Shown here one piece after another: positions 1 through 64,000 of a stretch of 64,000 nt of DNA. The DNA is from Clostridia bacterium (GTDB taxonomy: Bacteria; Bacillota; Clostridia; Oscillospirales; Acutalibacteraceae), in NCBI GenBank assembly GCA_017465465.1, contig JAFTWE010000039.1, positions 1 through 64,000 on the forward strand. The letters are read 5' to 3'. Under the pieces are notes generated by a model. The model did no database searches. It saw only the letters and a program-made list of their open reading frames with translations, and was not told the origin of the DNA. A program made the position numbers and the translations under genes. Every line of letters begins with the position of its first letter. Within the stretch, counting starts at the first letter, position 1.

Positions 1-3000
1 TGCTTGTTGGTGACACAGATAGCACCGGCGCGGCTACATATGTTGAAACAAGAGAATATTTTGCAGGTGACAACATTTACACAGGCTATAATGAAACACC
101 CGGCTACAGTTATTTTGGCTATCACCGCTCGGAAGAAGCTGTAGAGTATTCCATCGAACAGTTTGATGATTGGAATTTTGTTTATAGCTTATACCAGGGT
201 GATGCCGCTTCGCAGGGTATCTATGGCTTAACAGGCAATAATATTGATAAATCATATTCCGGCGAAAATCTTACATATTATTATTTCTATTCCAGAGATT
301 TGCACGGTGTTTATATGGACCACGGCGAATCTGACAATGCCTTTGCAAATAAAGAAAACAAGGCAAATATTTCAGGTGCAACCATTGACACTGCATTTAC
401 ATCGGACGATACCCATTACAATGTGGACGGACAGACCAATCACAATGGTAATCTTTGGGAAAGTGATGTTGCAAGTATCACCACCAGACCAACCACCAAT
501 GGCTTTGACTTTGCTATTAAAGCAAGCGGTGTTGGTTATAACACAAGAGTTTATAATGCCGCAGGCAAAACCAACCTCTTTGATTTTGATAACTATGTTT
601 GGACAAACAATGCTACTTGTACAGCAACCCCGAATTTAGCCACGAATAGCATCAGAGTTAAGACAACCGGTGGCGATGCTTATGTTGGTAAGTATGAAAA
701 TGAGGGTACAGTATATATGACCCTTAAGCCGGGTGCAAAATATATTCTTTCATACAGTTGGTATAACCATGCCGATGAAGAGGTTACTCTTTTGCCGTAT
801 GTATTCTATAGCAAAACAAACAATCCGGTAACCTGGCAGAACGGTAATGGTACCCTTAACAGCTTTGGAAAGACTTTTACGGGTAAGAGCGGCACACATA
901 GTGAAGAATTTACAGTTCCTGACGGAATGCCTTATGTTACTCTCCGTTTGGGAATCAACTCAGGTGCAGGAGAAGATGTTACATTCTCAGATGTAACAAT
1001 TGTTGACACAACTGACTCTTCTCAGTTTGCGAAGATGAACGATATTTTTGTTGAAAATATCGCAACAGGTCTTTCTGCAGGCACATATACTGTTGCCTTT
1101 GAGTCTTCACTCCGTTATGACGATTATCGCTGGTATGCAATACAGTCAAATACTTATACAAATATCCCAAGTATGGACTGGGCTCACGAAAAAGGCACAA
1201 TCCAGATGTTTATCACAACAACAGCCGATACGGATGTGGACAACAACGGCGAAAATGATGGTAAAATGGAAGCCTACTATGTTCCTTGCCGTGTTACAAC
1301 CGATGTTTCTACCGGCGGAACCATTGCAACCTTTACCCTTCCTGAGGGAAGCAACGGTAACATTAACCTTGGCTTCTGTATTACCAATGATACAGCTCTT
1401 TCCGGCTGGGTAGATAACATCAGAATCACCGAAGGCGAGTATGTTATAGTTGACGAAAAAACTGCAAGCACAACTCTCCCAAGCCCGACATGGACCGGAT
1501 ACACCTTTAAGGGTTGGGCAGAAAAAAGCTCACCGTTCTACGGAACATTGGGCACACTCGCTTCAAGCGGAACACCGTACACCTTTGGTGTTGAAAGCGA
1601 TACCGTAATCGCTGACTGGCAAATCAATAAGTACGATGTTACATTCGACAATGAGTTTGATTTTGACTTAGGCTGGGATAACCCTGCAGCAGGCTCATTT
1701 GTTGAATACAATGAGGATGAAAACTATTTCAGAACAAAAGCAACCGGCGGAGATAACTATGTTCTCCATAAGCAGTACATTGACATTGTTCCCGGTCATA
1801 CATACAGAATCTCTTATGATTATGTAAACAACGATACAAAGGTATCTGCCGGCATTCAGAACCACTTCTTTATGTATGATGCCAATAAGAGTGGACAGTC
1901 TTGGTATACAGATGGACAGGACGGCTTCACCGGAAAAATCTACTACTATAATATTGGCTCAAGCGGAACAATCAGCTACACTATTCTTGTTCCTGAAGGA
2001 AAGGAATTTGCAAAATTCCGTGTGGGCACATGTAGTTCTACCAGTGCAGATGTTACCTTCTCCGATATTTACATTCAAGATATCACAAGAGGTACATCAA
2101 CTCTCGTTCACGACACATCAATTGGTGAACCGTATTTCTACCCGGCATCTGTGGGTTCCGGAGCAGATGTCAGCCCGACAATTGTTCACGGCGTTGTAAG
2201 AAATTACAAAGACACTCTCGGTGACGCAGAAATGACTGAGCTTCCTCTTCTTAACAGCGACCTCTTTGACTTTGAAGGCTGGAAGACAGATAAAAACGGT
2301 ACAGAAGTAAATGTTACTCTTGATGACATTACTGAGGCTAAGACAAATCAGAAATGGTCTCATTGGACCGTTCACCTTGAATATAGCGTTGGCAGTGACT
2401 GCTCATGGAAAGATGGCTACAGCACTCCTGAATCTGAGTGGGATATTGCTATTGGCAGCAAGAGAAATGTTGCAAGCTATGTACCTTACAAGGTTGGCTA
2501 TAACTTCAAGGGCTGGTATTGTGCTATTGATGATAAAACATACAATCCCGGCGACGAAATAACTCTTAACCATAATGTTGCTCTTACTCCTGTTTGGGAA
2601 AAAGCAACTGAGGCTGTTAAGGGCACAGATTATACTAATCTGACAACTCTCTATCCCGGTCAGATTTATTTCTATAGCTATATCCCTGCTAATAATGAGT
2701 ATGTTTCAGGTTATCTTTATAATTCAACAGAAGGTCTTACCCTGAGCCGTTATCAGACAGGTGTTGACGACCCCGTGGCAGGCGTTGAACCGGAAGAAAA
2801 CAAGGCTTACGGTGTTTCAAATGTTGAGTCAATTGTTTCAGGCGCTCTAACAGGCGGCACAAAATACTATTATGCTATTACAAGCAATGAAACCGCCGCA
2901 AAAGAGGTTACCGTAGATTTCAAGCTTTCTGAGCATTATGTTAACTACCACCTCAATGCAACAGGAGAGGGCGGCTCACCCGACCAGGATATAGTAGGTC

Positions 3001-6000
3001 ATTACAACACTGCAATGACTCCGAGTGAACCCACAAGAACCGGCTATACATTTATGGGCTGGTCAGAGACTTCGGGTAATAACCAGGGAGCAAAGGAGCT
3101 TACAGCAGCTTATACAAACGGCTTGATTGACGGCAGCAAGACATTTATTGTTGAAAAGACTCTTTATGCTGCTTGGTCTATCAACACTTATAAGCTCACA
3201 GTTAATGCTTATTACAATACTGCCGCAAGCTCAACAGCTACCGGCACTACTTGGGAGCTTGCAAAAGACAAAAATGTAGGCGGCTATGTTCAGATTGGCA
3301 ATACTGAGAGCAAGAATGGTACTGTAAGTGCAGATGTAGTGTTTGAAAAGTCTGCAACATATCAGGCTGTTCCTGCAACAGGATATTCATTTGCCGGTTG
3401 GTACTCTAACCCCACGATTTCTAACGGTGTAATCACCGATTGGGGAACTCCCGATGCTGAAACAGCAGCAACTGTAACCATTGCAAAGATGGGTGCAGCA
3501 AACAAAACTGTTTATGCACGCTTTGATATTAACAAATATACTGTAAATATCAGTGCATGGAATAACAGCAGTTCAGGCCTCGACACCTATACAAACAGCG
3601 CAACCGGCGGCACAGTTAAGCTTGACGACGGCGTTGCAGATGCGGCTGCATCAAATAGCTATGTTTACGGTCAGACCTATACAATGACCGCAGAGGCTAA
3701 ACCAGGTTACCAGTTCATTGGTTGGTATGATATCACGAGTGATATTACCGTTAACGACGGATATAACTACAACAGCAATCCGGTAACTGTTACAGTTAGC
3801 GAGAATACGCTGAATTACAGAGCCAGATTTGATATTGTCAGCCAAAAGTTGACAGTTAATTTCGGTGCTGAAGAAATTACTGAATCTAAGGAGTATAGCG
3901 GATATATTGGTGATACAATAGCAATTCCGGTTCCAGAGAGAGACGGTTACGACTTTATCGGTTGGGAGCAGGCTTCAACACCGTTCTACGGCTCAATTTC
4001 AGGTTACAATTATATCTTTGGTGCAGGAAATGCCAGCATCATTGCAACCTGGAAGGCTAAAACCTACAACATTACAGTTAACCCTGACGGCGGTTCAGGT
4101 GATGTAAGATATTACAGCGGTGGAGGCGAGCAGAAGACTCAAACTGTTTCGGCTGAAACTGTGATTCCAATGGACTACAAGTCTATTGCAACACTTGGCG
4201 CTCCCACAAAAACAGGTTATGAATTTGAAAAATGGGTAATCGAGTCAGGCGCAGGTTCTATTGAATCCGGAACAACTTCAAGCGATTCATCTGAATTCAC
4301 CGTTGGACTTGGAGATGCTGTTGTTAAAGCCACATGGAAAGTTCTTCAGTATCAACTTACTGTTCAGGCTTGGGGTAATACTGCGTCAAGCACTGATACT
4401 TACAAACTTGGTATTGGCGGTACAGTTAAGCTTGGCGAAGACGGAACTTCCGAAGAACAGGTTAATACAATGGTTGATTTCGATAAGAAGACAACTATTG
4501 TTGCACAGGCTGATACAGGCTATACATTCGCAGGATGGCAGAGAACAGCACCGACGGCACAGCTCGATATAATTTCGAATGAATCAAAGTTCGATACTAT
4601 GGGTACAGAGGGTCTCCAGTATTTTGCTGTGTTCAAAATAAATGAATACGAGGTTACTCTTAATAAGCAGTACAGCACCGCAGACGCACCCAATGATTTT
4701 GTTGATGACACAGAGGGAAAAGCAGGTACTGTTACAGGTGACGGTTCATATTATTACGGCACAAACGCAACATTACAGGCAACAGCAAAAACAGGTTACA
4801 CCTTCAATGGCTGGTACGATGCAAACAATACTTTGGTTTCATCTAACAAAGATTACGCATTTGCGGTAACTGGAGATGTAAACTATACTGCGAGATTTGT
4901 TGTTAGCCGTCATACAATCAATACCTATGTGTATGCAAATACAGCTATTGATGAAAAGAATTTCTATGAAAACAGCGCAGCAGGTACGATTACCGGCGGC
5001 GGAGAGTATTACTATGGCACAAAGGTTAAGCTTGAGGCAACTGCAAAGACAGGCTATGAGTTTGTTGGTTGGTATAGTGATGCAAGCTTAACTAATTCTA
5101 AGGGCACGGATGCTGTTTTAGATATTACCGTTACAAGCACCGAGGGTTACTATGCTAAGTTTGCAGTTGTTAAGGTAAAAGTAAATCTTTATGCAATGAG
5201 CAATGCAGATGACTTGAATTCTTACACTAAGAACGATAAGGGTGGTAAGGTTTCTTACGACGGTACAAACTATGCACCGGAGGCTGAAAATAACGAGTAT
5301 TATTACAGCTCAACTACAGAGATTTATGCTAAACCTGAAACCGGTTACAGGTTTGACGGTTGGTACAGCGAGGAAACTTTGACAACGGAGTCCATTGGAC
5401 AGGGTACGCACCAGTCGGATGGCAGTTATGTATATAACTACACCGTTAAAGGTGATGTTGCAGAGAGTCTTTATGCGAAGTTCTCGGTAGACTCATACTC
5501 TCTTAAGGTGTATGCTTACTATAACACCGGTGATGCATTAAACACATTTAACCCGGGCTATGTCGGCGGTACAGTTTCAATTGTAACTGGCGATTTTACC
5601 GTTGGTAATGTTGATTACGCTGATAGTGACGGTGCTTATGCAAGCATTCCGGTATATTACGAAAGAAATGCAAAAATTAAGGCACTTGCGGCTTACGGCT
5701 ACTCATTTGAGGGCTGGTATATATCCATTACATCAGATAATAATTTTGCAGAGGATGCTTTATTCAGTAATGTTGATGATGCCTCTACCGCACCAATGAC
5801 CGCCAGCGGACTTACATACTATGCAAAATTCGGCGTAAATAGCTTTAAGGTTGCTTATAATCCGAATGGCGGTACCGGCGAACCTGATGCTTCAACAGCT
5901 TATTATAATACGGCTTTGACTCTTAGCACAGTAGAGCCGTCCAAGGTAGGCTTCTTGTTTGAGGGTTGGTCGATAAACAAGGATGCGGATACAGCAACAT

Positions 6001-9000
6001 ATAAAAAGGGTGTTACCATTCCAAACGGAACTATCAATGATTGGTATGCCAGCTATGTTACCACCGGAGAAGAGATTACTCTTTATGCTGTATGGGTAGC
6101 AAACGCAAATCAGCTGAAGGTATATTCGGTTTATAGTGTTGCAAACCAAGAGTACAGACATGGTGACAAGGGCGGTACGGCAAAGGCTAAGGATTACAAC
6201 AACACAGCTGAAATAGATGAAGCAGGAAATGTTATTGTTCCTACAGGCGCAGTAGTTCAGAATTATCTTGACATTAATCCTGAAACAGGATTTGCTTGTG
6301 TACAATGGAGATATAAAACAACAGCTCCAAGTTTCACAACAAAAGGAGACTATGAGGTGTTTGAATACCCATTTAGTTGGGGTGCTCCAGGAGACGGTCA
6401 GACACAGATGCCGTCAGAGGTACTTCATGTAGTTGTTTTCTTTGAAATTCAAACCTTCTCAGCTAATGCGTATGCTTATTACAACACTGCCGCAGCATCA
6501 GACACATATAACTATGGTGCGACAGGCGGTACGGTAATGTGCCCGACAAGTGAGGACAGCAAGAATGCCTCAAATGCCCATTCCGATAATCAAAACTATA
6601 ATATGCAGGTTCGCTTTATTGCGACACCGGCTAAGGGTTATGAGTTTACCGGTTGGTATAAGCCTGATATAACATTAGGTGATGTTGTTGAAAATTGGGG
6701 AGAACAATTTAGTCCAAACGCAGATTGTTTGGTAACTCTTGATGACACAAACAAGAAAGGCGAAACAGCAAACAACTATTATGCTGTGTTCTCAATCAAA
6801 TCATTCAATGCTACCGCGAGTGTAAGAACATATAAGGTAAGAGAAGATTTGATATATTCACTTGGTGAAAACAATCGTCCCGGTGGCAATCCTTCAAACG
6901 ATGGTGGTGTTGTTGGTGTAGGTTTAACACAAACATCGGATTCATCGTGGAAATGGACCGGTGAACAAGTATATTCTGTGACCATAGGCGCTTCAGATGA
7001 AAATAGAGTTTATTATGGAGAAAGAGTTTACTTTGAAGCCAAGGCAAATAAGGGATATGTTTTCGGCGGTTGGTACAGTGCAAAGGATGCCGAGTACTAC
7101 GGTGAAGCCCTTGTTGAAGAAACCGAACTGACATATTCACGAATTATGCGTGAAGGCCATATTTATATGGAGGCAAAGTTTGTTCCTATGAGCTTCACAC
7201 TTGTTCTTGAGGCGAATGGCGGAACGGCAGGTAACCCCGCAGAAATTGTTGTAACGTATGGTGATGATATTGAAATAGAATCATCTTCAATTCCAACTAA
7301 AACGGGTTCAACTTTCCTCGGTTGGGCAGATTTGCCTTCAGCAACAGTTGCTACATATACGATTGGAACCATTCCTTATGGCACAGTAAACCAGTGGTTT
7401 GATGAAGTTTATGACGAGGCTACTGGTTCGGTTTTATCAAAAACAATCTATGCAGTTTGGTCGGTAGCCAAGGTTGAAATCACTTTTGATAATCAAGGTG
7501 CAACCGGCGGACAGAGCAAAGTAGAAATCTTTGTTGGTGCAACTTTGCCTGCTGTAACGCCCCCAACTTATGACGGATTTGTATTTGGCGGATATTATGA
7601 GAATGCCGATGGTACAGGCACACCATATTATAATGCTGATGGTACTTCCGTAAAACAATGGAATAGTTATTCAGGAATTACGCTTTATGCTAAATGGTCA
7701 TGCCCTGTATTACAGAATATTGAGTATGATGAAGCCGCCAAGACTTGGAAGTATACATATCAGGGTAGCGAAACCGGTGGCATGGAGACAGTTGAATCAA
7801 AAGATGCGGTTACAACAGCATCAGAAATTACCACACTTGCTGAAGACGCAGAAACAGATATTCTGTGGTGGACTCTGAATCGTAACACATTGAACAAATC
7901 TCATGTTGAAACTCAGAGAGACAGCACACCGACTATTGACCTTAACCACTACTCAGCAGAAGCATTGTCAAACTTGCTTACAGCAGTTAAGGAAACAGAT
8001 ACAGAGGAGAAACGTGAGAAACTCACTCAGCCTCAGGCAAATGCTTATGTTGCGAAAATAGCTAAAAACATTGAGCTTGATTTTGAAGCTAACAGGAACA
8101 CAACTGAGAAAGAAGTTCCCACTGTTACTCTTTATGAGAATGCAAAGAATGTTGCAACTATCAAGGGTAAAACAATCAATAAGGAAAATGGCGGCAGTGC
8201 AAACGGTTCAACCTATAGCACACCCCCATCAGAGGATTCCGCAAGCTATACTTATGCCGGCAAGTGGAGCTATACGGCAAATGATGCTGTTGACTACTAC
8301 CTCTATACTAATAGCCCGAATCCTGTAATAGCCCTTGAAATAGGAGACGGTGATGTTGCAACAACAGTTGAAGGAAATGCCTCTTCTTACCCGACAAAAG
8401 CAACCATCACAGATAACGCCGCAGGTTATTCCTATGTAAACGGCGGATACCATACAAGCGCTGTTAAGGCTACGGATAACCTTGATGAAGCATGGTTTAC
8501 TCAGTACACAACAGCAAAAATCGGAACAGCTCACGATTACAACGCTAAGACTGTTATTTACCTTACACCCGAGTTTACAGCTTCAGGCACGCAGAACGAG
8601 ATTGTTTATACAATTTCCGCAAGCGATGATGCGTATGTGGCAAATCAGGGTATAAGCGATACAGGAATCAGCGGTACAGATGCCAACATGATATTTGAAT
8701 CGTATAGATATGATGCTGTGGAGGCAGAGCAAATAGAAAAAGACGATCCTAGCATAGATAGAGTAAATGATATTACAGTCTGCATTTGCTATCACAATTC
8801 AATGAACGGTGAAAGTGACGAAGGAACTCTCGATGCATCCGGTACATATATGCAGATGTATATGGACCAGGTTAACCAAGATGAGTGGCTTAACCAGCTT
8901 CACTTGTTCAGAACATCCGGTGGCGCTTTTAACTGGGATTTCCCAACAACAACTGAGAGCGTTTATCCTGTTGAGGATAGCACATATCCTTACTCAGAAA

Positions 9001-10613
9001 TAAGTTGCACATTAGGTTCATTTATCTATGTATTCGATGAGACAAATGAAGAAAAAGCAGCAAATCTCGCGGCATCTGGTGATTATACCGGTGCTAAGCA
9101 GGCAATTATTGATTCGGTCAAGGGCAAAGCAGGTGAAGCTCGTTCTGCAATTTCTGACAGAAGCAATAAACTTAATCTAAATGGCAATAGCGAAGGTTTG
9201 GGATATGTCGATGTAACAACGTGGAGTGTTAACTTCTATCCAAAAACCGGCTCCTATGTTTACGCTCACCTTGTTGACAGATGGGGTAATGTATTCAACC
9301 GTGTATGGAAGTGCTTTAATGTTGACTCATATCCGTCTAAAATCAACGGAATTGACGGCGCAGCTGTTTATAACGTATTTGAAGACGGCGGAAGTAACAT
9401 TAATACTGTAACTCTCGACGGTGCAAATGTTGAGTTCATCCTTGATGACAACTCAACCTACGAAAACGGCGTATTCACAACCACAGGCAACACAGTTACT
9501 CTTTCAACCGGTGAGGCTAATAAGACATATAACCTCACTATTGTGGACAACGCAACCAACACCAACACAGTTGCAGTTACAACTGACGGTGACGGCGTAC
9601 TTGTTCTCAATGTTGAAGATGCTTGTGCAGACCTTTCATCCGGTGCCTACACCTTCACCTTAAACGGTGAAACAGTCAACCTCTATGCAGGCGTTGAAAA
9701 GCTCATTTACAGCGCAGATATTACCGAAGTATCAATGGTTGGTGAAGAAACAGTTATAACTGTTAAAACTTCTGATGATGTTCTCAAGCTTCAGCTTGTT
9801 GAAAACGGTGGAACAAGAACATACAACCGTGATGCGGCAGACAGCGTTGTTGAAAATGAAGACGGTACTCTCACCTGGACCATAAGCTTCAAGACCACTA
9901 AGGGTGCTCACGCTTATGACCTTAAGGCAAAGACAATCAACGGTTGGGAAACTACCGAATATGTTCTCGAAACAGAGATTATCGAAGAATATGTTTCAAC
10001 TCCGATTGTATTGAAGTCTGTTGAAAATGCAACAGCAAGCGTTGGTGAAAAGCCTGTTATTAAAGCAAGAACTCAGGTCGGCACTCAGAAGCTTCAGATA
10101 GTTTATGAGAGCGGCGCAACAATCACATACAACCGTAGTGATGATATTGTTATCACAACAGTTGACGATGTTGAAACCTGGGCACTTACTGCTTCTGCTT
10201 ATGGCAAGGCAGGCGAGTACAGCGTAAAAGTTCGTGCTAAGTATAACGGTGAATGGCAGACAGATAACGCTAAGACTTCAACAATTACCGTAACTGAAAA
10301 GGTTGTTGATACAACTCCTGTAATCTACTCAGTTGAGGCTCAGGCTGATTCTGCTAAGGTTGGCGAACTTGTAACCTTTGAAGTTGTTACAAACAGCAAT
10401 GCAGTTAAGGTTCGTTTCAATTATCCTGATGGCGGAACATGGACCTTCAGCGAGGCTGACGGATATGCTGTAGATAACGGAAACGGAACAAAGACTTGGA
10501 CCGTATCAGTTAAGTTCTACTCGGTTGGTGAAAGAGACATCAACTTCAGCACAAGGTCAGTTGACGGTTGGATTGACGGTCAGTCATTCGGTACTATTGA
10601 AGTAACCAAATAA
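1..10613 (+). CDS. Giant secreted InlB B-repeat (Flg_new) surface protein, 5' partial
   Basis: The reading frame is open from the left edge (first full codon at base 3), so the true start lies outside the window; about 3536 codons are visible. Near the N-terminal end two beta-sandwich regions resemble CBM4/9-type carbohydrate-binding modules (codons at about 580-1010 and 1650-2100). From about 1.5 to 7.7 kb there are roughly 19 copies of a motif of the form GY-x-F-x-GWY, typical of InlB B / Flg_new repeats, many alternating with an AYYNTA-like strand and a GGTV turn. The last about 300 residues are three tandem Ig-like repeats ending in EVTK with no LPXTG, dockerin or membrane tail. A role in adhesion or glycan binding outside the cell is inference from the repeat family; signal peptide and N-terminal domains cannot be seen. 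Confidence 0.85.
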   Translation, partial: LVGDTDSTGAATYVETREYFAGDNIYTGYNETPGYSYFGYHRSEEAVEYSIEQFDDWNFVYSLYQGDAASQGIYGLTGNNIDKSYSGENLTYYYFYSRDLHGVYMDHGESDNAFANKENKANISGATIDTAFTSDDTHYNVDGQTNHNGNLWESDVASITTRPTTNGFDFAIKASGVGYNTRVYNAAGKTNLFDFDNYVWTNNATCTATPNLATNSIRVKTTGGDAYVGKYENEGTVYMTLKPGAKYILSYSWYNHADEEVTLLPYVFYSKTNNPVTWQNGNGTLNSFGKTFTGKSGTHSEEFTVPDGMPYVTLRLGINSGAGEDVTFSDVTIVDTTDSSQFAKMNDIFVENIATGLSAGTYTVAFESSLRYDDYRWYAIQSNTYTNIPSMDWAHEKGTIQMFITTTADTDVDNNGENDGKMEAYYVPCRVTTDVSTGGTIATFTLPEGSNGNINLGFCITNDTALSGWVDNIRITEGEYVIVDEKTASTTLPSPTWTGYTFKGWAEKSSPFYGTLGTLASSGTPYTFGVESDTVIADWQINKYDVTFDNEFDFDLGWDNPAAGSFVEYNEDENYFRTKATGGDNYVLHKQYIDIVPGHTYRISYDYVNNDTKVSAGIQNHFFMYDANKSGQSWYTDGQDGFTGKIYYYNIGSSGTISYTILVPEGKEFAKFRVGTCSSTSADVTFSDIYIQDITRGTSTLVHDTSIGEPYFYPASVGSGADVSPTIVHGVVRNYKDTLGDAEMTELPLLNSDLFDFEGWKTDKNGTEVNVTLDDITEAKTNQKWSHWTVHLEYSVGSDCSWKDGYSTPESEWDIAIGSKRNVASYVPYKVGYNFKGWYCAIDDKTYNPGDEITLNHNVALTPVWEKATEAVKGTDYTNLTTLYPGQIYFYSYIPANNEYVSGYLYNSTEGLTLSRYQTGVDDPVAGVEPEENKAYGVSNVESIVSGALTGGTKYYYAITSNETAAKEVTVDFKLSEHYVNYHLNATGEGGSPDQDIVGHYNTAMTPSEPTRTGYTFMGWSETSGNNQGAKELTAAYTNGLIDGSKTFIVEKTLYAAWSINTYKLTVNAYYNTAASSTATGTTWELAKDKNVGGYVQIGNTESKNGTVSADVVFEKSATYQAVPATGYSFAGWYSNPTISNGVITDWGTPDAETAATVTIAKMGAANKTVYARFDINKYTVNISAWNNSSSGLDTYTNSATGGTVKLDDGVADAAASNSYVYGQTYTMTAEAKPGYQFIGWYDITSDITVNDGYNYNSNPVTVTVSENTLNYRARFDIVSQKLTVNFGAEEITESKEYSGYIGDTIAIPVPERDGYDFIGWEQASTPFYGSISGYNYIFGAGNASIIATWKAKTYNITVNPDGGSGDVRYYSGGGEQKTQTVSAETVIPMDYKSIATLGAPTKTGYEFEKWVIESGAGSIESGTTSSDSSEFTVGLGDAVVKATWKVLQYQLTVQAWGNTASSTDTYKLGIGGTVKLGEDGTSEEQVNTMVDFDKKTTIVAQADTGYTFAGWQRTAPTAQLDIISNESKFDTMGTEGLQYFAVFKINEYEVTLNKQYSTADAPNDFVDDTEGKAGTVTGDGSYYYGTNATLQATAKTGYTFNGWYDANNTLVSSNKDYAFAVTGDVNYTARFVVSRHTINTYVYANTAIDEKNFYENSAAGTITGGGEYYYGTKVKLEATAKTGYEFVGWYSDASLTNSKGTDAVLDITVTSTEGYYAKFAVVKVKVNLYAMSNADDLNSYTKNDKGGKVSYDGTNYAPEAENNEYYYSSTTEIYAKPETGYRFDGWYSEETLTTESIGQGTHQSDGSYVYNYTVKGDVAESLYAKFSVDSYSLKVYAYYNTGDALNTFNPGYVGGTVSIVTGDFTVGNVDYADSDGAYASIPVYYERNAKIKALAAYGYSFEGWYISITSDNNFAEDALFSNVDDASTAPMTASGLTYYAKFGVNSFKVAYNPNGGTGEPDASTAYYNTALTLSTVEPSKVGFLFEGWSINKDADTATYKKGVTIPNGTINDWYASYVTTGEEITLYAVWVANANQLKVYSVYSVANQEYRHGDKGGTAKAKDYNNTAEIDEAGNVIVPTGAVVQNYLDINPETGFACVQWRYKTTAPSFTTKGDYEVFEYPFSWGAPGDGQTQMPSEVLHVVVFFEIQTFSANAYAYYNTAAASDTYNYGATGGTVMCPTSEDSKNASNAHSDNQNYNMQVRFIATPAKGYEFTGWYKPDITLGDVVENWGEQFSPNADCLVTLDDTNKKGETANNYYAVFSIKSFNATASVRTYKVREDLIYSLGENNRPGGNPSNDGGVVGVGLTQTSDSSWKWTGEQVYSVTIGASDENRVYYGERVYFEAKANKGYVFGGWYSAKDAEYYGEALVEETELTYSRIMREGHIYMEAKFVPMSFTLVLEANGGTAGNPAEIVVTYGDDIEIESSSIPTKTGSTFLGWADLPSATVATYTIGTIPYGTVNQWFDEVYDEATGSVLSKTIYAVWSVAKVEITFDNQGATGGQSKVEIFVGATLPAVTPPTYDGFVFGGYYENADGTGTPYYNADGTSVKQWNSYSGITLYAKWSCPVLQNIEYDEAAKTWKYTYQGSETGGMETVESKDAVTTASEITTLAEDAETDILWWTLNRNTLNKSHVETQRDSTPTIDLNHYSAEALSNLLTAVKETDTEEKREKLTQPQANAYVAKIAKNIELDFEANRNTTEKEVPTVTLYENAKNVATIKGKTINKENGGSANGSTYSTPPSEDSASYTYAGKWSYTANDAVDYYLYTNSPNPVIALEIGDGDVATTVEGNASSYPTKATITDNAAGYSYVNGGYHTSAVKATDNLDEAWFTQYTTAKIGTAHDYNAKTVIYLTPEFTASGTQNEIVYTISASDDAYVANQGISDTGISGTDANMIFESYRYDAVEAEQIEKDDPSIDRVNDITVCICYHNSMNGESDEGTLDASGTYMQMYMDQVNQDEWLNQLHLFRTSGGAFNWDFPTTTESVYPVEDSTYPYSEISCTLGSFIYVFDETNEEKAANLAASGDYTGAKQAIIDSVKGKAGEARSAISDRSNKLNLNGNSEGLGYVDVTTWSVNFYPKTGSYVYAHLVDRWGNVFNRVWKCFNVDSYPSKINGIDGAAVYNVFEDGGSNINTVTLDGANVEFILDDNSTYENGVFTTTGNTVTLSTGEANKTYNLTIVDNATNTNTVAVTTDGDGVLVLNVEDACADLSSGAYTFTLNGETVNLYAGVEKLIYSADITEVSMVGEETVITVKTSDDVLKLQLVENGGTRTYNRDAADSVVENEDGTLTWTISFKTTKGAHAYDLKAKTINGWETTEYVLETEIIEEYVSTPIVLKSVENATASVGEKPVIKARTQVGTQKLQIVYESGATITYNRSDDIVITTVDDVETWALTASAYGKAGEYSVKVRAKYNGEWQTDNAKTSTITVTEKVVDTTPVIYSVEAQADSAKVGELVTFEVVTNSNAVKVRFNYPDGGTWTFSEADGYAVDNGNGTKTWTVSVKFYSVGERDINFSTRSVDGWIDGQSFGTIEVTK

Positions 10614-10618
10614 TTCAA

Positions 10619-10651
10619 GAGACCCTGCTTTTCGGCAGGGTCTCATTTTTT
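10619..10651 (+). terminator. Intrinsic terminator of the giant repeat gene
   Basis: A perfect 10-bp stem (GAGACCCTGC with its complement at 10635-10644), a 6-nt loop and a T run begin 5 bases after the stop codon. Confidence 0.9.
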
Positions 10652-10652
10652 C

Positions 10653-10692
10653 AAAAAAAGCACCTTGCGGGCAGAAGCCTTACAAGGTGCTT
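10653..10692 (-). terminator. Intrinsic terminator of the 10699-12321 phosphoesterase
   Basis: AAGCACCTTG at 10658-10667 pairs with CAAGGTGCTT at 10683-10692. Read on the minus strand the hairpin is followed by seven T. It lies back to back with the terminator of the convergent repeat gene. Confidence 0.85.
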
Positions 10693-10698
10693 AATAAT

Positions 10699-12321
10699 TT
10701 ATTGCTGTTTTGAAAGCGGTGTAGATTCAATATCTGTTTCAAAATCAAGGATGTTGTTGTATTCTATATGCTCACAACGGATTCCGAAAATCTCGGCGGC
10801 CTTTTTTGCGCCAATCATCAGTTGTCCGTTCTTCATATAAACCGTGCTTTCAAGGTCGAATTCCTCTCCGTTGACATCGGCTGTATTGCTTCCCTCGGTG
10901 AAAACCGCCTTTTTGCCAAACATATCAACTGCAAGCCGATTTCCGTCTTTACTTACAGCCGCTCCTATATATTGGCAAAGCACACCAAAGGGTGCGAACC
11001 AAACTCCGTTAACCGCTTCGCACACGGTACCCTTTGCGCAGATTTGAGGCATCGAGCCTTTATACATCATTCTTGTTTCGTGAAAAATCGGCGGAAGTGA
11101 CGGCGGTAAAATCTCGTCGTTGTCTTTATCTATAACAAATTTATCGGCAATTTTTCCGTCAGCTAGGCAGGTTGTAATAGTCAGAACTCCTTTGTTGACC
11201 TCAACAAGGGCATAAGCCGCAGTGCCGACCTCCTGAGCGTAGTAGGCATTGTGCCATATTTTTCTTTCGTTGCTTCTTTTTCCGCCTGAGCCTGTGGAGC
11301 ACTGATAATGCACCGTGCCCTCAGAGGGCTTTTCAAACATAGCATCGCCCTTTATAGGGTAAGTGCGTGCAAATGTGTGCTCATGACCTTCAAAAACGAG
11401 GTCACAGCTCTCAATACCTTTACGAAGCCAAGGGTATCCGTCGTCATTCTGACCCTCGGGTATTGCGGGATAAATCGGGAAATGATAACATCCAAGCTTC
11501 CATTGTGCCTGTGAATTTTTTAGATTTTCGTAAGCCCAGTCCCCCACGAGCTGTGGCTCATTTATGCCCATAATGCAAAAATGAACATTGCCGTAATCAA
11601 AGGAATAGTTCTCTGTTTCAAAGCCTTTCGGGCCGTTGAGGGGGTAAGAATACTTAAACTGCTCATCAAAAAAGTCTGCGTGGTCAAGGTAAAACTTGCC
11701 TTCGGGCGGCTCGGGCAGATACTTCTTAAATCCGCGGTTGTCGTGGTTACCGGTTGTCATCATATACGGCAGACTCTCCACAATGCCGTCAAGGCCTGAA
11801 AACATTCCGTTCCATTGAAGCTCGTTCTGTCCGTCGTCGCAGTTGTCCCCTGCTGTCAGAATAAATCTTATATCCGGGTCACGCTTGAGGGCGAAGTTCA
11901 GCATATTTTTAAGGGGCGAATAGTCAGGCTTCGGCCACGGGTCGCCAACCTGCTGGTCGGAAATCACAATGAATTTAAAATTATCGCAGTTTTCTTCCTG
12001 AGTGGTGAATGTGAATTCACCGCTTCTGTTATTGTTGTCGCCGCAGGTGTATGTATAACTGCTTCCTGCTTCAAGATTTTTTAATATTGCAGTGTTGAAT
12101 TTGCTGATGTCAATGTCACTTTCAATCACCCTGCATATTGCATCAATTTTTTCCTGCTCACCCTTGCTGTCTGTAAGCAAAACAAATCCGTCCTCTGCTG
12201 AAAGGTCGGTGCGCCAGGTGACTGCCATTTCATATCTGGGGTCACCGCAAAAGCTCAGCATAATATGGTCGGGCTGAGGTGTTGAGCCTCGGTCGGGTTT
12301 AGTGAAGTTGTTTTTTTGCAT
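10699..12321 (-). CDS. Calcineurin-like metallophosphoesterase with N-terminal Fn3-like and C-terminal stalk-like domain
   Basis: 540 residues. An N-terminal beta domain like that of purple acid phosphatases precedes a metallophosphoesterase core with the expected metal motifs: ISDQQVGD, TAGDNCDDG, TTGNHDNRG, CYHFPIY and FEGHEHTF. The last about 110 residues look like a copper-amine-oxidase N-like (stalk) domain often found on clostridial surface enzymes. Unlike most such proteins there is no signal peptide, so it is either cytosolic or exported by an unseen route. Start ATG has an AAAGGGTGA site and a good promoter upstream. Monocistronic. Substrate unknown; a phosphomonoester or phosphodiester is expected from the family. 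Confidence 0.8.
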   Translation of the reverse strand: MQKNNFTKPDRGSTPQPDHIMLSFCGDPRYEMAVTWRTDLSAEDGFVLLTDSKGEQEKIDAICRVIESDIDISKFNTAILKNLEAGSSYTYTCGDNNNRSGEFTFTTQEENCDNFKFIVISDQQVGDPWPKPDYSPLKNMLNFALKRDPDIRFILTAGDNCDDGQNELQWNGMFSGLDGIVESLPYMMTTGNHDNRGFKKYLPEPPEGKFYLDHADFFDEQFKYSYPLNGPKGFETENYSFDYGNVHFCIMGINEPQLVGDWAYENLKNSQAQWKLGCYHFPIYPAIPEGQNDDGYPWLRKGIESCDLVFEGHEHTFARTYPIKGDAMFEKPSEGTVHYQCSTGSGGKRSNERKIWHNAYYAQEVGTAAYALVEVNKGVLTITTCLADGKIADKFVIDKDNDEILPPSLPPIFHETRMMYKGSMPQICAKGTVCEAVNGVWFAPFGVLCQYIGAAVSKDGNRLAVDMFGKKAVFTEGSNTADVNGEEFDLESTVYMKNGQLMIGAKKAAEIFGIRCEHIEYNNILDFETDIESTPLSKQQ

Positions 12322-12342
12322 AAAATCACCCTTTCAACGGCT

Positions 12343-12371
12343 ATTTTATCACTCGTTTAAATTTGTGTCAA
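12343..12371 (-). promoter_or_regulatory. Sigma-A promoter of the 10699-12321 phosphoesterase
   Basis: On the minus strand TTGACA (12366-12371) and TAAAAT (12343-12348) are separated by 17 bp, 22 bp upstream of the ATG. Confidence 0.7.
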
Positions 12372-12444
12372 CGAAGAAAAGCGATTATATATGTTGCCTG
12401 ATTGTAAATTTTACGAAAAACATATTATAATTTTGAAATATGAC

Positions 12445-12473
12445 TTGTAAATTGAACAAAAATAGTTTAAAAT
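12445..12473 (+). promoter_or_regulatory. Sigma-A promoter of the parvulin foldase gene
   Basis: TTGTAA (12445-12450), 17-bp spacer, TAAAAT (12468-12473). The -10 box overlaps an upstream in-frame ATG at 12472, which therefore cannot be the translation start. Confidence 0.6.
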
Positions 12474-12528
12474 GTATTTGTTATGCTGTATCTTTCAGCA
12501 AAGACTATATTCGAAAAGGATGAACATT

Positions 12529-14256
12529 ATGGCAGATATGAACCAGAACAAAGCGGAACAGTACCGCCAGGAAAGAAAAGACCGCTTGGCAAAATCCGCA
12601 AAGAAAAATGCAAAGAGCATGGAAAAATCCATTGCTGTTCGCTCAGTAATTAAAAAGGTTATCGCAATCGTTTTGGTTGCAGTAATTGCACTTGGTGCCG
12701 CTTACGGAATTCTTGATTACGCAGGCGTTGTTAACAAGGCTGTTCAGGTAGGTTATGTAGGCAACGAGAACATCTCTTTCTCAGAATACATATATTACTA
12801 CAACCGTGCTTTCAATACTCTTTATCAGAATGAGCAGTATTATCAGTATTACGGCTACAGCTACACAGGCTATGACACAACCAAAGCTCCTCAGGACCAG
12901 ACAGAGGATTACAAGGATGCCGCAACAGGTGAAACAATGAAGTGGACTGAGTATCTCCACGACCAGGCTGTTGATATGGCACAGATGTACCTTGCATTTT
13001 ATCAGGAAGCTAAAAAGCTCAACCTTGAATTAACAGAAGCAGACGAAGCTGCTATTGATAAGAGCATTGAAGAGCTTCGTGAGCAGGCCGCTCAGACAGG
13101 CACGCAGAGCGCATCAGGCGGCACAATCAAGGGCTATTCACTCAACTCTTTTCTCCGTCTTCAGTATGGTAACGGCATTAACGAAAGCTTCTTGAGAAAG
13201 CAGATGAAGATTGAAACTCTTGCTCAGAAGTTCCACGACACAAAGCACGATGAATTTTCAGCAGGCTACACAGCAGAAGAGGTTAAGGCTGTATTTGATA
13301 AAGACCCCGACCTCTACACATTTGTTGACATCCGTTTTTATCAGTTCTCAAACGAAGAGCTCACAAAGGGTGAAAACGAAACTGATGATGAGTTAAAGGC
13401 ACGTCAGGAGAAGTCTGACAAAGAAACAAAAGCAAACGCTCAGGCTATGTATGATGCAATCACAGATGAAAAGTCATTTGTAGCTCAGGCAACAAAATAC
13501 AACAAGACTGAAAATTATGACGCTGATTCAGCAACCCTCATCAAATCTGCAAGCAAAACTCAGATTGGTGACGGTCAGAATCTTGAATCAATCAACGCTG
13601 ACCTTGCAACATGGGCATTTGGTGACGATGTTAAGGCAGGCAGCAAAAAGCTTATTTCTGATGATAAAGCAGGCACATATATCGTTGCCCTTATGGTTAA
13701 CCCACAGCACGATGTAAAAACTGTTGATGTTCGCCACATCCTCTTTGCAACAACAAACAATGAAACAGGCGAAGCTCTTTCAGACGAAGAAATCAAGCAG
13801 GCTGAAACAGACGCTAAGAAAGCCCTTGCAGATTGGGAAGCAGGCGACAAAACTGAGGATTCATTTGCTCAGTATGCAACAGACCTTACAGATGACACAG
13901 GCTCAGCTTCAACAGGCGGTCTTTATGAAAATGTTGTTCCCGGTCAGATGGTTGCAGAGTTTGACACTTGGATTTTTGACGAAGCACGCAAAGCAGGCGA
14001 TGCAGAAATCGTTGAAACAGAATTTGGTTATCACGTAATTTATTTTGTTGATGCTCATGATTCATTCTCAGATGTTAAAATCCGCAGCGACCTTGCAACA
14101 GAGGATGTTAACACTCTTGCAGAAGACCTTCTTGAGGGTGACACTTATGTAGTTGGCGTTGGTCCAAGACGTACAAATTACCTCGAAGAAAAAATGCTTA
14201 AGAGAATCGCTAAGACAATCGCAAGCAACAACCAGAACACAGCAAGCTATCAATAA
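12529..14256 (+). CDS. Membrane-anchored parvulin-type peptidyl-prolyl isomerase (PrsA/SurA-like foldase)
   Basis: 575 residues from the ATG at 12529, chosen because AAAAGGA lies 8 nt upstream; the longer frame from 12472 begins inside the promoter. The basic N-terminus is followed by one membrane helix (about 42-63) and no lipobox, so it is a type II-like anchored extracytoplasmic protein. A SurA_N-like helical region follows, and a parvulin domain lies at about 399-510 (VRHILFA, SxASTGGLYENV, EFGYHVIYF). Family role: helping secreted proteins fold at the outer membrane face. It sits next to genes for secreted proteins. It is longer than Bacillus PrsA (about 290 residues), mainly through the helical part. 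Confidence 0.88.
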   Translation: MADMNQNKAEQYRQERKDRLAKSAKKNAKSMEKSIAVRSVIKKVIAIVLVAVIALGAAYGILDYAGVVNKAVQVGYVGNENISFSEYIYYYNRAFNTLYQNEQYYQYYGYSYTGYDTTKAPQDQTEDYKDAATGETMKWTEYLHDQAVDMAQMYLAFYQEAKKLNLELTEADEAAIDKSIEELREQAAQTGTQSASGGTIKGYSLNSFLRLQYGNGINESFLRKQMKIETLAQKFHDTKHDEFSAGYTAEEVKAVFDKDPDLYTFVDIRFYQFSNEELTKGENETDDELKARQEKSDKETKANAQAMYDAITDEKSFVAQATKYNKTENYDADSATLIKSASKTQIGDGQNLESINADLATWAFGDDVKAGSKKLISDDKAGTYIVALMVNPQHDVKTVDVRHILFATTNNETGEALSDEEIKQAETDAKKALADWEAGDKTEDSFAQYATDLTDDTGSASTGGLYENVVPGQMVAEFDTWIFDEARKAGDAEIVETEFGYHVIYFVDAHDSFSDVKIRSDLATEDVNTLAEDLLEGDTYVVGVGPRRTNYLEEKMLKRIAKTIASNNQNTASYQ

Positions 14257-14266
14257 AGTTTAAATC

Positions 14267-14295
14267 AACTGCTCTGCTTCGGCGGGGCAGTTTTT
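14267..14295 (+). terminator. Intrinsic terminator after the foldase gene
   Basis: An 11-bp stem with G-U pairs (14267-14277 with 14282-14292), TTCG-type loop and T run. Confidence 0.8.
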
Positions 14296-14300
14296 ATATC

Positions 14301-14329
14301 TTGACAATATCGTTAAACGATAATATAAT
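14301..14329 (+). promoter_or_regulatory. Consensus sigma-A promoter of the PadR-DUF2812 operon
   Basis: TTGACA at 14301-14306 and TATAAT at 14324-14329, exactly 17 bp apart: a perfect consensus, so strong unless repressed. The spacer holds operator 1. Confidence 0.85.
14308..14322. promoter_or_regulatory. Operator 1, 7-1-7 palindrome inside the promoter spacer
   Basis: TATCGTT-A-AACGATA lies wholly between the -35 and -10 boxes. The same arms recur at 14341-14355. Autoregulation by the downstream PadR protein is inferred from position; PadR repressors commonly bind such palindromes over their own promoter. Confidence 0.75.
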
Positions 14330-14340
14330 GTAATTGACGA

Positions 14341-14355
14341 TATCGTTTAACGATA
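14341..14355. promoter_or_regulatory. Operator 2, 7-1-7 palindrome downstream of the -10 box
   Basis: TATCGTT-T-AACGATA, with arms identical to operator 1 and centre 33 bp away (about three helical turns), so both sites face the same side of the DNA. It lies in the early transcribed leader before the ribosome site. Confidence 0.75.
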
Positions 14356-14373
14356 ATAAAAGGCGGTGGTGTT

Positions 14374-14691
14374 ATGCCGAGAAGAGCATTGCAAACATTG
14401 TCAGAGCCAATGTATTATGTTTTGCTTGCGCTTACAAAGGAGCTTTACGGAACGGAAATAATGAGTGAAGTTAAGCGGATTTCAAACGGAAGAATACATA
14501 TAGGTCCGGGTACGCTTTACACTATGCTTGATAAGTTTTATACCGCAGGGTTGATAAAACGAACAAATAACGGGCTTGCAACAAAAAGCTACATAATTAC
14601 CGACGAGGGCCAAAAGATGCTCAGGGAGGAATACACAAGACTCAATACCCTTATTTCTGACGGAGAAAAGGTAATGGAGGTGCTGAAATGA
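14374..14691 (+). CDS. PadR family transcriptional regulator
   Basis: 105 residues, the normal size of the short PadR type. The winged-helix core shows LTKELYGTEIMSEVKRIS and GPGTLYTMLDKFYTAGLI, with a short C-terminal dimer helix. AAAGGCGGTG precedes the ATG. Its stop overlaps the next start (ATGA), so it is translationally coupled to the DUF2812 membrane protein, a partnership very common in Clostridia. Two palindromes in its promoter are the likely binding sites. The inducer is unknown. Confidence 0.92.
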   Translation: MPRRALQTLSEPMYYVLLALTKELYGTEIMSEVKRISNGRIHIGPGTLYTMLDKFYTAGLIKRTNNGLATKSYIITDEGQKMLREEYTRLNTLISDGEKVMEVLK

Positions 14692-15995
14692 AAGACGGAA
14701 AAATTGTAAAAGAGGAAATGAAGTTCAGTTATACAGAATTAACAGCCCTTGAACAGTATTTAACCCAAAAAGAAGAAAACGGATTAAGATTTATAAAAAC
14801 TGAAGACGGGAAGATACATTTTGAGCAAGCACCGCAGAGAAAAATAAAATATTCGGCAGTTATTTTTACGGGGCATTCGATGAAAAGTGATTTCATCGAA
14901 GCCTGCGAAGCACAGGGTTGGGAATTTGTATCAAGCTACTGCGATGAATTGTATATCTTCAGAACGGAAAATCCTGATGCGGAAGAAATAATGACCGACC
15001 AAAAAGATTATTTAAAAACAGTGGCCAAAAGAACCTTTTTTCAACCGGGTTATCTGGGAATATCGGGGTTTGCTCTGTTTCTGCTTTTTAAAGTGTTGAT
15101 TTTACGAGCACCTTATGAAGGGCTGATTGTAACTGACACAGAAGACTGTGCTGTTTTGGTTGCTGTTATTTTCAGTATTTTGCTGACTTTGGCTAAGCTG
15201 TTTCAGCTTGTGTTCTGGTATATTAAAAGTAACAGACAAATAGCAGAAAATAAGAATATTCCCTTTATCGGCAAACAGCAGGCGGAAAAATCAGCGAAAA
15301 TATGGAATGCAGTTAGTGTTATTCACCCGATTTTAATGCTGGCAACAGTAATGTTTTTGGGAATGGGCTACAGCAACATAACGGTTGACTGTGTAATTTG
15401 CGGTATATTTATTTTAATAAGCCTGTATTCCGCTACACGAGATACTGTGAAAAAAACCAAGAATAAAAGAAAATATGTGTCCTTTGCCGCATGTTCTTTG
15501 GTTGTTGCTATAGGGATTTTTTTCATTTGTATGTGGGGTCAGACCGAATATAATAAAAGCATTGACAAGAAGCTTTGCAATAACGGCGTGCCCATTTCTA
15601 TTGCTGACATAACAGGAAATGAAAATAATATTACACAAAGAAGTCGCGTCAGCGCAACAAGACTTGGACAGCACTATAAGTTTTCTTCCGTTTATGAGGC
15701 AGAAAACTACGAAGAAAGTTACTCGGTATATTACGAAGTTTTTGTAAGCAATTATGAGTGGGTCACACAAGAATATATTGCTTTGGTAAAAAAAGAATTT
15801 ACAGATGCAAACAATAAACTTATAAAAGCTGATGAACCCTATGGATGGGATGAGCTTTATTATTTAGAGTATAACGGAAAAACGGAGCAAGAGGGATATG
15901 CGGTTAAAGGCAACACAGTAGTTATGGTTGATTACAGCAGTCTGCCGCAAGATGCCGATTTCTATGAGCTGGCTTATAATAAATGTTTGCAATAA
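14688..15995 (+). CDS. DUF2812 domain membrane protein, PadR partner
   Basis: 435 residues. The N-terminal about 115 residues match the DUF2812 pattern (GLRFIKTEDGKIHFEQAPQRKIKYSAVIF and CEAQGWEFV), cytosolic. Membrane helices follow at about 125-145, 155-175, 210-260 and 280-300, then an extracytoplasmic C-terminal domain of about 130 residues rich in aromatic and acidic residues. It overlaps padR by 4 bp. In the family these proteins are co-regulated by PadR and thought to take part in envelope stress sensing; the molecular function is not known. Confidence 0.8.
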   Translation: MKDGKIVKEEMKFSYTELTALEQYLTQKEENGLRFIKTEDGKIHFEQAPQRKIKYSAVIFTGHSMKSDFIEACEAQGWEFVSSYCDELYIFRTENPDAEEIMTDQKDYLKTVAKRTFFQPGYLGISGFALFLLFKVLILRAPYEGLIVTDTEDCAVLVAVIFSILLTLAKLFQLVFWYIKSNRQIAENKNIPFIGKQQAEKSAKIWNAVSVIHPILMLATVMFLGMGYSNITVDCVICGIFILISLYSATRDTVKKTKNKRKYVSFAACSLVVAIGIFFICMWGQTEYNKSIDKKLCNNGVPISIADITGNENNITQRSRVSATRLGQHYKFSSVYEAENYEESYSVYYEVFVSNYEWVTQEYIALVKKEFTDANNKLIKADEPYGWDELYYLEYNGKTEQEGYAVKGNTVVMVDYSSLPQDADFYELAYNKCLQ

Positions 15996-16000
15996 CACAT

Positions 16001-16032
16001 AAAAATGCCCGGATGTCAAATGACACCCGGGC
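16001..16032 (-). terminator. Intrinsic terminator, minus strand (shared intergenic hairpin)
   Basis: GCCCGG-containing 12-bp stem (16007-16018 with 16021-16032, one mismatch) followed on the minus strand by a T run. It ends the 16055-17893 gene and may also slow readthrough from the convergent DUF2812 gene. Confidence 0.75.
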
Positions 16033-16054
16033 GTTAGCTTTATTAAATTAGTGA

Positions 16055-17893
16055 TTAGTCGAAGAAGCCCTTAGGACCAACAACCATATATACAACATCA
16101 CTTGCTACTCTTGCGAGAGTTTCAAGGATTGCATCCTGAGTTGATGTGTCTTCTTCTGCTTCATATCTTCCGCAGAATACGAGTGCATCGTAAAGCTTCT
16201 GAACTGTTGCTTCATCGCCTTTAACATCGATGATTGTTCTGTTCATCATCTCATCGGTTTCTGCAAGAGCTTCATCAAGAACTGCAATCTGCTCTGCTGT
16301 GAGAGTTGAACGGTCAATTTCTGCTGCGTCGGGAAGATAGCTTCTCTTAACCCACTTTGTGTTTCTTGTGCCGTTATACTGAGGCCATCTTGAAGGATTA
16401 GAGTTGATATCAACAAGAGATTCATCAAGAAGAAGCTCAATAGCAAGCTTAAGAGCTACATCATTACCGCCGATTTCGTGGTGCTGATTTTCAAAGAACC
16501 ATGTGTTATCGGGGAATGCGCAGGTTGAAGCATCAACCTCACCGTCAGGTGAAAGATATTTGCTGTTTGCAGCGGCAACCTTTTCACCGGGGAGAGCTGC
16601 TGTTGCGCCGAGAGAAGTTGAATCAAGCTGGATAATACCGTCACTGTTTACCTTGTCATAGCATTCAACAACTGCAAAGAATGAATATTCCTGCTCACCA
16701 AAGAAGAGACCGTAACCGCAAAGAGTGTTGAACTGACCGCCCTTTGACATAAACTTACGGATGTTATCTTCAAGGTTTAACTGTGCCTGATAAAATGCGT
16801 CTGTGCTCTTGCGAAGCTCAGCGTGCTCTTCATCAGCGAGATACTTGTCTGCAAGCTCAGGGTAAGCGTCACTTGGAAGCATTGCCCAGAACTGAGATGT
16901 GTTGTGAAGGAAGTTTTCAAAAATTACATCAAAGGCTGATGTGAGGAGAAGCTCAAGCTCAGCTCTTGGAAGAATTCTTAAAAGAATGTTGATAACATAA
17001 CCGAGAGCGGCGCCGTCACCTTCAATTGACATAATATAAGGGAACAATTCCTTGTAAATGCTTTCGTCTGTAAGGTTCCATTCTCTCTGGTAGAAGTCTT
17101 CAAGAATACGTGTTCCGTCATGAACAGCAACAACGCTAACGATTTCGTTAACCTTTTCTGCTGCATCAAACTGGTCCATATAAGCTGTGAAAACAGTACC
17201 GCCAAGGCTTACATTAAGAAGGTTAACCTTGTCTGAGCCTGTTTCTTCCATAACAAAGTCAATGAATTCATCAAGACCTCTTGCTGATTCCATAACATTA
17301 CCGAAAAGGTTGAAGGTGTAAAGATAAACTTCATCTTCACCAACGATGTCGGTATAAGCCTGGATGGGAAGCTGACGGTAGAACCATTCTCTGTCATATT
17401 CACCGTCAAAAGAATTTTCATCAAACTCTGAAAGAGGGAAGTGGAAATCCTTTAACTGAAGGTTGTTAACGAGCTTGCCGTCGGGAGTAGTCTTCTGAAG
17501 TGAAAGCAATTCGTCAGCAAGAACCTTAACACCTGCTGCAAGACCGCAGTCCTTCTGAGTGAGGAGCATTAAGATAAGAGGAATTGCAACATGCTGAAGA
17601 ATAAGGGGCACCATATTATCGGTGTTAACCATAAGAAGAGTTCCGTTGGTTGTGCCGCCGTCTTCGTCAAAAATTACCTCGTTATTTTCATCGCAGAGGT
17701 AAACCGGTGAATGGTTGATACCGGGGCAGATGATAAGAGGATAAGTTTCATCTGAGAGGGCGAGTGTCTGGGCTGCTTCTTCAACTGAATCTGCCTGAAC
17801 ATAGCTGCCGTCTGAAGCAGAAACTGCAAACGCAACAGAGCAAACAGAAAAAATCAAGCTGATTGAAAGCAAAACAGAAAGAATCTTTTTCAT
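16055..17893 (-). CDS. Secreted alpha/beta-hydrolase-like protein (degenerate lipase elbow)
   Basis: 612 residues with a clear Sec signal peptide (MKKILSVLLSISLIFSVCSVAFA, cut near 23-26). YPLIICPGINHSP near 51-63 resembles the oxyanion strand of lipases, and LLNVSLGGT near 225-233 resembles the nucleophile elbow with Ser229. The usual first glycine of G-x-S-x-G is Asn227, so activity is uncertain. HHEIGG near 480 could supply the histidine. A lipase or esterase acting outside the cell is inference. The gene is monocistronic, with GGAGG before the ATG, its own promoter and terminator. No anchor domain is visible. Confidence 0.6.
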   Translation of the reverse strand: MKKILSVLLSISLIFSVCSVAFAVSASDGSYVQADSVEEAAQTLALSDETYPLIICPGINHSPVYLCDENNEVIFDEDGGTTNGTLLMVNTDNMVPLILQHVAIPLILMLLTQKDCGLAAGVKVLADELLSLQKTTPDGKLVNNLQLKDFHFPLSEFDENSFDGEYDREWFYRQLPIQAYTDIVGEDEVYLYTFNLFGNVMESARGLDEFIDFVMEETGSDKVNLLNVSLGGTVFTAYMDQFDAAEKVNEIVSVVAVHDGTRILEDFYQREWNLTDESIYKELFPYIMSIEGDGAALGYVINILLRILPRAELELLLTSAFDVIFENFLHNTSQFWAMLPSDAYPELADKYLADEEHAELRKSTDAFYQAQLNLEDNIRKFMSKGGQFNTLCGYGLFFGEQEYSFFAVVECYDKVNSDGIIQLDSTSLGATAALPGEKVAAANSKYLSPDGEVDASTCAFPDNTWFFENQHHEIGGNDVALKLAIELLLDESLVDINSNPSRWPQYNGTRNTKWVKRSYLPDAAEIDRSTLTAEQIAVLDEALAETDEMMNRTIIDVKGDEATVQKLYDALVFCGRYEAEEDTSTQDAILETLARVASDVVYMVVGPKGFFD

Positions 17894-17924
17894 AAATAAA
17901 CCTCCTGAGATTTATATTCAGTTT

Positions 17925-17953
17925 ATATTATCACAAATTGGTTATTTTTTCAA
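17925..17953 (-). promoter_or_regulatory. Promoter of the secreted hydrolase-like gene
   Basis: Minus-strand TTGAAA (17948-17953), 17-bp spacer, TAATAT (17925-17930). Confidence 0.55.
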
Positions 17954-18017
17954 CTCAATAAATTAACAAAGTAAAAACGGACTATATGTGTATTTTCACC
18001 AAAGGAAGCATAACTCG

Positions 18018-18046
18018 TTGACGAGGTGATATTTTAATGGTATAAT
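18018..18046 (+). promoter_or_regulatory. Promoter of the polysaccharide export operon
   Basis: TTGACG (18018-18023), 17-bp spacer, TATAAT (18041-18046), 30 bp before the permease start. Confidence 0.75.
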
Positions 18047-18076
18047 AGAACGGATTAGAAGATGAAAGGTGATATG

Positions 18077-18913
18077 ATGCAAAAAACGGTTATTGAGCCA
18101 AACGGACACAATATGCAATATTGGAAAGACCTTTGGCGTTACAGAGAATTGGCGTTTAACTTTGCAAAAAGAGATGTTACCGTAAGATATAAGCAGACGG
18201 TAATAGGATTTGGTTGGGCGGTTATAAGCCCTATTATAAATATGTTGCTTATGACCTTTATTTTTGGCGGTGTTGCAGGGCTTTCAAGCGAAGGTGACAC
18301 ACCGTATTACATAATGGTTTATGCAGGGCTTATTCCCTGGGCGCTTTTGTCAAAGAGCCTTCAAAGCGGAGCAGGTACTTTCATTAACAATGCGGGAATA
18401 ATGAATAAGGTTTATTTCCCGAGAATTTTATCACCCTTAGGCTCAATGCTTGCCTTTTTGATTGACACGGCAATTTCATTTGGCGTTATGTTTGTACTTA
18501 TGATAATATTTTATTTCCTTGAGGGATTTGTTCCGTCAATCAGAATTCTTCTTTGTCCGCTTGTTTTGGTTTGGGTTGCGGTTCTCGGACTTTTTGCAGG
18601 GCTTTTTCTCTCGTCTTTCAATGTTAAATGGCGTGACCTTAATCAGATGTTACCTTTTATAATTTCTATTGGTCAGTATGTTTCTCCCGTAGCTTATTCG
18701 GTTTCAGAAAACTTTGGCGATAAGTGGTGGTTGCCTCTTTATTGCATTAACCCTGCAGTGGGAGTGCTTGAAACATTTAAGTGGTGTATTATTGACTCAA
18801 TGGAGTTTAATTCTTTAGCGTTCTTCATTTCTCTGGGCTGGACTGCAGTTTTCATCCCTCTGGGAATCAAGCTCTTCAGAAAAACAGAGAGAACCTTTGT
18901 TGATATAGTTTAA
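18077..18913 (+). CDS. ABC-2 type polysaccharide/teichoic-acid export permease (Wzm/TagG-like)
   Basis: About 278 residues. In-frame ATGs occur at 18062, 18074 and 18077; AAAGGTGA at 18065-18072 favours 18077. Family hallmarks are YRELAFNFAKRDVTVRYKQT before the first membrane helix, six membrane segments and NVKWRDLNQMLPF. It forms the membrane channel for the ATPase encoded 25 bp downstream and exports a lipid-linked surface polymer (O-antigen-like polysaccharide or teichoic acid). It is first in a four-gene unit with two glycosyltransferases. The polymer identity cannot be told from sequence. Confidence 0.9.
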   Translation: MQKTVIEPNGHNMQYWKDLWRYRELAFNFAKRDVTVRYKQTVIGFGWAVISPIINMLLMTFIFGGVAGLSSEGDTPYYIMVYAGLIPWALLSKSLQSGAGTFINNAGIMNKVYFPRILSPLGSMLAFLIDTAISFGVMFVLMIIFYFLEGFVPSIRILLCPLVLVWVAVLGLFAGLFLSSFNVKWRDLNQMLPFIISIGQYVSPVAYSVSENFGDKWWLPLYCINPAVGVLETFKWCIIDSMEFNSLAFFISLGWTAVFIPLGIKLFRKTERTFVDIV

Positions 18914-18938
18914 AACAGTGAAAGGTTAAGGATTTGTT

Positions 18939-20207
18939 ATGGATAACAGACCTGTAATGATAGACTTACAAAATGTCAAGAAGAAATATGTCATCAGACA
19001 TAATTTTGAAAAGCCTGCCACTTTCTCGGGCAAGTTGAAGCTTCTGGCAAAAAAAATCGCTCACCCCACAAAAAAGTACGACACTGAAGACTTCTATGCT
19101 CTTAACGGTGTGTCTTTTCAAGTAAGAAAAGGCGAAAAGGTGGGAATTATCGGCAAAAACGGCGCCGGCAAATCTACTCTTTTAAAGATTCTTTCAAGAA
19201 TCACTGAACCCAGTGACGGAAGAATTGAAATGCTTGGTAAGCTCTCTGCCATGCTTGAGGTAGGTACGGGATTTAACGGTGAGCTGACCGGTAGAGAAAA
19301 TGTGTATCTTAACGGCGCAATCCTCGGTATGACAAAAGAGGAAATTGACGCAAAAATGGATGCGATTATTGAATTTTCCGAAGTAGGAAGATTTATTGAT
19401 ACACCCGTAAAAAGATATTCAAGCGGAATGTTTGTGCGCCTTGCTTTTGCAGTTGCATCAAATCTTGAGCCTGATATCCTTATTGTTGACGAAGTGCTTG
19501 CCGTTGGTGACACCAAGTTTCAGAGAAAATGTATTGATAAGATGATGAACATTGCCGACAGCGGTAAGACTATTCTTTATGTCAGCCACCAGATGCAGAC
19601 GATTCAGCAGCTTTGCGACAGAGTTATTGTTCTTAAAGAGGGCAAGGTTGTATATGACGGTGATGTTGAAAAGGGTATTGAGATTTACACCGAAACCGTT
19701 GATGTTGACAAAACAAACTTTGATTTGACCGACCATAAACCAAGAGGCTCACAGCTTGCAGTTATTGAAAACATTGAGATTCTTGATAAGGAAAATTGTG
19801 CTTGGTTTTACAATGAGCCTATCAGGTTTAAGGTGAGGATTAGGGCAAATGAAACCTGTGAAAAGGTTAAAATTTTGTTCTATGTGCGAGATTTGAATGT
19901 GTATAATGTTTTTAGCAAATCAGAGTCTGGGGAAATTGCTGTTTTAAAAAGAGACAAAACATATGAGTTTGAATGTTGTATAGGCAACTCTAATATTCTT
20001 GCCCCGGATAAGTATATTGCTGGCGTTGAAATTTGGAAGAATGATGAGAGCGGATTAATTCATGATATTGTTCCGGAAGCTTTTTCTTTTGAAATATTAG
20101 GGGAGGATGAAGAAAACAATACTGTGAAACCGTTAAATTGGGATACGTGTTATCATGGACATATTATGTTGCCCAATATAGAGACGAAGATCGTTTGTGA
20201 ACGATAA
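18939..20207 (+). CDS. ABC transporter ATPase with Wzt-type C-terminal domain
   Basis: 422 residues. The nucleotide-binding domain covers about 1-245 with Walker A GKNGAGKST (72-80), signature SSGMF (161-165) and Walker B LIVDE (181-185). The last about 175 residues form an Ig-like Wzt_C domain, which in O9a-type systems reads the non-reducing end of the finished glycan. It partners the upstream permease. The short TagH-type proteins lack this tail, so the exported polymer may be end-modified; that last step is inference. Confidence 0.93.
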   Translation: MDNRPVMIDLQNVKKKYVIRHNFEKPATFSGKLKLLAKKIAHPTKKYDTEDFYALNGVSFQVRKGEKVGIIGKNGAGKSTLLKILSRITEPSDGRIEMLGKLSAMLEVGTGFNGELTGRENVYLNGAILGMTKEEIDAKMDAIIEFSEVGRFIDTPVKRYSSGMFVRLAFAVASNLEPDILIVDEVLAVGDTKFQRKCIDKMMNIADSGKTILYVSHQMQTIQQLCDRVIVLKEGKVVYDGDVEKGIEIYTETVDVDKTNFDLTDHKPRGSQLAVIENIEILDKENCAWFYNEPIRFKVRIRANETCEKVKILFYVRDLNVYNVFSKSESGEIAVLKRDKTYEFECCIGNSNILAPDKYIAGVEIWKNDESGLIHDIVPEAFSFEILGEDEENNTVKPLNWDTCYHGHIMLPNIETKIVCER

Positions 20208-20220
20208 AGGAAGGGATACG

Positions 20221-21141
20221 GTGAAAAAATTTTTGCTGTTTTTTTGGAACGGATTTTTCACAATAAAAAACAAAATTAAAGATTTCTGCTACAGAATTTT
20301 TGACTTGTTTTTTGTTGCTTTTCATAACCCTCCTCAGGTTATGACCTGCGAAGAAACAATGGAGTACATACTGAAAAACGGATGCAGCGTAACCCGTTAC
20401 GGTGACGCTGAAATAAAGCTGGCATACGGAACCGATGTTTGTTATCAAATTTCAACACCTGAAATTCAAAAAAGATTGCAACAAGTTATTGGTTCCTGTT
20501 CAGATGATTTTCTGGTTTGCATACCGAATGTTTTTGATGAGAAAGGATTGTCAATTTTAAGCGATGGGCACACATCGTTTTGGAAAAAGCATTTGTCATA
20601 TTTCAGGAAGTATTGGTATCGGGATTTGAATTTTGACTGTGTTTACGGTGATGCTTTTATTTCAAGGCATTATATGAATCTTAAAGACAAAGAAACAGGG
20701 CTGGAGGAATATTTTTCCCTTGTTAAGAAGCTTTGGGAAGATAAAGACATTATAATCGTCGAGGGTGAAAAAAGCCGTCTTGGCATGGGTAATGATTTGT
20801 TTGATAATGCAAAAAATGTCAGAAGAATTTTGGGCCCGTCAGCTCAGTGTTTTTCAAAGTATGATGAGCTTTTAGAGGAAGTAAAAAGCCACGGAAAAGC
20901 CCCCTTGTATATTCTTGCTCTCGGTCCGTCGGCAACAATTATGGCATACGATTTATGTGTTGCAGGCTACAGAGCTATTGATATGGGTAATATTGATACG
21001 GAGTATGAGTGGTACAAAATGAAAGCAACTCATAAAATGCCTATCAAAGACAAAATGGTTTACGAAGCAGGCGCAGGCGCAGGCGTGGGCGATGTTGATG
21101 ACCCTGAGTACCTGAGCCAGATTATTGCAAAAATCTGCTGA
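20221..21141 (+). CDS. GT-D fold glycosyltransferase (DUF1792 family)
   Basis: 306 residues from GTG at 20221, preferred over GTG at 20197 because AAAGGAAGG lies 7 nt upstream and the earlier start would overlap the ATPase. The region TRYGDAEIKLAYG near 60-75 and the later VEGEKSRLGMGNDLFDNA and LALGPSATIMAYDL segments match the DUF1792 glycosyltransferases found in serine-rich adhesin and capsule loci. It probably adds a sugar to the polymer exported by the two preceding genes. Donor and acceptor are unknown. Confidence 0.8.
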   Translation: MKKFLLFFWNGFFTIKNKIKDFCYRIFDLFFVAFHNPPQVMTCEETMEYILKNGCSVTRYGDAEIKLAYGTDVCYQISTPEIQKRLQQVIGSCSDDFLVCIPNVFDEKGLSILSDGHTSFWKKHLSYFRKYWYRDLNFDCVYGDAFISRHYMNLKDKETGLEEYFSLVKKLWEDKDIIIVEGEKSRLGMGNDLFDNAKNVRRILGPSAQCFSKYDELLEEVKSHGKAPLYILALGPSATIMAYDLCVAGYRAIDMGNIDTEYEWYKMKATHKMPIKDKMVYEAGAGAGVGDVDDPEYLSQIIAKIC

Positions 21142-21156
21142 AGCGGAGGGTGAAGT

Positions 21157-22182
21157 ATGCCGAAGTTCAGTATAATCGTTCCGATTTATAATGTTGAAAA
21201 TTATATTGAAAAGTGCATAGATTCAATTTTAGCTCAAAGTTTTTCTGACTTTGAGCTTATTCTCGTTGATGACGGTTCACCTGACAGATGTCCGCAGATT
21301 TGTGATGAATATGCAAAAAAAGACGGAAGAGTTAAAGTTATACACAAGAATAATGAAGGTCCGTCAGCAGCACGAAACACGGGATTGTCTGAGGCTACCG
21401 GAGAGTATTGCTGGTTTGTTGACAGTGATGATTGTCTGAATCCTGAAGCGCTGAAAATATTAACACAGTATGCAAACGGCAAAAATGACATCATAGATTT
21501 TAATTTTGTTGGCTTCAGTGAAAAAAATCCTCCTGATTTTTCAAAAGAAGCCAAAGAAAGAAGTTTTTCAGGTAAGGTTGAACATAAGGAAATGTGCAGA
21601 ATTATTTCAAAGGCTTGCACAAAACGTATGTTGCCGTTTGCCTGGAGAAGGATTTACAGGTTATATTTCTTAAAAAAGAGTGGCATTAGATTTAAAAAAG
21701 GGCTGAATTTTGGCGAAGATTCAGTTTTTAATATGGAAGCATTTTTAAGGGCTGAATCGCTTTATTTTATAAATGAGTGTTTGTATGGGTATCGTGACCG
21801 AACAGACGGACTAAGCAGAAAGACAGAGAACATTTTTAATTACAATACTGTTACTTGGTGCGAAATGTATGATAGCTTCCGTGACGAGAGCTATGAGAAG
21901 TATTGCGAGTATCCTGATGAGGCTTATTATGAGGATGCGGGGCTGTTTACAATTAAAACGCTGTATGTTTACGCAATGCTCAACAGGCTTTATATGAGCA
22001 GTTCAAAAAGCAATTATTTCCTTTTCAAAAAAATTTCAAGTCTGCCGATGATTAAAAAGGCATTCAGCCGATTTGATGTGGATAAAATCAAAAGCAAAAG
22101 CCTTGAGTGGTATATGTTTAAGTTTGTAAAACACAGGCTCTATTTGCCGGCATTTGTGATATACAGGTTTTTTATATTTTAA
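21157..22182 (+). CDS. Family 2 glycosyltransferase
   Basis: 341 residues. N-terminal GT-A fold: SIIVPIYNVENYIEKCIDSIL at 5-25, donor-site DDGS at 38-41 and metal site DSDD at 89-92. The C-terminal half is basic and amphipathic, as in membrane-associated capsule transferases. It lies 15 bp after the GT-D gene and is the last gene of the export unit. A retained GT2 fold supports an inverting transferase; the sugar is not predictable. No terminator was seen in the following 139 bp. Confidence 0.92.
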   Translation: MPKFSIIVPIYNVENYIEKCIDSILAQSFSDFELILVDDGSPDRCPQICDEYAKKDGRVKVIHKNNEGPSAARNTGLSEATGEYCWFVDSDDCLNPEALKILTQYANGKNDIIDFNFVGFSEKNPPDFSKEAKERSFSGKVEHKEMCRIISKACTKRMLPFAWRRIYRLYFLKKSGIRFKKGLNFGEDSVFNMEAFLRAESLYFINECLYGYRDRTDGLSRKTENIFNYNTVTWCEMYDSFRDESYEKYCEYPDEAYYEDAGLFTIKTLYVYAMLNRLYMSSSKSNYFLFKKISSLPMIKKAFSRFDVDKIKSKSLEWYMFKFVKHRLYLPAFVIYRFFIF

Positions 22183-22272
22183 TTAAAACCTTGGTTATCA
22201 GGGGGGAATGTAGATTAGTGGTGCCAGACCGTTTTATATGTGTGGAATGTGTTTGAGGTGCGTAAAAAATCG

Positions 22273-22300
22273 TTGTACCGTACAGAATTGTCTGTAGTAT
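22273..22300 (+). promoter_or_regulatory. Putative promoter of the flavin reductase gene
   Basis: TTGTAC (22273-22278), 16-bp spacer, TAGTAT (22295-22300). Both the spacer and -10 are covered by inverted repeats. Confidence 0.45.
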
Positions 22301-22309
22301 ACAGACAAT
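22287..22309. promoter_or_regulatory. Perfect 10-3-10 palindrome, putative repressor operator
   Basis: Arm ATTGTCTGTA at 22287-22296, spacer GTA, arm TACAGACAAT at 22300-22309, all perfect. A second, overlapping inverted pair TACAGA / TCTGTA (22281-22286 and 22291-22296) sits upstream. The site covers the -10 region 12 bp before the start codon, as expected for a repressor. No regulator gene is adjacent. Confidence 0.65.
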
Positions 22310-22321
22310 AATGGTGATATT

Positions 22322-22870
22322 ATGAAAACGCTTATTATAAATGGTTCGCCACGCAAAGATGGAGATACCGTTGGTTTAATTGAGCTTTTGATTAAACAAT
22401 TAAACGGTGAATATGAAATTGTTGATGCATATTATTCTGATATTTCCGCCTGTCGCGATTGTCGGTATTGTTGGAATTATGACGGTTGCTCAATCAATGA
22501 TGAAATGTCAGAAATATATAATTATCTCGTTGATTGTGATAATGTTGTAATCGCTTCACCTATTTATTTCTCACAGCCGACGGGTAAGTTGCTTGATGTT
22601 TGCAGCAGATTTCAGACTTATTTTGCGGCAAAGAAATTCCGCAATCAAAAGGCTTCGCTTAAACCGAAAAGGGGTGCAGTAATTCTTGTTGGCGGAGGGG
22701 ACGGTAATCCTCAGGATGCATACAGGACCGCGTGCTCTTTGCTTCATCATATCAATGCGACGGAAATTTATCCTCCTGTCGGAAGCTTTAATACAAATAA
22801 ATTACCTGCAACGAAGGATGAAAAAGCGATAAAAGACATTGAAAATGTTGCAATATTTTTGAATAGCTGA
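22322..22870 (+). CDS. NAD(P)H-dependent FMN reductase family flavodoxin-like protein
   Basis: 182 residues. The N-terminus TLIINGSPRKDGDT is the phosphate-binding loop of the flavodoxin-like fold, and CRDCRYCWNYDGCSINDEM is the cysteine-rich segment typical of the multimeric flavodoxin/iron-sulfur flavoprotein group. ASPIYFSQPTGKL matches the second flavin loop. Likely a cytosolic FMN-dependent oxidoreductase used in redox balance or quinone/nitro reduction; the substrate is unknown. It is a single gene with its own promoter, palindrome and terminator, implying inducible control. Confidence 0.85.
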   Translation: MKTLIINGSPRKDGDTVGLIELLIKQLNGEYEIVDAYYSDISACRDCRYCWNYDGCSINDEMSEIYNYLVDCDNVVIASPIYFSQPTGKLLDVCSRFQTYFAAKKFRNQKASLKPKRGAVILVGGGDGNPQDAYRTACSLLHHINATEIYPPVGSFNTNKLPATKDEKAIKDIENVAIFLNS

Positions 22871-22883
22871 AAGGCAAAAATTA

Positions 22884-22913
22884 AGGATAGCTCGGGCTGA
22901 GCTATCCTTTTTA
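22884..22913. terminator. Bidirectional terminator between convergent genes
   Basis: AGGATAGCTC at 22884-22893 pairs perfectly with 22899-22908. T runs follow on both strands, so it serves the flavin reductase gene and the minus-strand zinc-ribbon gene. Confidence 0.85.
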
Positions 22914-22914
22914 T

Positions 22915-23394
22915 CTATTCCCTTTTTTCCAGCGGTTCGCAGTAATAGAGCTTGTCGTTTGCGCGGGGTCTGACCGCTTCAATTCTGTTTTCCATTGCCT
23001 TTTTCTTTTTGCCTTTAAGGATTGCCAGTGTTTCCTTTTCGGCAATGGCAATTTTTTTATCTCTGTCAAAGCAGTCGGGGTGACATTCACCGCATGTCAT
23101 ACAAATATAAATTCCGCATACGGGGCAACGGGGGCTGTCCTGAGATGAAACCGTTGCATTGCAGTTGTGGCAACGGCTGCTGTACGGTGAATAAACAGGG
23201 TAATGATAGTTTAAATAAATATTGCAGACAGTTTCTTCTCTTTCGGTGAAATTGCCGTATTTAAGGCTTAACAAAAAGTCGCTTAAAGAGTCTTTGATTT
23301 TAAAAATCATTTCAAAAACCTTGCGGTGAAAAACAACCGCCAGAATCAATAAAATAGCACAAGCGGCTAAAAGCAAAACTTGAAAAATTTTCAT
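22915..23394 (-). CDS. Membrane-anchored zinc-ribbon protein, function unknown
   Basis: 159 residues. One N-terminal membrane helix (about 5-23) is followed by an amphipathic linker and a cysteine cluster: C75-x2-C78, C90-x2-C93, C98-x2-C101, C104 and C108. This fits two treble-clef or rubredoxin-like zinc sites. The C-terminus is basic (GKKKKAMENR). I do not recognise a named family. It starts 17 bp after the preceding lipoprotein gene ends and probably shares its transcript. It ends at a shared terminator. Confidence 0.7.
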   Translation of the reverse strand: MKIFQVLLLAACAILLILAVVFHRKVFEMIFKIKDSLSDFLLSLKYGNFTEREETVCNIYLNYHYPVYSPYSSRCHNCNATVSSQDSPRCPVCGIYICMTCGECHPDCFDRDKKIAIAEKETLAILKGKKKKAMENRIEAVRPRANDKLYYCEPLEKRE

Positions 23395-23411
23395 TTTATC
23401 CTCCTGTTTTA

Positions 23412-24332
23412 TTAAACGCCTGCTGACGACATCACATTTTTTATAACCGATGAATCAGGTTCAATCTTATAAGTCTCGGCAAGGGCAGAGATTTCACTGA
23501 GCACCTGCTCTTTTTTCATTTTAATAATGCACTTTGATTTGTAAATATCAAAAAATTGCTGTGAATCGGCTTTTTGCACAAGATAAATTCCTCTTGAAAA
23601 ACGCATAACCTGAGTGTCGGAGGTTTTGATTCCGGCAAGATTTTTAAAAAAGCCGTCAGGGTAAGAGGTATCAAAGGCTGAGATTATATGCTCGGTGTCT
23701 TCAAATTCCGCCAAATCGGGGTATTGCTCAATAGCTGAAGAAAATTCACCGCCTGCGCGGATAACGCTTGCCATTGAGGTGAATTTGTCTGTTATATCTT
23801 TAACTTCGCTTTCCTGCATTGTTCTGTTAAAGGCTGTGTATGCTATCTTTGCGGCGGCATAATTCTGATTAAAAAACGCTTTGACCTCTTCTTCGTTAAC
23901 CTCGCGCTCACCGCCCTTTGAATAAAGCTTTTCTGTAAGAGCATCTGTAAGAGCTTCATATTCAAGCATCAGGCAAAGGTCCTGCTTGCTGACGGAGTAT
24001 TTATTATAAAAATCGGAATATAACTGCCAGCTGGTCTTAACCTTTGAAGAAACAACAACCTTTTCCTCCGGAGAGAGGGTAACAGAATGCTTCTTTAAAA
24101 GGGATAATCCTGCAACATATTCCGCGCAAAGTCTGCTTGCAATTTCTTGCTTGTTTTCTTCTTCTCTGTATTCATCGGAATTTACCGCAACGGACAAAAA
24201 GTAGCCGAAAACACCCTTGCTCACAGGGGCAGAATTTACCGTAAGTGCAGTATGGCTTGGTGAGCAGGCGCAAAAAGACAAAAAGCAAATGCACAAAGCA
24301 AGAATAATGCTTGTGAATTTAACCGTTTTCAT
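23412..24332 (-). CDS. Foldase-like lipoprotein (SurA N-like, no clear parvulin domain)
   Basis: 306 residues with a lipoprotein signal ending FCAC, lipidated Cys at 23. After it, LTVNSAPVSKGVFGYFLSVAVNSDEYR and the helical region with EEVKAFFNQNYAAAKIAY resemble the helical SurA_N/PrsA chaperone fold. The position where a parvulin domain would lie (about 170-260) lacks the VRHIL and GG-L motifs, though RGIYLVQKAD echoes the last parvulin strand. So it may be a chaperone without isomerase activity. It leads the two-gene unit with the zinc-ribbon protein. Compare the full parvulin foldase at 12.5-14.3 kb. Confidence 0.65.
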   Translation of the reverse strand: MKTVKFTSIILALCICFLSFCACSPSHTALTVNSAPVSKGVFGYFLSVAVNSDEYREEENKQEIASRLCAEYVAGLSLLKKHSVTLSPEEKVVVSSKVKTSWQLYSDFYNKYSVSKQDLCLMLEYEALTDALTEKLYSKGGEREVNEEEVKAFFNQNYAAAKIAYTAFNRTMQESEVKDITDKFTSMASVIRAGGEFSSAIEQYPDLAEFEDTEHIISAFDTSYPDGFFKNLAGIKTSDTQVMRFSRGIYLVQKADSQQFFDIYKSKCIIKMKKEQVLSEISALAETYKIEPDSSVIKNVMSSAGV

Positions 24333-24357
24333 CCTGTCACCTCCGATAATTTATATG

Positions 24358-24386
24358 ATTATATCACACCTCAAAGGGGTTTTCAA
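24358..24386 (-). promoter_or_regulatory. Promoter of the foldase-like lipoprotein gene
   Basis: Minus-strand TTGAAA (24381-24386), 17-bp spacer, TATAAT (24358-24363). The promoter lies over the last codons of the upstream ogg gene. Confidence 0.7.
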
Positions 24387-25191
24387 CATTTCGCCGCCAA
24401 TGGAAAAGATATTGCTGAGCTATGCCCTCAACACCCTGAGTTTCTTCAGGCAAGCCCTCGGGATAAAGCTCCTGCATAATGCGCCTTACCCACACATCAA
24501 CGGGAAAAGCCTCAACCCTGCCGAAGCCGTAAAGCAAAGCACATTCAGCCACCTTGGGGCCTACTCCGCTGATTTTCTGAAGCTCAGCACGAGCCTCGTC
24601 CATTGAAGCGGTTTGAATTTTTTCGATGCTGATTTCGCCCGAAGCCACCTTTTTTGCCGCATCAATAATATATTTTGCCCTGAAGCCGGCTCTAAGCTCA
24701 GCTAAATCCTCCACCGTTTTTGTTGATATAATTTCAGCCGACGGAAAAGTAAAATCGCCGTCACCTAAATCTTCACCCAAAAGAGCGCAAAGGCGTGAAA
24801 TTATGCCTTTTATTCGGGGGATGTTGTTGTTTTGTGAAATAATAAATGAGCAAAGCGTTTCCCACGGGTCCTGCTTAAGTATGCGGATACCCGGGTAGGC
24901 GGTGATTGCTTTTTTGAGCCATTTATCCTTTGAAAGGGTTTCGCAAACAGCACGGTAATCTCTGTCAAGGTCAAAATATTCCCTCCAGAAAGCCTCGTCA
25001 TCATCGCCGTAAATGAGCAGACTGTCGCCCTGAATTTCAGCAAAAACACTCTTATTTTTTACAACGGCGTGCCACCTTCCGTCGGGGGCTTCGCTCCAGC
25101 GGAAGCTCTGACCGCAATCAAGGGTGAGAGAGAGGCTGAGAGGGTGAATTTTAGTCAATGTTATGACAGCTTTTTCCATTTGATTTTTCAT
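24364..25191 (-). CDS. ogg: 8-oxoguanine DNA glycosylase/AP lyase (OGG1-type HhH-GPD)
   Basis: 275 residues from the ATG at 25191, where GGAGT lies 5 nt upstream; the longer frame has no ribosome site. N-terminal OGG_N motif LDCGQSFRW (24-32), then WETLCSFIISQNNNI (110-124) and the helix-hairpin-helix ISGVGPKVAECALL (208-220). Lys213 and Asp232 in FPVDVW occupy the positions of the catalytic lysine and aspartate of human OGG1. It removes 8-oxoguanine from DNA. It faces away from a second repair gene, nth, about 0.6 kb off. Confidence 0.93.
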   Translation of the reverse strand: MKNQMEKAVITLTKIHPLSLSLTLDCGQSFRWSEAPDGRWHAVVKNKSVFAEIQGDSLLIYGDDDEAFWREYFDLDRDYRAVCETLSKDKWLKKAITAYPGIRILKQDPWETLCSFIISQNNNIPRIKGIISRLCALLGEDLGDGDFTFPSAEIISTKTVEDLAELRAGFRAKYIIDAAKKVASGEISIEKIQTASMDEARAELQKISGVGPKVAECALLYGFGRVEAFPVDVWVRRIMQELYPEGLPEETQGVEGIAQQYLFHWRRNVENPFEV

Positions 25192-25248
25192 TTTGACTCC
25201 TGCCTTTAAAAATCTTGTCAAGAGCTTCGGAATTAAAATTATTGACAA

Positions 25249-25553
25249 AGATTTATGAGTTTTTTGGTAGTTTTTAATACTTTTTTGTCGGTTAATTTTT
25301 TAACAATTTGTTCACAAAAAAATATGCACAAACGAGTTTTGCACAAGAAAAACAAGCAAAATCAAGGGTTTTTTGAAAAGTTATACACATTTTGCACAGA
25401 GTTTTGCACAGCCCTACGGACTTTTTGACTTTTTTACAGGTCTTTTTAAACAAAATTATTTTTGGCGTTTTTGTCGGTAAAAAAGGCATTTTGTCGCAAT
25501 CTGCTTTGCATAAAAAAACATCAATCAGACAACAATAAATCTGACAAAAATAT
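25249..25553. other. AT-rich intergenic region with homopolymer tracts
   Basis: About 300 bp without a gene between ogg and a small membrane protein. It is rich in A and T runs, contains three TTTTGTCG words (25283, 25467 and 25490 regions) and the DnaA-box-like cluster described separately. A minus-strand frame here looks like chance. Confidence 0.7.
25308..25410 (+). promoter_or_regulatory. Cluster of six DnaA-box-like nonamers
   Basis: Against TTATNCACA, one perfect site (TTATACACA, 25381-25389) and five single-mismatch sites: TTGTTCACA 25308, ATATGCACA 25322, and TTTTGCACA at 25337, 25390 and 25402. All six are on the same strand within 103 bp. DnaA binding is inferred from sequence only. 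Confidence 0.5.
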
Positions 25554-25571
25554 GTGAAATCAGGTGATAAA

Positions 25572-25838
25572 ATGCTTCAGGGAGTAAATCATCAGGTTGT
25601 GGAGGTAACCCGACCTGAATGTGAATATTTTGAAAGGGTAATATTCTTTGTGAAGCCCGAATATTCTTCCGTCAGCGAGGGTACGCTCAGAGAACGGGCA
25701 GGCAAAATCGCAGGGGAGGCAGGTGCGCCGCCGCCCACCAAAACAAGAATCAACCGCCTTGCCTCAATAGGCAGACTTCTTCTGGCCGCCGCCGTAGGGG
25801 CAGGGGTTACTGCTCTTGCGGGCTATTTGCTTTTTTAA
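25572..25838 (+). CDS. Small tail-anchored membrane protein, unknown function
   Basis: 88 residues from the ATG at 25572, with AGGTGAT upstream; an earlier GTG at 25554 lacks a site. A polar N-terminal part (VVEVTRPECEYFERVIFFVKPEY) is followed by a basic segment and a single C-terminal membrane helix (about 66-88). Charged residues before the helix suggest a cytosolic head. I recall no named family. Its 3' end overlaps the 3' end of convergent nth by 32 bp. Confidence 0.65.
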   Translation: MLQGVNHQVVEVTRPECEYFERVIFFVKPEYSSVSEGTLRERAGKIAGEAGAPPPTKTRINRLASIGRLLLAAAVGAGVTALAGYLLF

Positions 25839-26454
25839 AGTCGCAGATTTCAGCCATACAGCATTTATGACATTGGGGACGCCTTGCTATGCACACTGCT
25901 CTTCCGTGGAGAACACAGCGATGACAAAAATCGTTGCTCTCCTCGGGGGGCAGTATTTCTTTTAAGCGCATTTCAACCTTAAGGGGGTCTTTTGTTGCAA
26001 CAAAGCCAAGAAGATTTGATATTCTGATTAAATGAGTGTCAGCCACAACGGCGGGCTTGCCGTAAACATCGCCGCAGATAAGGTTGGCGGTTTTTCGGCC
26101 TACTCCGGGGAGTGAAGTCAAATCATCAATGTTATCGGGCACTTTGGAATCAAAACGCTCAATAATCATCTTTGCCATACCGATAATGTCCTTTGCCTTT
26201 GTATGATAAAATCCGCAGGGGCGCACTATTGCTTCCACATCCTCGAGCTTTGCGTTGGCATAGTCCTCGAGTGTTTTATATTTACTGAAAAGCCCGGGGG
26301 TAACGATGTTTACCCTTGCATCTGTGCATTGAGCCGAGAGCCTTGTTGCCACAAGAAGCTCAAATTCGTTTGAAGCTTCAAGTGAGCAGACAGCATCGGG
26401 ATATTCATTTTTTAAAGCGTTTACCGCAAATAATGCTTTTTCTTTTATATCCAT
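25807..26454 (-). CDS. nth: Endonuclease III, DNA glycosylase/AP lyase
   Basis: 215 residues, standard size. The helix-hairpin-helix LPGVGRKTANLI holds catalytic Lys121, and VADTHLIR holds Asp139. The C-terminal 4Fe-4S site C188-x6-C195-x2-C198-x5-C204 is complete. It removes oxidised pyrimidines from DNA and cuts the abasic strand. GGTGA precedes the ATG. It overlaps the convergent small membrane protein gene by 32 bp, leaving no room for a separate terminator. Confidence 0.97.
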   Translation of the reverse strand: MDIKEKALFAVNALKNEYPDAVCSLEASNEFELLVATRLSAQCTDARVNIVTPGLFSKYKTLEDYANAKLEDVEAIVRPCGFYHTKAKDIIGMAKMIIERFDSKVPDNIDDLTSLPGVGRKTANLICGDVYGKPAVVADTHLIRISNLLGFVATKDPLKVEMRLKEILPPEESNDFCHRCVLHGRAVCIARRPQCHKCCMAEICDFKKANSPQEQ

Positions 26455-26516
26455 AAAATCACCATAACCATTGTATCATATTTTCCCTTGAAATGTTTAA
26501 GTTTTTGTTAAATGGA

Positions 26517-26545
26517 TTGAAAAAAAATAATATTTATGATATTAT
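26517..26545 (+). promoter_or_regulatory. Promoter of the propeller lipoprotein gene
   Basis: TTGAAA (26517-26522), 17-bp spacer, TATTAT (26540-26545). It overlaps an in-frame ATG at 26536, supporting the later start at 26578. Confidence 0.65.
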
Positions 26546-26577
26546 CATTCTATAAAAGGGAAAGGATTGTGATTTTT

Positions 26578-28368
26578 ATGAATATTAAAAAAATAATCGC
26601 GGCTTTAATGAGCGTTCTTTTGATTTTGCTCACCTTTGCCGCTTGCTCAAATAATGAGCCGCCAAATAATGAAGATGCAACCGATACTCCGCCCGAAACT
26701 CTTGTAATTTCAGGTGAGTCCACAGAAGAGGTTACTGCTATCACAGGCAGCACCGATAAGGACGGCAAGGTTATTGACAGCGAGGGTATCGTTGACAACG
26801 ACGGTCATAAGGTTTATTACACAGGCCACGATACTGACGACGGTAAAAAGATTTATACCACAGGCAAAAAGGATTCTAACGGTAACATTCTTTACACCCT
26901 CAACACAACTGATGACAGAGGCAATCTCATTTATTTTACAGGTAAAGAGGAAAACGGCAAGCTCGAGCTTGATAAGACAAATGCTGTTCCCGATTATACC
27001 ACAAATGAAAATTCCTCTCTCAACACCAATACACGCTACACATCAACCTCAACCGTAAGCTATAAGGTTGAAGATATCAAAGAAAAAGCAACTGATATCA
27101 AAAAGGGATTTTTAACATATTCAGGCGCTAAAGGTGACGATACATTCAAAAAGGTTATTCCTGCTGAAGACGGCGGCTTTATTGCCGTAACCTTCTCAAT
27201 GACAAAAGCAGGTATGTATGACGATGTAAGCAAGTCATGGAACAACTTCGGTAACATCGTTAAGTTCAGCGCAGACGGCAAGATTGAATGGAAATATTCC
27301 GTAGGCGGTGACGGTCAGATTGATTTGAGCGATGTTACTCAGCTCAAGGACGGTTCAATCGTTGCAGTAGGCTACACCCTTGCAACCGACACCGATGCAC
27401 CTATTAACAGCCTTCTCAATTCTTCACTTATTGTTAAGGTAAGCGAAGACGGCGAATATATGTGGTCTTACTCCTTCCCCGGTGATGAAAATTCAAACGG
27501 TGATTATCTTGTAAGCGTTTGCGCAACTCCCGACGGCGGATTTGTTGCAGGCGGCCGTGCAGATTCAACCGCAGGCTTCTTTAACGGCACTCAGTCAGAC
27601 CACTTCAAGGCATTCCTTTTCAAGTTTGACAAAAAGGGCAATGTTGAATGGAGAAAGACACTCACAGGCTCAAGAGGTAACACCTTTGAGGCTATTGATG
27701 TTAACGAAGACGGTGATATTTTCACCCTTTGCACAACTCTTTCAAATGACGGCAGCTTCACAGCCTTCAAGGGCTATAACAATCAGACTGCAAACACAGT
27801 TGTTATGAAGTTCAATAAAAAGGGCGCTCTTGAATGGTCAAAGAATCTTATGAGCTCAGGCCTTAGCAAGTTCATAGCCATTGACGCTACCAAAGACGGC
27901 GGTTGCCTTGTTGGCGGCACATTCTCAATTTATAAGAGAGCTGACGGCAGCTTCCAGGTAAATTACGGCGGAACAGACGGTTATGTTGTAAAATACGATG
28001 AAAACGGCGGCGTTTGCTGGTCAAGAAATGTTGCAGGTGCGGCTGATGACGAGGTTCTCGGCGTTGCCGAAACAGAAAACGGCATTGTAATTGTTGGTAA
28101 AACAAAGTCTAACAATCTTGATTTCTCAGAGTTCGATAACCTCGGCGAGTATGACGGCTTTGTTATGATTGTTGACAACGCAGGCAAAACAATCTGCACT
28201 AACAAAATTGCAGGCTCAGGTAACGACACAGTTAACGACCTTGCTTTGACAGAAACAGGCTTTGTTGTTGTGGGCTGGACAAATTCTGCCGACAATGATT
28301 TTGCAGACAACCCTGCACCAAGAAGCTTCAGCGGCTTCTGCGGAAAATATGATTTCGTAATCAAATAA
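26578..28368 (+). CDS. Beta-propeller lipoprotein
   Basis: 596 residues. Lipobox FAAC places lipidated Cys at 23. A low-complexity linker is followed by about four short repeats of the form D-x-x-G-x-x-x-Y-x-TG (about 60-130). From about 195 to the end there are some seven blade-like repeats of the pattern GGFIAVG...VKFxxDGxxxWxxxxxG, as in PQQ-like or delta-60 propellers. It is an exported, lipid-anchored protein; ligand binding or scaffolding is inference. Start chosen because the 26536 ATG lies in the promoter. A terminator follows at once. Confidence 0.8.
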   Translation: MNIKKIIAALMSVLLILLTFAACSNNEPPNNEDATDTPPETLVISGESTEEVTAITGSTDKDGKVIDSEGIVDNDGHKVYYTGHDTDDGKKIYTTGKKDSNGNILYTLNTTDDRGNLIYFTGKEENGKLELDKTNAVPDYTTNENSSLNTNTRYTSTSTVSYKVEDIKEKATDIKKGFLTYSGAKGDDTFKKVIPAEDGGFIAVTFSMTKAGMYDDVSKSWNNFGNIVKFSADGKIEWKYSVGGDGQIDLSDVTQLKDGSIVAVGYTLATDTDAPINSLLNSSLIVKVSEDGEYMWSYSFPGDENSNGDYLVSVCATPDGGFVAGGRADSTAGFFNGTQSDHFKAFLFKFDKKGNVEWRKTLTGSRGNTFEAIDVNEDGDIFTLCTTLSNDGSFTAFKGYNNQTANTVVMKFNKKGALEWSKNLMSSGLSKFIAIDATKDGGCLVGGTFSIYKRADGSFQVNYGGTDGYVVKYDENGGVCWSRNVAGAADDEVLGVAETENGIVIVGKTKSNNLDFSEFDNLGEYDGFVMIVDNAGKTICTNKIAGSGNDTVNDLALTETGFVVVGWTNSADNDFADNPAPRSFSGFCGKYDFVIK

Positions 28369-28373
28369 AATTT

Positions 28374-28404
28374 CGGCACTCTTCCCTGTGGAGAGTGCCG
28401 TTTT
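28374..28404 (+). terminator. Terminator between lipoprotein and GH3 genes
   Basis: CGGCACTCT (28374-28382) pairs with AGAGTGCCG (28392-28400), then TTTTA. Confidence 0.8.
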
Positions 28405-28417
28405 ACGAGGTAGAGAA

Positions 28418-30823
28418 ATGATAAAAGATAAATTTATGAACCTTGCAGGCAGGGTTTATGTTAAGTTCAGCGGAGTTGCGCAGGAAAAAACTCTCAGAGC
28501 AAAAGAGGAAATAACCGTTACTGATGAAATGAAAAGCACTCTTCGCCGTGTTGCAGGTGAGGGCGCGGTGCTTATTAAAAATAACGGTATACTTCCCTTG
28601 AAAAAGGGTGCAAAGGTTTCACTCTTCGGCAGAGTGCAGTATAACTGGTTTTACACAGGCTACGGCTCAGGGGGAGATGTTAACCGACCTTATGAAGTGA
28701 ATCTGATTGACGGCGTGAGAAATTGCGACTCTCTTTTGCTCAACGAGCATCTTGCCAAAAGCTATGAGCGCTGGAGCAAAGAAAATGTTATCAACGATGC
28801 CGTTTGGGGTATGTGGCCAAGGTTTTATCCCGAAATGCCCATAACCGATGCAGATGCTTTGAATGCCTCGCTTGTTTCCGACTGTGCAGTGGTAACCATC
28901 GGCAGGTCATCAGGTGAAGACAGAGAAAATGTGCTGGAAAAAGGCAGTTATTACCTCACCGACGATGAAAGAAAACTCCTTGACAAGGTTGCATACCGCT
29001 TTGAAAAAGCCGTTGTGCTTCTCAATATCGGCAGTATCATTGACCTTGCGTGGATTGAAGAATACGGCGATAAAATTGACGCAGTTGTAATCCTCTGGCA
29101 AGGCGGTATGGAAAGCGGAAATGCCGCCGCAGACCTGCTTTGCGGAAAAACAAATCCTTGCGGAAAGCTCACTTCAACCGTCAGCAGAAATTACGCTGAC
29201 CAGCCGAGTGCCAAGGATTTTGGCGGCAAGAAGTTTAACAACTACACAGAAGATATTTATGTGGGCTACCGCTATTTTGAAACCTTTAATAAGGATGCCG
29301 TTCTCTACCCTTTCGGCTACGGTCTTTCATACACAAGCTTTGACATTAAATGCGACAGCGCCGCTTCAACAAAGGCAGGCTTCAAATTTGATGTTGAAAT
29401 CAAAAACACAGGCTCACTTAAGGGCAAGGAGGCTTTCGGGCTTTATGTTAAAAAGCCTATGGGCGCCCTCGGTAACCCTGAAAAACAGCTTGTTGCCTTT
29501 GGAAAATCAAAGCTCCTTTCACCTGAAAAGAGCCAGCTTTTAAAAGCAGAGGTTTCGCTTTATCAGCTCTCGTCTTACGATGAAAGCGGACTGACAGGCT
29601 TTAAATCTGCCTATGTAATTGAGAAGGGCGAATATGAATTTTATCTCGGCGGTGATGTAAGAACTGCCGAAAAGGTGTTTACATATTATCAGGAGGAAAC
29701 GGTAGTTTACTCTCAGCTTTCACAGTGCCTTGCCCCTGAAACGGCTTTCCCCGTGCTCAACCCCATTGACGGCACAAGGCTTTGCCAAGTAAACGAAACA
29801 AATCTTAAAATAAAAATTCTCGACAATATGCCAAAGTCCACACCGATAACAGGTGACCGTGGATACAAATTGCAGGATGTTAAGTCGGGCAAAGTGTCGA
29901 TGGATGACTTTGTGGCTCAGCTGAGCCTTGACGAGCTTGAAGCCCTCACCCGCGGAGATTATACTATGGGCAGCCCCCTTGGCGCACCGGGCAATGCGGC
30001 GGTTTATTGCGGAGTGCTTGACTCCTTGAGGGATAAGGGTATTCCTGCCGTCACCACCTCTGACGGACCTTCGGGCATTCGACTTCGGGCAAGCTGTTCG
30101 CTTATTCCTATCGGAACACTTCTTGCCTCAACCTTTGACACCAAGGCGGTTAAGGAGGTTTACTCACTCGTTGCCCTTGAAATGAAAGAAAAGGGAAGCG
30201 ATGTGCTCCTTGCGCCGGGTATGAATATTCACAGAAATCCCCTTTGCGGCCGAAACTTTGAATATTATTCCGAAGACCCGTATCTCACAGGCAAAATGGG
30301 AGCGGCGGCAGTTATGGGAATTCAGGCTCAGGGCGGCTCGGCAACACCGAAGCATTTTGCCTGCAACAATCAGGAAATCAGGCGCCTTGTTAATGATTCA
30401 AGGGTGTCTGAAAGAGCCTTGCGTGAAATTTACTTAAAAGGCTTTGAAATCTGCATTAAAGAGGCAAAGCCTGAAAATATTATGACCTCATACAACAAAA
30501 TAAACGGCGTGTGGAGCTATTATAACTATGACCTTGTAACTTCAATTCTTCGCAATGAATGGGGCTATGAGGGCTGTGTTATGACCGACTGGTGGACAAA
30601 ATCGGGCAGAAGCCCCCACTTCCCCAAGGTGTATGACAATGCCTACCGCGTAAGGGCTCAGGTGGATGTGCTCATGCCGGGCGGCGGCAGAGCAGGAGGT
30701 CGTAAGCCTGACGGCTCGCTTCTTAAATATGTTGATAACGGCGGTATTACCCTTGGTGAAATCCAACGAAGTGCAAAAAACATTTTAAGCTTTGCAATGA
30801 ACTCAACAGCATATAAGGAATAA
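28418..30823 (+). CDS. Glycoside hydrolase family 3 beta-glucosidase-like enzyme, domain-swapped
   Basis: 801 residues, no signal peptide, so cytosolic. The domain order is reversed: the GH3 C-terminal alpha/beta domain comes first (GEGAVLIKNNGILPLKKGAKVSLFG, about 45-70), then an Fn3-like segment (LYPFGYGLSYTSF), and last the GH3 N-terminal TIM barrel (DGPSGIRL, HRNPLCGRNFEYYSEDP, KHFACNNQE). The predicted nucleophile is Asp724 in VMTDWW. The same swap is known in Ruminococcus albus and Butyrivibrio enzymes. Start ATG 28418 follows GAGGT. It hydrolyses terminal beta-glycosides; the specificity is unknown. No promoter of its own was seen. Confidence 0.92.
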   Translation: MIKDKFMNLAGRVYVKFSGVAQEKTLRAKEEITVTDEMKSTLRRVAGEGAVLIKNNGILPLKKGAKVSLFGRVQYNWFYTGYGSGGDVNRPYEVNLIDGVRNCDSLLLNEHLAKSYERWSKENVINDAVWGMWPRFYPEMPITDADALNASLVSDCAVVTIGRSSGEDRENVLEKGSYYLTDDERKLLDKVAYRFEKAVVLLNIGSIIDLAWIEEYGDKIDAVVILWQGGMESGNAAADLLCGKTNPCGKLTSTVSRNYADQPSAKDFGGKKFNNYTEDIYVGYRYFETFNKDAVLYPFGYGLSYTSFDIKCDSAASTKAGFKFDVEIKNTGSLKGKEAFGLYVKKPMGALGNPEKQLVAFGKSKLLSPEKSQLLKAEVSLYQLSSYDESGLTGFKSAYVIEKGEYEFYLGGDVRTAEKVFTYYQEETVVYSQLSQCLAPETAFPVLNPIDGTRLCQVNETNLKIKILDNMPKSTPITGDRGYKLQDVKSGKVSMDDFVAQLSLDELEALTRGDYTMGSPLGAPGNAAVYCGVLDSLRDKGIPAVTTSDGPSGIRLRASCSLIPIGTLLASTFDTKAVKEVYSLVALEMKEKGSDVLLAPGMNIHRNPLCGRNFEYYSEDPYLTGKMGAAAVMGIQAQGGSATPKHFACNNQEIRRLVNDSRVSERALREIYLKGFEICIKEAKPENIMTSYNKINGVWSYYNYDLVTSILRNEWGYEGCVMTDWWTKSGRSPHFPKVYDNAYRVRAQVDVLMPGGGRAGGRKPDGSLLKYVDNGGITLGEIQRSAKNILSFAMNSTAYKE

Positions 30824-30825
30824 GA

Positions 30826-30857
30826 AAAATCCGGCAATCGTAAGGTTGTCGGATTTT
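30826..30857 (+). terminator. Terminator after the GH3 gene
   Basis: A 12-bp stem with one mismatch (30826-30837 with 30846-30857), ending in a T run. Confidence 0.75.
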
Positions 30858-31052
30858 GTATGTAGGGGAGGCTATCAGCCTCCCGTCTTATTATTTGTTG
30901 CATCCAATCGGTTTTCGGTGCGTCGAAAATCGCCGCACCTTACAAGTTGACGGAAATCTTTGTAGGATATGGTGTCCCCGACATACCGTTTTGCGAAGCA
31001 AAAAAACAGGGAGAGCATCAAGGCTCTCCCTTACAAATCACTCTTTTGGATA
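30858..31052. repeat. Palindrome-rich intergenic element
   Basis: A gene-free stretch holding four back-to-back hairpins: GGGAGGCT/AGCCTCCC near 30865-30885, GGTGCG/CGCACC near 30917-30940, TTTGC/GCAAA near 30990, and GGGAGAGC/GCTCTCCC at 31009-31030. Such strings of short hairpins resemble dispersed palindromic elements of gut Clostridia. That it is repeated elsewhere in the genome is inference. Confidence 0.45.
30999..31031 (-). terminator. Minus-strand terminator downstream of the DUF1796 region
   Basis: GGGAGAGC (31009-31016) pairs perfectly with GCTCTCCC (31023-31030); on the minus strand seven T follow. Confidence 0.7.
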
Positions 31053-31053
31053 A

Positions 31054-31150
31054 TTATTTCCTGTTTTTAATAACTCTTGCGGGGGAGCCTACGGCGATTG
31101 AGTAAAGAGCAGTCCTCATCGATTTCAAGACAGGCATGACCGAAAAGAGT
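31054..31150 (-). pseudogene. Remnant of a hexapeptide acyltransferase gene (internal deletion, frameshift)
   Basis: Two blocks match the intact acyltransferase gene at 31936-32607: 31054-31104 corresponds to its last codons (YSIAVGSPARVIKNRK, with stop) and 31107-31150 to TLFGHVGLEIGEDC (32194-32238). About 200 bp between them are missing, and the two halves are in different frames. The 5' half is absent. This is a decayed partial second copy lying on the far side of the DUF1796 gene. Confidence 0.85.
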
Positions 31151-31180
31151 CATCATAATTATGAATCTTGTTTTTATGTT

Positions 31181-31888
31181 TTAAACTTGTTGCTTATGGA
31201 TATATACCATTTTGAGTTTTATTCGAATTTTCAGGTAAAGCTTTTTAAACTTTTTATATATTGAAGAGCATTTTGCTTTTTGAATTGAAGAAGTTTCCTC
31301 AACATTGTCAACTATAAATGCTTTAAGGGAAGATTCTTCCTTAAGGAAAGGATGAGTTCCTTTACCTTTCTTTTTTTCTCCGACAAAATGAAGAGGAATT
31401 TCAGGAGGAGTGTTTGAAAAAACAAATCCTGTTACAAAAATGATTTCATTCTCTGGATTGAATTTTTTGAAAAAAGAAAGAATACTATCATAGTTTTCTA
31501 TAATATATGGATAATCATCTGCGGTAATATAACGGCAAAAAAGAGTCGGCTCTTTTATTAGTTCAAAAAATCTTGCTATACGACGGTTATATTTGCTTTT
31601 GATGTCATCTAGTTGGTTTTCCAATGGTTTGTATGCTGAAAAATCGTGATAGAAATCAATGTTCCACTTTATGTTTCTGTAATAATCAGGATGAAATTTT
31701 AACTGAAAGAGAAATTCAAAGTTTAAAAAATCATAGAAGCCACTATCAATAAGTTCAATGACCTTTTCAAAATTGGGAGTAATTAACCAATCAAAAGGCA
31801 GACTGCACCCTCTTCGGTTTATTCGTTTAAACTCTAGTGCGGGGGAGCAGAAATAACCTAACGACACAATATGTTTGAATTTTTTCAT
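31181..31888 (-). CDS. DUF1796 family putative papain-like cysteine peptidase
   Basis: 235 residues. The opening FKHIVSLGYFCSPALEFKRI and RGCSLPFDWLITPNFEKVIELI are the hallmark of DUF1796, annotated as putative papain-like cysteine peptidases but often found in surface-polysaccharide loci; Cys14 or Cys28 could be catalytic. No signal peptide; a basic C-terminus. By eye it is richer in A+T than the flanking genes and lies between an intact acyltransferase gene and a decayed fragment of the same gene, which suggests recent arrival. AAGGATATGGC precedes the ATG. Confidence 0.7.
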   Translation of the reverse strand: MKKFKHIVSLGYFCSPALEFKRINRRGCSLPFDWLITPNFEKVIELIDSGFYDFLNFEFLFQLKFHPDYYRNIKWNIDFYHDFSAYKPLENQLDDIKSKYNRRIARFFELIKEPTLFCRYITADDYPYIIENYDSILSFFKKFNPENEIIFVTGFVFSNTPPEIPLHFVGEKKKGKGTHPFLKEESSLKAFIVDNVEETSSIQKAKCSSIYKKFKKLYLKIRIKLKMVYIHKQQV

Positions 31889-31935
31889 GCCATATCCTTC
31901 TTTTTTGTCGATTATACTCGGCTGTTTTGAGTGCT

Positions 31936-32607
31936 TTATTTCCTGTTTTTAATCACTCTTGCGGGGGAGCCGACGGCGATTGAGTATGGTGGAATGGGCT
32001 TCACAACAGTTGAGCCTGCGCCGATAACCGAGCCCTGACCGATGTTGCCCGAATACATAACGCAAACGCCCATACCAAGGTAGCAGTCATTGCCGATTGT
32101 AACCTTTTCACAGTGGCCGCCCTGAGAATAAATAATTCTCTCGGGGTCGTCATAAATGTGGGAGTAAGGTGTGAGTGTAATGTTCTGAGCAAGGAGGCAG
32201 TCCTCGCCGATTTCAAGGCCGACATGGCCGAAAAGGGTGGTGCCTGTGCCGATGTATGAGCCTCTGCCGACTTTAATATAGCCTGTTGCAACACGCTCGG
32301 TGTCGAGATATACTCTTTCCTGAACGCGGACATTATCACCGAGAGTGATGCCGCCCTCGCCGCGTGCGTGGAGGGTGCAGCCGTCTTTAATTTCTACATC
32401 GTTACCCAAAGAAACAAATTCGGGGTTTACGATTTTAACACCTGCGCCGATTTTAACATTTTCACCCATAAATTTAAGCTTTGTTTTGTAATATTCAACC
32501 CTTGCCTTTGCGGCGTAATCTGACGGGTCGTTCATAATAACTGTCTGATAAAAGCTTTCTTTTTCTTCATCATTAAGTCCGTTAAAAATATCTGTAAAAA
32601 ATCCCAT
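31936..32607 (-). CDS. Left-handed beta-helix acyltransferase (hexapeptide repeat)
   Basis: 223 residues. A helical N-terminus is followed by a long run of hexapeptide turns (VKIGAGVKIVNPEFVSLGNDVEI through GSVIGAGSTVVKPIPPYSIAVGSPARVI), the maltose/galactoside-O-acetyltransferase type of trimeric LbH enzymes. His at about 130 in TLFGHVG or at 150 in YSHIYDD may be catalytic. It probably acetylates a sugar or polymer. GGAGG precedes the ATG, and it is divergent from the GH106-like gene across a palindromic control region. A decayed part-copy lies downstream. Confidence 0.85.
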   Translation of the reverse strand: MGFFTDIFNGLNDEEKESFYQTVIMNDPSDYAAKARVEYYKTKLKFMGENVKIGAGVKIVNPEFVSLGNDVEIKDGCTLHARGEGGITLGDNVRVQERVYLDTERVATGYIKVGRGSYIGTGTTLFGHVGLEIGEDCLLAQNITLTPYSHIYDDPERIIYSQGGHCEKVTIGNDCYLGMGVCVMYSGNIGQGSVIGAGSTVVKPIPPYSIAVGSPARVIKNRK

Positions 32608-32634
32608 TGTTTTTACCTCCGTTTTGTTGGGTTA

Positions 32635-32650
32635 TGTTAAAACGATAACA
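32635..32650. promoter_or_regulatory. TGTTA-N6-TAACA inverted repeat, possible LacI/CcpA-type site
   Basis: Two 5-bp arms flank an AAACGA centre. It resembles but does not match the catabolite-response consensus, and lies between divergent carbohydrate genes. Confidence 0.3.
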
Positions 32651-32651
32651 C

Positions 32652-32671
32652 ATTGATTTTTAAAAATCAAT
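32652..32671. promoter_or_regulatory. Perfect 20-bp palindrome between divergent genes
   Basis: ATTGATTTTTAAAAATCAAT is perfectly symmetrical. Its half-site ATTGATTTTTA recurs at 32700-32710 over the -35 box of the plus-strand promoter, and TTGATT within the palindrome could be the -35 of a weak minus-strand promoter (TTGATT-17-TATCGT). A shared regulator is inferred. Confidence 0.6.
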
Positions 32672-32700
32672 ACACTTTTATGAAAATACAAAATAATTCA

Positions 32701-32729
32701 TTGATTTTTACTTTGTGAATTGATATACT
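32701..32729 (+). promoter_or_regulatory. Promoter of the GH106-like gene
   Basis: TTGATT (32701-32706), 17-bp spacer, TATACT (32724-32729), 30 bp before the ATG with AAAGGAGG. Confidence 0.65.
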
Positions 32730-32759
32730 GAAAACAATAAGTTTAAAGGAGGCGTTTTA

Positions 32760-35700
32760 ATGCTTTATCCCAAAAATCAAGATAAAAAATTAAGTGAAGA
32801 GCTTTTTAAAAATCCCACTTCCGAGTACCGTTGCACACCCTTCTGGGCCTGGAACTGTGAGCTTAATGAAAAAGACCTTCATCAGGAAATAGACTTTATG
32901 AAAGAAATGGGTATGGGCGGCTTTCACATGCACACCCGTGTAGGTCAGTCTACCGAATACCTTTCAGATAAATATATGAGCTTCATCAAGTCCTGCACCG
33001 AAAAGGCTAAGAAAGAAAAAATGCTTTCATGGCTTTATGATGAGGATAAATGGCCTTCAGGCGCTGCAGGGGGTCTGGTTACCAAAAAGGTAGAAAACCG
33101 TGAAAAATTCCTTTTGTTTACCCAGTATAAAGAAGACGGCACAGGCGAGCTTCTTGCAAGATATGATATCAAGCTCGACGCTGACGGATACCTTGAAAGC
33201 TACAAGCGCCTTAATGACGGCGAAGAGGCAGAAAATATGCCTCGTTACGCTTTCCTCGAAACTGCAAAAGAAAGCCCTTGGCACAACTTCCAGACTTATG
33301 TTGATACACTTTCAAAGTCTGCTATTGATGATTTTATAAATGTTACTCACGAAAAGTATAAAGAGGTTGTGGGTGAAGATTTTGGCGGCGCAGTGCCTGC
33401 AATTTTTACCGACGAGCCTCAGGTTGCCCGCAAAAACAGTATGGACTATGCAAACTCTGACGAAGAGATGCAGATGCCGTTTACAACCGATTTTAACGAT
33501 ACATATAAGGCAACCTACGGCACAGATTTTCTGGATACACTCCCTGAGGTTGTGTGGGACAGAAAAGACGGCAACCACCTTGCAAGATACCGTTATCACG
33601 ACCACGCAACTGACCGCTTTGTTGAGGCTTTTTGCGATAACATCGGCGATTGGTGCAAAAAGAACAACATTCTTCTCACAGGCCACATGATGGAAGAGCC
33701 TACTCTTGAAAGCCAGACCTGTGCTGTTGGTGAGGCAATGAGGGCTTACCGTTCATTTGGTCTCCCGGGTGTTGATATGCTTTGTGATAGCAGAGAATTC
33801 ACCACCGTTAAGCAGGCGGCAAGTGCCACTCATCAGTATGGCTACCCCGGCGTTATGAGTGAGCTTTACGGCGTTACCAACTGGGACTTTGACTTCAGAG
33901 GTCACAAGCTTCAGGGTGACTGGCAGGCGGCTCTGGGCGTAAGCGTTCGCGTTCCTCACCTTTATTGGGTTTCGATGCGCGGTGAAGCAAAGCGTGACTA
34001 CCCTGCATCAATCGGCCATCAGTCAGCCTGGTATAAGGAATATTCATATATTGAAGACCACTTTGCAAGAGTTAATACTCTCATGACAAGAGGAACTCCC
34101 GATGTTAAAATCGGCGTTATTCACCCCGTTGAGTCATATTGGCTTCACTACGGTCCAACAGATTTAACAGGTGAAGAAAGAGAAGAAATCGACAAGCGTT
34201 TTCAGAATATTACCGAGTGGCTGATTTACGGCACACTTGATTTTGACTACATCAGCGAATCCCTTCTTCAAAGCCAGTTTGCAGGTGCAGACGGCGGCTT
34301 TAAGGTTGGCGAAATGAAATATGATGTTGTGGTTGTTCCCGCTTGTGAAACCTTGCGAGCTTCAACTGTTAAGGCGCTCAATGAATTTGCCGACAAGGGC
34401 GGTAAGGTTATTATTATGGGCGAGGTTGCTTCGCTTGTGGATGCACAGGCTTCAGATGCACCTGCGCTCCTTGCCAAAAAATGTGAGTGCATAAGCTGGA
34501 GTAAAGCCGCACTTTTCAAAGCCCTTGAAGAGTACAGAACTATTGAAATATTCGGCAAATGGGGTCACCATTCAGACAACCTCATTTACGGAATGAGAAA
34601 TGACGGTGACGGCAAGAACCTCTTCATCTGCCACGCAAAAGCCCCCGACAGAAGATGTGTTGACAAAGAAGAAAATTATCTCATCACAATCAAGGGTGAG
34701 TACCGCCCCATTGTTATGGATACACAAACAGGTGACAGCAGAGAAATTCCCGCAACATACAAAAACGGAAAAACTATTATTAACTGGACTTCATATTCAC
34801 AGTCAAGCATTCTTCTTCGCCTTGAAAACGGCAGAAGCGAGCTTGCAGAGAATGAAAAAGAAGATTTGGGCGAGCTTGCATATCTTCAGAATGAAGCAGA
34901 GCTTATTCTTGACGAGCCCAATATTTGCGTGCTTGATATGGCTCAGTGGAAGATTGACGACGGCGAATGGCAGGAAAAAGAAGAAAGCCTTCGTCTTTGT
35001 GTAAAAGCAAAAGAAATGCTTAATTTCTCAACTGCGGCAGTTCAAGGCGCACAACCCTGGGTTGTGGGCAAGGTTGAAGCAAAGAACACAATCACCACAA
35101 GAATGACCTTCGTTTCAGAATTTGAGGTAGAAGATGCAGCTCTTGCCCTTGAGGATTTTGACATCAGCGACATTACCTTCAACGGGGAAAAGGTTGAAAA
35201 GGTTGCACAGGGCTATTATGTTGACTTCTCAATCACCAAAGTGAATATCGGCAAAATCAGAAAAGGTGAAAACACCGTTGAAATCACAAAGCCGTTTACC
35301 GTTGTTTCAAATGTAGAAAATGTGTTTATTCTCGGCAATTTCGGTGTTGAGGTTAACGGCACAGAGGTTAAGATTATTGAGCCGAAAAAGACCATCCGCA
35401 TCGGCGATGTAACAAGACAGGGCTTGCCGTTCTACGGCGGTGCGTTGACTTACCGCTTTAAGCTCAACGGAGGCAAGAAAACAAAAATCCGCCTTGGCCT
35501 TTTTGCCGCACCCTGCGTTGTGGCTGACCTTGACGGAAAGCGAATTGCCAATGTTTCACTTGCTCCCTATGAGGCAGACCTTGGCCAGCTCAGTGAGGGC
35601 GAGCATACCCTTGATTTGAAGGTTTATCTCAGCCGAATCAATACCTTCGGCGCACTTCACCATTCAAACCTTGCTTGCTTGTGGTTCGGCCCCGACGGCT

Positions 35701-35786
35701 GGTATTCAAAGGATGAATACTGGAGCTATGAATACAGAATTACCCCCGACGGACTCTTCACCGCCCCCAGAATTTTTACAAAATAA
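32760..35786 (+). CDS. GH106-like glycoside hydrolase (alpha-L-rhamnosidase type)
   Basis: 1008 residues, no signal peptide. The opening segment CTPFWAWNCELNEKDLHQEIDFMKEMGMGGFHMHTRVG followed by EYLSD, and later YDEDKWPSGAAGG, FTDEPQ and TGHMMEEP, match the TIM-barrel start of the large GH106/rhamnosidase-like family of gut bacteria. A flavodoxin-like middle domain (YDVVVVPACETLRASTVKALNEFADKGGKVIIMGE) and C-terminal beta-sandwich modules follow, as in that family. Glu in TDEP and EEP are candidate acids. It probably acts on imported rhamnose-bearing or similar glycans. Monocistronic, strong AAAGGAGG site, own promoter with operator. Confidence 0.82.
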   Translation: MLYPKNQDKKLSEELFKNPTSEYRCTPFWAWNCELNEKDLHQEIDFMKEMGMGGFHMHTRVGQSTEYLSDKYMSFIKSCTEKAKKEKMLSWLYDEDKWPSGAAGGLVTKKVENREKFLLFTQYKEDGTGELLARYDIKLDADGYLESYKRLNDGEEAENMPRYAFLETAKESPWHNFQTYVDTLSKSAIDDFINVTHEKYKEVVGEDFGGAVPAIFTDEPQVARKNSMDYANSDEEMQMPFTTDFNDTYKATYGTDFLDTLPEVVWDRKDGNHLARYRYHDHATDRFVEAFCDNIGDWCKKNNILLTGHMMEEPTLESQTCAVGEAMRAYRSFGLPGVDMLCDSREFTTVKQAASATHQYGYPGVMSELYGVTNWDFDFRGHKLQGDWQAALGVSVRVPHLYWVSMRGEAKRDYPASIGHQSAWYKEYSYIEDHFARVNTLMTRGTPDVKIGVIHPVESYWLHYGPTDLTGEEREEIDKRFQNITEWLIYGTLDFDYISESLLQSQFAGADGGFKVGEMKYDVVVVPACETLRASTVKALNEFADKGGKVIIMGEVASLVDAQASDAPALLAKKCECISWSKAALFKALEEYRTIEIFGKWGHHSDNLIYGMRNDGDGKNLFICHAKAPDRRCVDKEENYLITIKGEYRPIVMDTQTGDSREIPATYKNGKTIINWTSYSQSSILLRLENGRSELAENEKEDLGELAYLQNEAELILDEPNICVLDMAQWKIDDGEWQEKEESLRLCVKAKEMLNFSTAAVQGAQPWVVGKVEAKNTITTRMTFVSEFEVEDAALALEDFDISDITFNGEKVEKVAQGYYVDFSITKVNIGKIRKGENTVEITKPFTVVSNVENVFILGNFGVEVNGTEVKIIEPKKTIRIGDVTRQGLPFYGGALTYRFKLNGGKKTKIRLGLFAAPCVVADLDGKRIANVSLAPYEADLGQLSEGEHTLDLKVYLSRINTFGALHHSNLACLWFGPDGWYSKDEYWSYEYRITPDGLFTAPRIFTK

Positions 35787-35797
35787 GATAAAATCAA

Positions 35798-35833
35798 GAC
35801 CTTGCAGATTTTGTTCTGCAAGGTCAATTTTGT
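35798..35833. terminator. Bidirectional terminator between convergent genes
   Basis: GACCTTGCAGA (35798-35808) pairs perfectly with 35815-35825, T-rich on the plus side; the minus strand downstream is moderately T-rich. Confidence 0.8.
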
Positions 35834-36931
35834 TTATTCTTTTTCTATTTTGCAATAAGTGTCAATATGAGTTTTGTATTTAAGGTAGGTTGCATCTGCT
35901 TTTTCAGAAATACCAGCCTTATTCGCTTTGATTTGAGAAATGTCGCTTATAAACCCTGTCCCGTCTGCAAAGCATTCAACAAGATAATCGTTTATTTCTT
36001 TTGAATAATGGCTGATATCGCGGTAGTTATCGAGGTCGGTTGTTAGTTCAAAACTCTGAAAATCATAGACAGAAACATTTTGATATTGCTGAGCAAGTGT
36101 TACAATTTTCTCTTTTGCGTCGCAAAAAGCATCAAAGTGGCCATTATCTTTTGCATATATCCAATAAAGAGAAGAATATGGAGGGAAAAATAAAACATAT
36201 TCTGTATTATTGTTTAATTCTGAAATGGTTGAAAACAAAAGGTCAACATTGGCGTTTACCGGGGTTTCTACTCCATCTGCTTCAATTTTGCTCACTCCGT
36301 ATCCCCTTTTTTCTAAAGATTTCAAAACTGCATTTTCACCAATGGAAAAGTCACTGTGCCATGCACCAATTTCATCAATATCGGTGGAGCTTTTAATAAA
36401 TGAAGGCACTGTTATATCAAGAGCTTCCATGCCTTTGATGATGAGGTCAACCGGCAAAAATCTGGTATAGACCTCACTGCTGAGAAGATATCTGTAGTCG
36501 TCACTATAACCGTTAATCAAATGTTCAGGAATGTTAAACTCTGCATTGTCAGGGTGAATAGCAAAGCGCTGAAGGTCAACTGAAACAAAAACTTTTTTGC
36601 AGCTTGAGTGTTCATTTATATACTTAAGATAAAAGCAGGTTTCAGGAACAGTCATACCGCCGATGTTAACCTTGAGAAGGTCAAGTCCCATTTTTTCTTT
36701 AAATAAATCAGGGTCAAAGTTTTGAGTCATAGAAGAACCCAGCATAATTGAATCATAGTTATAATTTTTAATTAAACCGGCACAAGAGAATTGGGGATTA
36801 AGATAATATTTATCGTTTTTATCATATCTGTATTGATACAAAGGGTCAACAATAAAAGTAATGCTACTGAGAATCAGTAACAGTACCAGTGAAAAAGAAA
36901 TTGTTGAAATTGCCCATTTTTTATGTGTCAT
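35834..36931 (-). CDS. SGNH/AlgX-like membrane-anchored partner of MBOAT acyltransferase
   Basis: 365 residues. An uncleaved N-terminal helix (about 9-29) leads to an extracytoplasmic SGNH-type domain with MLGSSMTQNF (Ser66 or Ser67 as nucleophile) and RDISHYSKEIND near 305-318 carrying the catalytic Asp and His. This is the architecture of proteins that pair with MBOAT enzymes (DltD, AlgX/AlgJ or PatB types). It begins 9 bp after the MBOAT gene ends, so the pair is one transcript. The likely role is acyl transfer to an extracellular polymer; which polymer is unknown. Confidence 0.82.
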   Translation of the reverse strand: MTHKKWAISTISFSLVLLLILSSITFIVDPLYQYRYDKNDKYYLNPQFSCAGLIKNYNYDSIMLGSSMTQNFDPDLFKEKMGLDLLKVNIGGMTVPETCFYLKYINEHSSCKKVFVSVDLQRFAIHPDNAEFNIPEHLINGYSDDYRYLLSSEVYTRFLPVDLIIKGMEALDITVPSFIKSSTDIDEIGAWHSDFSIGENAVLKSLEKRGYGVSKIEADGVETPVNANVDLLFSTISELNNNTEYVLFFPPYSSLYWIYAKDNGHFDAFCDAKEKIVTLAQQYQNVSVYDFQSFELTTDLDNYRDISHYSKEINDYLVECFADGTGFISDISQIKANKAGISEKADATYLKYKTHIDTYCKIEKE

Positions 36932-36940
36932 AAAAATCCC

Positions 36941-38365
36941 TCAGAAATTAAAATAGATAAATACGCTTTCTCTTGAAATAAATAAAACAGAAACCGTAAA
37001 AAGAACGGCAATAATAACTGAATTTAAGATTGTCGGCTTGAAATTTTTTGATTTTTCAATGACATTTTTGCTTAAGAAAACAACAAGGAATAAGCCAATA
37101 ATCATAACGAAAACATAAGCTAAAGCGATGGGAGTAGGAATCCCCATAATTCCGTCATCAGTAAGGTTGGCAACGGCAGAAATACCGGGGTTTGAGAAAT
37201 TGCCCATTGCTTTATATATACTGAGTGCCTGGTCAAAGCTTTCTGCTCTGAAAAGAACCCATAAAGCGTTAGTTATTAAAAAAGTAACGGTGATTTTGAT
37301 TGTTTTTGGAATTTTAACAAGTATTTTTGAAAAAATCTTTTCAAAAACAATGCAAAGACCGTTAAGACCTCCCCACAAAACAAAGGTCCAGCTTGCACCG
37401 TGCCAAAGTCCGCTTAATAAAAAGGTTATCATATAATTTATATACATTCTTATTTTGCCTTTACGGTTGCCGCCTAAGGGGATGTAAATAAAGGTGCGTA
37501 ATGCTCTGCCGAGAGTAATGTGCCAGCGCTTCCAGAATTCACCGATACTTTGTGATTTGTAAGGTGAATTAAAGTTCAGCGGAATATCAATGTTAAACAT
37601 CTTTCCAAGGCCTATTGCCATATCAGAATAACCTGAGAAATCAAAATAAATCTGCAAAGTATAACTCAGTGAAGTTATCCACCCGGCGGCAAAAGAAAGC
37701 TCGTCTGAATTGAAGCCGTTGTTTACAAAGATATTAAGTGTATCGGCAATTACCAGCTTTTTGAACAGACCAAGCACAAAAATATAAATGCCTTTGCTGA
37801 AATTTTCAATTTTAAAACGTCGGTTTTCAGGATTTATGAATTGTGGCATCATTTCAGAGTAAGAAACGATGGGTCCTGCAACGAGCTGAGGGAAAAAGCT
37901 TACAAAAAGTGAATATGTTAAAATATCTTCAACCTTTTCTTCTTTTTTATAAACAGAAATAATAAATGAAAGCTGTTGAAAAGTAAAGAAGCTGATACCA
38001 AGCGGTAACAGAATATTTTTCAAAACAAAATCAGTGCCGAAAACAGAGTTGATGTTTTCAACAAAAAAGTCATAATATTTAAAATAGCCTAACAATCCGA
38101 GATTAAATAGAACTCCCGCAACACATAATCCTCCGGACAGCCATTTTTTATTAAAGGTTTTACTTATATAATAACCAATCAGGTAATTGATAACGATTGA
38201 AGCCAAAATGATAGGCAGATAGCTTATGTTAAAGTATGCATAGAAAAACAGAGAAGCGGCGACCAGAATAATGTTTTGAATAAGCATACTTTTGTGTGCG
38301 CAGAAATAGCCTATTAAAACAACAGGCAAAAATGCAAACACAAATTCATAAGATGAGAAAACCAT
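36941..38365 (-). CDS. MBOAT family membrane O-acyltransferase (AlgI/DltB-like)
   Basis: 474 residues from the ATG at 38365, which follows CAGGTGATT; the frame extends 23 codons upstream without a site. About 11 membrane helices. Diagnostic motifs are LPLGISFFTFQQLSFIISVY, LQIYFDFSGYSDMAIGLGKMFNI, FWKRWHITLGRALRTFIYIPLGG and FLLSGLWHGASWTFVLWG, the last with the catalytic histidine. It moves an acyl group across the membrane onto a secreted glycan together with the SGNH protein downstream. No acyl-carrier or dlt genes lie nearby, so teichoic-acid D-alanylation is not indicated. Confidence 0.93.
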   Translation of the reverse strand: MVFSSYEFVFAFLPVVLIGYFCAHKSMLIQNIILVAASLFFYAYFNISYLPIILASIVINYLIGYYISKTFNKKWLSGGLCVAGVLFNLGLLGYFKYYDFFVENINSVFGTDFVLKNILLPLGISFFTFQQLSFIISVYKKEEKVEDILTYSLFVSFFPQLVAGPIVSYSEMMPQFINPENRRFKIENFSKGIYIFVLGLFKKLVIADTLNIFVNNGFNSDELSFAAGWITSLSYTLQIYFDFSGYSDMAIGLGKMFNIDIPLNFNSPYKSQSIGEFWKRWHITLGRALRTFIYIPLGGNRKGKIRMYINYMITFLLSGLWHGASWTFVLWGGLNGLCIVFEKIFSKILVKIPKTIKITVTFLITNALWVLFRAESFDQALSIYKAMGNFSNPGISAVANLTDDGIMGIPTPIALAYVFVMIIGLFLVVFLSKNVIEKSKNFKPTILNSVIIAVLFTVSVLFISRESVFIYFNF

Positions 38366-38423
38366 AAAATAATCACCTGAAAAACGATTTAATAATATAC
38401 TGATGAAAGATAAAACTGACCTG

Positions 38424-38455
38424 AAAATCCCCACAGAGGTTTCTGCGGGGATTTT
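38424..38455 (-). terminator. Terminator of the 38458-39264 gene
   Basis: AAAATCCCC stem of about 13 bp with one mismatch and a GGTT loop, followed by T on the minus strand. Confidence 0.7.
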
Positions 38456-38457
38456 AC

Positions 38458-39264
38458 TTATTGCACTTCTGTTTCTGCAACAGCTGTGGTAGTTGTTGTG
38501 CTTTTCTCTGCGGCGAGGGCGTTAAGGTCTTTGCCGAGGGCATCGGGGAACTGATAATCTGCAAAGGGGAACTGGCCGTGAAGATATTTCATCTGAAAAT
38601 CGACCGTAGGGCTTGTAACGCCCAGATAGCACTGATAAATTGCGGCGTTATAATATAAATTCTCAAGCATATCAGCGTGGTTGCTTGCTCTGTAGCCTGC
38701 CTTGTCAACGGTAACGGTAAAGAGATTGCCGTTTCTGTTACAGCTTACAAGCTGAACGCCGTTTTTCTTTTCATATTCGTTGCCCTTGTTTTCATAATAT
38801 TCATAGAGGTTTTCAACCATCGACGGATAAAAAGATGTCTTAACGGTGTAGACGACATTAACATCGTCTTTTTTAACGCTTAAGTAGCCGTTTGAAAGCT
38901 GGTCCTCGGTGAGGGTGTCGGCGGGAACATCTCCCTGATAATATGCAAGGGGAACGGTGATTTCAACAGTTTCTTTAGTGAGGTCGAGAAGTGAATTTTC
39001 AACAACAATAACCTCGTCACTGCTTTCATGACCTTGCTGAACAGCCGCGGCGGCAGTTTCACCCTCAACGTCAAAATGCTGTTCTTTAACACTGTTGTCG
39101 CTTATGTACCACACAAGAAGCACAAGGAAAAACAGCGCAACAAAAGCAGATACGGCAATTATTGCCTTTTTGCTTTTACTGTTTTGCTTAACATCAGGGT
39201 CAAGCTCCTGCTGATAATCTTTTTTTGGCATAACTTCCTGTGATGCATTTTTGTTTTTTTTCAT
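38458..39264 (-). CDS. Single-pass membrane protein, function unknown
   Basis: 268 residues from ATG 39264 with GAGGAGA upstream. A polar, basic cytosolic N-terminus (about 35 residues), a membrane helix at about 36-57 and an extracytoplasmic domain of about 200 residues of alternating beta strands and helices, ending in a Thr-rich tail. No catalytic signature was recognised. A perfect promoter lies just upstream, so it is transcribed apart from the transglutaminase gene. Abundant membrane-exposed function is all that can be inferred. Confidence 0.65.
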   Translation of the reverse strand: MKKNKNASQEVMPKKDYQQELDPDVKQNSKSKKAIIAVSAFVALFFLVLLVWYISDNSVKEQHFDVEGETAAAAVQQGHESSDEVIVVENSLLDLTKETVEITVPLAYYQGDVPADTLTEDQLSNGYLSVKKDDVNVVYTVKTSFYPSMVENLYEYYENKGNEYEKKNGVQLVSCNRNGNLFTVTVDKAGYRASNHADMLENLYYNAAIYQCYLGVTSPTVDFQMKYLHGQFPFADYQFPDALGKDLNALAAEKSTTTTTAVAETEVQ

Positions 39265-39299
39265 AAAGAGTCTCCTCTCAAGCAATGCACTATGAGAAC

Positions 39300-39328
39300 A
39301 TTATATTATCACTTGACGATTTTGTCAA
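39300..39328 (-). promoter_or_regulatory. Consensus sigma-A promoter of the 38458-39264 gene
   Basis: Minus-strand TTGACA (39323-39328), 17-bp spacer, TATAAT (39300-39305): a perfect consensus, in the short gap after the transglutaminase gene. Confidence 0.85.
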
Positions 39329-39339
39329 ATAAATTAGCT

Positions 39340-40512
39340 TTAATCAAAATAAAGGTCAAGGGCGTTACGCTCCTTGGTTTCAATATAGCCCACAGATTGG
39401 GTGCTGAGGTCCGTACCGTAAATTTTGTTGGCAGAGCTTACAATCTTGTAAATCCTGCCGTTTGTGATGAGATATCTGACAGCCTCATTGTAATATGCTT
39501 CGCTTCTGAAACGGATTTCAATATGACCGTCGGGGCTTTGTGCCATAAGCTGTTTCAGCCTTGCAACTGCCTTTGAATTAAGGGAGCTGAAAAGGCGGTC
39601 GGTCTTAGCAAAGTAATTTGCCTTTGTGCTTGTGCAGTCAAAAAACTGAGGATAGCCGAAGTGGTCAATAGAAATTTCTTCATCACTCAGGTTCATAAAA
39701 AGGTGAGATAGTGTTTCTTGTGAATTTTCGGCGGTGGGGTCGTCCCAGGTAACATCCAGGTGATAATATTCACCGTCTATTTTTATTATGTTCCACATGT
39801 GGCCCTCGGTTTTGCCGTCATAATTCACAGCCTCACCCGAAACGGTGTAGCACTCAAGCCCTGCTTTTTCGCAAAGGAGCTTTGCGGCCTTTGAATAGCC
39901 CTCGCAGGCAGAAAGTCCGTCAATCAGGCAGCTGTATGGGGTGGAGGAGGTTTCGGCAACGGTCACATCGTAGGTGCATTTGTTTACAATATAATCGTGA
40001 ATGAAAAGCTCTGTTTCAAATTCGTCTGAGCCTTCCGGCAGTTGGGCCAGAATCTGCTCACAGACGCTGTTTAAGGTGTTTGCTCTCACCCTTTGTTCAG
40101 GGGGAGTTAAAGTGTAGCTTGGCTTAAAAAAGCAAAGCCCGTCAGAGGTTGCAATGGTGCTGTTGCGCCCAAAGCACATAAGAGTAGGGTTGTCGTAATT
40201 AAGAGCCTGAATAACCTCGGTCAACTCATCGCCTGTCATAAGCGGAATCTGAATGAGGGTAGGGAATTCTGCTTCTGCATTGTAAACCTCAGAAAGAATG
40301 TGGTTATATGCCTTTTTCTGCGCTTCGTCAAGAGCGCCGAAATGATTTTTATAAGCTGAGCCAAGCTCACTTTCTTCTGCTGAAACCTCGTTCCAGTTGA
40401 TAACCGTATCAGAGCCGAAAACAGAATCAACAGCCTCTAAAATTTCAGTTTTATGGCTGACGGCAACTGCGATTAAAACAAGCACCAGCGTCAGTGATAA
40501 AAATTTTTTCAT
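39340..40512 (-). CDS. Exported transglutaminase-like protein
   Basis: 390 residues with an N-terminal hydrophobic segment (3-19) acting as signal or anchor. The transglutaminase-like core has Cys203 in LSACEGYSKA, His238 in EGHMWNIIKI and Asp253 in YHLDVTWDDP, a full catalytic triad. Family members act as proteases, amidases or cross-linkers outside the cell. It lies 8 bp downstream of the LCP-like gene and is the last gene of the probable operon starting with the Rnf-like genes. AGGTGG precedes the ATG. The substrate is unknown; a cell-wall partner is suggested by the LCP-like neighbour. Confidence 0.85.
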   Translation of the reverse strand: MKKFLSLTLVLVLIAVAVSHKTEILEAVDSVFGSDTVINWNEVSAEESELGSAYKNHFGALDEAQKKAYNHILSEVYNAEAEFPTLIQIPLMTGDELTEVIQALNYDNPTLMCFGRNSTIATSDGLCFFKPSYTLTPPEQRVRANTLNSVCEQILAQLPEGSDEFETELFIHDYIVNKCTYDVTVAETSSTPYSCLIDGLSACEGYSKAAKLLCEKAGLECYTVSGEAVNYDGKTEGHMWNIIKIDGEYYHLDVTWDDPTAENSQETLSHLFMNLSDEEISIDHFGYPQFFDCTSTKANYFAKTDRLFSSLNSKAVARLKQLMAQSPDGHIEIRFRSEAYYNEAVRYLITNGRIYKIVSSANKIYGTDLSTQSVGYIETKERNALDLYFD

Positions 40513-40520
40513 ACTGCCAC

Positions 40521-41369
40521 CTATTTAAGCTCTTCTACCGAGCTGACGGCAACTGCCTTTGCGCCCTCTTTTTGAGCAATAAGCTCAATCACATCAAGGT
40601 TGTCGGCGGTGTCAACAAAAGAAATGTTGCTGTTGCCCGAAAGCTCGCCTAAAACGCCTTTGTAAATTTTCATCGGGTCTTCCATATTTTCGGGAGTGAT
40701 ATAATTTTCTGCCATTGCGCAGAATAAATCAGCCTGACCTGAAAGCCCTGCTTCTTTAAAATATTTGAGATATTTCAAAAGAGATTCACCGCGGATAGTC
40801 TGCTTGCCGGGGGTGAGGATAAGGGTGAGGTCCTCGGTTCTGTATTCAATTCTTTCGGGCACGGTGTATTCCACGCCGTCCATATAGTTGATTGCAAGGG
40901 CAAAGGTGTTTTCGTTTGATGAAACATAGCGGTCAATTTCTATGCCGTAATCAGCGCTTACCGCATTCATAACCTCGTTTTCGCCGCCTGCTTCATAGCT
41001 TTTAAGATAGCTGTTTTTTACCTGAATGGGGCAGATTTTTACTTCAGCGTCTGAAGCGTCAGCCTTGGCAAGGACCATAAAATAAATTTCTTTTTCCCCT
41101 GTTTCGGCGGTTTTGGTTGAAGAGATGCTCATAAAAAGAATTGTGGCATCTCCCGTGTTGCCCGAAAGGGAGCCTTCGTCCTGAGAGTCTTTTTCAAAAA
41201 CGGACATAATTTTGTCAAGATTAAAGCTGTCAACCTTTGAAGAAAGATACACCAATGTTCCGCTTCCGAAAACAAGAATAAACGCAACAAAGCCAAGGAT
41301 GATGTATTTCCACCGTCCTTTTTTCTGCACCCTGACAGGGTTAAAAAGTCTTTCGTCTTTTTTGCTCAT
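40521..41369 (-). CDS. LytR-CpsA-Psr-like membrane protein, degenerate
   Basis: 282 residues: a basic cytosolic N-terminus, a membrane helix (about 21-44), then a domain resembling an LCP fold. Readable correspondences are ATILFMSIS (LCP strand 1), IEIDRYVSSNENTFALAINYMDGVEYTVPE (LCP core) and LTPGKQTIRGESLLKYLKYF (LCP repeat region before the RxxRQ helix). The PRDS/T motif that contacts the pyrophosphate and the basic residues near it are not evident, so enzymatic ligation of glycopolymers is doubtful. Located in the probable operon between GH13 and transglutaminase genes, 9 and 8 bp from them. Confidence 0.6.
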   Translation of the reverse strand: MSKKDERLFNPVRVQKKGRWKYIILGFVAFILVFGSGTLVYLSSKVDSFNLDKIMSVFEKDSQDEGSLSGNTGDATILFMSISSTKTAETGEKEIYFMVLAKADASDAEVKICPIQVKNSYLKSYEAGGENEVMNAVSADYGIEIDRYVSSNENTFALAINYMDGVEYTVPERIEYRTEDLTLILTPGKQTIRGESLLKYLKYFKEAGLSGQADLFCAMAENYITPENMEDPMKIYKGVLGELSGNSNISFVDTADNLDVIELIAQKEGAKAVAVSSVEELK

Positions 41370-41378
41370 AAACTCACT

Positions 41379-43226
41379 TTACCTTTTTAAAATTACTGAT
41401 GAGTTTCCGGAAATGCTGACAGAAATTCCGTCACATTCGCCCTCACCGAAAATAATATAACTGCCGTGTCTGTCCTCAGGGAGGAAATATCTTATGGGGT
41501 GATTGTTGCTGTTTGAAACAACGGTGATTTCATCTCTTGAAAAAGCCACACAGCCCATCACCGCAGAAATAAATCTGCAAGGGGCTGACTTAAACTGCGG
41601 GCATTCTCTTCTTACCTTTCCCAATGTGCGGTAAAATTCCGTAAGCTCGCCGTTTTCTTTTCCCCAAGGGAAATACCCTCTGTTAAAGGGGTCCTTATAG
41701 CCCTCCATACCTGCTTCGTCACCGTAATAAATACTGGGCACACCGGGGAGGGTGAACTGCAAAACTGCCGCCTGCTTTAAAAGGCGGATGCCAAGCTGTT
41801 TTTTATCTTCATCAAGGGTTCTGCCCGATTGCCACTCTCTGTCACGGTAGATACAGCTTTCTCCCGCAAGGGCGGTGATTGCCCTTTGAGTGTCGTGAGT
41901 GCCGATATGATTCATAAGCACATCAATAACGGGCTTAGGATAATTTTCGGTAACGGTGGCAACTGTTTTTTCAAAGCTTTCAGCATTGCCTCGGCGGACA
42001 AAATCAATTATGCAATCCGCAAAGGGATAATTCATAACGCTGTCAAGCTGTTCGCCCTGCAAATATCTGCGGCGCTTGCCGTAGCTTGATTTGTTGGAGG
42101 CATCCTCCCACACTTCACCGATAATAATTGCATCGGGTGAATGTGATTTGACACCCTTTCTCAGCGCGTCAAGAAATTCATCGGGCAGCTCGTCTGCAAC
42201 ATCAAGCCTCCAGCCGCCTGCGCCCAAAGAAAGCCACTTTTTTATTATGCCGTTTTCACCTGAAATGTAATCAATAAATTCGGGGGTTTCTTCAATAATT
42301 TCGGGCAGAGTTTCAATGCCCCACCAGCTGTGGTATTTCTCAGGCCAATTAACGAATTTAAACCAAGGATAATAGTCAGATTCCTTGCTTTGATACGCAC
42401 CCTTGTCGGGGTATCTGCCGTTTTTGTTAAAATATCGGCTGTCACTTCCCGTATGGCTGAAAACGCCGTCGAGAACAATTTTTATTCCAAACTCACGAGC
42501 CTTTTTGCAAAGAGAAGCAAAATCCTTTTCGTTGCCCAAAAGGGGGTCGATTTTTTCATAATCTGCGGTGTCGTATCGGTGATTGGAGTGAGCCTCAAAA
42601 ATGGGGTTGAGGTAAATGCAGTTAACCCCAAGAGAGCTGATGTAGGGGAGCTTTTCTTCAATGCCCTTAAGGTCACCGCCAAAATAATCGTTGTTGAGAA
42701 TTTTGCCGTTTTTGTCAGGGCGCCAATAAGGCTCTGCGTCGTAGTCGGTTCTTAAAATTCTGTCCTCAGGGACTCCCTCTTTTTTCTTCCCCGAGTTATA
42801 AAATCTGTCGGGAAAAATCTGATAAATTACGCCGCCCTTTAACCAATCGGGGGTGGTGAAATTTTTGTCGTAAACGGTAAACTGCCACTCTTCCCCCGAG
42901 GGAGAAAAGCAACCGTTGAGTGTGTCACGGTAGCGGAAAATCTTGCTTACGCCAAAGCCCGTGTCATATTCAAAGAAGTAAAAATACAAGCCCCTTTCAG
43001 GGAAAGAAAGCTGAACCTTCCACCATTCTTCGTTTTCACCTTGCATACAGTCCCACCACATAGGGTAGCGGACCGCCTCTTCGCCGTCTTTGGTTATAAC
43101 CACTCTTGCTCCCGTGCAGGCAAAATCTCTGGGCAAAACAATTCTGAAGGTGATTTCGGTTTCTTCCTTCACCGCACCGAGGGGGTATTTATGATATTCT
43201 TTTGTGGGAATATATGGAATATACAT
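41379..43226 (-). CDS. GH13 alpha-amylase family enzyme (neopullulanase/cyclomaltodextrinase-like)
   Basis: 615 residues, no signal peptide. An N-terminal beta domain (about 1-120) comes before the TIM barrel starting with GGVIYQIFPDRF. Conserved motifs: DGVFSHTG (253-260), catalytic nucleophile Asp342 in GWRLDVADE, acid/base Glu371 in IIGEVWED and Asp445 in NHIGTHDTQR. It ends with a short beta domain. It hydrolyses alpha-1,4/1,6-linked glucans or oligosaccharides in the cytosol. It is start-to-stop coupled to the small membrane protein upstream (gap 2 bp) and sits in the Rnf-like operon. Confidence 0.9.
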   Translation of the reverse strand: MYIPYIPTKEYHKYPLGAVKEETEITFRIVLPRDFACTGARVVITKDGEEAVRYPMWWDCMQGENEEWWKVQLSFPERGLYFYFFEYDTGFGVSKIFRYRDTLNGCFSPSGEEWQFTVYDKNFTTPDWLKGGVIYQIFPDRFYNSGKKKEGVPEDRILRTDYDAEPYWRPDKNGKILNNDYFGGDLKGIEEKLPYISSLGVNCIYLNPIFEAHSNHRYDTADYEKIDPLLGNEKDFASLCKKAREFGIKIVLDGVFSHTGSDSRYFNKNGRYPDKGAYQSKESDYYPWFKFVNWPEKYHSWWGIETLPEIIEETPEFIDYISGENGIIKKWLSLGAGGWRLDVADELPDEFLDALRKGVKSHSPDAIIIGEVWEDASNKSSYGKRRRYLQGEQLDSVMNYPFADCIIDFVRRGNAESFEKTVATVTENYPKPVIDVLMNHIGTHDTQRAITALAGESCIYRDREWQSGRTLDEDKKQLGIRLLKQAAVLQFTLPGVPSIYYGDEAGMEGYKDPFNRGYFPWGKENGELTEFYRTLGKVRRECPQFKSAPCRFISAVMGCVAFSRDEITVVSNSNNHPIRYFLPEDRHGSYIIFGEGECDGISVSISGNSSVILKR

Positions 43227-43228
43227 TA

Positions 43229-43600
43229 TTATTGCTCCGGAATGTTTTGATTATCAGGCTGTGAAGCTTCTTCACTCTGAGATGTGTTGCTCTCATCAAC
43301 CTCACTTGAGGGGTTGGTGGGCAAAAGAGTGGTGCTTTCTGCTGTGGTTGTGTTTTGCGGAAGGTAGGTTTTTGAATCGTGATACTCTGTTTCTGAAATA
43401 TCAAGAAGTGCATCAGAAATTATAAATCCCACCGCGATAAAAACCAATGTTATTAAAATTATAAAAACATATTTAAAAATATTTTTGAAAAAAATCTTTC
43501 TCTTTTGTGACTCGCTTATTGAAAAGGAGTCGTTATATTGATTTTCTTTAAAATCAGCAAAGGCTTTTCTGCGCCTTGCGCCGTTATTTCTCTGGGCCAT
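43229..43600 (-). CDS. Small single-pass membrane protein with Ser/Thr-rich tail
   Basis: 123 residues from ATG 43600 with AAAGGAG upstream; the longer frame from 43672 has no site and overlaps rnfA-like. A cytosolic N-terminus rich in basic residues, a membrane helix at about 40-65 and an exposed Ser/Thr/Pro/Gln-rich tail of about 55 residues. No domain recognised. It lies between the Rnf-like module and the GH13 gene, with 13-bp and 2-bp gaps, indicating tight co-transcription. Confidence 0.6.
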   Translation of the reverse strand: MAQRNNGARRRKAFADFKENQYNDSFSISESQKRKIFFKNIFKYVFIILITLVFIAVGFIISDALLDISETEYHDSKTYLPQNTTTAESTTLLPTNPSSEVDESNTSQSEEASQPDNQNIPEQ

Positions 43601-43613
43601 AAATAACTCCTTT

Positions 43614-44207
43614 CTAAGCAAATACTCCTGAGCCGGTGATGCCTGTAACTGCCATTGACAAAAGCGCAACATAAATAAACATTATCGGAGTGCCCTTGAA
43701 CGGCTCGGGAATTTTCTTGTTGTGAGCAATTTTGGTAAAGCCGACGCTTATGAGAAGTGAAGCCACAATAAATGCAACCCCTGAGCCGAAGGCTGTGCCG
43801 ATACTTTCCCAAAAGGTGCTCACGCTTCTGTGGTTAATAAGGGGAATTGCCATAACAAGCGTGTTCATTGCGCACATAGAAATTTTAGTCATAAATCGCT
43901 TGTCGGGCTTGAGAATAATCAGACTCAGTGCGCCCGAAACAAAATAAACCGCCATCAGCACACCGAAAAAGATGAGAAAATGAATGGTCTGATTTTGACT
44001 TTCAATAACAGGGATGTAATCGAGCAAGCGGCAGATTACGGCAGTAACGGTTGAAAAATAAATAATCATACCCGCCGTTGAAAAAAGCTTTTTGGGCTTT
44101 GACGCCATTCTGATTGCTTCGCTTATACCGTATCCGCCGTTGAACACAAGATTCTGCACGATTACGGCATAAATTGCCGCACTGAGCATATCGAAAAACC
44201 ACACCAC
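43614..44207 (-). CDS. Rnf/Nqr-like electron transport subunit A (RnfA/RsxA family)
   Basis: 197 residues starting with GTG at 44207, 8 nt after GGAGG; the earlier GTG at 44216 lies inside that site. Six membrane helices in the RnfA pattern: Q18-N19-L20-V near the start, NTLVMAIPLI in the middle and TKIAHNKKIPEPFKGTPIMFI near the end. Cysteine positions are partly altered: Ser29 replaces the cysteine of the usual GICP, while Cys112 lies near the expected second one. Membrane subunit of an ion-translocating oxidoreductase by family. Neighbour of E and D subunits but not of B, C or G. Confidence 0.85.
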   Translation of the reverse strand: MVWFFDMLSAAIYAVIVQNLVFNGGYGISEAIRMASKPKKLFSTAGMIIYFSTVTAVICRLLDYIPVIESQNQTIHFLIFFGVLMAVYFVSGALSLIILKPDKRFMTKISMCAMNTLVMAIPLINHRSVSTFWESIGTAFGSGVAFIVASLLISVGFTKIAHNKKIPEPFKGTPIMFIYVALLSMAVTGITGSGVFA

Positions 44208-44216
44208 ATTCTCCAC

Positions 44217-44375
44217 CTCCTGAAATTTAAAGCTTTCGGCGTATCAAGCCGTTTTTGTCTTGAAATACACCTGTATGTCGGCGACAAAGAAACGGCTCGC
44301 TACACCAAAATCTTTACAATTTGGGTTGCCAAAAGGTAACTCTGTCGCAATTTTAAAATTAAATCATATTATAAA
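44217..44375 (-). other. Intercistronic region with long hairpin between Rnf-like E and A genes
   Basis: About 160 bp without a gene. A 51-nt imperfect hairpin occupies 44247-44297: AGCCGTTT and TTGTC arms pair with GACAA and AAACGGCT, with a small inner ATAC/GTAT stem. An alternative CGGC/GCCG pair (44237-44251) shares one arm. No T run follows, so it is not a simple terminator; it could be an RNA processing or attenuation element. Confidence 0.45.
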
Positions 44376-45083
44376 TTAAGAATTCTTTTTAAATCTGTTT
44401 CTGATTGCATAAGTGAGGGTTGCTTCCTTGTCGTCGCTTTCATCAAGGGTAAACCTTGATTCAATTTCGTGAAGCTTTGACGGCTGTCTTTTAATAATCT
44501 GCGCCTTATGTGCCGCAGAAAGAATGCCGATTACAAAAAGTCCGCCAAAGGGCATAAGAAGTCCGCTTAATCCGTCAATAAAAGGAATATCAATTCCCAG
44601 AATTTTTCCGCTTCCCAAAACCTCTCTTATGAGCCCTACCGCCAAAAGAATTGAGCAGTAGCCCAGAAGTGAAGCTATGGCATCAAAAAAACTCAGCTTT
44701 ACCGAATGCTTAACTGCGTATTTTTCACAATGAACACAGTTGAGCGAGCTCATTACCATAAGGGGAAGATAAATTCCCAAGGAAGAAAAGGTAGCAAAGG
44801 AATATTTTTCAAAAACATACATAACGGGGAAAACCACAATTATTCCTATAACAGAATAAATTCCCATTCTCACCCAGCGGGGAACTTTTTTGAGAAAAAG
44901 TGAGGCAAAAACCTCGCACAAAATCAAAGACAGTGAAAACACAACCGACAGCGCAAGGGCATTTAAAACCGATGTTGCCGCCGCGGCAACGGGGCAGATG
45001 CCGATTACCTGCACAAGAACAGGGTTTCGGATAAATCCGCCAAGTCGAATCATTTTTTTAAGTGAGGCTTTCTGTTGGCTCAA
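44376..45083 (-). CDS. Rnf/Nqr-like electron transport subunit E (RnfE/RsxE family)
   Basis: 235 residues starting with TTG at 45083, where GGAGG lies 9 nt upstream inside the D gene; overlap with it 26 bp. Membrane core: RNPVLVQVIGICPVAAAATSVLNAL near 19-43 with Cys30 as in the normal family, and GIYLPLMVMSSLNCVHCEKY near 102-122. In canonical proteins a cysteine stands where Ser113 is here; instead a C116-x2-C119 pair follows a few residues later. It ends with a hydrophilic C-terminal extension of about 45 residues. Part of the D-E-A module. Confidence 0.9.
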   Translation of the reverse strand: MSQQKASLKKMIRLGGFIRNPVLVQVIGICPVAAAATSVLNALALSVVFSLSLILCEVFASLFLKKVPRWVRMGIYSVIGIIVVFPVMYVFEKYSFATFSSLGIYLPLMVMSSLNCVHCEKYAVKHSVKLSFFDAIASLLGYCSILLAVGLIREVLGSGKILGIDIPFIDGLSGLLMPFGGLFVIGILSAAHKAQIIKRQPSKLHEIESRFTLDESDDKEATLTYAIRNRFKKNS

Positions 45084-46023
45084 CAGTATTCACCTCCGCT
45101 TTTTTCTTTTTGGCTTTGAAAATATATTTTTCTGCCGCAGGCCAGAAGGCATTTGTAAGAAGAACGGCAAAACTGCCTGCATCCTCATAAGAGCTGACCT
45201 GATTTAAAATAATATAAACAACGCCCATCATCACACCGTAAAAAATTCTGTGTAAATTCTTTTTGGGCGAAAGCGCTTCCTCCGTAACAAAGAAAACCGC
45301 AATGCACAGGGTAAATCCGCTGCACATTCTAAGGCAGATAATTCTCAACGCGTTGGGGCTGAAAAGATTATCCGCGCTGATTGCGGTTAAAATCACTGCA
45401 CCGACAAAGCAGGTTAAAAGAAAGCTCAGGGAGTTAATGAAGCTCTTCGGATGCCTTATAAGCACAACGGCCAGAAGCCCCAGCATTGCCACGGCGCAGG
45501 TCATGCCCGACGGACCGGGAACGGCGCCGATAAAAGCATTGATTAAATCCACCGCGGTAACAATGGGTGTGCCTTGTGAAAGGCTTTGTGCTATTGAAGC
45601 TCCGCCGACTTCTGCCGAGGTGTAAGAAAAAATCAAATCGGGCTTGCAGATGCTCATAAAAGCAACACCTGCCGCAACGCTCGAAAACGGCGCGTGATTC
45701 AGCGAGCCAAAGGGGGTTTTAACAAGAAAGATTGAAAAAGCACAGCTTACAACAGGCACCCAGAGGGGAACGGTTGCCGGCAGCATAAGAGCGGTCAGTC
45801 CGCCGATAAAAAGAGCGTGGCAATTTTTAATTTTGAATTTGTGCTTTATAATTTTGCAGCCGATATAATCAAAAGCCACAGCGCTTATAACCGATACGGC
45901 AAAATTCATTAAAGCTACCGTACCGTTGAGCGCAACTGAAACCGTGAGCAGAACGAGCATCGCAAAGCACATATCGGGATAATAAGTGCTTTTCTTTTTT
46001 CTGTGTTTGTGTAACCCGGGCAT
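45058..46023 (-). CDS. Rnf/Nqr-like electron transport subunit D (RnfD/NqrB family)
   Basis: 321 residues from ATG 46023, chosen because AAAGAGGTG lies just upstream; an ATG 18 bp earlier lacks a site. Nine or ten membrane helices. The FMN-carrier motif S-G-A-T is present as PSGMT with Thr175 in place of the covalently modified residue, so flavin binding is plausible. Rnf D subunits link quinol-like electron flow to Na+ or H+ movement. It is first in the probable operon; no rnfC or rnfG gene is adjacent. Confidence 0.9.
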   Translation of the reverse strand: MPGLHKHRKKKSTYYPDMCFAMLVLLTVSVALNGTVALMNFAVSVISAVAFDYIGCKIIKHKFKIKNCHALFIGGLTALMLPATVPLWVPVVSCAFSIFLVKTPFGSLNHAPFSSVAAGVAFMSICKPDLIFSYTSAEVGGASIAQSLSQGTPIVTAVDLINAFIGAVPGPSGMTCAVAMLGLLAVVLIRHPKSFINSLSFLLTCFVGAVILTAISADNLFSPNALRIICLRMCSGFTLCIAVFFVTEEALSPKKNLHRIFYGVMMGVVYIILNQVSSYEDAGSFAVLLTNAFWPAAEKYIFKAKKKKAEVNTVEPTESLT

Positions 46024-46051
46024 CTGCTCACCTCTTTCCATATTTTATTCA

Positions 46052-46081
46052 TTGAAAAATAATTTAATTATAGATTATAAT
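46052..46081 (+). promoter_or_regulatory. Promoter of the mecA-like gene
   Basis: TTGAAA (46052-46057), 18-bp spacer, TATAAT (46076-46081). It interleaves with the divergent minus-strand promoter. Confidence 0.6.
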
Positions 46082-46095
46082 TTGCATAGACACAA
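46067..46095 (-). promoter_or_regulatory. Promoter of the Rnf-like operon
   Basis: Minus-strand TTGTGT (46090-46095), 17-bp spacer, TATAAT (46067-46072). The two divergent promoters overlap, so RNA polymerase can serve only one at a time. Confidence 0.6.
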
Positions 46096-46120
46096 ACGCT
46101 GAAACAAAGGAGGATTTGCC

Positions 46121-46663
46121 GTGAACATTCATTCTCTGGGCAAAAATAAGTTTATTGTGGAGCTTTCCAGAAGTGATATGCAGGAATTAGACATTACATA
46201 CGAGGAAATGGATTACTCCAAAATCGAAACCCGTCGGGTTATCTGGACAATTCTGCAAAAGGTCCGTGACGATTTCGGCAAGGATGTTGACCCGACAGGG
46301 AACTTGCTTATTGAAGCCTCTGCAGATTCTCAGGGAGGCTGTGTGCTGAGCTTTACCGTAAGCGAAAAGCGAAGAAGCTGCGACCTTCGTCAGGCGTTGA
46401 AGCTTACAAAAACCACCGACAGCATCGTTTATGAATTCAGCTCAGAAAATGCCTTGCTGGATATGCTCACTGCGGTGGGAGCCTCTGCTTTTAAAAATCA
46501 GAACAGACTTTTTAAAAACGGTGAACGCTTCCGCCTTGTGCTAAAAAAGCAACCGGGCTATGCCGATAAAATGCTCATAGAAGAATACGGCGCTCAGGTG
46601 GGCAGAGACACTCTGACCCTCAGCCATACCTTTGAGCATTGGCAAAGTGTGGGAATGCTTTAA
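46121..46663 (+). CDS. mecA: MecA-type adaptor protein for Clp protease
   Basis: 180 residues, GTG start 7 nt after AAAGGAGG. The N-terminal domain MNIHSLGKNKFIVELSRSDMQELDITYEEMDY matches MecA/YpbH, and the C-terminal part has the expected alpha/beta layout. It delivers proteins to ClpCP for breakdown and, in Bacillus, down-regulates competence. Somewhat shorter than Bacillus MecA (218). Divergent from the Rnf-like operon and overlapping rpe tail-to-tail by 4 bp. No terminator room. Confidence 0.82.
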   Translation: MNIHSLGKNKFIVELSRSDMQELDITYEEMDYSKIETRRVIWTILQKVRDDFGKDVDPTGNLLIEASADSQGGCVLSFTVSEKRRSCDLRQALKLTKTTDSIVYEFSSENALLDMLTAVGASAFKNQNRLFKNGERFRLVLKKQPGYADKMLIEEYGAQVGRDTLTLSHTFEHWQSVGML

Positions 46664-47313
46664 GCGTTGCGGATGCTTTCAATAGCGGCAGAGGTATCTT
46701 CTGCACCGAAAACGGCACTGCCTGCCACAAGCACATCAGCTCCCGCCTTCTTAACAAGGGGGGCGGTTTTTTCGGCTATTCCGCCGTCAACCTGAATGTG
46801 AACAGAAAGATTTCTTCTGTCAATTTCTTCCCTGATAGCCTTGATTTTGGGGAGCATATCTGCCATAAAGCTCTGGCCGCCAAAGCCCGGCTCAACGGTC
46901 ATAACAAGCACCATAGATATTTTATCAAGATACGGAAAAACAGCCTGAGCAGGAGTGCCGGGTTTAACGCTCAGAGCAGGGATTTTTCCGTATTTTTTGA
47001 TTTCTTCAATAGTTTCGTCAATGTCGCTGTCACTTTCAACGTGAAAGGTGATTCCGTCAGCGCCTGCGTTTGCAAAATCCTTAATGTAAAAAAGCGGGTC
47101 GCTTATCATCAGGTGAACATCAAAAAACTTCTCACTGTGGCGGCGGAACATTTTCATAACAGGTGCGCCAAAGGTAATGTTTGGCACAAAGTGACCGTCC
47201 ATAACATCAACATGAATCCAGTCTGCGCCGCAACGGTCAATTTTAGCAATTTCTTCCCCGGCTTTTGAAAAGTCGCAGGCAAGAATTGACGGTGAAATTA
47301 AAATTTTGTTCAT
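46660..47313 (-). CDS. rpe: Ribulose-phosphate 3-epimerase
   Basis: 217 residues, full length. (beta/alpha)8 barrel with ISPSILACDF, WIHVDVMDGHFVPNITFG, DVHLMISDP, MTVEPGFGGQSFM and VDGGI, including the metal-binding His and Asp residues. It interconverts ribulose 5-phosphate and xylulose 5-phosphate in the pentose phosphate pathway. Its start overlaps the stop of the phosphoesterase upstream (ATGA), so the two are translationally coupled. A long plus-strand frame over it is only a shadow. Confidence 0.96.
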   Translation of the reverse strand: MNKILISPSILACDFSKAGEEIAKIDRCGADWIHVDVMDGHFVPNITFGAPVMKMFRRHSEKFFDVHLMISDPLFYIKDFANAGADGITFHVESDSDIDETIEEIKKYGKIPALSVKPGTPAQAVFPYLDKISMVLVMTVEPGFGGQSFMADMLPKIKAIREEIDRRNLSVHIQVDGGIAEKTAPLVKKAGADVLVAGSAVFGAEDTSAAIESIRNA

Positions 47314-48002
47314 CTTGCAATCTCTCCTGACTGAATTTTAATAAGGTTTCTGTAAACTGCAATGTGAGAGGGGGAAACAAATTTATCCTCGTGAATACTT
47401 CCGAAATACCAGCGTGTGAATTTGCACGAGCTGTTGATTTCTTCAAAATAAGAGTTAAGGCCTGTGAAACGCACATTTTCCTTATCCTTAAGGTTGAGGA
47501 ACGCCTTGATTTTCTGCGGAGGCTCGTGAGTGATGATGAAGTCAACCTCAAACTTTTCTTTTTCAAGATTGTGAACACCGTTTTTCATTTCTTCCGCAGA
47601 GGGGATTTCTGCCTTTGACCAGGTGTTGTTTTCAAAGCGGATGTCAATGTCGGGGCTTTCACCGCCGCCCATTGCAAAGATTTTTTCACCCTCAATTTCA
47701 AACACATAGCCTCGAAGCAGGTGATAGATATTATCTCTTATTTTATGAGCCATACCTCCTGCAAATTCTACAAGGGGGTACTTTGCAAGCAGGTCAAAAT
47801 TTTCGTGAGTTCCGTCAACAAAGCAGATTGTATATGGCTTTTTTGAAAGCTTGTCCAGAGTTACTCTTTCGCTCTTGTCACCGTTCCATATAAACCCGAA
47901 ATCACCGCAGATAATAAGGGTGTCATCTTTTTTGATATTTTTGAATGTCGGCTGTTTAAAAATTTTTGCATCGCCGTGCATATCACCTGTTACAAAAATC
48001 AT
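47310..48002 (-). CDS. Calcineurin-like metallophosphoesterase
   Basis: 230 residues. Metal-site motifs: GDMHGD near 6-11, GDFGFIWNG near 33-41, DGTHENFD near 63-70 and THEPP near 158-162, as in the small YfcE/ApaH-related cytosolic phosphoesterases. No signal peptide. It precedes rpe with a 4-bp overlap, linking it to central carbon metabolism, though the substrate is unknown. GGGAGCG precedes the ATG. Confidence 0.85.
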   Translation of the reverse strand: MIFVTGDMHGDAKIFKQPTFKNIKKDDTLIICGDFGFIWNGDKSERVTLDKLSKKPYTICFVDGTHENFDLLAKYPLVEFAGGMAHKIRDNIYHLLRGYVFEIEGEKIFAMGGGESPDIDIRFENNTWSKAEIPSAEEMKNGVHNLEKEKFEVDFIITHEPPQKIKAFLNLKDKENVRFTGLNSYFEEINSSCKFTRWYFGSIHEDKFVSPSHIAVYRNLIKIQSGEIAR

Positions 48003-48116
48003 AGTTTCGCTCCCGTCTGCAAAATATAAAATTTTGCTACACTCTTTATTTTTCCGGAATTGTTTGATATAATATTTATACTATTATATAATACAACAAT
48101 TCATGGTGGTTTGTCT

Positions 48117-49508
48117 ATGAAAAAAGTTATAATTTTTGTAAGTATTCTTGTTTTAATTTTAACATCTGCGGTTATTCCTGCCAATGCGCAGGATTATTCC
48201 TCTTATGTGGAGCTTAACTGCGAAATTGACTATATGATTAGCCTTGATGACGGCAGTGTGGTTATTTCTAAAAATGCGCAGAAAAAAGCCGCCCCCGCGT
48301 CAATGACAAAAATCACCACCGCCTTGGTTGTTTTGCAAAATTGCCCCGACCTTAACGAAACGGTTACCGTTTCACAAAACGCCATAAATGTTCTTCTGGG
48401 CACGGGCAGCTCCCTTGCAGGCCTTAAGGCAGGGGAACAGATGAGCCTTCTTAATATGCTTCATTGCCTTATGATTCCCAGCGGTAATGATGCGGCGGTT
48501 GTGCTTGCGGAGCATGTTGCAGGCAGTCAGGAAAAATTTGTTCAGATGATGAATGACTGCGCAAAAAAGCTTGGCTGTAAAAACACTCATTACGATAACC
48601 CTCACGGCCTTGACAGTGAAACTCACTACACCACCGCAGAGGATATTGCAATAATTGCAAAGGCGGCACTTGAATATAACAGCTTTAAAAATATTGTCTG
48701 CGAGGCAAGATACAGTATGCCTGCAACCAATATGAACAAAGAGCGCACACTCATTAACACAAACTCAATGCTTAACCCTGCATATATAACATATTACAGA
48801 AGCTTTGTTAAGGGCATTAAAACAGGTCACACCGAGGACGCAGGCTATTGCGTTACAACCTATGCCTCTAAAGACGGCTACAATTACCTCGCCGTTGCAA
48901 TGAACGGTGACTACCGCGACTCCGATAAAGACAACATAGAAGAAAATCAGTCTTTTATGGACACTATCAGAATGTATGAATGGGCGTTTGCAAACCTGAG
49001 CTACGAGCTTGTTGCCCCAAAAAGTATGATGGTTTCTGAAGTAGGGGTTAATTATTCGTGGAAAACCGACTATGTTCAGCTTATGCCCAAGGAGGATTTC
49101 AGAACCCTTGTTCCCACAGGAACAGATGAGGGAAGTGTTCTCATTGAGCCTATTGAAAAACCCGAAACTGTGGATGCTCCCATAAAAGCAGGCGATGTTG
49201 CCTGCAAGGCTAAAATTATTTATGCCGACACCGAAATTGCAACAATAGATTTGGTTTATTCCCAAAGCGTGAGCAAAAACTATCTTCTTTACGGCTGGAG
49301 CCTTCTGATGAGGCTGCTTTCAAGCACAATATTTAAAATTCTGTTTGCCCTTGCGGTTATCGGAGTTATAGTCTATGTTGCCCTTGTTATGCGCTCAAAC
49401 GCAGTGAGAAAGAAGAAAAAGAACCAGCTCAAAATCGTTAAAATCAACGATATGGAAAAAGCACAGAATACCAAAAAGCAAGACAGAAATTACAAACCGA
49501 AGCACTGA
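48117..49508 (+). CDS. dacF: D-alanyl-D-alanine carboxypeptidase (DacF-type, PBP5 family)
   Basis: 463 residues from ATG 48117 with GGTGG upstream; the longer frame lacks a site. Signal peptide (about 1-24). Serine-peptidase S11 motifs: S62-x-x-K65 (ASMTK), S122-G-N124 (PSGNDAA) and K235-T-G237 (IKTGH). After a PBP5-type C-terminal beta domain, a membrane helix at about 410-430 and a basic tail anchor it. It trims the last D-Ala of peptidoglycan stem peptides. Monocistronic; the assignment to DacF rather than DacA/B is uncertain. Confidence 0.92.
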   Translation: MKKVIIFVSILVLILTSAVIPANAQDYSSYVELNCEIDYMISLDDGSVVISKNAQKKAAPASMTKITTALVVLQNCPDLNETVTVSQNAINVLLGTGSSLAGLKAGEQMSLLNMLHCLMIPSGNDAAVVLAEHVAGSQEKFVQMMNDCAKKLGCKNTHYDNPHGLDSETHYTTAEDIAIIAKAALEYNSFKNIVCEARYSMPATNMNKERTLINTNSMLNPAYITYYRSFVKGIKTGHTEDAGYCVTTYASKDGYNYLAVAMNGDYRDSDKDNIEENQSFMDTIRMYEWAFANLSYELVAPKSMMVSEVGVNYSWKTDYVQLMPKEDFRTLVPTGTDEGSVLIEPIEKPETVDAPIKAGDVACKAKIIYADTEIATIDLVYSQSVSKNYLLYGWSLLMRLLSSTIFKILFALAVIGVIVYVALVMRSNAVRKKKKNQLKIVKINDMEKAQNTKKQDRNYKPKH

Positions 49509-49509
49509 T

Positions 49510-49538
49510 TCAGCCTCCCTTTGCACAAGGGAGCCTGA
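49510..49538. repeat. Short copy of the GCCTCCCT palindromic repeat
   Basis: CAGCCTCCCTTTGCACAAGG and following bases form an 8-bp-stem hairpin. The same ends occur in both arms of the repeat at 52225-52344, so this is a single-arm relative. Confidence 0.6.
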
Positions 49539-49549
49539 AAAATTTGCAG

Positions 49550-49585
49550 AAAACTCCCCCAAACCAATCGGTTTGAGGGAGTTTT
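49550..49585. terminator. Bidirectional terminator between dacF and DMT transporter
   Basis: A 16-bp stem with one mismatch (49550-49565 with 49570-49585), AATC loop, T-rich on both sides. Confidence 0.8.
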
Positions 49586-49623
49586 AAGTTTACTGTATAA
49601 TATTCCGCATTACGAATTGCGAA

Positions 49624-50508
49624 TTAAATAACCACAAGCGCCATGATTCCTGCAAATGAGAGGGCAACTGAGGCGATTTCTCTTGCACTTGGCTTTTTGG
49701 CTGTGAAAAAGCCAAGAACGGTTGACACAATCATAACTCCGCCCGTAACCATCGGGTACTGGGTAGAGGCAGGCACATGAACAAGAGCTATGAGCAAAAG
49801 GTAGTTTGCAACCTTGTTTAAAATTCCGTAAGCATTGAGCTGAAAAACTGAAGCCTTATCAATTTTGGGAAGCTGTTTTCTGAGAAAAATGAGGAAAATT
49901 CCTGCAATAACCACCGTTGCCGCGGCAGAAAGAATTGAATACCCTGCCGAGCTTGTTTTTGGGAACTCGCTTTCCTGAAAAATCTTTGAAAGCACACCTG
50001 ACATTCCGTTAAAAATAAAAATTCCTGCGTAATAAATGTAGCCTTTTTTGTTGCCGTCACTTTTCTGAAAGGTGAGGCAAAGGGCAAGAGTTATAACAAT
50101 AAAGCAAACTATTTTGCCCTTGGTAAGAGGCTCACCGTAAAAGAGAATTCCTGCAACAAAGGGGAGAACCATACCGCCAAGCATTGAAAAAATTGAATAA
50201 AGTGAAAGATTTATGTAAGCCAGTGCCTTAAGGCTGCATACAATACAGGCTATCATATTAAGCGCAGTGATAACCGACATCACAAGGGTGTAAAGTGTAA
50301 ATTCAAAACGAAAGCTGTTGATTGCAAGCAAAACAAAAAGACCTGCAATGCTTCCGCCGAAAATAAAAATCATAGATGAAGCAAGGCTGTTGCCGTTTTT
50401 GGTTTCGTATTTTTCGTTAACAAGAAACTGAACGCCAAACATCACAACCGCCGCTAAAATAAGACCGTAATACAAAAAATCATTCCTTTCCAACGGACAA
50501 TTATACAT
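49624..50508 (-). CDS. EamA/DMT superfamily transporter
   Basis: 294 residues with ten membrane helices in two five-helix EamA units. Typical features are the early LVNEKYETKNG loop, YINLSLYSIFSMLGGMVLPFVAGILFYGEPLTKGKIV ending the first unit and VTGGVMIVSTVLGFFTAKKPSAREIASVALSFAGI ending the second. Family members move small metabolites or drugs across the membrane; the substrate cannot be told. ATG 50508 follows GAGGAT; an in-frame TTG 33 bp later is also possible. Single gene. Confidence 0.85.
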   Translation of the reverse strand: MYNCPLERNDFLYYGLILAAVVMFGVQFLVNEKYETKNGNSLASSMIFIFGGSIAGLFVLLAINSFRFEFTLYTLVMSVITALNMIACIVCSLKALAYINLSLYSIFSMLGGMVLPFVAGILFYGEPLTKGKIVCFIVITLALCLTFQKSDGNKKGYIYYAGIFIFNGMSGVLSKIFQESEFPKTSSAGYSILSAAATVVIAGIFLIFLRKQLPKIDKASVFQLNAYGILNKVANYLLLIALVHVPASTQYPMVTGGVMIVSTVLGFFTAKKPSAREIASVALSFAGIMALVVI

Positions 50509-50548
50509 AAAATATCCTCACAAGTCCATATAAATTTATATTTTCCTA

Positions 50549-50577
50549 TTGTAATTTTAATTTAATGTATGTATAAT
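50549..50577 (+). promoter_or_regulatory. Putative promoter reading through the repeat element into the NUDIX gene
   Basis: TTGTAA (50549-50554), 17-bp spacer, TATAAT (50572-50577). The resulting leader would be about 350 nt and would carry the whole palindromic element. Confidence 0.5.
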
Positions 50578-50620
50578 ATATGGGTCGTAAGATGCGGGAG
50601 TAGTATGTTATGTATCATTT

Positions 50621-50895
50621 AGGGTGACGATAGTGATTTGAGCCTGCCCAAAAGCGAGTCTTTTTAGCGCTTTTCGGCGTTTCGAATTTGAAAGGCGATA
50701 GCCTGTCTTCATCCTCAACTGCCAAAAATCATCTAAAAATCCTTAGCTTTTGGGTCGAAGATTTTTTATCGTGAGGATTTTTGGCAATTCAAGGCACAAA
50801 ACGGAGCAAATCCTATTGGATTTGCGAGTATTTTAACAAAGAAGTGACGGAAATCATCCGATAAAAAACACGGCTCAAATTACTACCGTCACCCT
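50621..50895. repeat. Candidate MITE with 24-bp terminal inverted repeats
   Basis: The ends 50621-50644 and 50872-50895 are inverted repeats of 24 bp with two mismatches, starting AGGGTGACG. Inside are further hairpins: AAAAGCG/CGCTTTT, GCCAAAAATC/GATTTTTGGC and GCAAATCC/GGATTTGC. No transposase frame fits in 275 bp and no obvious target duplication is visible. Gene-free. Confidence 0.7.
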
Positions 50896-50907
50896 ACCCG
50901 CTAATAT

Positions 50908-50923
50908 CCCCGATTTTTCGGGG
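50908..50923 (+). promoter_or_regulatory. Hairpin next to the ribosome site of the NUDIX gene
   Basis: CCCCGA (50908-50913) pairs with TCGGGG (50918-50923), immediately before GGAGGAG. It may affect translation start. Confidence 0.4.
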
Positions 50924-50938
50924 TGGAGGAGAAAGAAC

Positions 50939-51676
50939 ATGCTTGGGAAATATGTTCGTGTTAAAGTAACCCATCCCATTCATTCTCACAATGCGGAAGA
51001 GAATATTACCTATGACCTCAACTTTGGTCAGGTGGAGGGCAACAAACGCTTCAACCTGGCAGTCAAGGGCGCCTATATTATGGGCATCAATCATCCCGTT
51101 CGCAGTTTTGATGGCAGGGTTATAGCAATCGTCAGGTATAAAGACAATGATTCTGTCTATATCGTGGTTGCACCTAAAAGCACAAGATTTATTAACATTG
51201 ATATCATCGTTGCAATGAATTTTGCCCTCGAAGGCAGAGATTACACTCTTGACTGCCTTTATGAAAGGTCCTGCGGTGCGGTGGTATTCAGAGAAATCGG
51301 CGGAATGACAAGATTTCTTCTTATTAAAAACCGCAGAAGTGCCCACTGGGGCTTCCCGAAGGGTCACGTTGAAATGGGCGAAACCGACCAGCAGACGGCT
51401 TACCGTGAGGTTCTGGAAGAAACGGGAATTCACATCCGATTTTTACCTGGCTTTGTAACAAGAAGTCAATACAGCATCCAGGGCAAGGTTGAAAAGAGCG
51501 TAAGCATTTACCTTGCAACAACTGATGACACCAACACAATCATTCAAAAAGAAGAAATTGAAGATTATGTCTGGCTCGGTTACGATAAGGCAAAGACCCG
51601 TCTTAAGTTTGAAAATGACCACGCAATTTTAGATAAGGCGGTAGAATTTATCGCCAAAAATACAGTGAAAGCCTGA
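50939..51676 (+). CDS. NUDIX hydrolase with N-terminal pyrophosphatase-like domain
   Basis: 245 residues. The C-terminal NUDIX box is perfect at 142-164 (GHVEMGETDQQTAYREVLEE with TGI). The first about 90 residues (YVRVKVTHPI, NFGQVEGN, GAYIMGINHPVRSFDGRVIAIV) look like clostridial inorganic pyrophosphatases in strand order, but the acidic metal ligands of that family are not evident, so this part may be a binding domain only. Likely hydrolyses a nucleoside diphosphate-linked compound such as Ap4A. GGAGGAG precedes the ATG. Followed by an export protein gene after 9 bp. Confidence 0.85.
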   Translation: MLGKYVRVKVTHPIHSHNAEENITYDLNFGQVEGNKRFNLAVKGAYIMGINHPVRSFDGRVIAIVRYKDNDSVYIVVAPKSTRFINIDIIVAMNFALEGRDYTLDCLYERSCGAVVFREIGGMTRFLLIKNRRSAHWGFPKGHVEMGETDQQTAYREVLEETGIHIRFLPGFVTRSQYSIQGKVEKSVSIYLATTDDTNTIIQKEEIEDYVWLGYDKAKTRLKFENDHAILDKAVEFIAKNTVKA

Positions 51677-51685
51677 GGAAATATT

Positions 51686-52183
51686 ATGGATGCAATAATC
51701 CAATCTTTCGTCTCCCTTTTGCAGGATAAAATCCCCGAAGAATTGGTGGTTTTTGTCATTTCTCTGTTCCCTGTGTTGGAATTGAGAGGCGGTCTTATTG
51801 CGGCAAGTCTTATAGATATTGAATGGTGGAAGGCATTTGCTTTTTGCTTTTTAGGTAATATGCTTCCTATGCCCTTTATTCTTCTTTTTATCAGAAAGAT
51901 TTTTCAGCTTATGAAAAAATGCGGACCTCTCGGCAAGATTGTGGACAAGCTTGAAGAAAAAGCTCACAAGCATTCTGATAAGGTTGAAAAATACGGCTTC
52001 TGGGGCTTGTTTATTCTGGTTGCAATTCCCTTGCCCGGAACAGGCGGCTGGACAGGCGCTCTTGTTGCCGCGCTTATGGATTTGAGAATGAAAAAAGCCT
52101 TGCCTGCGATTGCATTAGGCGTTTTGGTGGCAGGCATAATCGTAGGCACTCTTTCTTATGGAATTGTAGGTCTTTTTAATTAA
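51686..52183 (+). CDS. Small multidrug export family membrane protein (PF06695-type)
   Basis: 165 residues with four to five membrane helices. Family signatures FPVLELRGGLIAA near 28-40, LGNMLPMPFILLFI and FILVAIPLPGTGGWTGALVAALMDL near 110-134 match the small-multidrug-export family (not EmrE-type). True substrates have not been established. It follows the NUDIX gene in the same transcript and ends with a strong terminator. Confidence 0.85.
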   Translation: MDAIIQSFVSLLQDKIPEELVVFVISLFPVLELRGGLIAASLIDIEWWKAFAFCFLGNMLPMPFILLFIRKIFQLMKKCGPLGKIVDKLEEKAHKHSDKVEKYGFWGLFILVAIPLPGTGGWTGALVAALMDLRMKKALPAIALGVLVAGIIVGTLSYGIVGLFN

Positions 52184-52193
52184 ATAAAAATTT

Positions 52194-52223
52194 AACGCAG
52201 GAGTTTCGGCTCCTGCGTTTTTT
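52194..52223 (+). terminator. Terminator 1 after the export protein gene
   Basis: AACGCAGGAG (52194-52203) pairs perfectly with CTCCTGCGTT (52210-52219) and is followed by a T run. Confidence 0.85.
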
Positions 52224-52224
52224 A

Positions 52225-52344
52225 GCCTCCCCTGTGTAAGGGGAGGTGGGTTTCGCTTGTCGAAACTCGGAGGGGTTGTCAAGTCAACAATCCCTCAGTC
52301 TTTTTGCTACGCAAAAATCCAGCTCCCTTTACACAAGGGAGCCT
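52225..52344. repeat. Inverted pair of palindromic repeats (GCCTCCC family)
   Basis: Left arm 52225-52280 and right arm about 52286-52344 are an inverted, diverged pair, each with two hairpins: CCTCCCC/GGGGAGG and TTTCG/CGAAA on the left, TTTTTGC/GCAAAAA and GCTCCCTT/AAGGGAGC on the right. A short relative lies at 49510-49538. This resembles dispersed, non-coding repeats of gut Clostridia. Confidence 0.7.
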
Positions 52345-52358
52345 GAATATAAAATTTA

Positions 52359-52387
52359 ACGCAGAGGTTGTGTCCTCTGCGTTTTTG
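52359..52387 (+). terminator. Terminator 2, near-copy of terminator 1
   Basis: AACGCAGAGG (52359-52368) pairs with CCTCTGCGTT (52374-52383) plus T run. The preceding AAAATTTAACGCAG is shared with terminator 1 on the other side of the repeat. Confidence 0.75.
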
Positions 52388-52426
52388 TTCTGTATATATC
52401 CCTATTGAGATAGGTGGGATTGTTCT

Positions 52427-53764
52427 TTATATCATAGAAAAAAGAGTTTTGAAGAATGAAATTATTGCAGTGAAAAAATTGGCATCTGAGTCCGTTGTGT
52501 TGTCGGTTACCTCAAAAGAATCAATGACTTCGTCTGTATCGGTGCGATAAGTTGTGCCCACAATCGCATCGTCGGTAAATGTAAATGCTGTGTAGGTGGG
52601 AACACGCACATCAAAGGCAGAAACAGTAAAGGAAGCGGTTGTTTCGGGAAGCGGGTCGTAGTTACTGCCTGAAGCTGAGGAGGACTGAACATACACCGTA
52701 CCCTCGCCGTCTGTGGCTTTGCCTGCATACATAGTGTCTGTGCGTGAATAAAAATGGTCGTGTCCGCTCAGGCACAGGTCTATATCGTATAAATCATAGA
52801 GCGATGAAAAGTAAAGTCTTTCTTCTGAAAAATCATCGTCGCTTAATGAGGCTGAATAAGGGTTGTGGTGCATTGTAACAACTCTCCACTTGGTGTCGGG
52901 ATATGCACGTGTGGCTTCACGCAAAACCTTTGCGGTGTCAAGCATAAAGTTGTTGTTTGAGTTGATTGTAATAAAAAGCACATCGCCGTAAGTGTAATAA
53001 TATCCCGTTCCGGCTTCACTTGGCATAAGCTCGTCAACCTCGTTGGGGTTGTTAAAAATTTCGCCGTAAAGCGTAGAATCATCGTCGTGGTTGCCGATGG
53101 TGTTGGCAACAGGCAGAGAGCGCAAGGCTTCGGGCGAAAGGTAAGCCTTCATCTGAACAAGGCTGTCGGGCGATTGAAACTGGTCACCGCCTGAAATTGC
53201 AAAAGCGGCATTGGGGTAAGCTGTGAGCATTTTATCAACCGTATAGTTCCAGCCGCAGGTGTCACGGATAAGTATTTCTTCAAGTGTTTCGTCGCCTGAA
53301 CGCCCGATTTGTGCATCGGAAACATAGAGAACGGTGAAATCGTCTGCCGGCTGAACCGTAAACGGCTGTGCTTGGCTGAAAACGCCGTTTTCTGTGTATG
53401 AATAGTAATAGGTTTTGCCGGGCTCAAGTCCTGTTACGGTAACCTTGTTTGATTTGAGGTTTTCGATAGCGTCGGCAGTGGTGACGTCAAACTCTTTGGC
53501 GTCAGACATATCACTGTTTTGTGAAACCCTGAAAGAGGGATTACTGTCTGCCGAGCCTGACAGCCACGCAAAACGAAGCTCGCCGACTGCGGCACCGGGA
53601 GTAACAGAAATCACCGTGTCATCAGCCTGTATTTGTGACCATCTCGGTGAAAACTCTGTGAGCACTTCGTCTTTATATGCAAAGCCCGGCTCCGCAAAAG
53701 CCGTAATGCTCATAATAAGAGTAAGAACAAGAACAACTGCTATTGTTTTGATTGTTTTCTTCAT
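52427..53764 (-). CDS. Secreted metallophosphoesterase with purple-acid-phosphatase-like N-domain
   Basis: 445 residues with signal peptide (about 1-24, cut after ITAFA). N-terminal Fn3-like beta domain (about 40-140; VTVTGLEPGKTYYYSY), then a metallophosphoesterase domain: YVSDAQIGRSGD, ISGGDQF, TIGNHDDD, MHHNPY and LSGHDHFYSR supply the metal ligands. It ends with a short hydrophobic C-terminal segment (FFTAIISFFKTLFSMI) that may anchor it. Related in plan to the 10.7-kb enzyme but exported. Function: phosphate release or lipid/nucleotide turnover outside the cell; the substrate is unknown. Confidence 0.87.
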   Translation of the reverse strand: MKKTIKTIAVVLVLTLIMSITAFAEPGFAYKDEVLTEFSPRWSQIQADDTVISVTPGAAVGELRFAWLSGSADSNPSFRVSQNSDMSDAKEFDVTTADAIENLKSNKVTVTGLEPGKTYYYSYTENGVFSQAQPFTVQPADDFTVLYVSDAQIGRSGDETLEEILIRDTCGWNYTVDKMLTAYPNAAFAISGGDQFQSPDSLVQMKAYLSPEALRSLPVANTIGNHDDDSTLYGEIFNNPNEVDELMPSEAGTGYYYTYGDVLFITINSNNNFMLDTAKVLREATRAYPDTKWRVVTMHHNPYSASLSDDDFSEERLYFSSLYDLYDIDLCLSGHDHFYSRTDTMYAGKATDGEGTVYVQSSSASGSNYDPLPETTASFTVSAFDVRVPTYTAFTFTDDAIVGTTYRTDTDEVIDSFEVTDNTTDSDANFFTAIISFFKTLFSMI

Positions 53765-53790
53765 ATTGATTCCTCCAATTCCATACTAAT

Positions 53791-53819
53791 AATTTAATAC
53801 TAAAACTGAAATTTGTCAA
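53791..53819 (-). promoter_or_regulatory. Promoter of the secreted phosphoesterase gene
   Basis: Minus-strand TTGACA (53814-53819), 17-bp spacer, TAAATT (53791-53796). Confidence 0.6.
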
Positions 53820-53820
53820 C

Positions 53821-53851
53821 GAAAAAAAGCAGCTCACTTTTGCGAGCTGCT
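53821..53851 (-). terminator. Terminator after the pyrophosphatase gene
   Basis: AGCAGCTC (53828-53835) pairs with GAGCTGCT (53844-53851), with seven T on the minus strand. The next promoter lies just beyond. Confidence 0.85.
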
Positions 53852-53881
53852 GAGGTTACCTTAACAAAAGGTTGAATTAGA

Positions 53882-54451
53882 TTAAATTCCGTCAAATACA
53901 CCGTGGTGCTTATTGAGAAGCATATACAAGTTATTTTTGTAGCTCTCGATTGTTTGCTCGATGATTTCAACCGCAGCCTCTTTACCGCGGATTGTGTCAA
54001 CAGATGTTTTCTTTCCGCCCTCAAGCATTTTGTAAACCTCAAAGAAATGCTTCATTTCGTTATAAACATGGTCAGGAAGCTCTTCAAGATTTTTGTATGA
54101 ATTATATGTGGGGTCGTTAAAGGGGATTGCGATAATTTTGTCATCCTTTTTGCCGCCGTCGGTCATAGTAATTACGCCGATTGGATAACAGCGCACAAGG
54201 GTGAGCTGATTGATTTTTTCTGAGCAGAGAACAAGCACATCCAACGGGTCCTCGTCGTCGGCATAGGTTCTGGGAATAAAGCCGTAGTTGGCGGGGTAGT
54301 GGGTTGAAGTGTAAAGAATTCGGTCAAGGAGCATAAGACCTGTTTCTTTATCAAGCTCATATTTATTTTTGCTTCCCTTTGTGATTTCAATAACTGCATA
54401 AAAATCGGTAGGAGTGATTTTTTCAGCGGCTATGTCATGCCAGATGTTCAT
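53882..54451 (-). CDS. ppa: Inorganic pyrophosphatase, family I
   Basis: 189 residues, full length. Conserved: KNKYELDKETG, YPANYGFIPRTYADDEDPLDVLVL, the metal-binding D-x-D-P-x-D, and KIIAIPFNDP. It splits pyrophosphate in the cytosol and drives biosynthesis. Its ATG overlaps the stop of the upstream dockerin protease by 4 bp (ATGA), an unexpected pairing of a housekeeping cytosolic enzyme with a secreted protease. Confidence 0.95.
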   Translation of the reverse strand: MNIWHDIAAEKITPTDFYAVIEITKGSKNKYELDKETGLMLLDRILYTSTHYPANYGFIPRTYADDEDPLDVLVLCSEKINQLTLVRCYPIGVITMTDGGKKDDKIIAIPFNDPTYNSYKNLEELPDHVYNEMKHFFEVYKMLEGGKKTSVDTIRGKEAAVEIIEQTIESYKNNLYMLLNKHHGVFDGI

Positions 54452-56304
54452 TTTTTGCCTCCTGATTTAATATATTCTTCTAACAGCTTCAGGTCTGCCG
54501 TGGAAAGTGTACCGTCAAAGTCAAGGTCACCTGCCGCGGCATCCTTGTCGTCATAAAAAACTTCCGCTTTAAGTATCAGGCTCAGAAGCTCATAGTCATT
54601 CTTGTTCACTTCTCCGTCATCGTCAATGTCGCCGTAAAATGAAATTTCAAGGCTGTCAATGAGGTTGCCCAATGTGTCATAAAGCATAACAAATCCGTTT
54701 TCATAAACGGCATCTCTGTTATAAAACTGATTGATGATGTAATCGGTGCTCATTTGAAGATAAACACCTGTAAGGTATCCGAGGCTCATTCTGAAGGTGG
54801 ATTTACCCTTCAGCGCCAACTGCATTTCATCGGTAAAAGCCTTGATACAAACGTTATTATATCCCTCTTGTGCCGAATCAGTCCATTGAGAATAATCGTC
54901 ACCAACGGTGAAATAGCTGACTCCCTCTTCGGCGGAATAAGAGCGGTTGTGCGCTCCGTCAAAGCCCTCGGGGTATTCCAGAGGGATGCAGGCGTTATAG
55001 CCGTCGGGCACGGTGATGCTCACCACAACGCTGTATCGGCTGCCTGCCTTAATCGGAACCGGCTCGTCAAGCTCTACGGTGTAATATCCGCGGTGGTCAA
55101 GATGGCCTGATTTTTCGGCAGATAATTTACCGTCGGTAGGCAGGTCATCTTCATCAAGGAGAGTGAAAACCCTGACGGTGTAATCCACATCATTCTGAAC
55201 GGTGTGGAATGAAACAGCCTTTAATGCTTCAAGGCTGTCAGCGGTGAAAACATTTGCCATTGTCATTTTGTTTTCACCTGTGATATATGCCCAGCCCTTG
55301 TAGCCGAAGCCGTCATATTGATAGATGTTGTCATAATTGTCGGCACTTTCCATTTCGTAAGTAACGAAGCAGGAAAGTGAGGGGTCACAGTAAGAAACCC
55401 AACAGTAGCCGTCGGTTCCCCAATATTCACCCCAGGAATTTTTAACGAGCCACGCGCCGTCACGCTCAGGGGCGCGCTTGAAATTATCCTTGCTGAAATC
55501 ATCGTCCCAGCCGACGATAACGGCGGTGTGGTTGGTGTTGGTTACACTTTTTTGATAATATGCCGCACCGTTGTCGGAATAATTTAAAAATGACTGAGAG
55601 TAATAAAATGAAACGGTGATTGAGCCGTTGTCAATAATTGCCTGCTTAATGCCTGTTTCATCGTCAGGCGAAATGTATTTTGAATTTTGCAGATGAGCGT
55701 AAGAGGAATAACGGTTTTCTTCACCGTAATTGCCCATAGCCTCGGGGAAGCCGTTGAAGGGCGCGTTTTCTTCTTTTTCGGCACCTGACCAGCGGGCAAG
55801 GGCAAAAACAGAGCGCATCCAGTTGCCGCCGTCGGTATAAGGGGAGTCAGAAAAAATTCCGTCGCCGCAGGTGGGGTCTGCCTCATTGTCACTAAGGCTA
55901 CGAAGCCCAAACCAGGTGAGGTGAGCCTCAGAATAATCCACAGTATTTACATCTTCAAAGCCGCTTTTAACAGCGCTTGATTCGGCGGCAGAAATTGCCG
56001 CAAAGGACCAGCAGGCACCCGTACTTGCCTGATTTTTAACAGAGGTTACAAGGCCCTGCTCTCTTGCGTCATAACTAAAGGGGATAACGGTGTCGGGCGG
56101 TGTGGGTGTTTCCTGGTCAGAAAACTCACTGTCATAAACGGTGTTGCCGTCCTTATCCTTCAGCATAATATTAAAATCAACAGTATCAACCACGCTTATG
56201 ATTTCAAGCTGTTGCTCAATGTCGTGGGGGTTGATGATGTTTGCCAGGGGCGGAAAAATCGCGATGATAATGCTTAATAAAAAGCTGATTACGGTTCTTA
56301 TCAC
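54448..56304 (-). CDS. Secreted papain-family (C1A) cysteine protease with C-terminal type I dockerin
   Basis: 618 residues. A hydrophobic N-terminal signal region (about 3-22), then the protease domain with Cys98 in QASTGACWSF, His259 in NHTAVIVGW and Asn289 in VKNSWGEYWG: the full papain triad. A beta-rich middle region follows. Residues 557-618 carry two dockerin repeats (GDIDDDGEVNKNDYELLSLIL and GDLDFDGTLSTADLKLLEEYI), each with calcium-binding DxDxDG, which would dock it onto a cohesin scaffold. GTG start 5 nt after GGAGGAG. Such proteases occur in Ruminococcus flavefaciens-type cellulosomes. Confidence 0.92.
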   Translation of the reverse strand: MIRTVISFLLSIIIAIFPPLANIINPHDIEQQLEIISVVDTVDFNIMLKDKDGNTVYDSEFSDQETPTPPDTVIPFSYDAREQGLVTSVKNQASTGACWSFAAISAAESSAVKSGFEDVNTVDYSEAHLTWFGLRSLSDNEADPTCGDGIFSDSPYTDGGNWMRSVFALARWSGAEKEENAPFNGFPEAMGNYGEENRYSSYAHLQNSKYISPDDETGIKQAIIDNGSITVSFYYSQSFLNYSDNGAAYYQKSVTNTNHTAVIVGWDDDFSKDNFKRAPERDGAWLVKNSWGEYWGTDGYCWVSYCDPSLSCFVTYEMESADNYDNIYQYDGFGYKGWAYITGENKMTMANVFTADSLEALKAVSFHTVQNDVDYTVRVFTLLDEDDLPTDGKLSAEKSGHLDHRGYYTVELDEPVPIKAGSRYSVVVSITVPDGYNACIPLEYPEGFDGAHNRSYSAEEGVSYFTVGDDYSQWTDSAQEGYNNVCIKAFTDEMQLALKGKSTFRMSLGYLTGVYLQMSTDYIINQFYNRDAVYENGFVMLYDTLGNLIDSLEISFYGDIDDDGEVNKNDYELLSLILKAEVFYDDKDAAAGDLDFDGTLSTADLKLLEEYIKSGGKK

Positions 56305-56324
56305 GTGAACTCCTCCTTTTTATT

Positions 56325-56353
56325 ATAATAGCATTAAAAGTCAGCTAATTCAA
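56325..56353 (-). promoter_or_regulatory. Promoter of the dockerin protease-ppa operon
   Basis: Minus-strand TTGAAT (56348-56353), 17-bp spacer, TATTAT (56325-56330). Confidence 0.6.
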
Positions 56354-56362
56354 GTGGAATTG

Positions 56363-56391
56363 TTGACAATCTGCCTCAAAGGGGTTAAAAT
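56363..56391 (+). promoter_or_regulatory. Promoter of the 56422-57192 gene
   Basis: TTGACA (56363-56368), 17-bp spacer, TAAAAT (56386-56391). Confidence 0.7.
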
Positions 56392-56421
56392 GAGTCTACC
56401 GACAATTACGGAGGAAAAGAA

Positions 56422-57192
56422 ATGAAAAGCAAAAAAGCTAAAATTATTATAATAATCGTGGCTGTGTTGGTTGTGGTTGCCGCTGCCGTTGTTGGCATTG
56501 TGGGCTATAACGCAGGCTGGTTCGGCGGCGAAAAGGAGCCTGAGCTCAAGCAGGTTTATGACGAAAGCGGAAGCTATGTTGTCAGAGATGAATATTATAA
56601 CAGCGAAGACCGGCTTGAATATGTGGTTATCAAGGGCTACAGTGACACAGAGCACAAAAAGCTTTCAAGAGAAACATATAAATCCGGCGAAGATAAGCTT
56701 ATGAAAATTGTTCACTACAATGACGGCGGTCAGATTTCAAGTGTGGACGAATATAACGGCGAAATTCCTCAGCCCGTTGTTCACCGTGAATATGCAAACG
56801 GCGAGCCTACAGGTTCATATTTTACTTATGAATACACAGACGGCGGCGATATTCTCAAATCCATTGAATATGACGCTAACAATGAAATTGTTAAAACCGT
56901 TAAAAGAGAGTATAACGACAAGGGAGCAATCACCCTTTACCTTGAAACAGGCAAAGAGGGAAATCAGATTGCCAAAACCGTGTATGAATATAACAACGAA
57001 GGTCAGGAAAGCGTAGTTACCTTCTATGACGGTGACGGCGTAACCGGTTATGTTGAGTATGAATACAGCAAGGACGGCAAGAGAACAAAGATGAGCGAAT
57101 ATGTTGGCGGTGAGCTCAGCAGTTACCGCACATATACTTATGATGAAAACGGCACCGCTCAGGAAACTATCCATTACCCTGACGAAAAATAA
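56422..57192 (+). CDS. Membrane-anchored YD-repeat-like protein
   Basis: 256 residues. A basic start and one membrane helix (about 8-30) precede about eight short tandem strand pairs of the form Y-x-Y-x-x-x-G-x-I/K, for example REYNDKGAITLYLET, YEYNNEGQESVVTFYDG and YEYSKDGKRTKMSEYVGG, resembling RHS/YD or YwqK-type repeats. Acidic and tyrosine-rich throughout. It is exposed outside the membrane. Ligand or role unknown. Divergent from the dockerin protease; own promoter and terminator. Confidence 0.7.
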   Translation: MKSKKAKIIIIIVAVLVVVAAAVVGIVGYNAGWFGGEKEPELKQVYDESGSYVVRDEYYNSEDRLEYVVIKGYSDTEHKKLSRETYKSGEDKLMKIVHYNDGGQISSVDEYNGEIPQPVVHREYANGEPTGSYFTYEYTDGGDILKSIEYDANNEIVKTVKREYNDKGAITLYLETGKEGNQIAKTVYEYNNEGQESVVTFYDGDGVTGYVEYEYSKDGKRTKMSEYVGGELSSYRTYTYDENGTAQETIHYPDEK

Positions 57193-57204
57193 TTGACTTT
57201 TTGA

Positions 57205-57234
57205 AGCATCGGGATTTATGCCCGATGCTTTTTT
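57205..57234 (+). terminator. Terminator of the YD-repeat-like gene
   Basis: AGCATCGGG (57205-57213) pairs perfectly with CCCGATGCT (57221-57229), then a run of T. Confidence 0.88.
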
Positions 57235-57307
57235 GTGGAGAAAATGAGAGAATTTTGTAACAAACTATACAAATGGGTGGTAATAAAACCAAAGTTTTTT
57301 TGAATAT

Positions 57308-57324
57308 AATAGTCAAAAACTATT
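57308..57324. promoter_or_regulatory. Inverted repeat AATAGT-N5-ACTATT upstream of glgB
   Basis: Six-bp arms separated by CAAAA; the right arm touches the -35 box of the glg promoter, a place suited to a regulator. Confidence 0.35.
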
Positions 57325-57350
57325 GAATATTGAAAAAAGTCTGCTATAAT
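57323..57350 (+). promoter_or_regulatory. Promoter of the glgBCDA operon
   Basis: TTGAAT (57323-57328), 16-bp spacer, TATAAT (57345-57350), followed by a 36-nt leader to the glgB start. Confidence 0.65.
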
Positions 57351-57386
57351 AAAAAATGTATAGTTGCGTGAAAGGATGTGTAAGAA

Positions 57387-59315
57387 ATGCAAAACAAATT
57401 GCCTGAAAGCTATGATGTTCCCGTTTATCTCTTTCACGAGGGCAAAAATGCAAAGGGCTATGACTTTTTCGGCGCGCACCGATGTGACGGCGGCAAGGTT
57501 GTCTTTCGCACCTGGGCGCCTCACGCTCAGAAAGTGAGCGTTGTTGGTGATTTTAACTCCTGGGATGAAAATGCAAACCCTATGGTTAAAATAAACGACG
57601 GCGGAATATGGGAAGGCTTTGTTTCCGGCATTGAGAATTTTGATGTTTATAAATTCTGTATAACCTCCGCCGACGGCAGAACTCTTATGAAGTCTGACCC
57701 ATACGGCTTTCATACCGAAACACGCCCTGCAAACGCATCTAAGTTTTATGATATAGAGGGCTATGAGTGGGGAGACTCAAAGTGGCTTGAAAAAAGAAAA
57801 AATACAAGCATTTACGAAAGCCCTGTCAATATTTATGAAATTCACGCAGGCTCCTGGAAGCAGCACGAAAACGGAGATTTTTATTCTTACCGCCAGCTTG
57901 CAGATGAGCTTTGTGATTATGTTAAAGAAATGGGCTATACTCATGTTGAGTTTTTGCCTCTTAGTGAATATCCCTTTGACGGCTCCTGGGGCTATCAGGT
58001 AACGGGCTATTTTGCCCCCACCTCCCGCTACGGCGAGCCGAAGGATTTGATGTATCTTGTGGATAAGCTCCACCAAAACGGAATCGGCGTTATCCTTGAC
58101 TGGGTGCCTGCCCATTTTCCCAAGGACGCTCACGGGCTTTATGAATTTGATGGCGAGCCTTGTTATGAATATCCCGATATCCGCAAGGGTGAGCACCTTG
58201 AATGGGGCACAAAGGTTTTTGACTACGGAAGAAATGAAGTAAAAAGCTTCCTTCTTTCAAGCGCTCTTTTCTGGATTGAAAAGTATCATTTTGACGGCCT
58301 GAGGGTTGACGCTGTTGCTTCTATGCTTTACCTTGATTACGGCAGAGATGACGGTCATTGGATTGCAAATCAGTATGGCGGCAACGAAAATCTTGAAGCC
58401 ATTGAATTTATAAGAAAGCTCAACACAGTTCTTTTTAACGAGCATAGCGACATACTTATGATTGCGGAGGAAAGCACGGCCTGGCCAATGGTTTCAAAGC
58501 CTGCAGGTGACGGCGGATTGGGCTTTAACTTCAAGTGGAATATGGGCTGGATGAATGACTGCCTTCATTATTTCTCGCTTGACCCTCTTTTCAGAAAGGA
58601 TAATCACAACAACCTTACGTTCTCGTTTATGTATGCCTTTTCGGAGAATTTTGTTCTCCCCATTTCACACGATGAGGTTGTTCACGGCAAATGCTCGCTG
58701 ATTAACAAAATGCCCGGCTCTTATGAAGAAAAGTTTGCAGGTGTGCGCTCGTTTATGTGTTACCTTATGGCGCACCCGGGCAAAAAGCTTATGTTTATGG
58801 GCTCAGAGTTCGGTCAGTTTATTGAGTGGAATTATAAGCAGGGGCTTGATTGGCTGCTTCTTGATTATGATAAGCACCGTCAGCTTCAGCACTTTGTTAA
58901 AAAGCTTAACGAATTTTACAAAAACACCCCTGCTATGTGGCAGACAGATTTCTCCTGGGAGGGCTTTGAGTGGATAGTCAGCGATGACAACCACAACTCA
59001 GTTATCGCTTTCAGGCGAAAGGATAAGCAGGGTAAAGAGATTATCACAGCCTGCAACTTCACTCCCGTACGCCGTGAAAGCTATCGAATCGGTGTTCCCG
59101 TTGCAGGAACTTATGAGGTGATTTTCAACTCCGATGATAAAGAGTTCGGCGGCGACGGCGCAACTCAGAAGAAAATCATTAAGAGTGAAAAAATCCCGAT
59201 GCACTCGCAAGAAAACAGCATAGACCTTGATTTAGCAGGCCTCAGCGCTGTTTATATTAAATTAAAACGCAAAAACCCAACAAGAAAATCCGGCAAAACA
59301 AAGAAGGAGGATTAA
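57387..59315 (+). CDS. glgB: 1,4-alpha-glucan (glycogen) branching enzyme
   Basis: 642 residues. N-terminal CBM48 ([22 protein letters not shown], about 39-60), then the GH13 barrel with [11 protein letters not shown], nucleophile Asp308 in GLRVDAV, acid/base Glu361 in MIAEEST and Asp429 in ISHDEVVHG. It makes alpha-1,6 branches in glycogen. The first gene of a tight four-gene operon glgB-C-D-A, the standard glycogen synthesis layout of Bacillota. GAAAGGATG precedes the ATG. Confidence 0.97.
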
Positions 59316-59319
59316 CAAA

Positions 59320-60537
59320 ATGTCCAGAAAACACGAATGTATTGCCATGCTTCTCGCCGGCGGACAGGGAAGCCGCTTGGGAATACTCACCAAAAACATT
59401 GCAAAGCCTGCCGTACCCTACGGCGGCAAATACCGAATTATCGACTTCCCTCTTTCTAACTGTGTGAATTCGGGCATTTATACAGTTGGTGTGCTGACTC
59501 AGTATCAGCCATTGGAGCTTAACGATTATATCGGCAACGGTCACGCCTGGGACCTTGACAGAGCTGACGGCGGTGTTCACATTCTTTCACCTTATCAGCA
59601 GATTAAGGGCACAGAATGGTATAAGGGCACCGCAAATGCCATTTATCAGAACATCAATTTCATTGACAGATATGACCCTGAATATGTTGCAGTTCTTTCA
59701 GGCGACCATATTTATAAAATGGATTATTCCGATATGCTCGCTTTCCACAAAGAGAAGAATGCCGACTGCACAATCGCAATGCTTGAGGTTCCGTGGGAGG
59801 AGGCTTCACGCTTCGGCCTTATGTTTGTTGACGATGAGAGCAGAATTACCGCTTTTGAAGAAAAGCCCAAAAACCCCAAGAGCAACAAAGCTTCAATGGG
59901 TGTTTATATGTTCACCTGGAAAAAGCTTCGTCAGTATCTTCTTGACGATGAAGCAAATCCCCAGTCAAGCAACGACTTCGGTCACGACCTTATCCCCGCA
60001 ATGCACGAAAACGGCGAGCGCCTTTTTGCTTATGCTTTTGACGGCTATTGGAAGGATGTTGGAACAATCGACAGCCTTTGGGAGGCTAACCTTGACCTGC
60101 TCAATCCGAAGGTTGACCTTGATTTGACCGACACCTCATGGAAGATTTATGCAAAGAATACCGCCTCAACTCCTCACTATGTTTCTGCTGACGCAAAGGT
60201 GCAGAATTCTATGATTACCGAGGGCTGTGAGGTTTACGGCGATGTTGATTTTTCAGTTCTCTTCTCAGATGTAACTGTTGAAGAGGGTGCAGTTGTTAAG
60301 GATTCAATCATTATGCCCAACACCGTTATCAAGTCAGGCGCAACTGTTCAGTATGCCATTGTTGCCGAGGGCGCAGTTATTGAGCCGGGTGCAGTAGTTG
60401 GTCAGAGACCTGAGGATATGGAAAATCTTGACGATTGGGGCGTTGCCGTTGTAGGCGCAGGTGTCAATGTTGGCAAGGGCGCAAAGGTAGCTCCTAAAGA
60501 AATGGTTGGAGAAGATGTAAAGGGGGAAGCAAAATGA
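59320..60537 (+). CDS. glgC: ADP-glucose pyrophosphorylase catalytic subunit
   Basis: 405 residues. The nucleotide-binding [33 protein letters not shown] start is intact, with [10 protein letters not shown] and [15 protein letters not shown], and the C-terminal part is a left-handed beta helix. It makes ADP-glucose from glucose 1-phosphate and ATP, the committed step of glycogen synthesis. It lies 4 bp after glgB with GGAGG and overlaps glgD by 4 bp; the GlgC/GlgD pair forms one enzyme in Bacillota. Confidence 0.97.
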
Positions 60538-61643
60538 GAGGCAACAATGTACTTGGAATAATATTCCCTAATGTTTATGATGAGGCTCTTGGCGGACTTA
60601 CCGCTCTTCGCTCAATGGGTTCTGTTCCCTTTGGCGGAAGATACCGTTTAATCGACTTCCCATTGTCATCAATGGTAGCTTGCGGAATGAGCAAAATCGG
60701 CGTTATTACAAAGAGCAACTATCAGTCACTTATGGACCATGTTGGCTCAGGCCGTGCCTGGGATTTGGCAAGAAAGAATGACGGTCTTTATATCATTCCG
60801 CCGTTCAACACAGCAGGCGCAGGTCTTCACTCCACAAAAATGGAAGGTCTTGCAGGTGCAAGAGATTTCCTCGGTCACAGCGATGATGAATATGTTCTTC
60901 TTTGTGACTGTAATGTTGTTTGTAACATTGATTATCAGAAGCTCTTTGATTTCCATAAGAAAAAGGGTGCAGACATTACCGTTGCCTGCGCAAAGGGCAA
61001 GTCACCCAAGCTCAATAAATGGCTCGGACTTTCTCTTGATGAAGATGCAAAAATTGTTGAGGCAGGCTTCATTCCCGAAACAGAGGATACCTGCTATTCT
61101 CTCAATGTTATCTTTATGAGAAAGGCTCTTCTTGAGCAGATTATCAATGAAGCTGTGAGAGTTAATGACACCGATTTCGGCGCAGCCATTGTTATGAACA
61201 ACCTTTCAACAATGAAGGTTTACGGCTATGAGGAAACAGGCTTTGTCAGAGTAATTGACTCAATCGAGAGCTATTTTGAAATCAATATGTCACTTCTTGA
61301 AAAAGACAACCGCAAGGCTCTTTTCTCAGGAAGAAAGGTATATACCAAAATCCGTGATGAAATCCCCGCAATTTACGGTCTTGGCTCAAGTGTTAAAAAT
61401 TCACTTGTTACCGACGGCTGTGTAATCGACGGCGAGGTTGAAAATTCAATTCTTGCCCACGGTGTTCATGTTGCAAAGGGTGCAGTTGTTAAAAACTGCA
61501 TTATTATGAACAACACCTACATCAGCGAGGGTGTTCATCTCAACTGCGTTATCGCAGACAAAGAGGTTGTTATTAAGCCTAACAAAAATCTTTCAGGCGA
61601 CCCCACATACCCGATTTATATCGGCAAACAAATTGTTATCTAA
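60534..61643 (+). CDS. glgD: Glucose-1-phosphate adenylyltransferase accessory subunit GlgD
   Basis: 369 residues. Related to GlgC ([38 protein letters not shown]), but the N-terminal GGxGxRL loop is replaced by [12 protein letters not shown], so it is not a normal catalytic subunit. In Bacillota it binds GlgC and modulates its rate. ATGA overlap with glgC gives translational coupling and matched amounts. Confidence 0.95.
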
Positions 61644-61652
61644 GGTGATTAT

Positions 61653-63077
61653 ATGAAAGTTTTATATGCTGCAAGTGAAGCTCTGCCCTTTATGGCCAGC
61701 GGCGGTCTTGGTGATGTGGCAGGCTCACTTCCCCAGGCTTTAAGAAAAAGACTTATCGGCTGCAGAATCGTAATGCCCCTCTATGACACCATTAAGCAGG
61801 AGCTTAAGGACACAATGAAGTTTGTGACCCACATTTCAGTTCCCGTTTCGTGGCGCAGGCAGTATTGCGGAATTTTTGAAGCGAAGGTAGGCGGAGTTAT
61901 CTACTATTTGCTTGACAATCAGTATTATTTTAAGAGAGACACAATCTACGGTCAGTATGACGATGCAGAAAGATTTGCTTTCTTCTCAAGAGCTGTGCTT
62001 GAAATTCTGCCCCATATCGGCTTTAAGCCCGATATCATTCACTGCAATGACTGGCAGACTGCTCTTACCCCCGTTTATTATTCAACAATGTATGCCGACA
62101 AGCCCGGCTATGAAAACATCAAAACAGCTCTTACCATTCACAACATTCAGTATCAGGGTGTTTACGGCAAAGAGATTCTTACCGATGTTTTAGGCTTTGG
62201 CGAGGAGCATTTTTCACTCCTTGAATACGACGGATGCGTAAACTTTATGAAAGGCGGCATTGAGTGCGCCAATAAGGTTACAACCGTAAGCCCCTCTTAT
62301 GCAAATGAAATTCTTGACCCGTGGTATTCACACGGCCTTGATGCAATTTTGCACGAGAGAAAGTATAAGCTTCAGGGTATTCTCAACGGCATTGATGTTG
62401 AAAATTATAACCCTGAAACAGACGAAAGAATTTTCAAAAATTATTCTGCCGCAAAGCCTCAGAATAAGAAGAAAAACAAGGCGGCTCTTCAGGAGCTTAT
62501 GGGTCTTCCTCAGCGTGACGATGTTCCCATTATTTCAATGGTTACACGCCTTGTTTCTCACAAGGGTCTTGACCTTGTTAAGGCTGTTGCCGACGAGCTT
62601 CTTTCCACAAGCGATGTTCAGCTTGTTATTCTCGGCTCAGGTGACTGGCAGTATGAAAACTTCTTCAAAGAGCTTGCCTCACGCCACAGCGGCAAGGTTG
62701 GCTTGTGGATAGGCTTTGTGCCTGACCTTGCTCAGAAAATTTATGCAGGCAGTGACATTTTCCTTATGCCTTCTAAGAGTGAGCCCTGCGGTCTTTCACA
62801 GATGGTAGCCCTCAGATACGGCACCGTTCCCATTGTTAGAGAAACAGGCGGTCTTCGCGACTCAATTAAAGACAGCGGTGACGGCGAAGGTAACGGCTTT
62901 ACCTTTGCTAACTATAACGCTCACGAAATGCTTTATACAATCCGCCGTGCCCTTGAGGGTTACGCCAATAAGGACGGCTGGAAGATGCTGGTTCAGCGCG
63001 CTCTTGAAAGTGACTTCAGCTGGGGCCGCTCAGCAAATGAGTATATCAGAATGTATAAGGCTATGCTTAAAGAATAA
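61653..63077 (+). CDS. glgA: Glycogen synthase (ADP-glucose type, GT5)
   Basis: 474 residues. GT-B fold: KVLYAASEALPFMASGGLGDVAGSLPQAL at the start, IHCNDWQTALTPVY in the acceptor region, SMVTRLVSHKGLDLV and PSKSEPCGLSQMVALRYGTVPIVRETGGLRDSI at the C-terminal site. The usual Lys of KxGGL is replaced (MASGGL, Ala/Ser), as in some clostridial enzymes. It builds alpha-1,4 glucan from ADP-glucose. Starts 9 bp after glgD with AAGGTGAT. Confidence 0.96.
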   Translation: MKVLYAASEALPFMASGGLGDVAGSLPQALRKRLIGCRIVMPLYDTIKQELKDTMKFVTHISVPVSWRRQYCGIFEAKVGGVIYYLLDNQYYFKRDTIYGQYDDAERFAFFSRAVLEILPHIGFKPDIIHCNDWQTALTPVYYSTMYADKPGYENIKTALTIHNIQYQGVYGKEILTDVLGFGEEHFSLLEYDGCVNFMKGGIECANKVTTVSPSYANEILDPWYSHGLDAILHERKYKLQGILNGIDVENYNPETDERIFKNYSAAKPQNKKKNKAALQELMGLPQRDDVPIISMVTRLVSHKGLDLVKAVADELLSTSDVQLVILGSGDWQYENFFKELASRHSGKVGLWIGFVPDLAQKIYAGSDIFLMPSKSEPCGLSQMVALRYGTVPIVRETGGLRDSIKDSGDGEGNGFTFANYNAHEMLYTIRRALEGYANKDGWKMLVQRALESDFSWGRSANEYIRMYKAMLKE

Positions 63078-63097
63078 TCTTAAAATCCAACGGAATT

Positions 63098-63125
63098 AAA
63101 ACGGAAGGCTTCGGTCTTCCGTTTT
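63098..63125 (+). terminator. Hairpin between glgA and the histidine phosphatase gene
   Basis: AAAACGGAAG (63098-63107) pairs with CTTCCGTTTT (63116-63125). The T tract is short and runs straight into GGAGG of the next gene, so some readthrough is likely. Confidence 0.6.
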
Positions 63126-63135
63126 GGAGGTTTAA

Positions 63136-63828
63136 ATGAAATCCTATTATATTTATCTCATCCGTCACGGCTTGACGGAAGGCAACACTCTGGGTAAGTA
63201 TATCGGTCACACAGACGAATCCCTTTCTCAGGAGGGAATTGCCCAGATTGAAAGAATGAAAAAAGATTATGATTACCCGTCAGCACCCGTTATTTTTTCA
63301 AGCCCTCTTAAAAGGTGCATTGAAACATCAAAGCTCATTTACCCTGCGGTTACTCCCATTGAGCTTGACGGACTTATTGAGTGCAACTTCGGTGAATTTG
63401 AAGATAAAACTGCCGCAGAATTAGAGGAGCATCCCGTTTTTCCTGACTGGCTTGCAGGCAAGCAGGGTGTTGCCCCTCCCTTTGGTGAAAGCAATGAAGA
63501 ATTTGCAAAAAGAATTGCTGAAACCTTTGTTAAAATTGTTGACGGTCTTATTAAAACAGGCACACGCCATTGCGCTGTTATCACCCATTCAGGTGTTATG
63601 AGTGCGTTGCTTGCATTTTTTGGCTTGCCCGAAGCTCCTATGCACGAGTGGACTGTTCCCGGCGGCTGCGGTTATGAAATCAGGGTAACTCCCTCTCTCT
63701 GGTCCCAGGCAAGAAAGGTTGAGGTAACCGCTCAGCTTCCTTACATCCCCGGTGAAAAGGATGACGGCTATGTTTCTGCCGACGATTTTGATGCAGACTT
63801 CAATGTGGAGGATTATCTCTACGATTGA
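63136..63828 (+). CDS. Histidine phosphatase family protein
   Basis: 230 residues. The catalytic loop LIRHGLTEGN carries His11 (phosphate acceptor), with SSPLKRCIETS, the acid Glu at about 82 in IECNFGEFEDK, and THSGVMSA with the second His. This is the phosphoglycerate-mutase/CobC type of small phosphatase. The last about 40 residues are an acidic tail. It sits after glgA separated by a hairpin; a role in sugar phosphate or cofactor turnover is possible, not proven. Confidence 0.9.
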   Translation: MKSYYIYLIRHGLTEGNTLGKYIGHTDESLSQEGIAQIERMKKDYDYPSAPVIFSSPLKRCIETSKLIYPAVTPIELDGLIECNFGEFEDKTAAELEEHPVFPDWLAGKQGVAPPFGESNEEFAKRIAETFVKIVDGLIKTGTRHCAVITHSGVMSALLAFFGLPEAPMHEWTVPGGCGYEIRVTPSLWSQARKVEVTAQLPYIPGEKDDGYVSADDFDADFNVEDYLYD

Positions 63829-63853
63829 CAGGTGAACTGAAACCATATATAAT
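63825..63853 (+). promoter_or_regulatory. Consensus promoter overlapping the phosphatase stop codon
   Basis: TTGACA (63825-63830), 17-bp spacer, TATAAT (63848-63853). The -35 box includes the TGA stop of the preceding gene; the next start is 43 bp beyond the -10. Confidence 0.85.
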
Positions 63854-63895
63854 ACATTTACCAATTTTTGAAATGGAAGGAACAGGATAAATTCA

Positions 63896-64000
63896 ATGAA
63901 AAAATACAACAGATGCGTTACCGTTGAGCCCTTTGAGCAGTTTTCAAGAACGGTTTATACAACCGAGCAGGGTCTCCCGTCAGACAGAGCAACCTCCCTT
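63896..64000 (+). CDS. N-terminal fragment of a further protein, possibly sensor-propeller type
   Basis: 35 codons run to the window edge, starting with ATG at 63896 (GGAAGG-AACAGGA upstream) and containing FSRTVYTTEQGLPSDRATSL. TEQGLPS-x-R-x-x-SL recalls the repeated motif of two-component-regulator propeller domains, but the stretch is too short to be sure, and there is no signal peptide in the visible part. The strong promoter implies a new transcript. Confidence 0.5.
   Translation, partial: MKKYNRCVTVEPFEQFSRTVYTTEQGLPSDRATSL

Follow-up and report, generated by a model that had tools for sequence, protein, structure and literature searches.

On the minus strand of the 64,000-nucleotide stretch of Clostridia DNA analysed here (the window), a set of RnfD-, RnfE- and RnfA-like genes is a second copy beside a normal Rnf, since a complete canonical rnfCDGEAB cluster with an ApbE-like gene and its own D, E and A is present on another contig of the same genome (G000:C44). 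Judged from the residues that it has lost, this D-E-A copy is well supported as redox-dead, i.e. as probably incapable of electron transfer, and it seems that a pump once driven by electrons has been given a new, non-redox role at the cell envelope. The locus hints that common gut bacteria possess an envelope system not described before.

By Pfam the minus-strand order is NQR2_RnfD_RnfE, two Rnf-Nqr domains, a one-TM protein, an alpha-amylase (GH13), LytR_cpsA_psr and Transglut_core. The RnfD-like membrane protein (45058..46023; PF03116, E 5e-47) has 321 aa when read from the ATG at 46023, and an alternative in-frame ATG at 46041 is possible. It is followed by an RnfE-like membrane protein of 235 aa (44376..45083; PF02508, 1.4e-29; best NCBIfam match RsxE/RnfE) and an RnfA-like membrane protein (43614..44207; PF02508, 7.7e-15), whose GTG start at 44207 is assigned by its RBS in an ORF open from 44216. 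Downstream lie a one-TM stub of 123 aa with no Pfam family (43229..43600), a maltodextrinase/neopullulanase-like GH13 enzyme (41379..43226; PF00128, 2e-56), an LCP-fold membrane protein, or pseudo-LCP (40521..41369; PF03816, 1e-12), and an exported transglutaminase-like protein of the cysteine protease superfamily (39340..40512; PF01841, 4e-9). The order and spacing given in the earlier note proved exact, with a 26-bp overlap followed by gaps of 168, 13, 2, 9 and 8 bp when the RBS-supported starts are used for RnfD (46023), RnfA (GTG 44207) and the small protein (ATG 43600). The rnfE-rnfA gap (44217..44375) holds a long palindrome, a feature without strand that folds at z -4.8 and occurs in one copy in the whole genome; in the closest relatives this gap is only ~30-35 bp, and the palindrome is apparently an insertion in this strain.

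The gene series named in the earlier note stands as listed, but its extent was drawn too short, as the minus-strand run goes on through ORF275, an MBOAT/DltB-like gene and an SGNH-like gene to 35834. A sigma-70-type consensus match (TTGACA-17-TATAAT, 12/12; 39300..39328, minus strand) forms a candidate promoter 3' of the transglutaminase gene, and this perfect match suggests that the three further genes start a separate transcript. That likely unit (35834..39285) would comprise in order ORF275, with one TM (38458-39285), the MBOAT/DltB-like gene (36941-38434) and the SGNH/DltD-like gene (35834-36931), all on the minus strand. The relative genome G012 keeps all three, and G008 also has ORF275. 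On the upstream side are a divergent MecA-family adaptor gene (46121..46663, plus strand; PF05389, 3e-11), found upstream of the locus in 40/60 relatives, and a ribulose-phosphate 3-epimerase gene (46660..47313, minus strand) that serves as a locus marker, recognised by its sequence and lying upstream in 48/60 relatives.

The argument against electron transfer lies in D, E and A themselves. At all 84 of 84 paralogous loci either none or one of the four Cys of the RnfA/RnfE [2Fe-2S] cluster is left, and never two. The window copy has one of the four: its RnfE retains the first cluster Cys and has Ser for the second, and in its RnfA both are replaced (Ser, Thr). Among the paralogues the Cys equivalent to RnfA C25 and to RnfE C108 are each found in 0/90, one RnfE cluster Cys is retained in most loci (70/90), a Ser-Thr-Cys-Ser set predominates at the four positions, and the group to which the window belongs carries a new Glu adjoining the first cluster position. 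The covalent-FMN site of RnfD, (S/T)ATPL, reads SIAQSL in the window with Gln at the Thr position, and the Thr occurs in 5/91 paralogues, all five of which look misaligned. At the riboflavin site the Asp is kept in 61/91 paralogues and N123 is replaced in 71/91. Canonical controls of the same order kept nearly all of these cofactor residues, and the top canonical matches of the class all possess the four cluster Cys.

As the earlier note had claimed for the D-E-A locus, no rnfB, rnfC or rnfG is found within the 64-kb window, and G and B are absent from the paralogous set. The RnfC kept in some relatives has two 4Fe-4S motifs, and its Gly-rich NADH/FMN loop is present in 0/9 cases versus 7/7 for canonical RnfC; this loop was scored by aligned columns, given that the strict GGAGFP motif misses canonical RnfC too.

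The copy nevertheless shows the marks of selection rather than of decay. The D-E-A reading frames are intact, and dN/dS against G008 is ~0.10-0.15 for D, E and A, with GH13 similar at 0.09. In the RnfE tree the E-subunit paralogues form a single group (support 99/95), which suggests one origin for the paralogous RnfE, and duplication of rnf is the best explanation for how the D-E-A paralogue arose. The relative loci, gathered from the closer-set alignment rather than the broad one, place the set again in dozens of Oscillospiraceae-type gut genomes, downstream of the ribulose-phosphate epimerase and the divergent mecA-like gene, and its gene order is conserved across genomes whose RnfA proteins are merely 33-88% identical. 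As only 4/17 same-genus species carry the copy, several of these genomes being incomplete, D-E-A would appear to be dispensable.

The Rnf fold is very probably kept. The AlphaFold model of the RnfD-like protein (single chain, pLDDT 85.5) matches best in Foldseek to 9eri_D and 7zc6_D (TM 0.77-0.82), chains of the Rnf complexes of A. woodii and C. tetanomorphum, respectively, and that of the RnfA-like protein (single chain, pLDDT 79) to 7zc6_A and 8ahx_A (TM ~0.7). The RnfA-like model also gave weak matches (prob 0.5-0.66) to Mtr, a Na+-translocating methyltransferase, which are a lead only. When the Na+-path residues reported for A. woodii (PMC11889175) were compared, the equivalents of RnfA N112 (91/91), RnfE R67 (89/90) and E115 (82/90), and N107 (75/90) were found to be kept in the paralogues, the window having those of N112, R67 and E115, while RnfA E88 (1/91) and T110 (0/91) were lost. 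The kept residues may be structural. Moreover, because Na+ reportedly passes through Rnf only when the RnfA/RnfE cluster is reduced (PMC11889175), and this cluster is lost here, an ion path working without that cluster is a guess.

The association with wall-related and glucan genes that the earlier note had drawn from position recurs beyond this genome, GH13, LCP and transglutaminase genes all being present in 28 of the 52 relatives with enough downstream DNA; it is this shared position that would suggest a functional tie of D-E-A to the envelope genes. In the DUF4015 lineage (f26) there is no GH13, LCP or transglutaminase gene next door. At the stub position relatives hold a TM-anchored DUF4015 (PF13200) protein with a similar TM segment, where the window has the TM stub only and its genome has no DUF4015 gene; the stub thus appears to match the N-terminal anchor of the relatives' TM-DUF4015 proteins. 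The [FY]D[YE][IV]R[FY]P-type motif of the solved relative 4s1a, which may be catalytic, is found in 0/26 long DUF4015 copies, which look like inactive pseudo-glycosidases. The label 'LCP-like' holds for the fold, with partial PDB matches to TagT/TagV, but is otherwise too generous, as the catalytic Arg motif PR[DNE] is absent from the window protein and from all 43 relatives (0/43). The two other enzymes look complete: GH13 catalytic regions I-IV (Asp, Glu, Asp) are intact, as in 39/40 relatives, with no signal peptide seen, and the transglutaminase-like protein (PDB match 9crn) has an intact Cys-His-Asp triad, as in 42/42 relatives.

How might such a set be explained? That the core is still redox-active, serving as a second membrane core that borrows the canonical C, G and B or relies on non-covalent flavins, we consider improbable. 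Those subunits and an ApbE-like gene are indeed available in the genome, and the commonly retained RnfE Cys, the riboflavin-site Asp and the 4Fe-4S motifs of the relatives' RnfC speak for it; however, no locus exceeds one cluster Cys, N123 is mostly replaced, and in A. woodii Rnf loses its activity when the cluster Cys or the riboflavin residues N123/D249 are mutated (PMC11889175). The relatives' RnfC also lacks its NADH/FMN loop, and with cofactor ligands lost from D, E and A themselves electrons are unlikely to pass even with borrowed entry subunits. The 'reduced machine' of the earlier note, set against these ligand losses and the full Rnf elsewhere in the genome, is therefore not upheld. 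Against its own reading the same note had set the case of a complete rnfCDGEAB elsewhere with this copy as a decayed duplicate. The full cluster exists, yet decay, with the copy kept by chance in its operon, is very improbable: the ligand losses and the weak RnfA score would fit it, but the low dN/dS, on which we rejected it, the intact frames, the single origin and the order conserved at such low RnfA identity contradict it. Given purifying selection and conserved order, the alternative suggestion of a new use fits best.

Our preferred explanation, held tentatively, is a redox-inactive Rnf-core paralogue, kept beside normal Rnf, that acts as a membrane module for an envelope complex and is probably coupled to ions; we infer both this coupling and the role at the envelope. 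In this proposal the RnfE-RnfA pair would form an inward/outward switching cation path driven by an ion gradient instead of electrons, where the new Glu or the Ser-Thr-Cys-Ser set could make up for the negative charge that the cluster has when reduced. The motion would be transmitted to a complex at the surface, built from the pseudo-LCP, the transglutaminase-like protein and the single-TM stub (or TM-DUF4015), that may handle an envelope glycan or peptide, with the GH13 enzyme acting on a cytoplasmic glucan. The single-TM partner, which resembles RnfG in having one TM and a domain on the outside, may take the place of RnfG. It is somewhat unlikely that the core is instead a solute transporter or flippase, moving a small molecule or lipid-linked precursor for the neighbouring envelope proteins by the ammonium/urea-transporter fold of RnfD or by RnfA/E alternating access. 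The RnfD-like model does match urea and ammonium transporters weakly, ranked after Rnf/Nqr chains, a relationship stated for RnfD (PMC12174285), the cofactor pockets are without ligand attachment sites, and the pseudo-LCP and pseudo-GH domains could bind substrate, but no substrate-site signature was found in the single-chain RnfD model. Unlikely, too, is a pure scaffold that anchors and positions surface proteins with no transport: the loss of all cofactor sites and two partners that look inactive (DUF4015 motif missing in 26/26, LCP PR[DNE] in 43/43) agree with it, whereas three polytopic proteins in which the buried polar residues N112, R67 and E115 have been selectively retained seem costly for such a purpose. 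In its broadest form the preferred reading, that a respiratory pump has become a non-redox, gradient-driven motor or transporter powering an outer assembly in Gram-positive-type cells with pseudo-enzymes as outer parts, is possible yet doubtful.

The electron-ion coupling of Rnf and NQR is debated, the path running either through RnfA/E or through RnfD. With its electron sites gone and some of the RnfA/E ion-path residues still in place, the paralogue offers a natural experiment here: if it still conducts Na+, the RnfA/E path would be separable from redox. It is also a warning for genome annotation, as RnfD/E/A matches are by themselves no proof of energy conservation by Rnf.

Among open-licence papers we found no earlier description of a matching system. 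With the Rnf complex (RnfCDGEAB) the set shares homologous D, E and A, the same predicted fold, the D...E-A order and some ion-path residues; it differs in having no G, B or C in the window, in the loss of the [2Fe-2S] ligands and covalent-FMN Thr, in a relatives' C without the NADH/FMN loop, and in coexisting with a complete Rnf. Two-subunit NQR/RNF-like systems (PMC8238504, PMC11334425) are likewise a reduced set, and their NqrB/RnfD-like subunit also lacks the Thr for flavinylation. They contain an NAD-binding domain together with an RnfG-like subunit that is flavinylated, have no E or A and are interpreted as redox systems. In contrast, the window RnfD-like protein is PF03116 only, with no PF00175 fusion, and there is no FMN-binding gene in the cluster. 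Na+-NQR likewise goes back to the duplication of an rnf operon, followed by the loss of RnfB, and its NqrA is without the RnfC cofactors (PMC4014512, PMC11889175). However, Na+-NQR kept the cluster, the flavins and NqrC and gained NqrF, whereas every redox site that we tested is gone from the window module.

Seven genes on the minus strand of the window (39340-46023), namely rnfD-, rnfE- and rnfA-like genes (D-E-A), a one-TM stub, and GH13, LCP-like and transglutaminase genes, were borne out in position and spacing by gene calls, Pfam and start sites. The earlier note had described an rnfD/E/A module without B, C or G subunits in one operon with the last three genes, and it stands as an observation, while its interpretation holds only in part. 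The first hint of divergence was the low score of the RnfA-like protein against rnf models (38.7 bits with NCBIfam TIGR01943, for which the cut-off is 229). The AlphaFold models of the window's RnfA (pLDDT 79) and RnfD (pLDDT 86), whose confidence is fair to good, found Rnf/Nqr chains as their best structural matches. The rnfE-rnfA gap (44217-44375) is filled by a long near-perfect palindrome (z -4.8), whereas in the closest relatives this gap is only ~30 bp; no second copy of the palindrome was found in the window's genome.

That genome (2.47 Mb, 97.7% complete) also carries a full set on contig C44, in the order ApbE-like, small membrane protein, rnfC, D, G, E, A, B. Because this complete run exists, the D-E-A set of the window is a paralogue. 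Genome-wide gene counts were 2 for PF03116 and 4 for PF02508. An order-wide search, read by eye, gave two RnfA matches in 23 of the 24 genomes taken as paralogue carriers, which is consistent with the presence of both canonical and paralogous copies. The canonical RnfD on C44 (3612-4607 of the extracted locus L037) reads TTASPL at the site of covalent FMN attachment, with a Ser in the Thr position that is not seen in six other canonical copies of the order. In another genome (locus L053, on contig C9 of G054), a C-D-G-E-A-B cluster has Gly at the equivalents of RnfA C25 and RnfE C108, and cluster ligands may thus be lost in a complete Rnf too.

In the Rnf complex of A. woodii four cysteines coordinate the buried [2Fe-2S] cluster, two in RnfA (C25 and C113) and two in RnfE (C25 and C108); in RnfD, T156 is the covalent FMN attachment and N123 and D249 contact riboflavin (PMC11889175). 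We mapped these sites by alignment onto ~90 paralogues. The cluster cysteines of RnfA were found in 0/90 (C25) and 8/91 (C113), and those of RnfE in 70/90 (C25) and 0/90 (C108); in RnfD, T156 was kept in 5/91, N123 in 20/91 and D249 in 61/91. Counted per locus (n=84), one cluster cysteine is kept in 71 and none in 13, with Ser-Thr-Cys-Ser the commonest residue set at the four positions (53/84). Canonical controls from the order retained nearly all of the redox-site residues. The G and B genes are absent throughout the paralogous loci, and where a C gene is still present both 4Fe-4S motifs remain (9/9), with the Gly-rich NADH/FMN loop lost in all 9 of these genes versus none of 7 canonical ones. 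We consider it very probable that the paralogue is a maintained, redox-dead Rnf core.

Within the genus and family, relatives of the window RnfD (32-72% identity) lie at the corresponding locus of further species, and a scan of named genomes yielded 77 loci in MAGs titled Clostridia, Clostridiales, Clostridiaceae, Bacillota, Oscillospiraceae or Ruminococcaceae, many of them from herbivore guts. Among the 60 loci with enough upstream DNA, D and E are both present in 59, a ribulose-phosphate epimerase (RPE) lies upstream in 48, and a divergent mecA-like gene lies upstream in 40. Pairwise dN/dS between the window and G008, another genome, was 0.15 for D, 0.13 for E and 0.10 for A. In an RnfE tree 30/30 paralogues fell on one side of a branch (support 99/95), and a class-wide search of 291 genomes left a score gap between copies from the same order (at least 208 bits) and all others (at most 140 bits), the best-scoring of the latter having kept all cluster cysteines. 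Presence is patchy, with the paralogue in 4 of 17 same-genus species. On these sequence comparisons the copy is conserved and under selection. A divergent run of C, E, A and DUF4015 genes in genome G042 (locus L055, 6532-12145), whose RnfE has a long N-terminal extension, groups loosely between the canonical and paralogous sets.

The proposed gene order recurs: GH13, LCP-like and transglutaminase genes are all present in 28 of the 52 relatives with at least 5.5 kb of downstream DNA. The transglutaminase triad is intact in 42/42 relatives and the GH13 motifs in 39/40; a PR[DNE] motif was found in none of 43 LCP-like proteins. The single-TM protein encoded 3' of the rnfA-like gene is fused in many relatives to DUF4015, a putative glycosidase domain, and all 26 long DUF4015 copies lack the FDYIRFP-type motif seen in 4s1a, a relative of known structure. 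Fusions of DUF4015 to YkyA occur elsewhere, and YkyA is itself also found joined to polysaccharide deacetylases (PMC12700454), in keeping with an envelope context. Also in the window are an MBOAT/DltB-like and SGNH/DltD-like pair (35834-38434), likely a glycan O-acylation unit, with a strong bidirectional terminator at its end (35798-35825), and a 3437-aa protein (300-10613) in which many repeated InlB-type (MucBP/Flg_new-like) segments were read by eye.

Relatives with the order RPE-C-D-E-A, G040 among them, suggest an order of subunit loss. G and B would have been lost first, followed by the NADH/FMN loop of C with its Fe-S motifs kept, and then by C itself in the window lineage; DUF4015 may have shrunk to a stub at loci that carry the GH13-LCP-transglutaminase trio.

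Our reasoned guess is that the paralogue is coupled to ions and serves an envelope complex. In A. woodii Rnf, Na+ has been located in RnfA/E, and effects of mutating RnfE R67 and E115 and a role for the RnfA N112 side chain are reported (PMC11889175). Aligned with this system, the ion-path residues of the paralogues are kept in part: RnfA E88 (1/91) and T110 (0/91) are lost, and N112 (91/91), R67 (89/90), E115 (82/90) and N107 (75/90) are retained. A Glu follows the first lost Cys in most of the family (72 of ~90).
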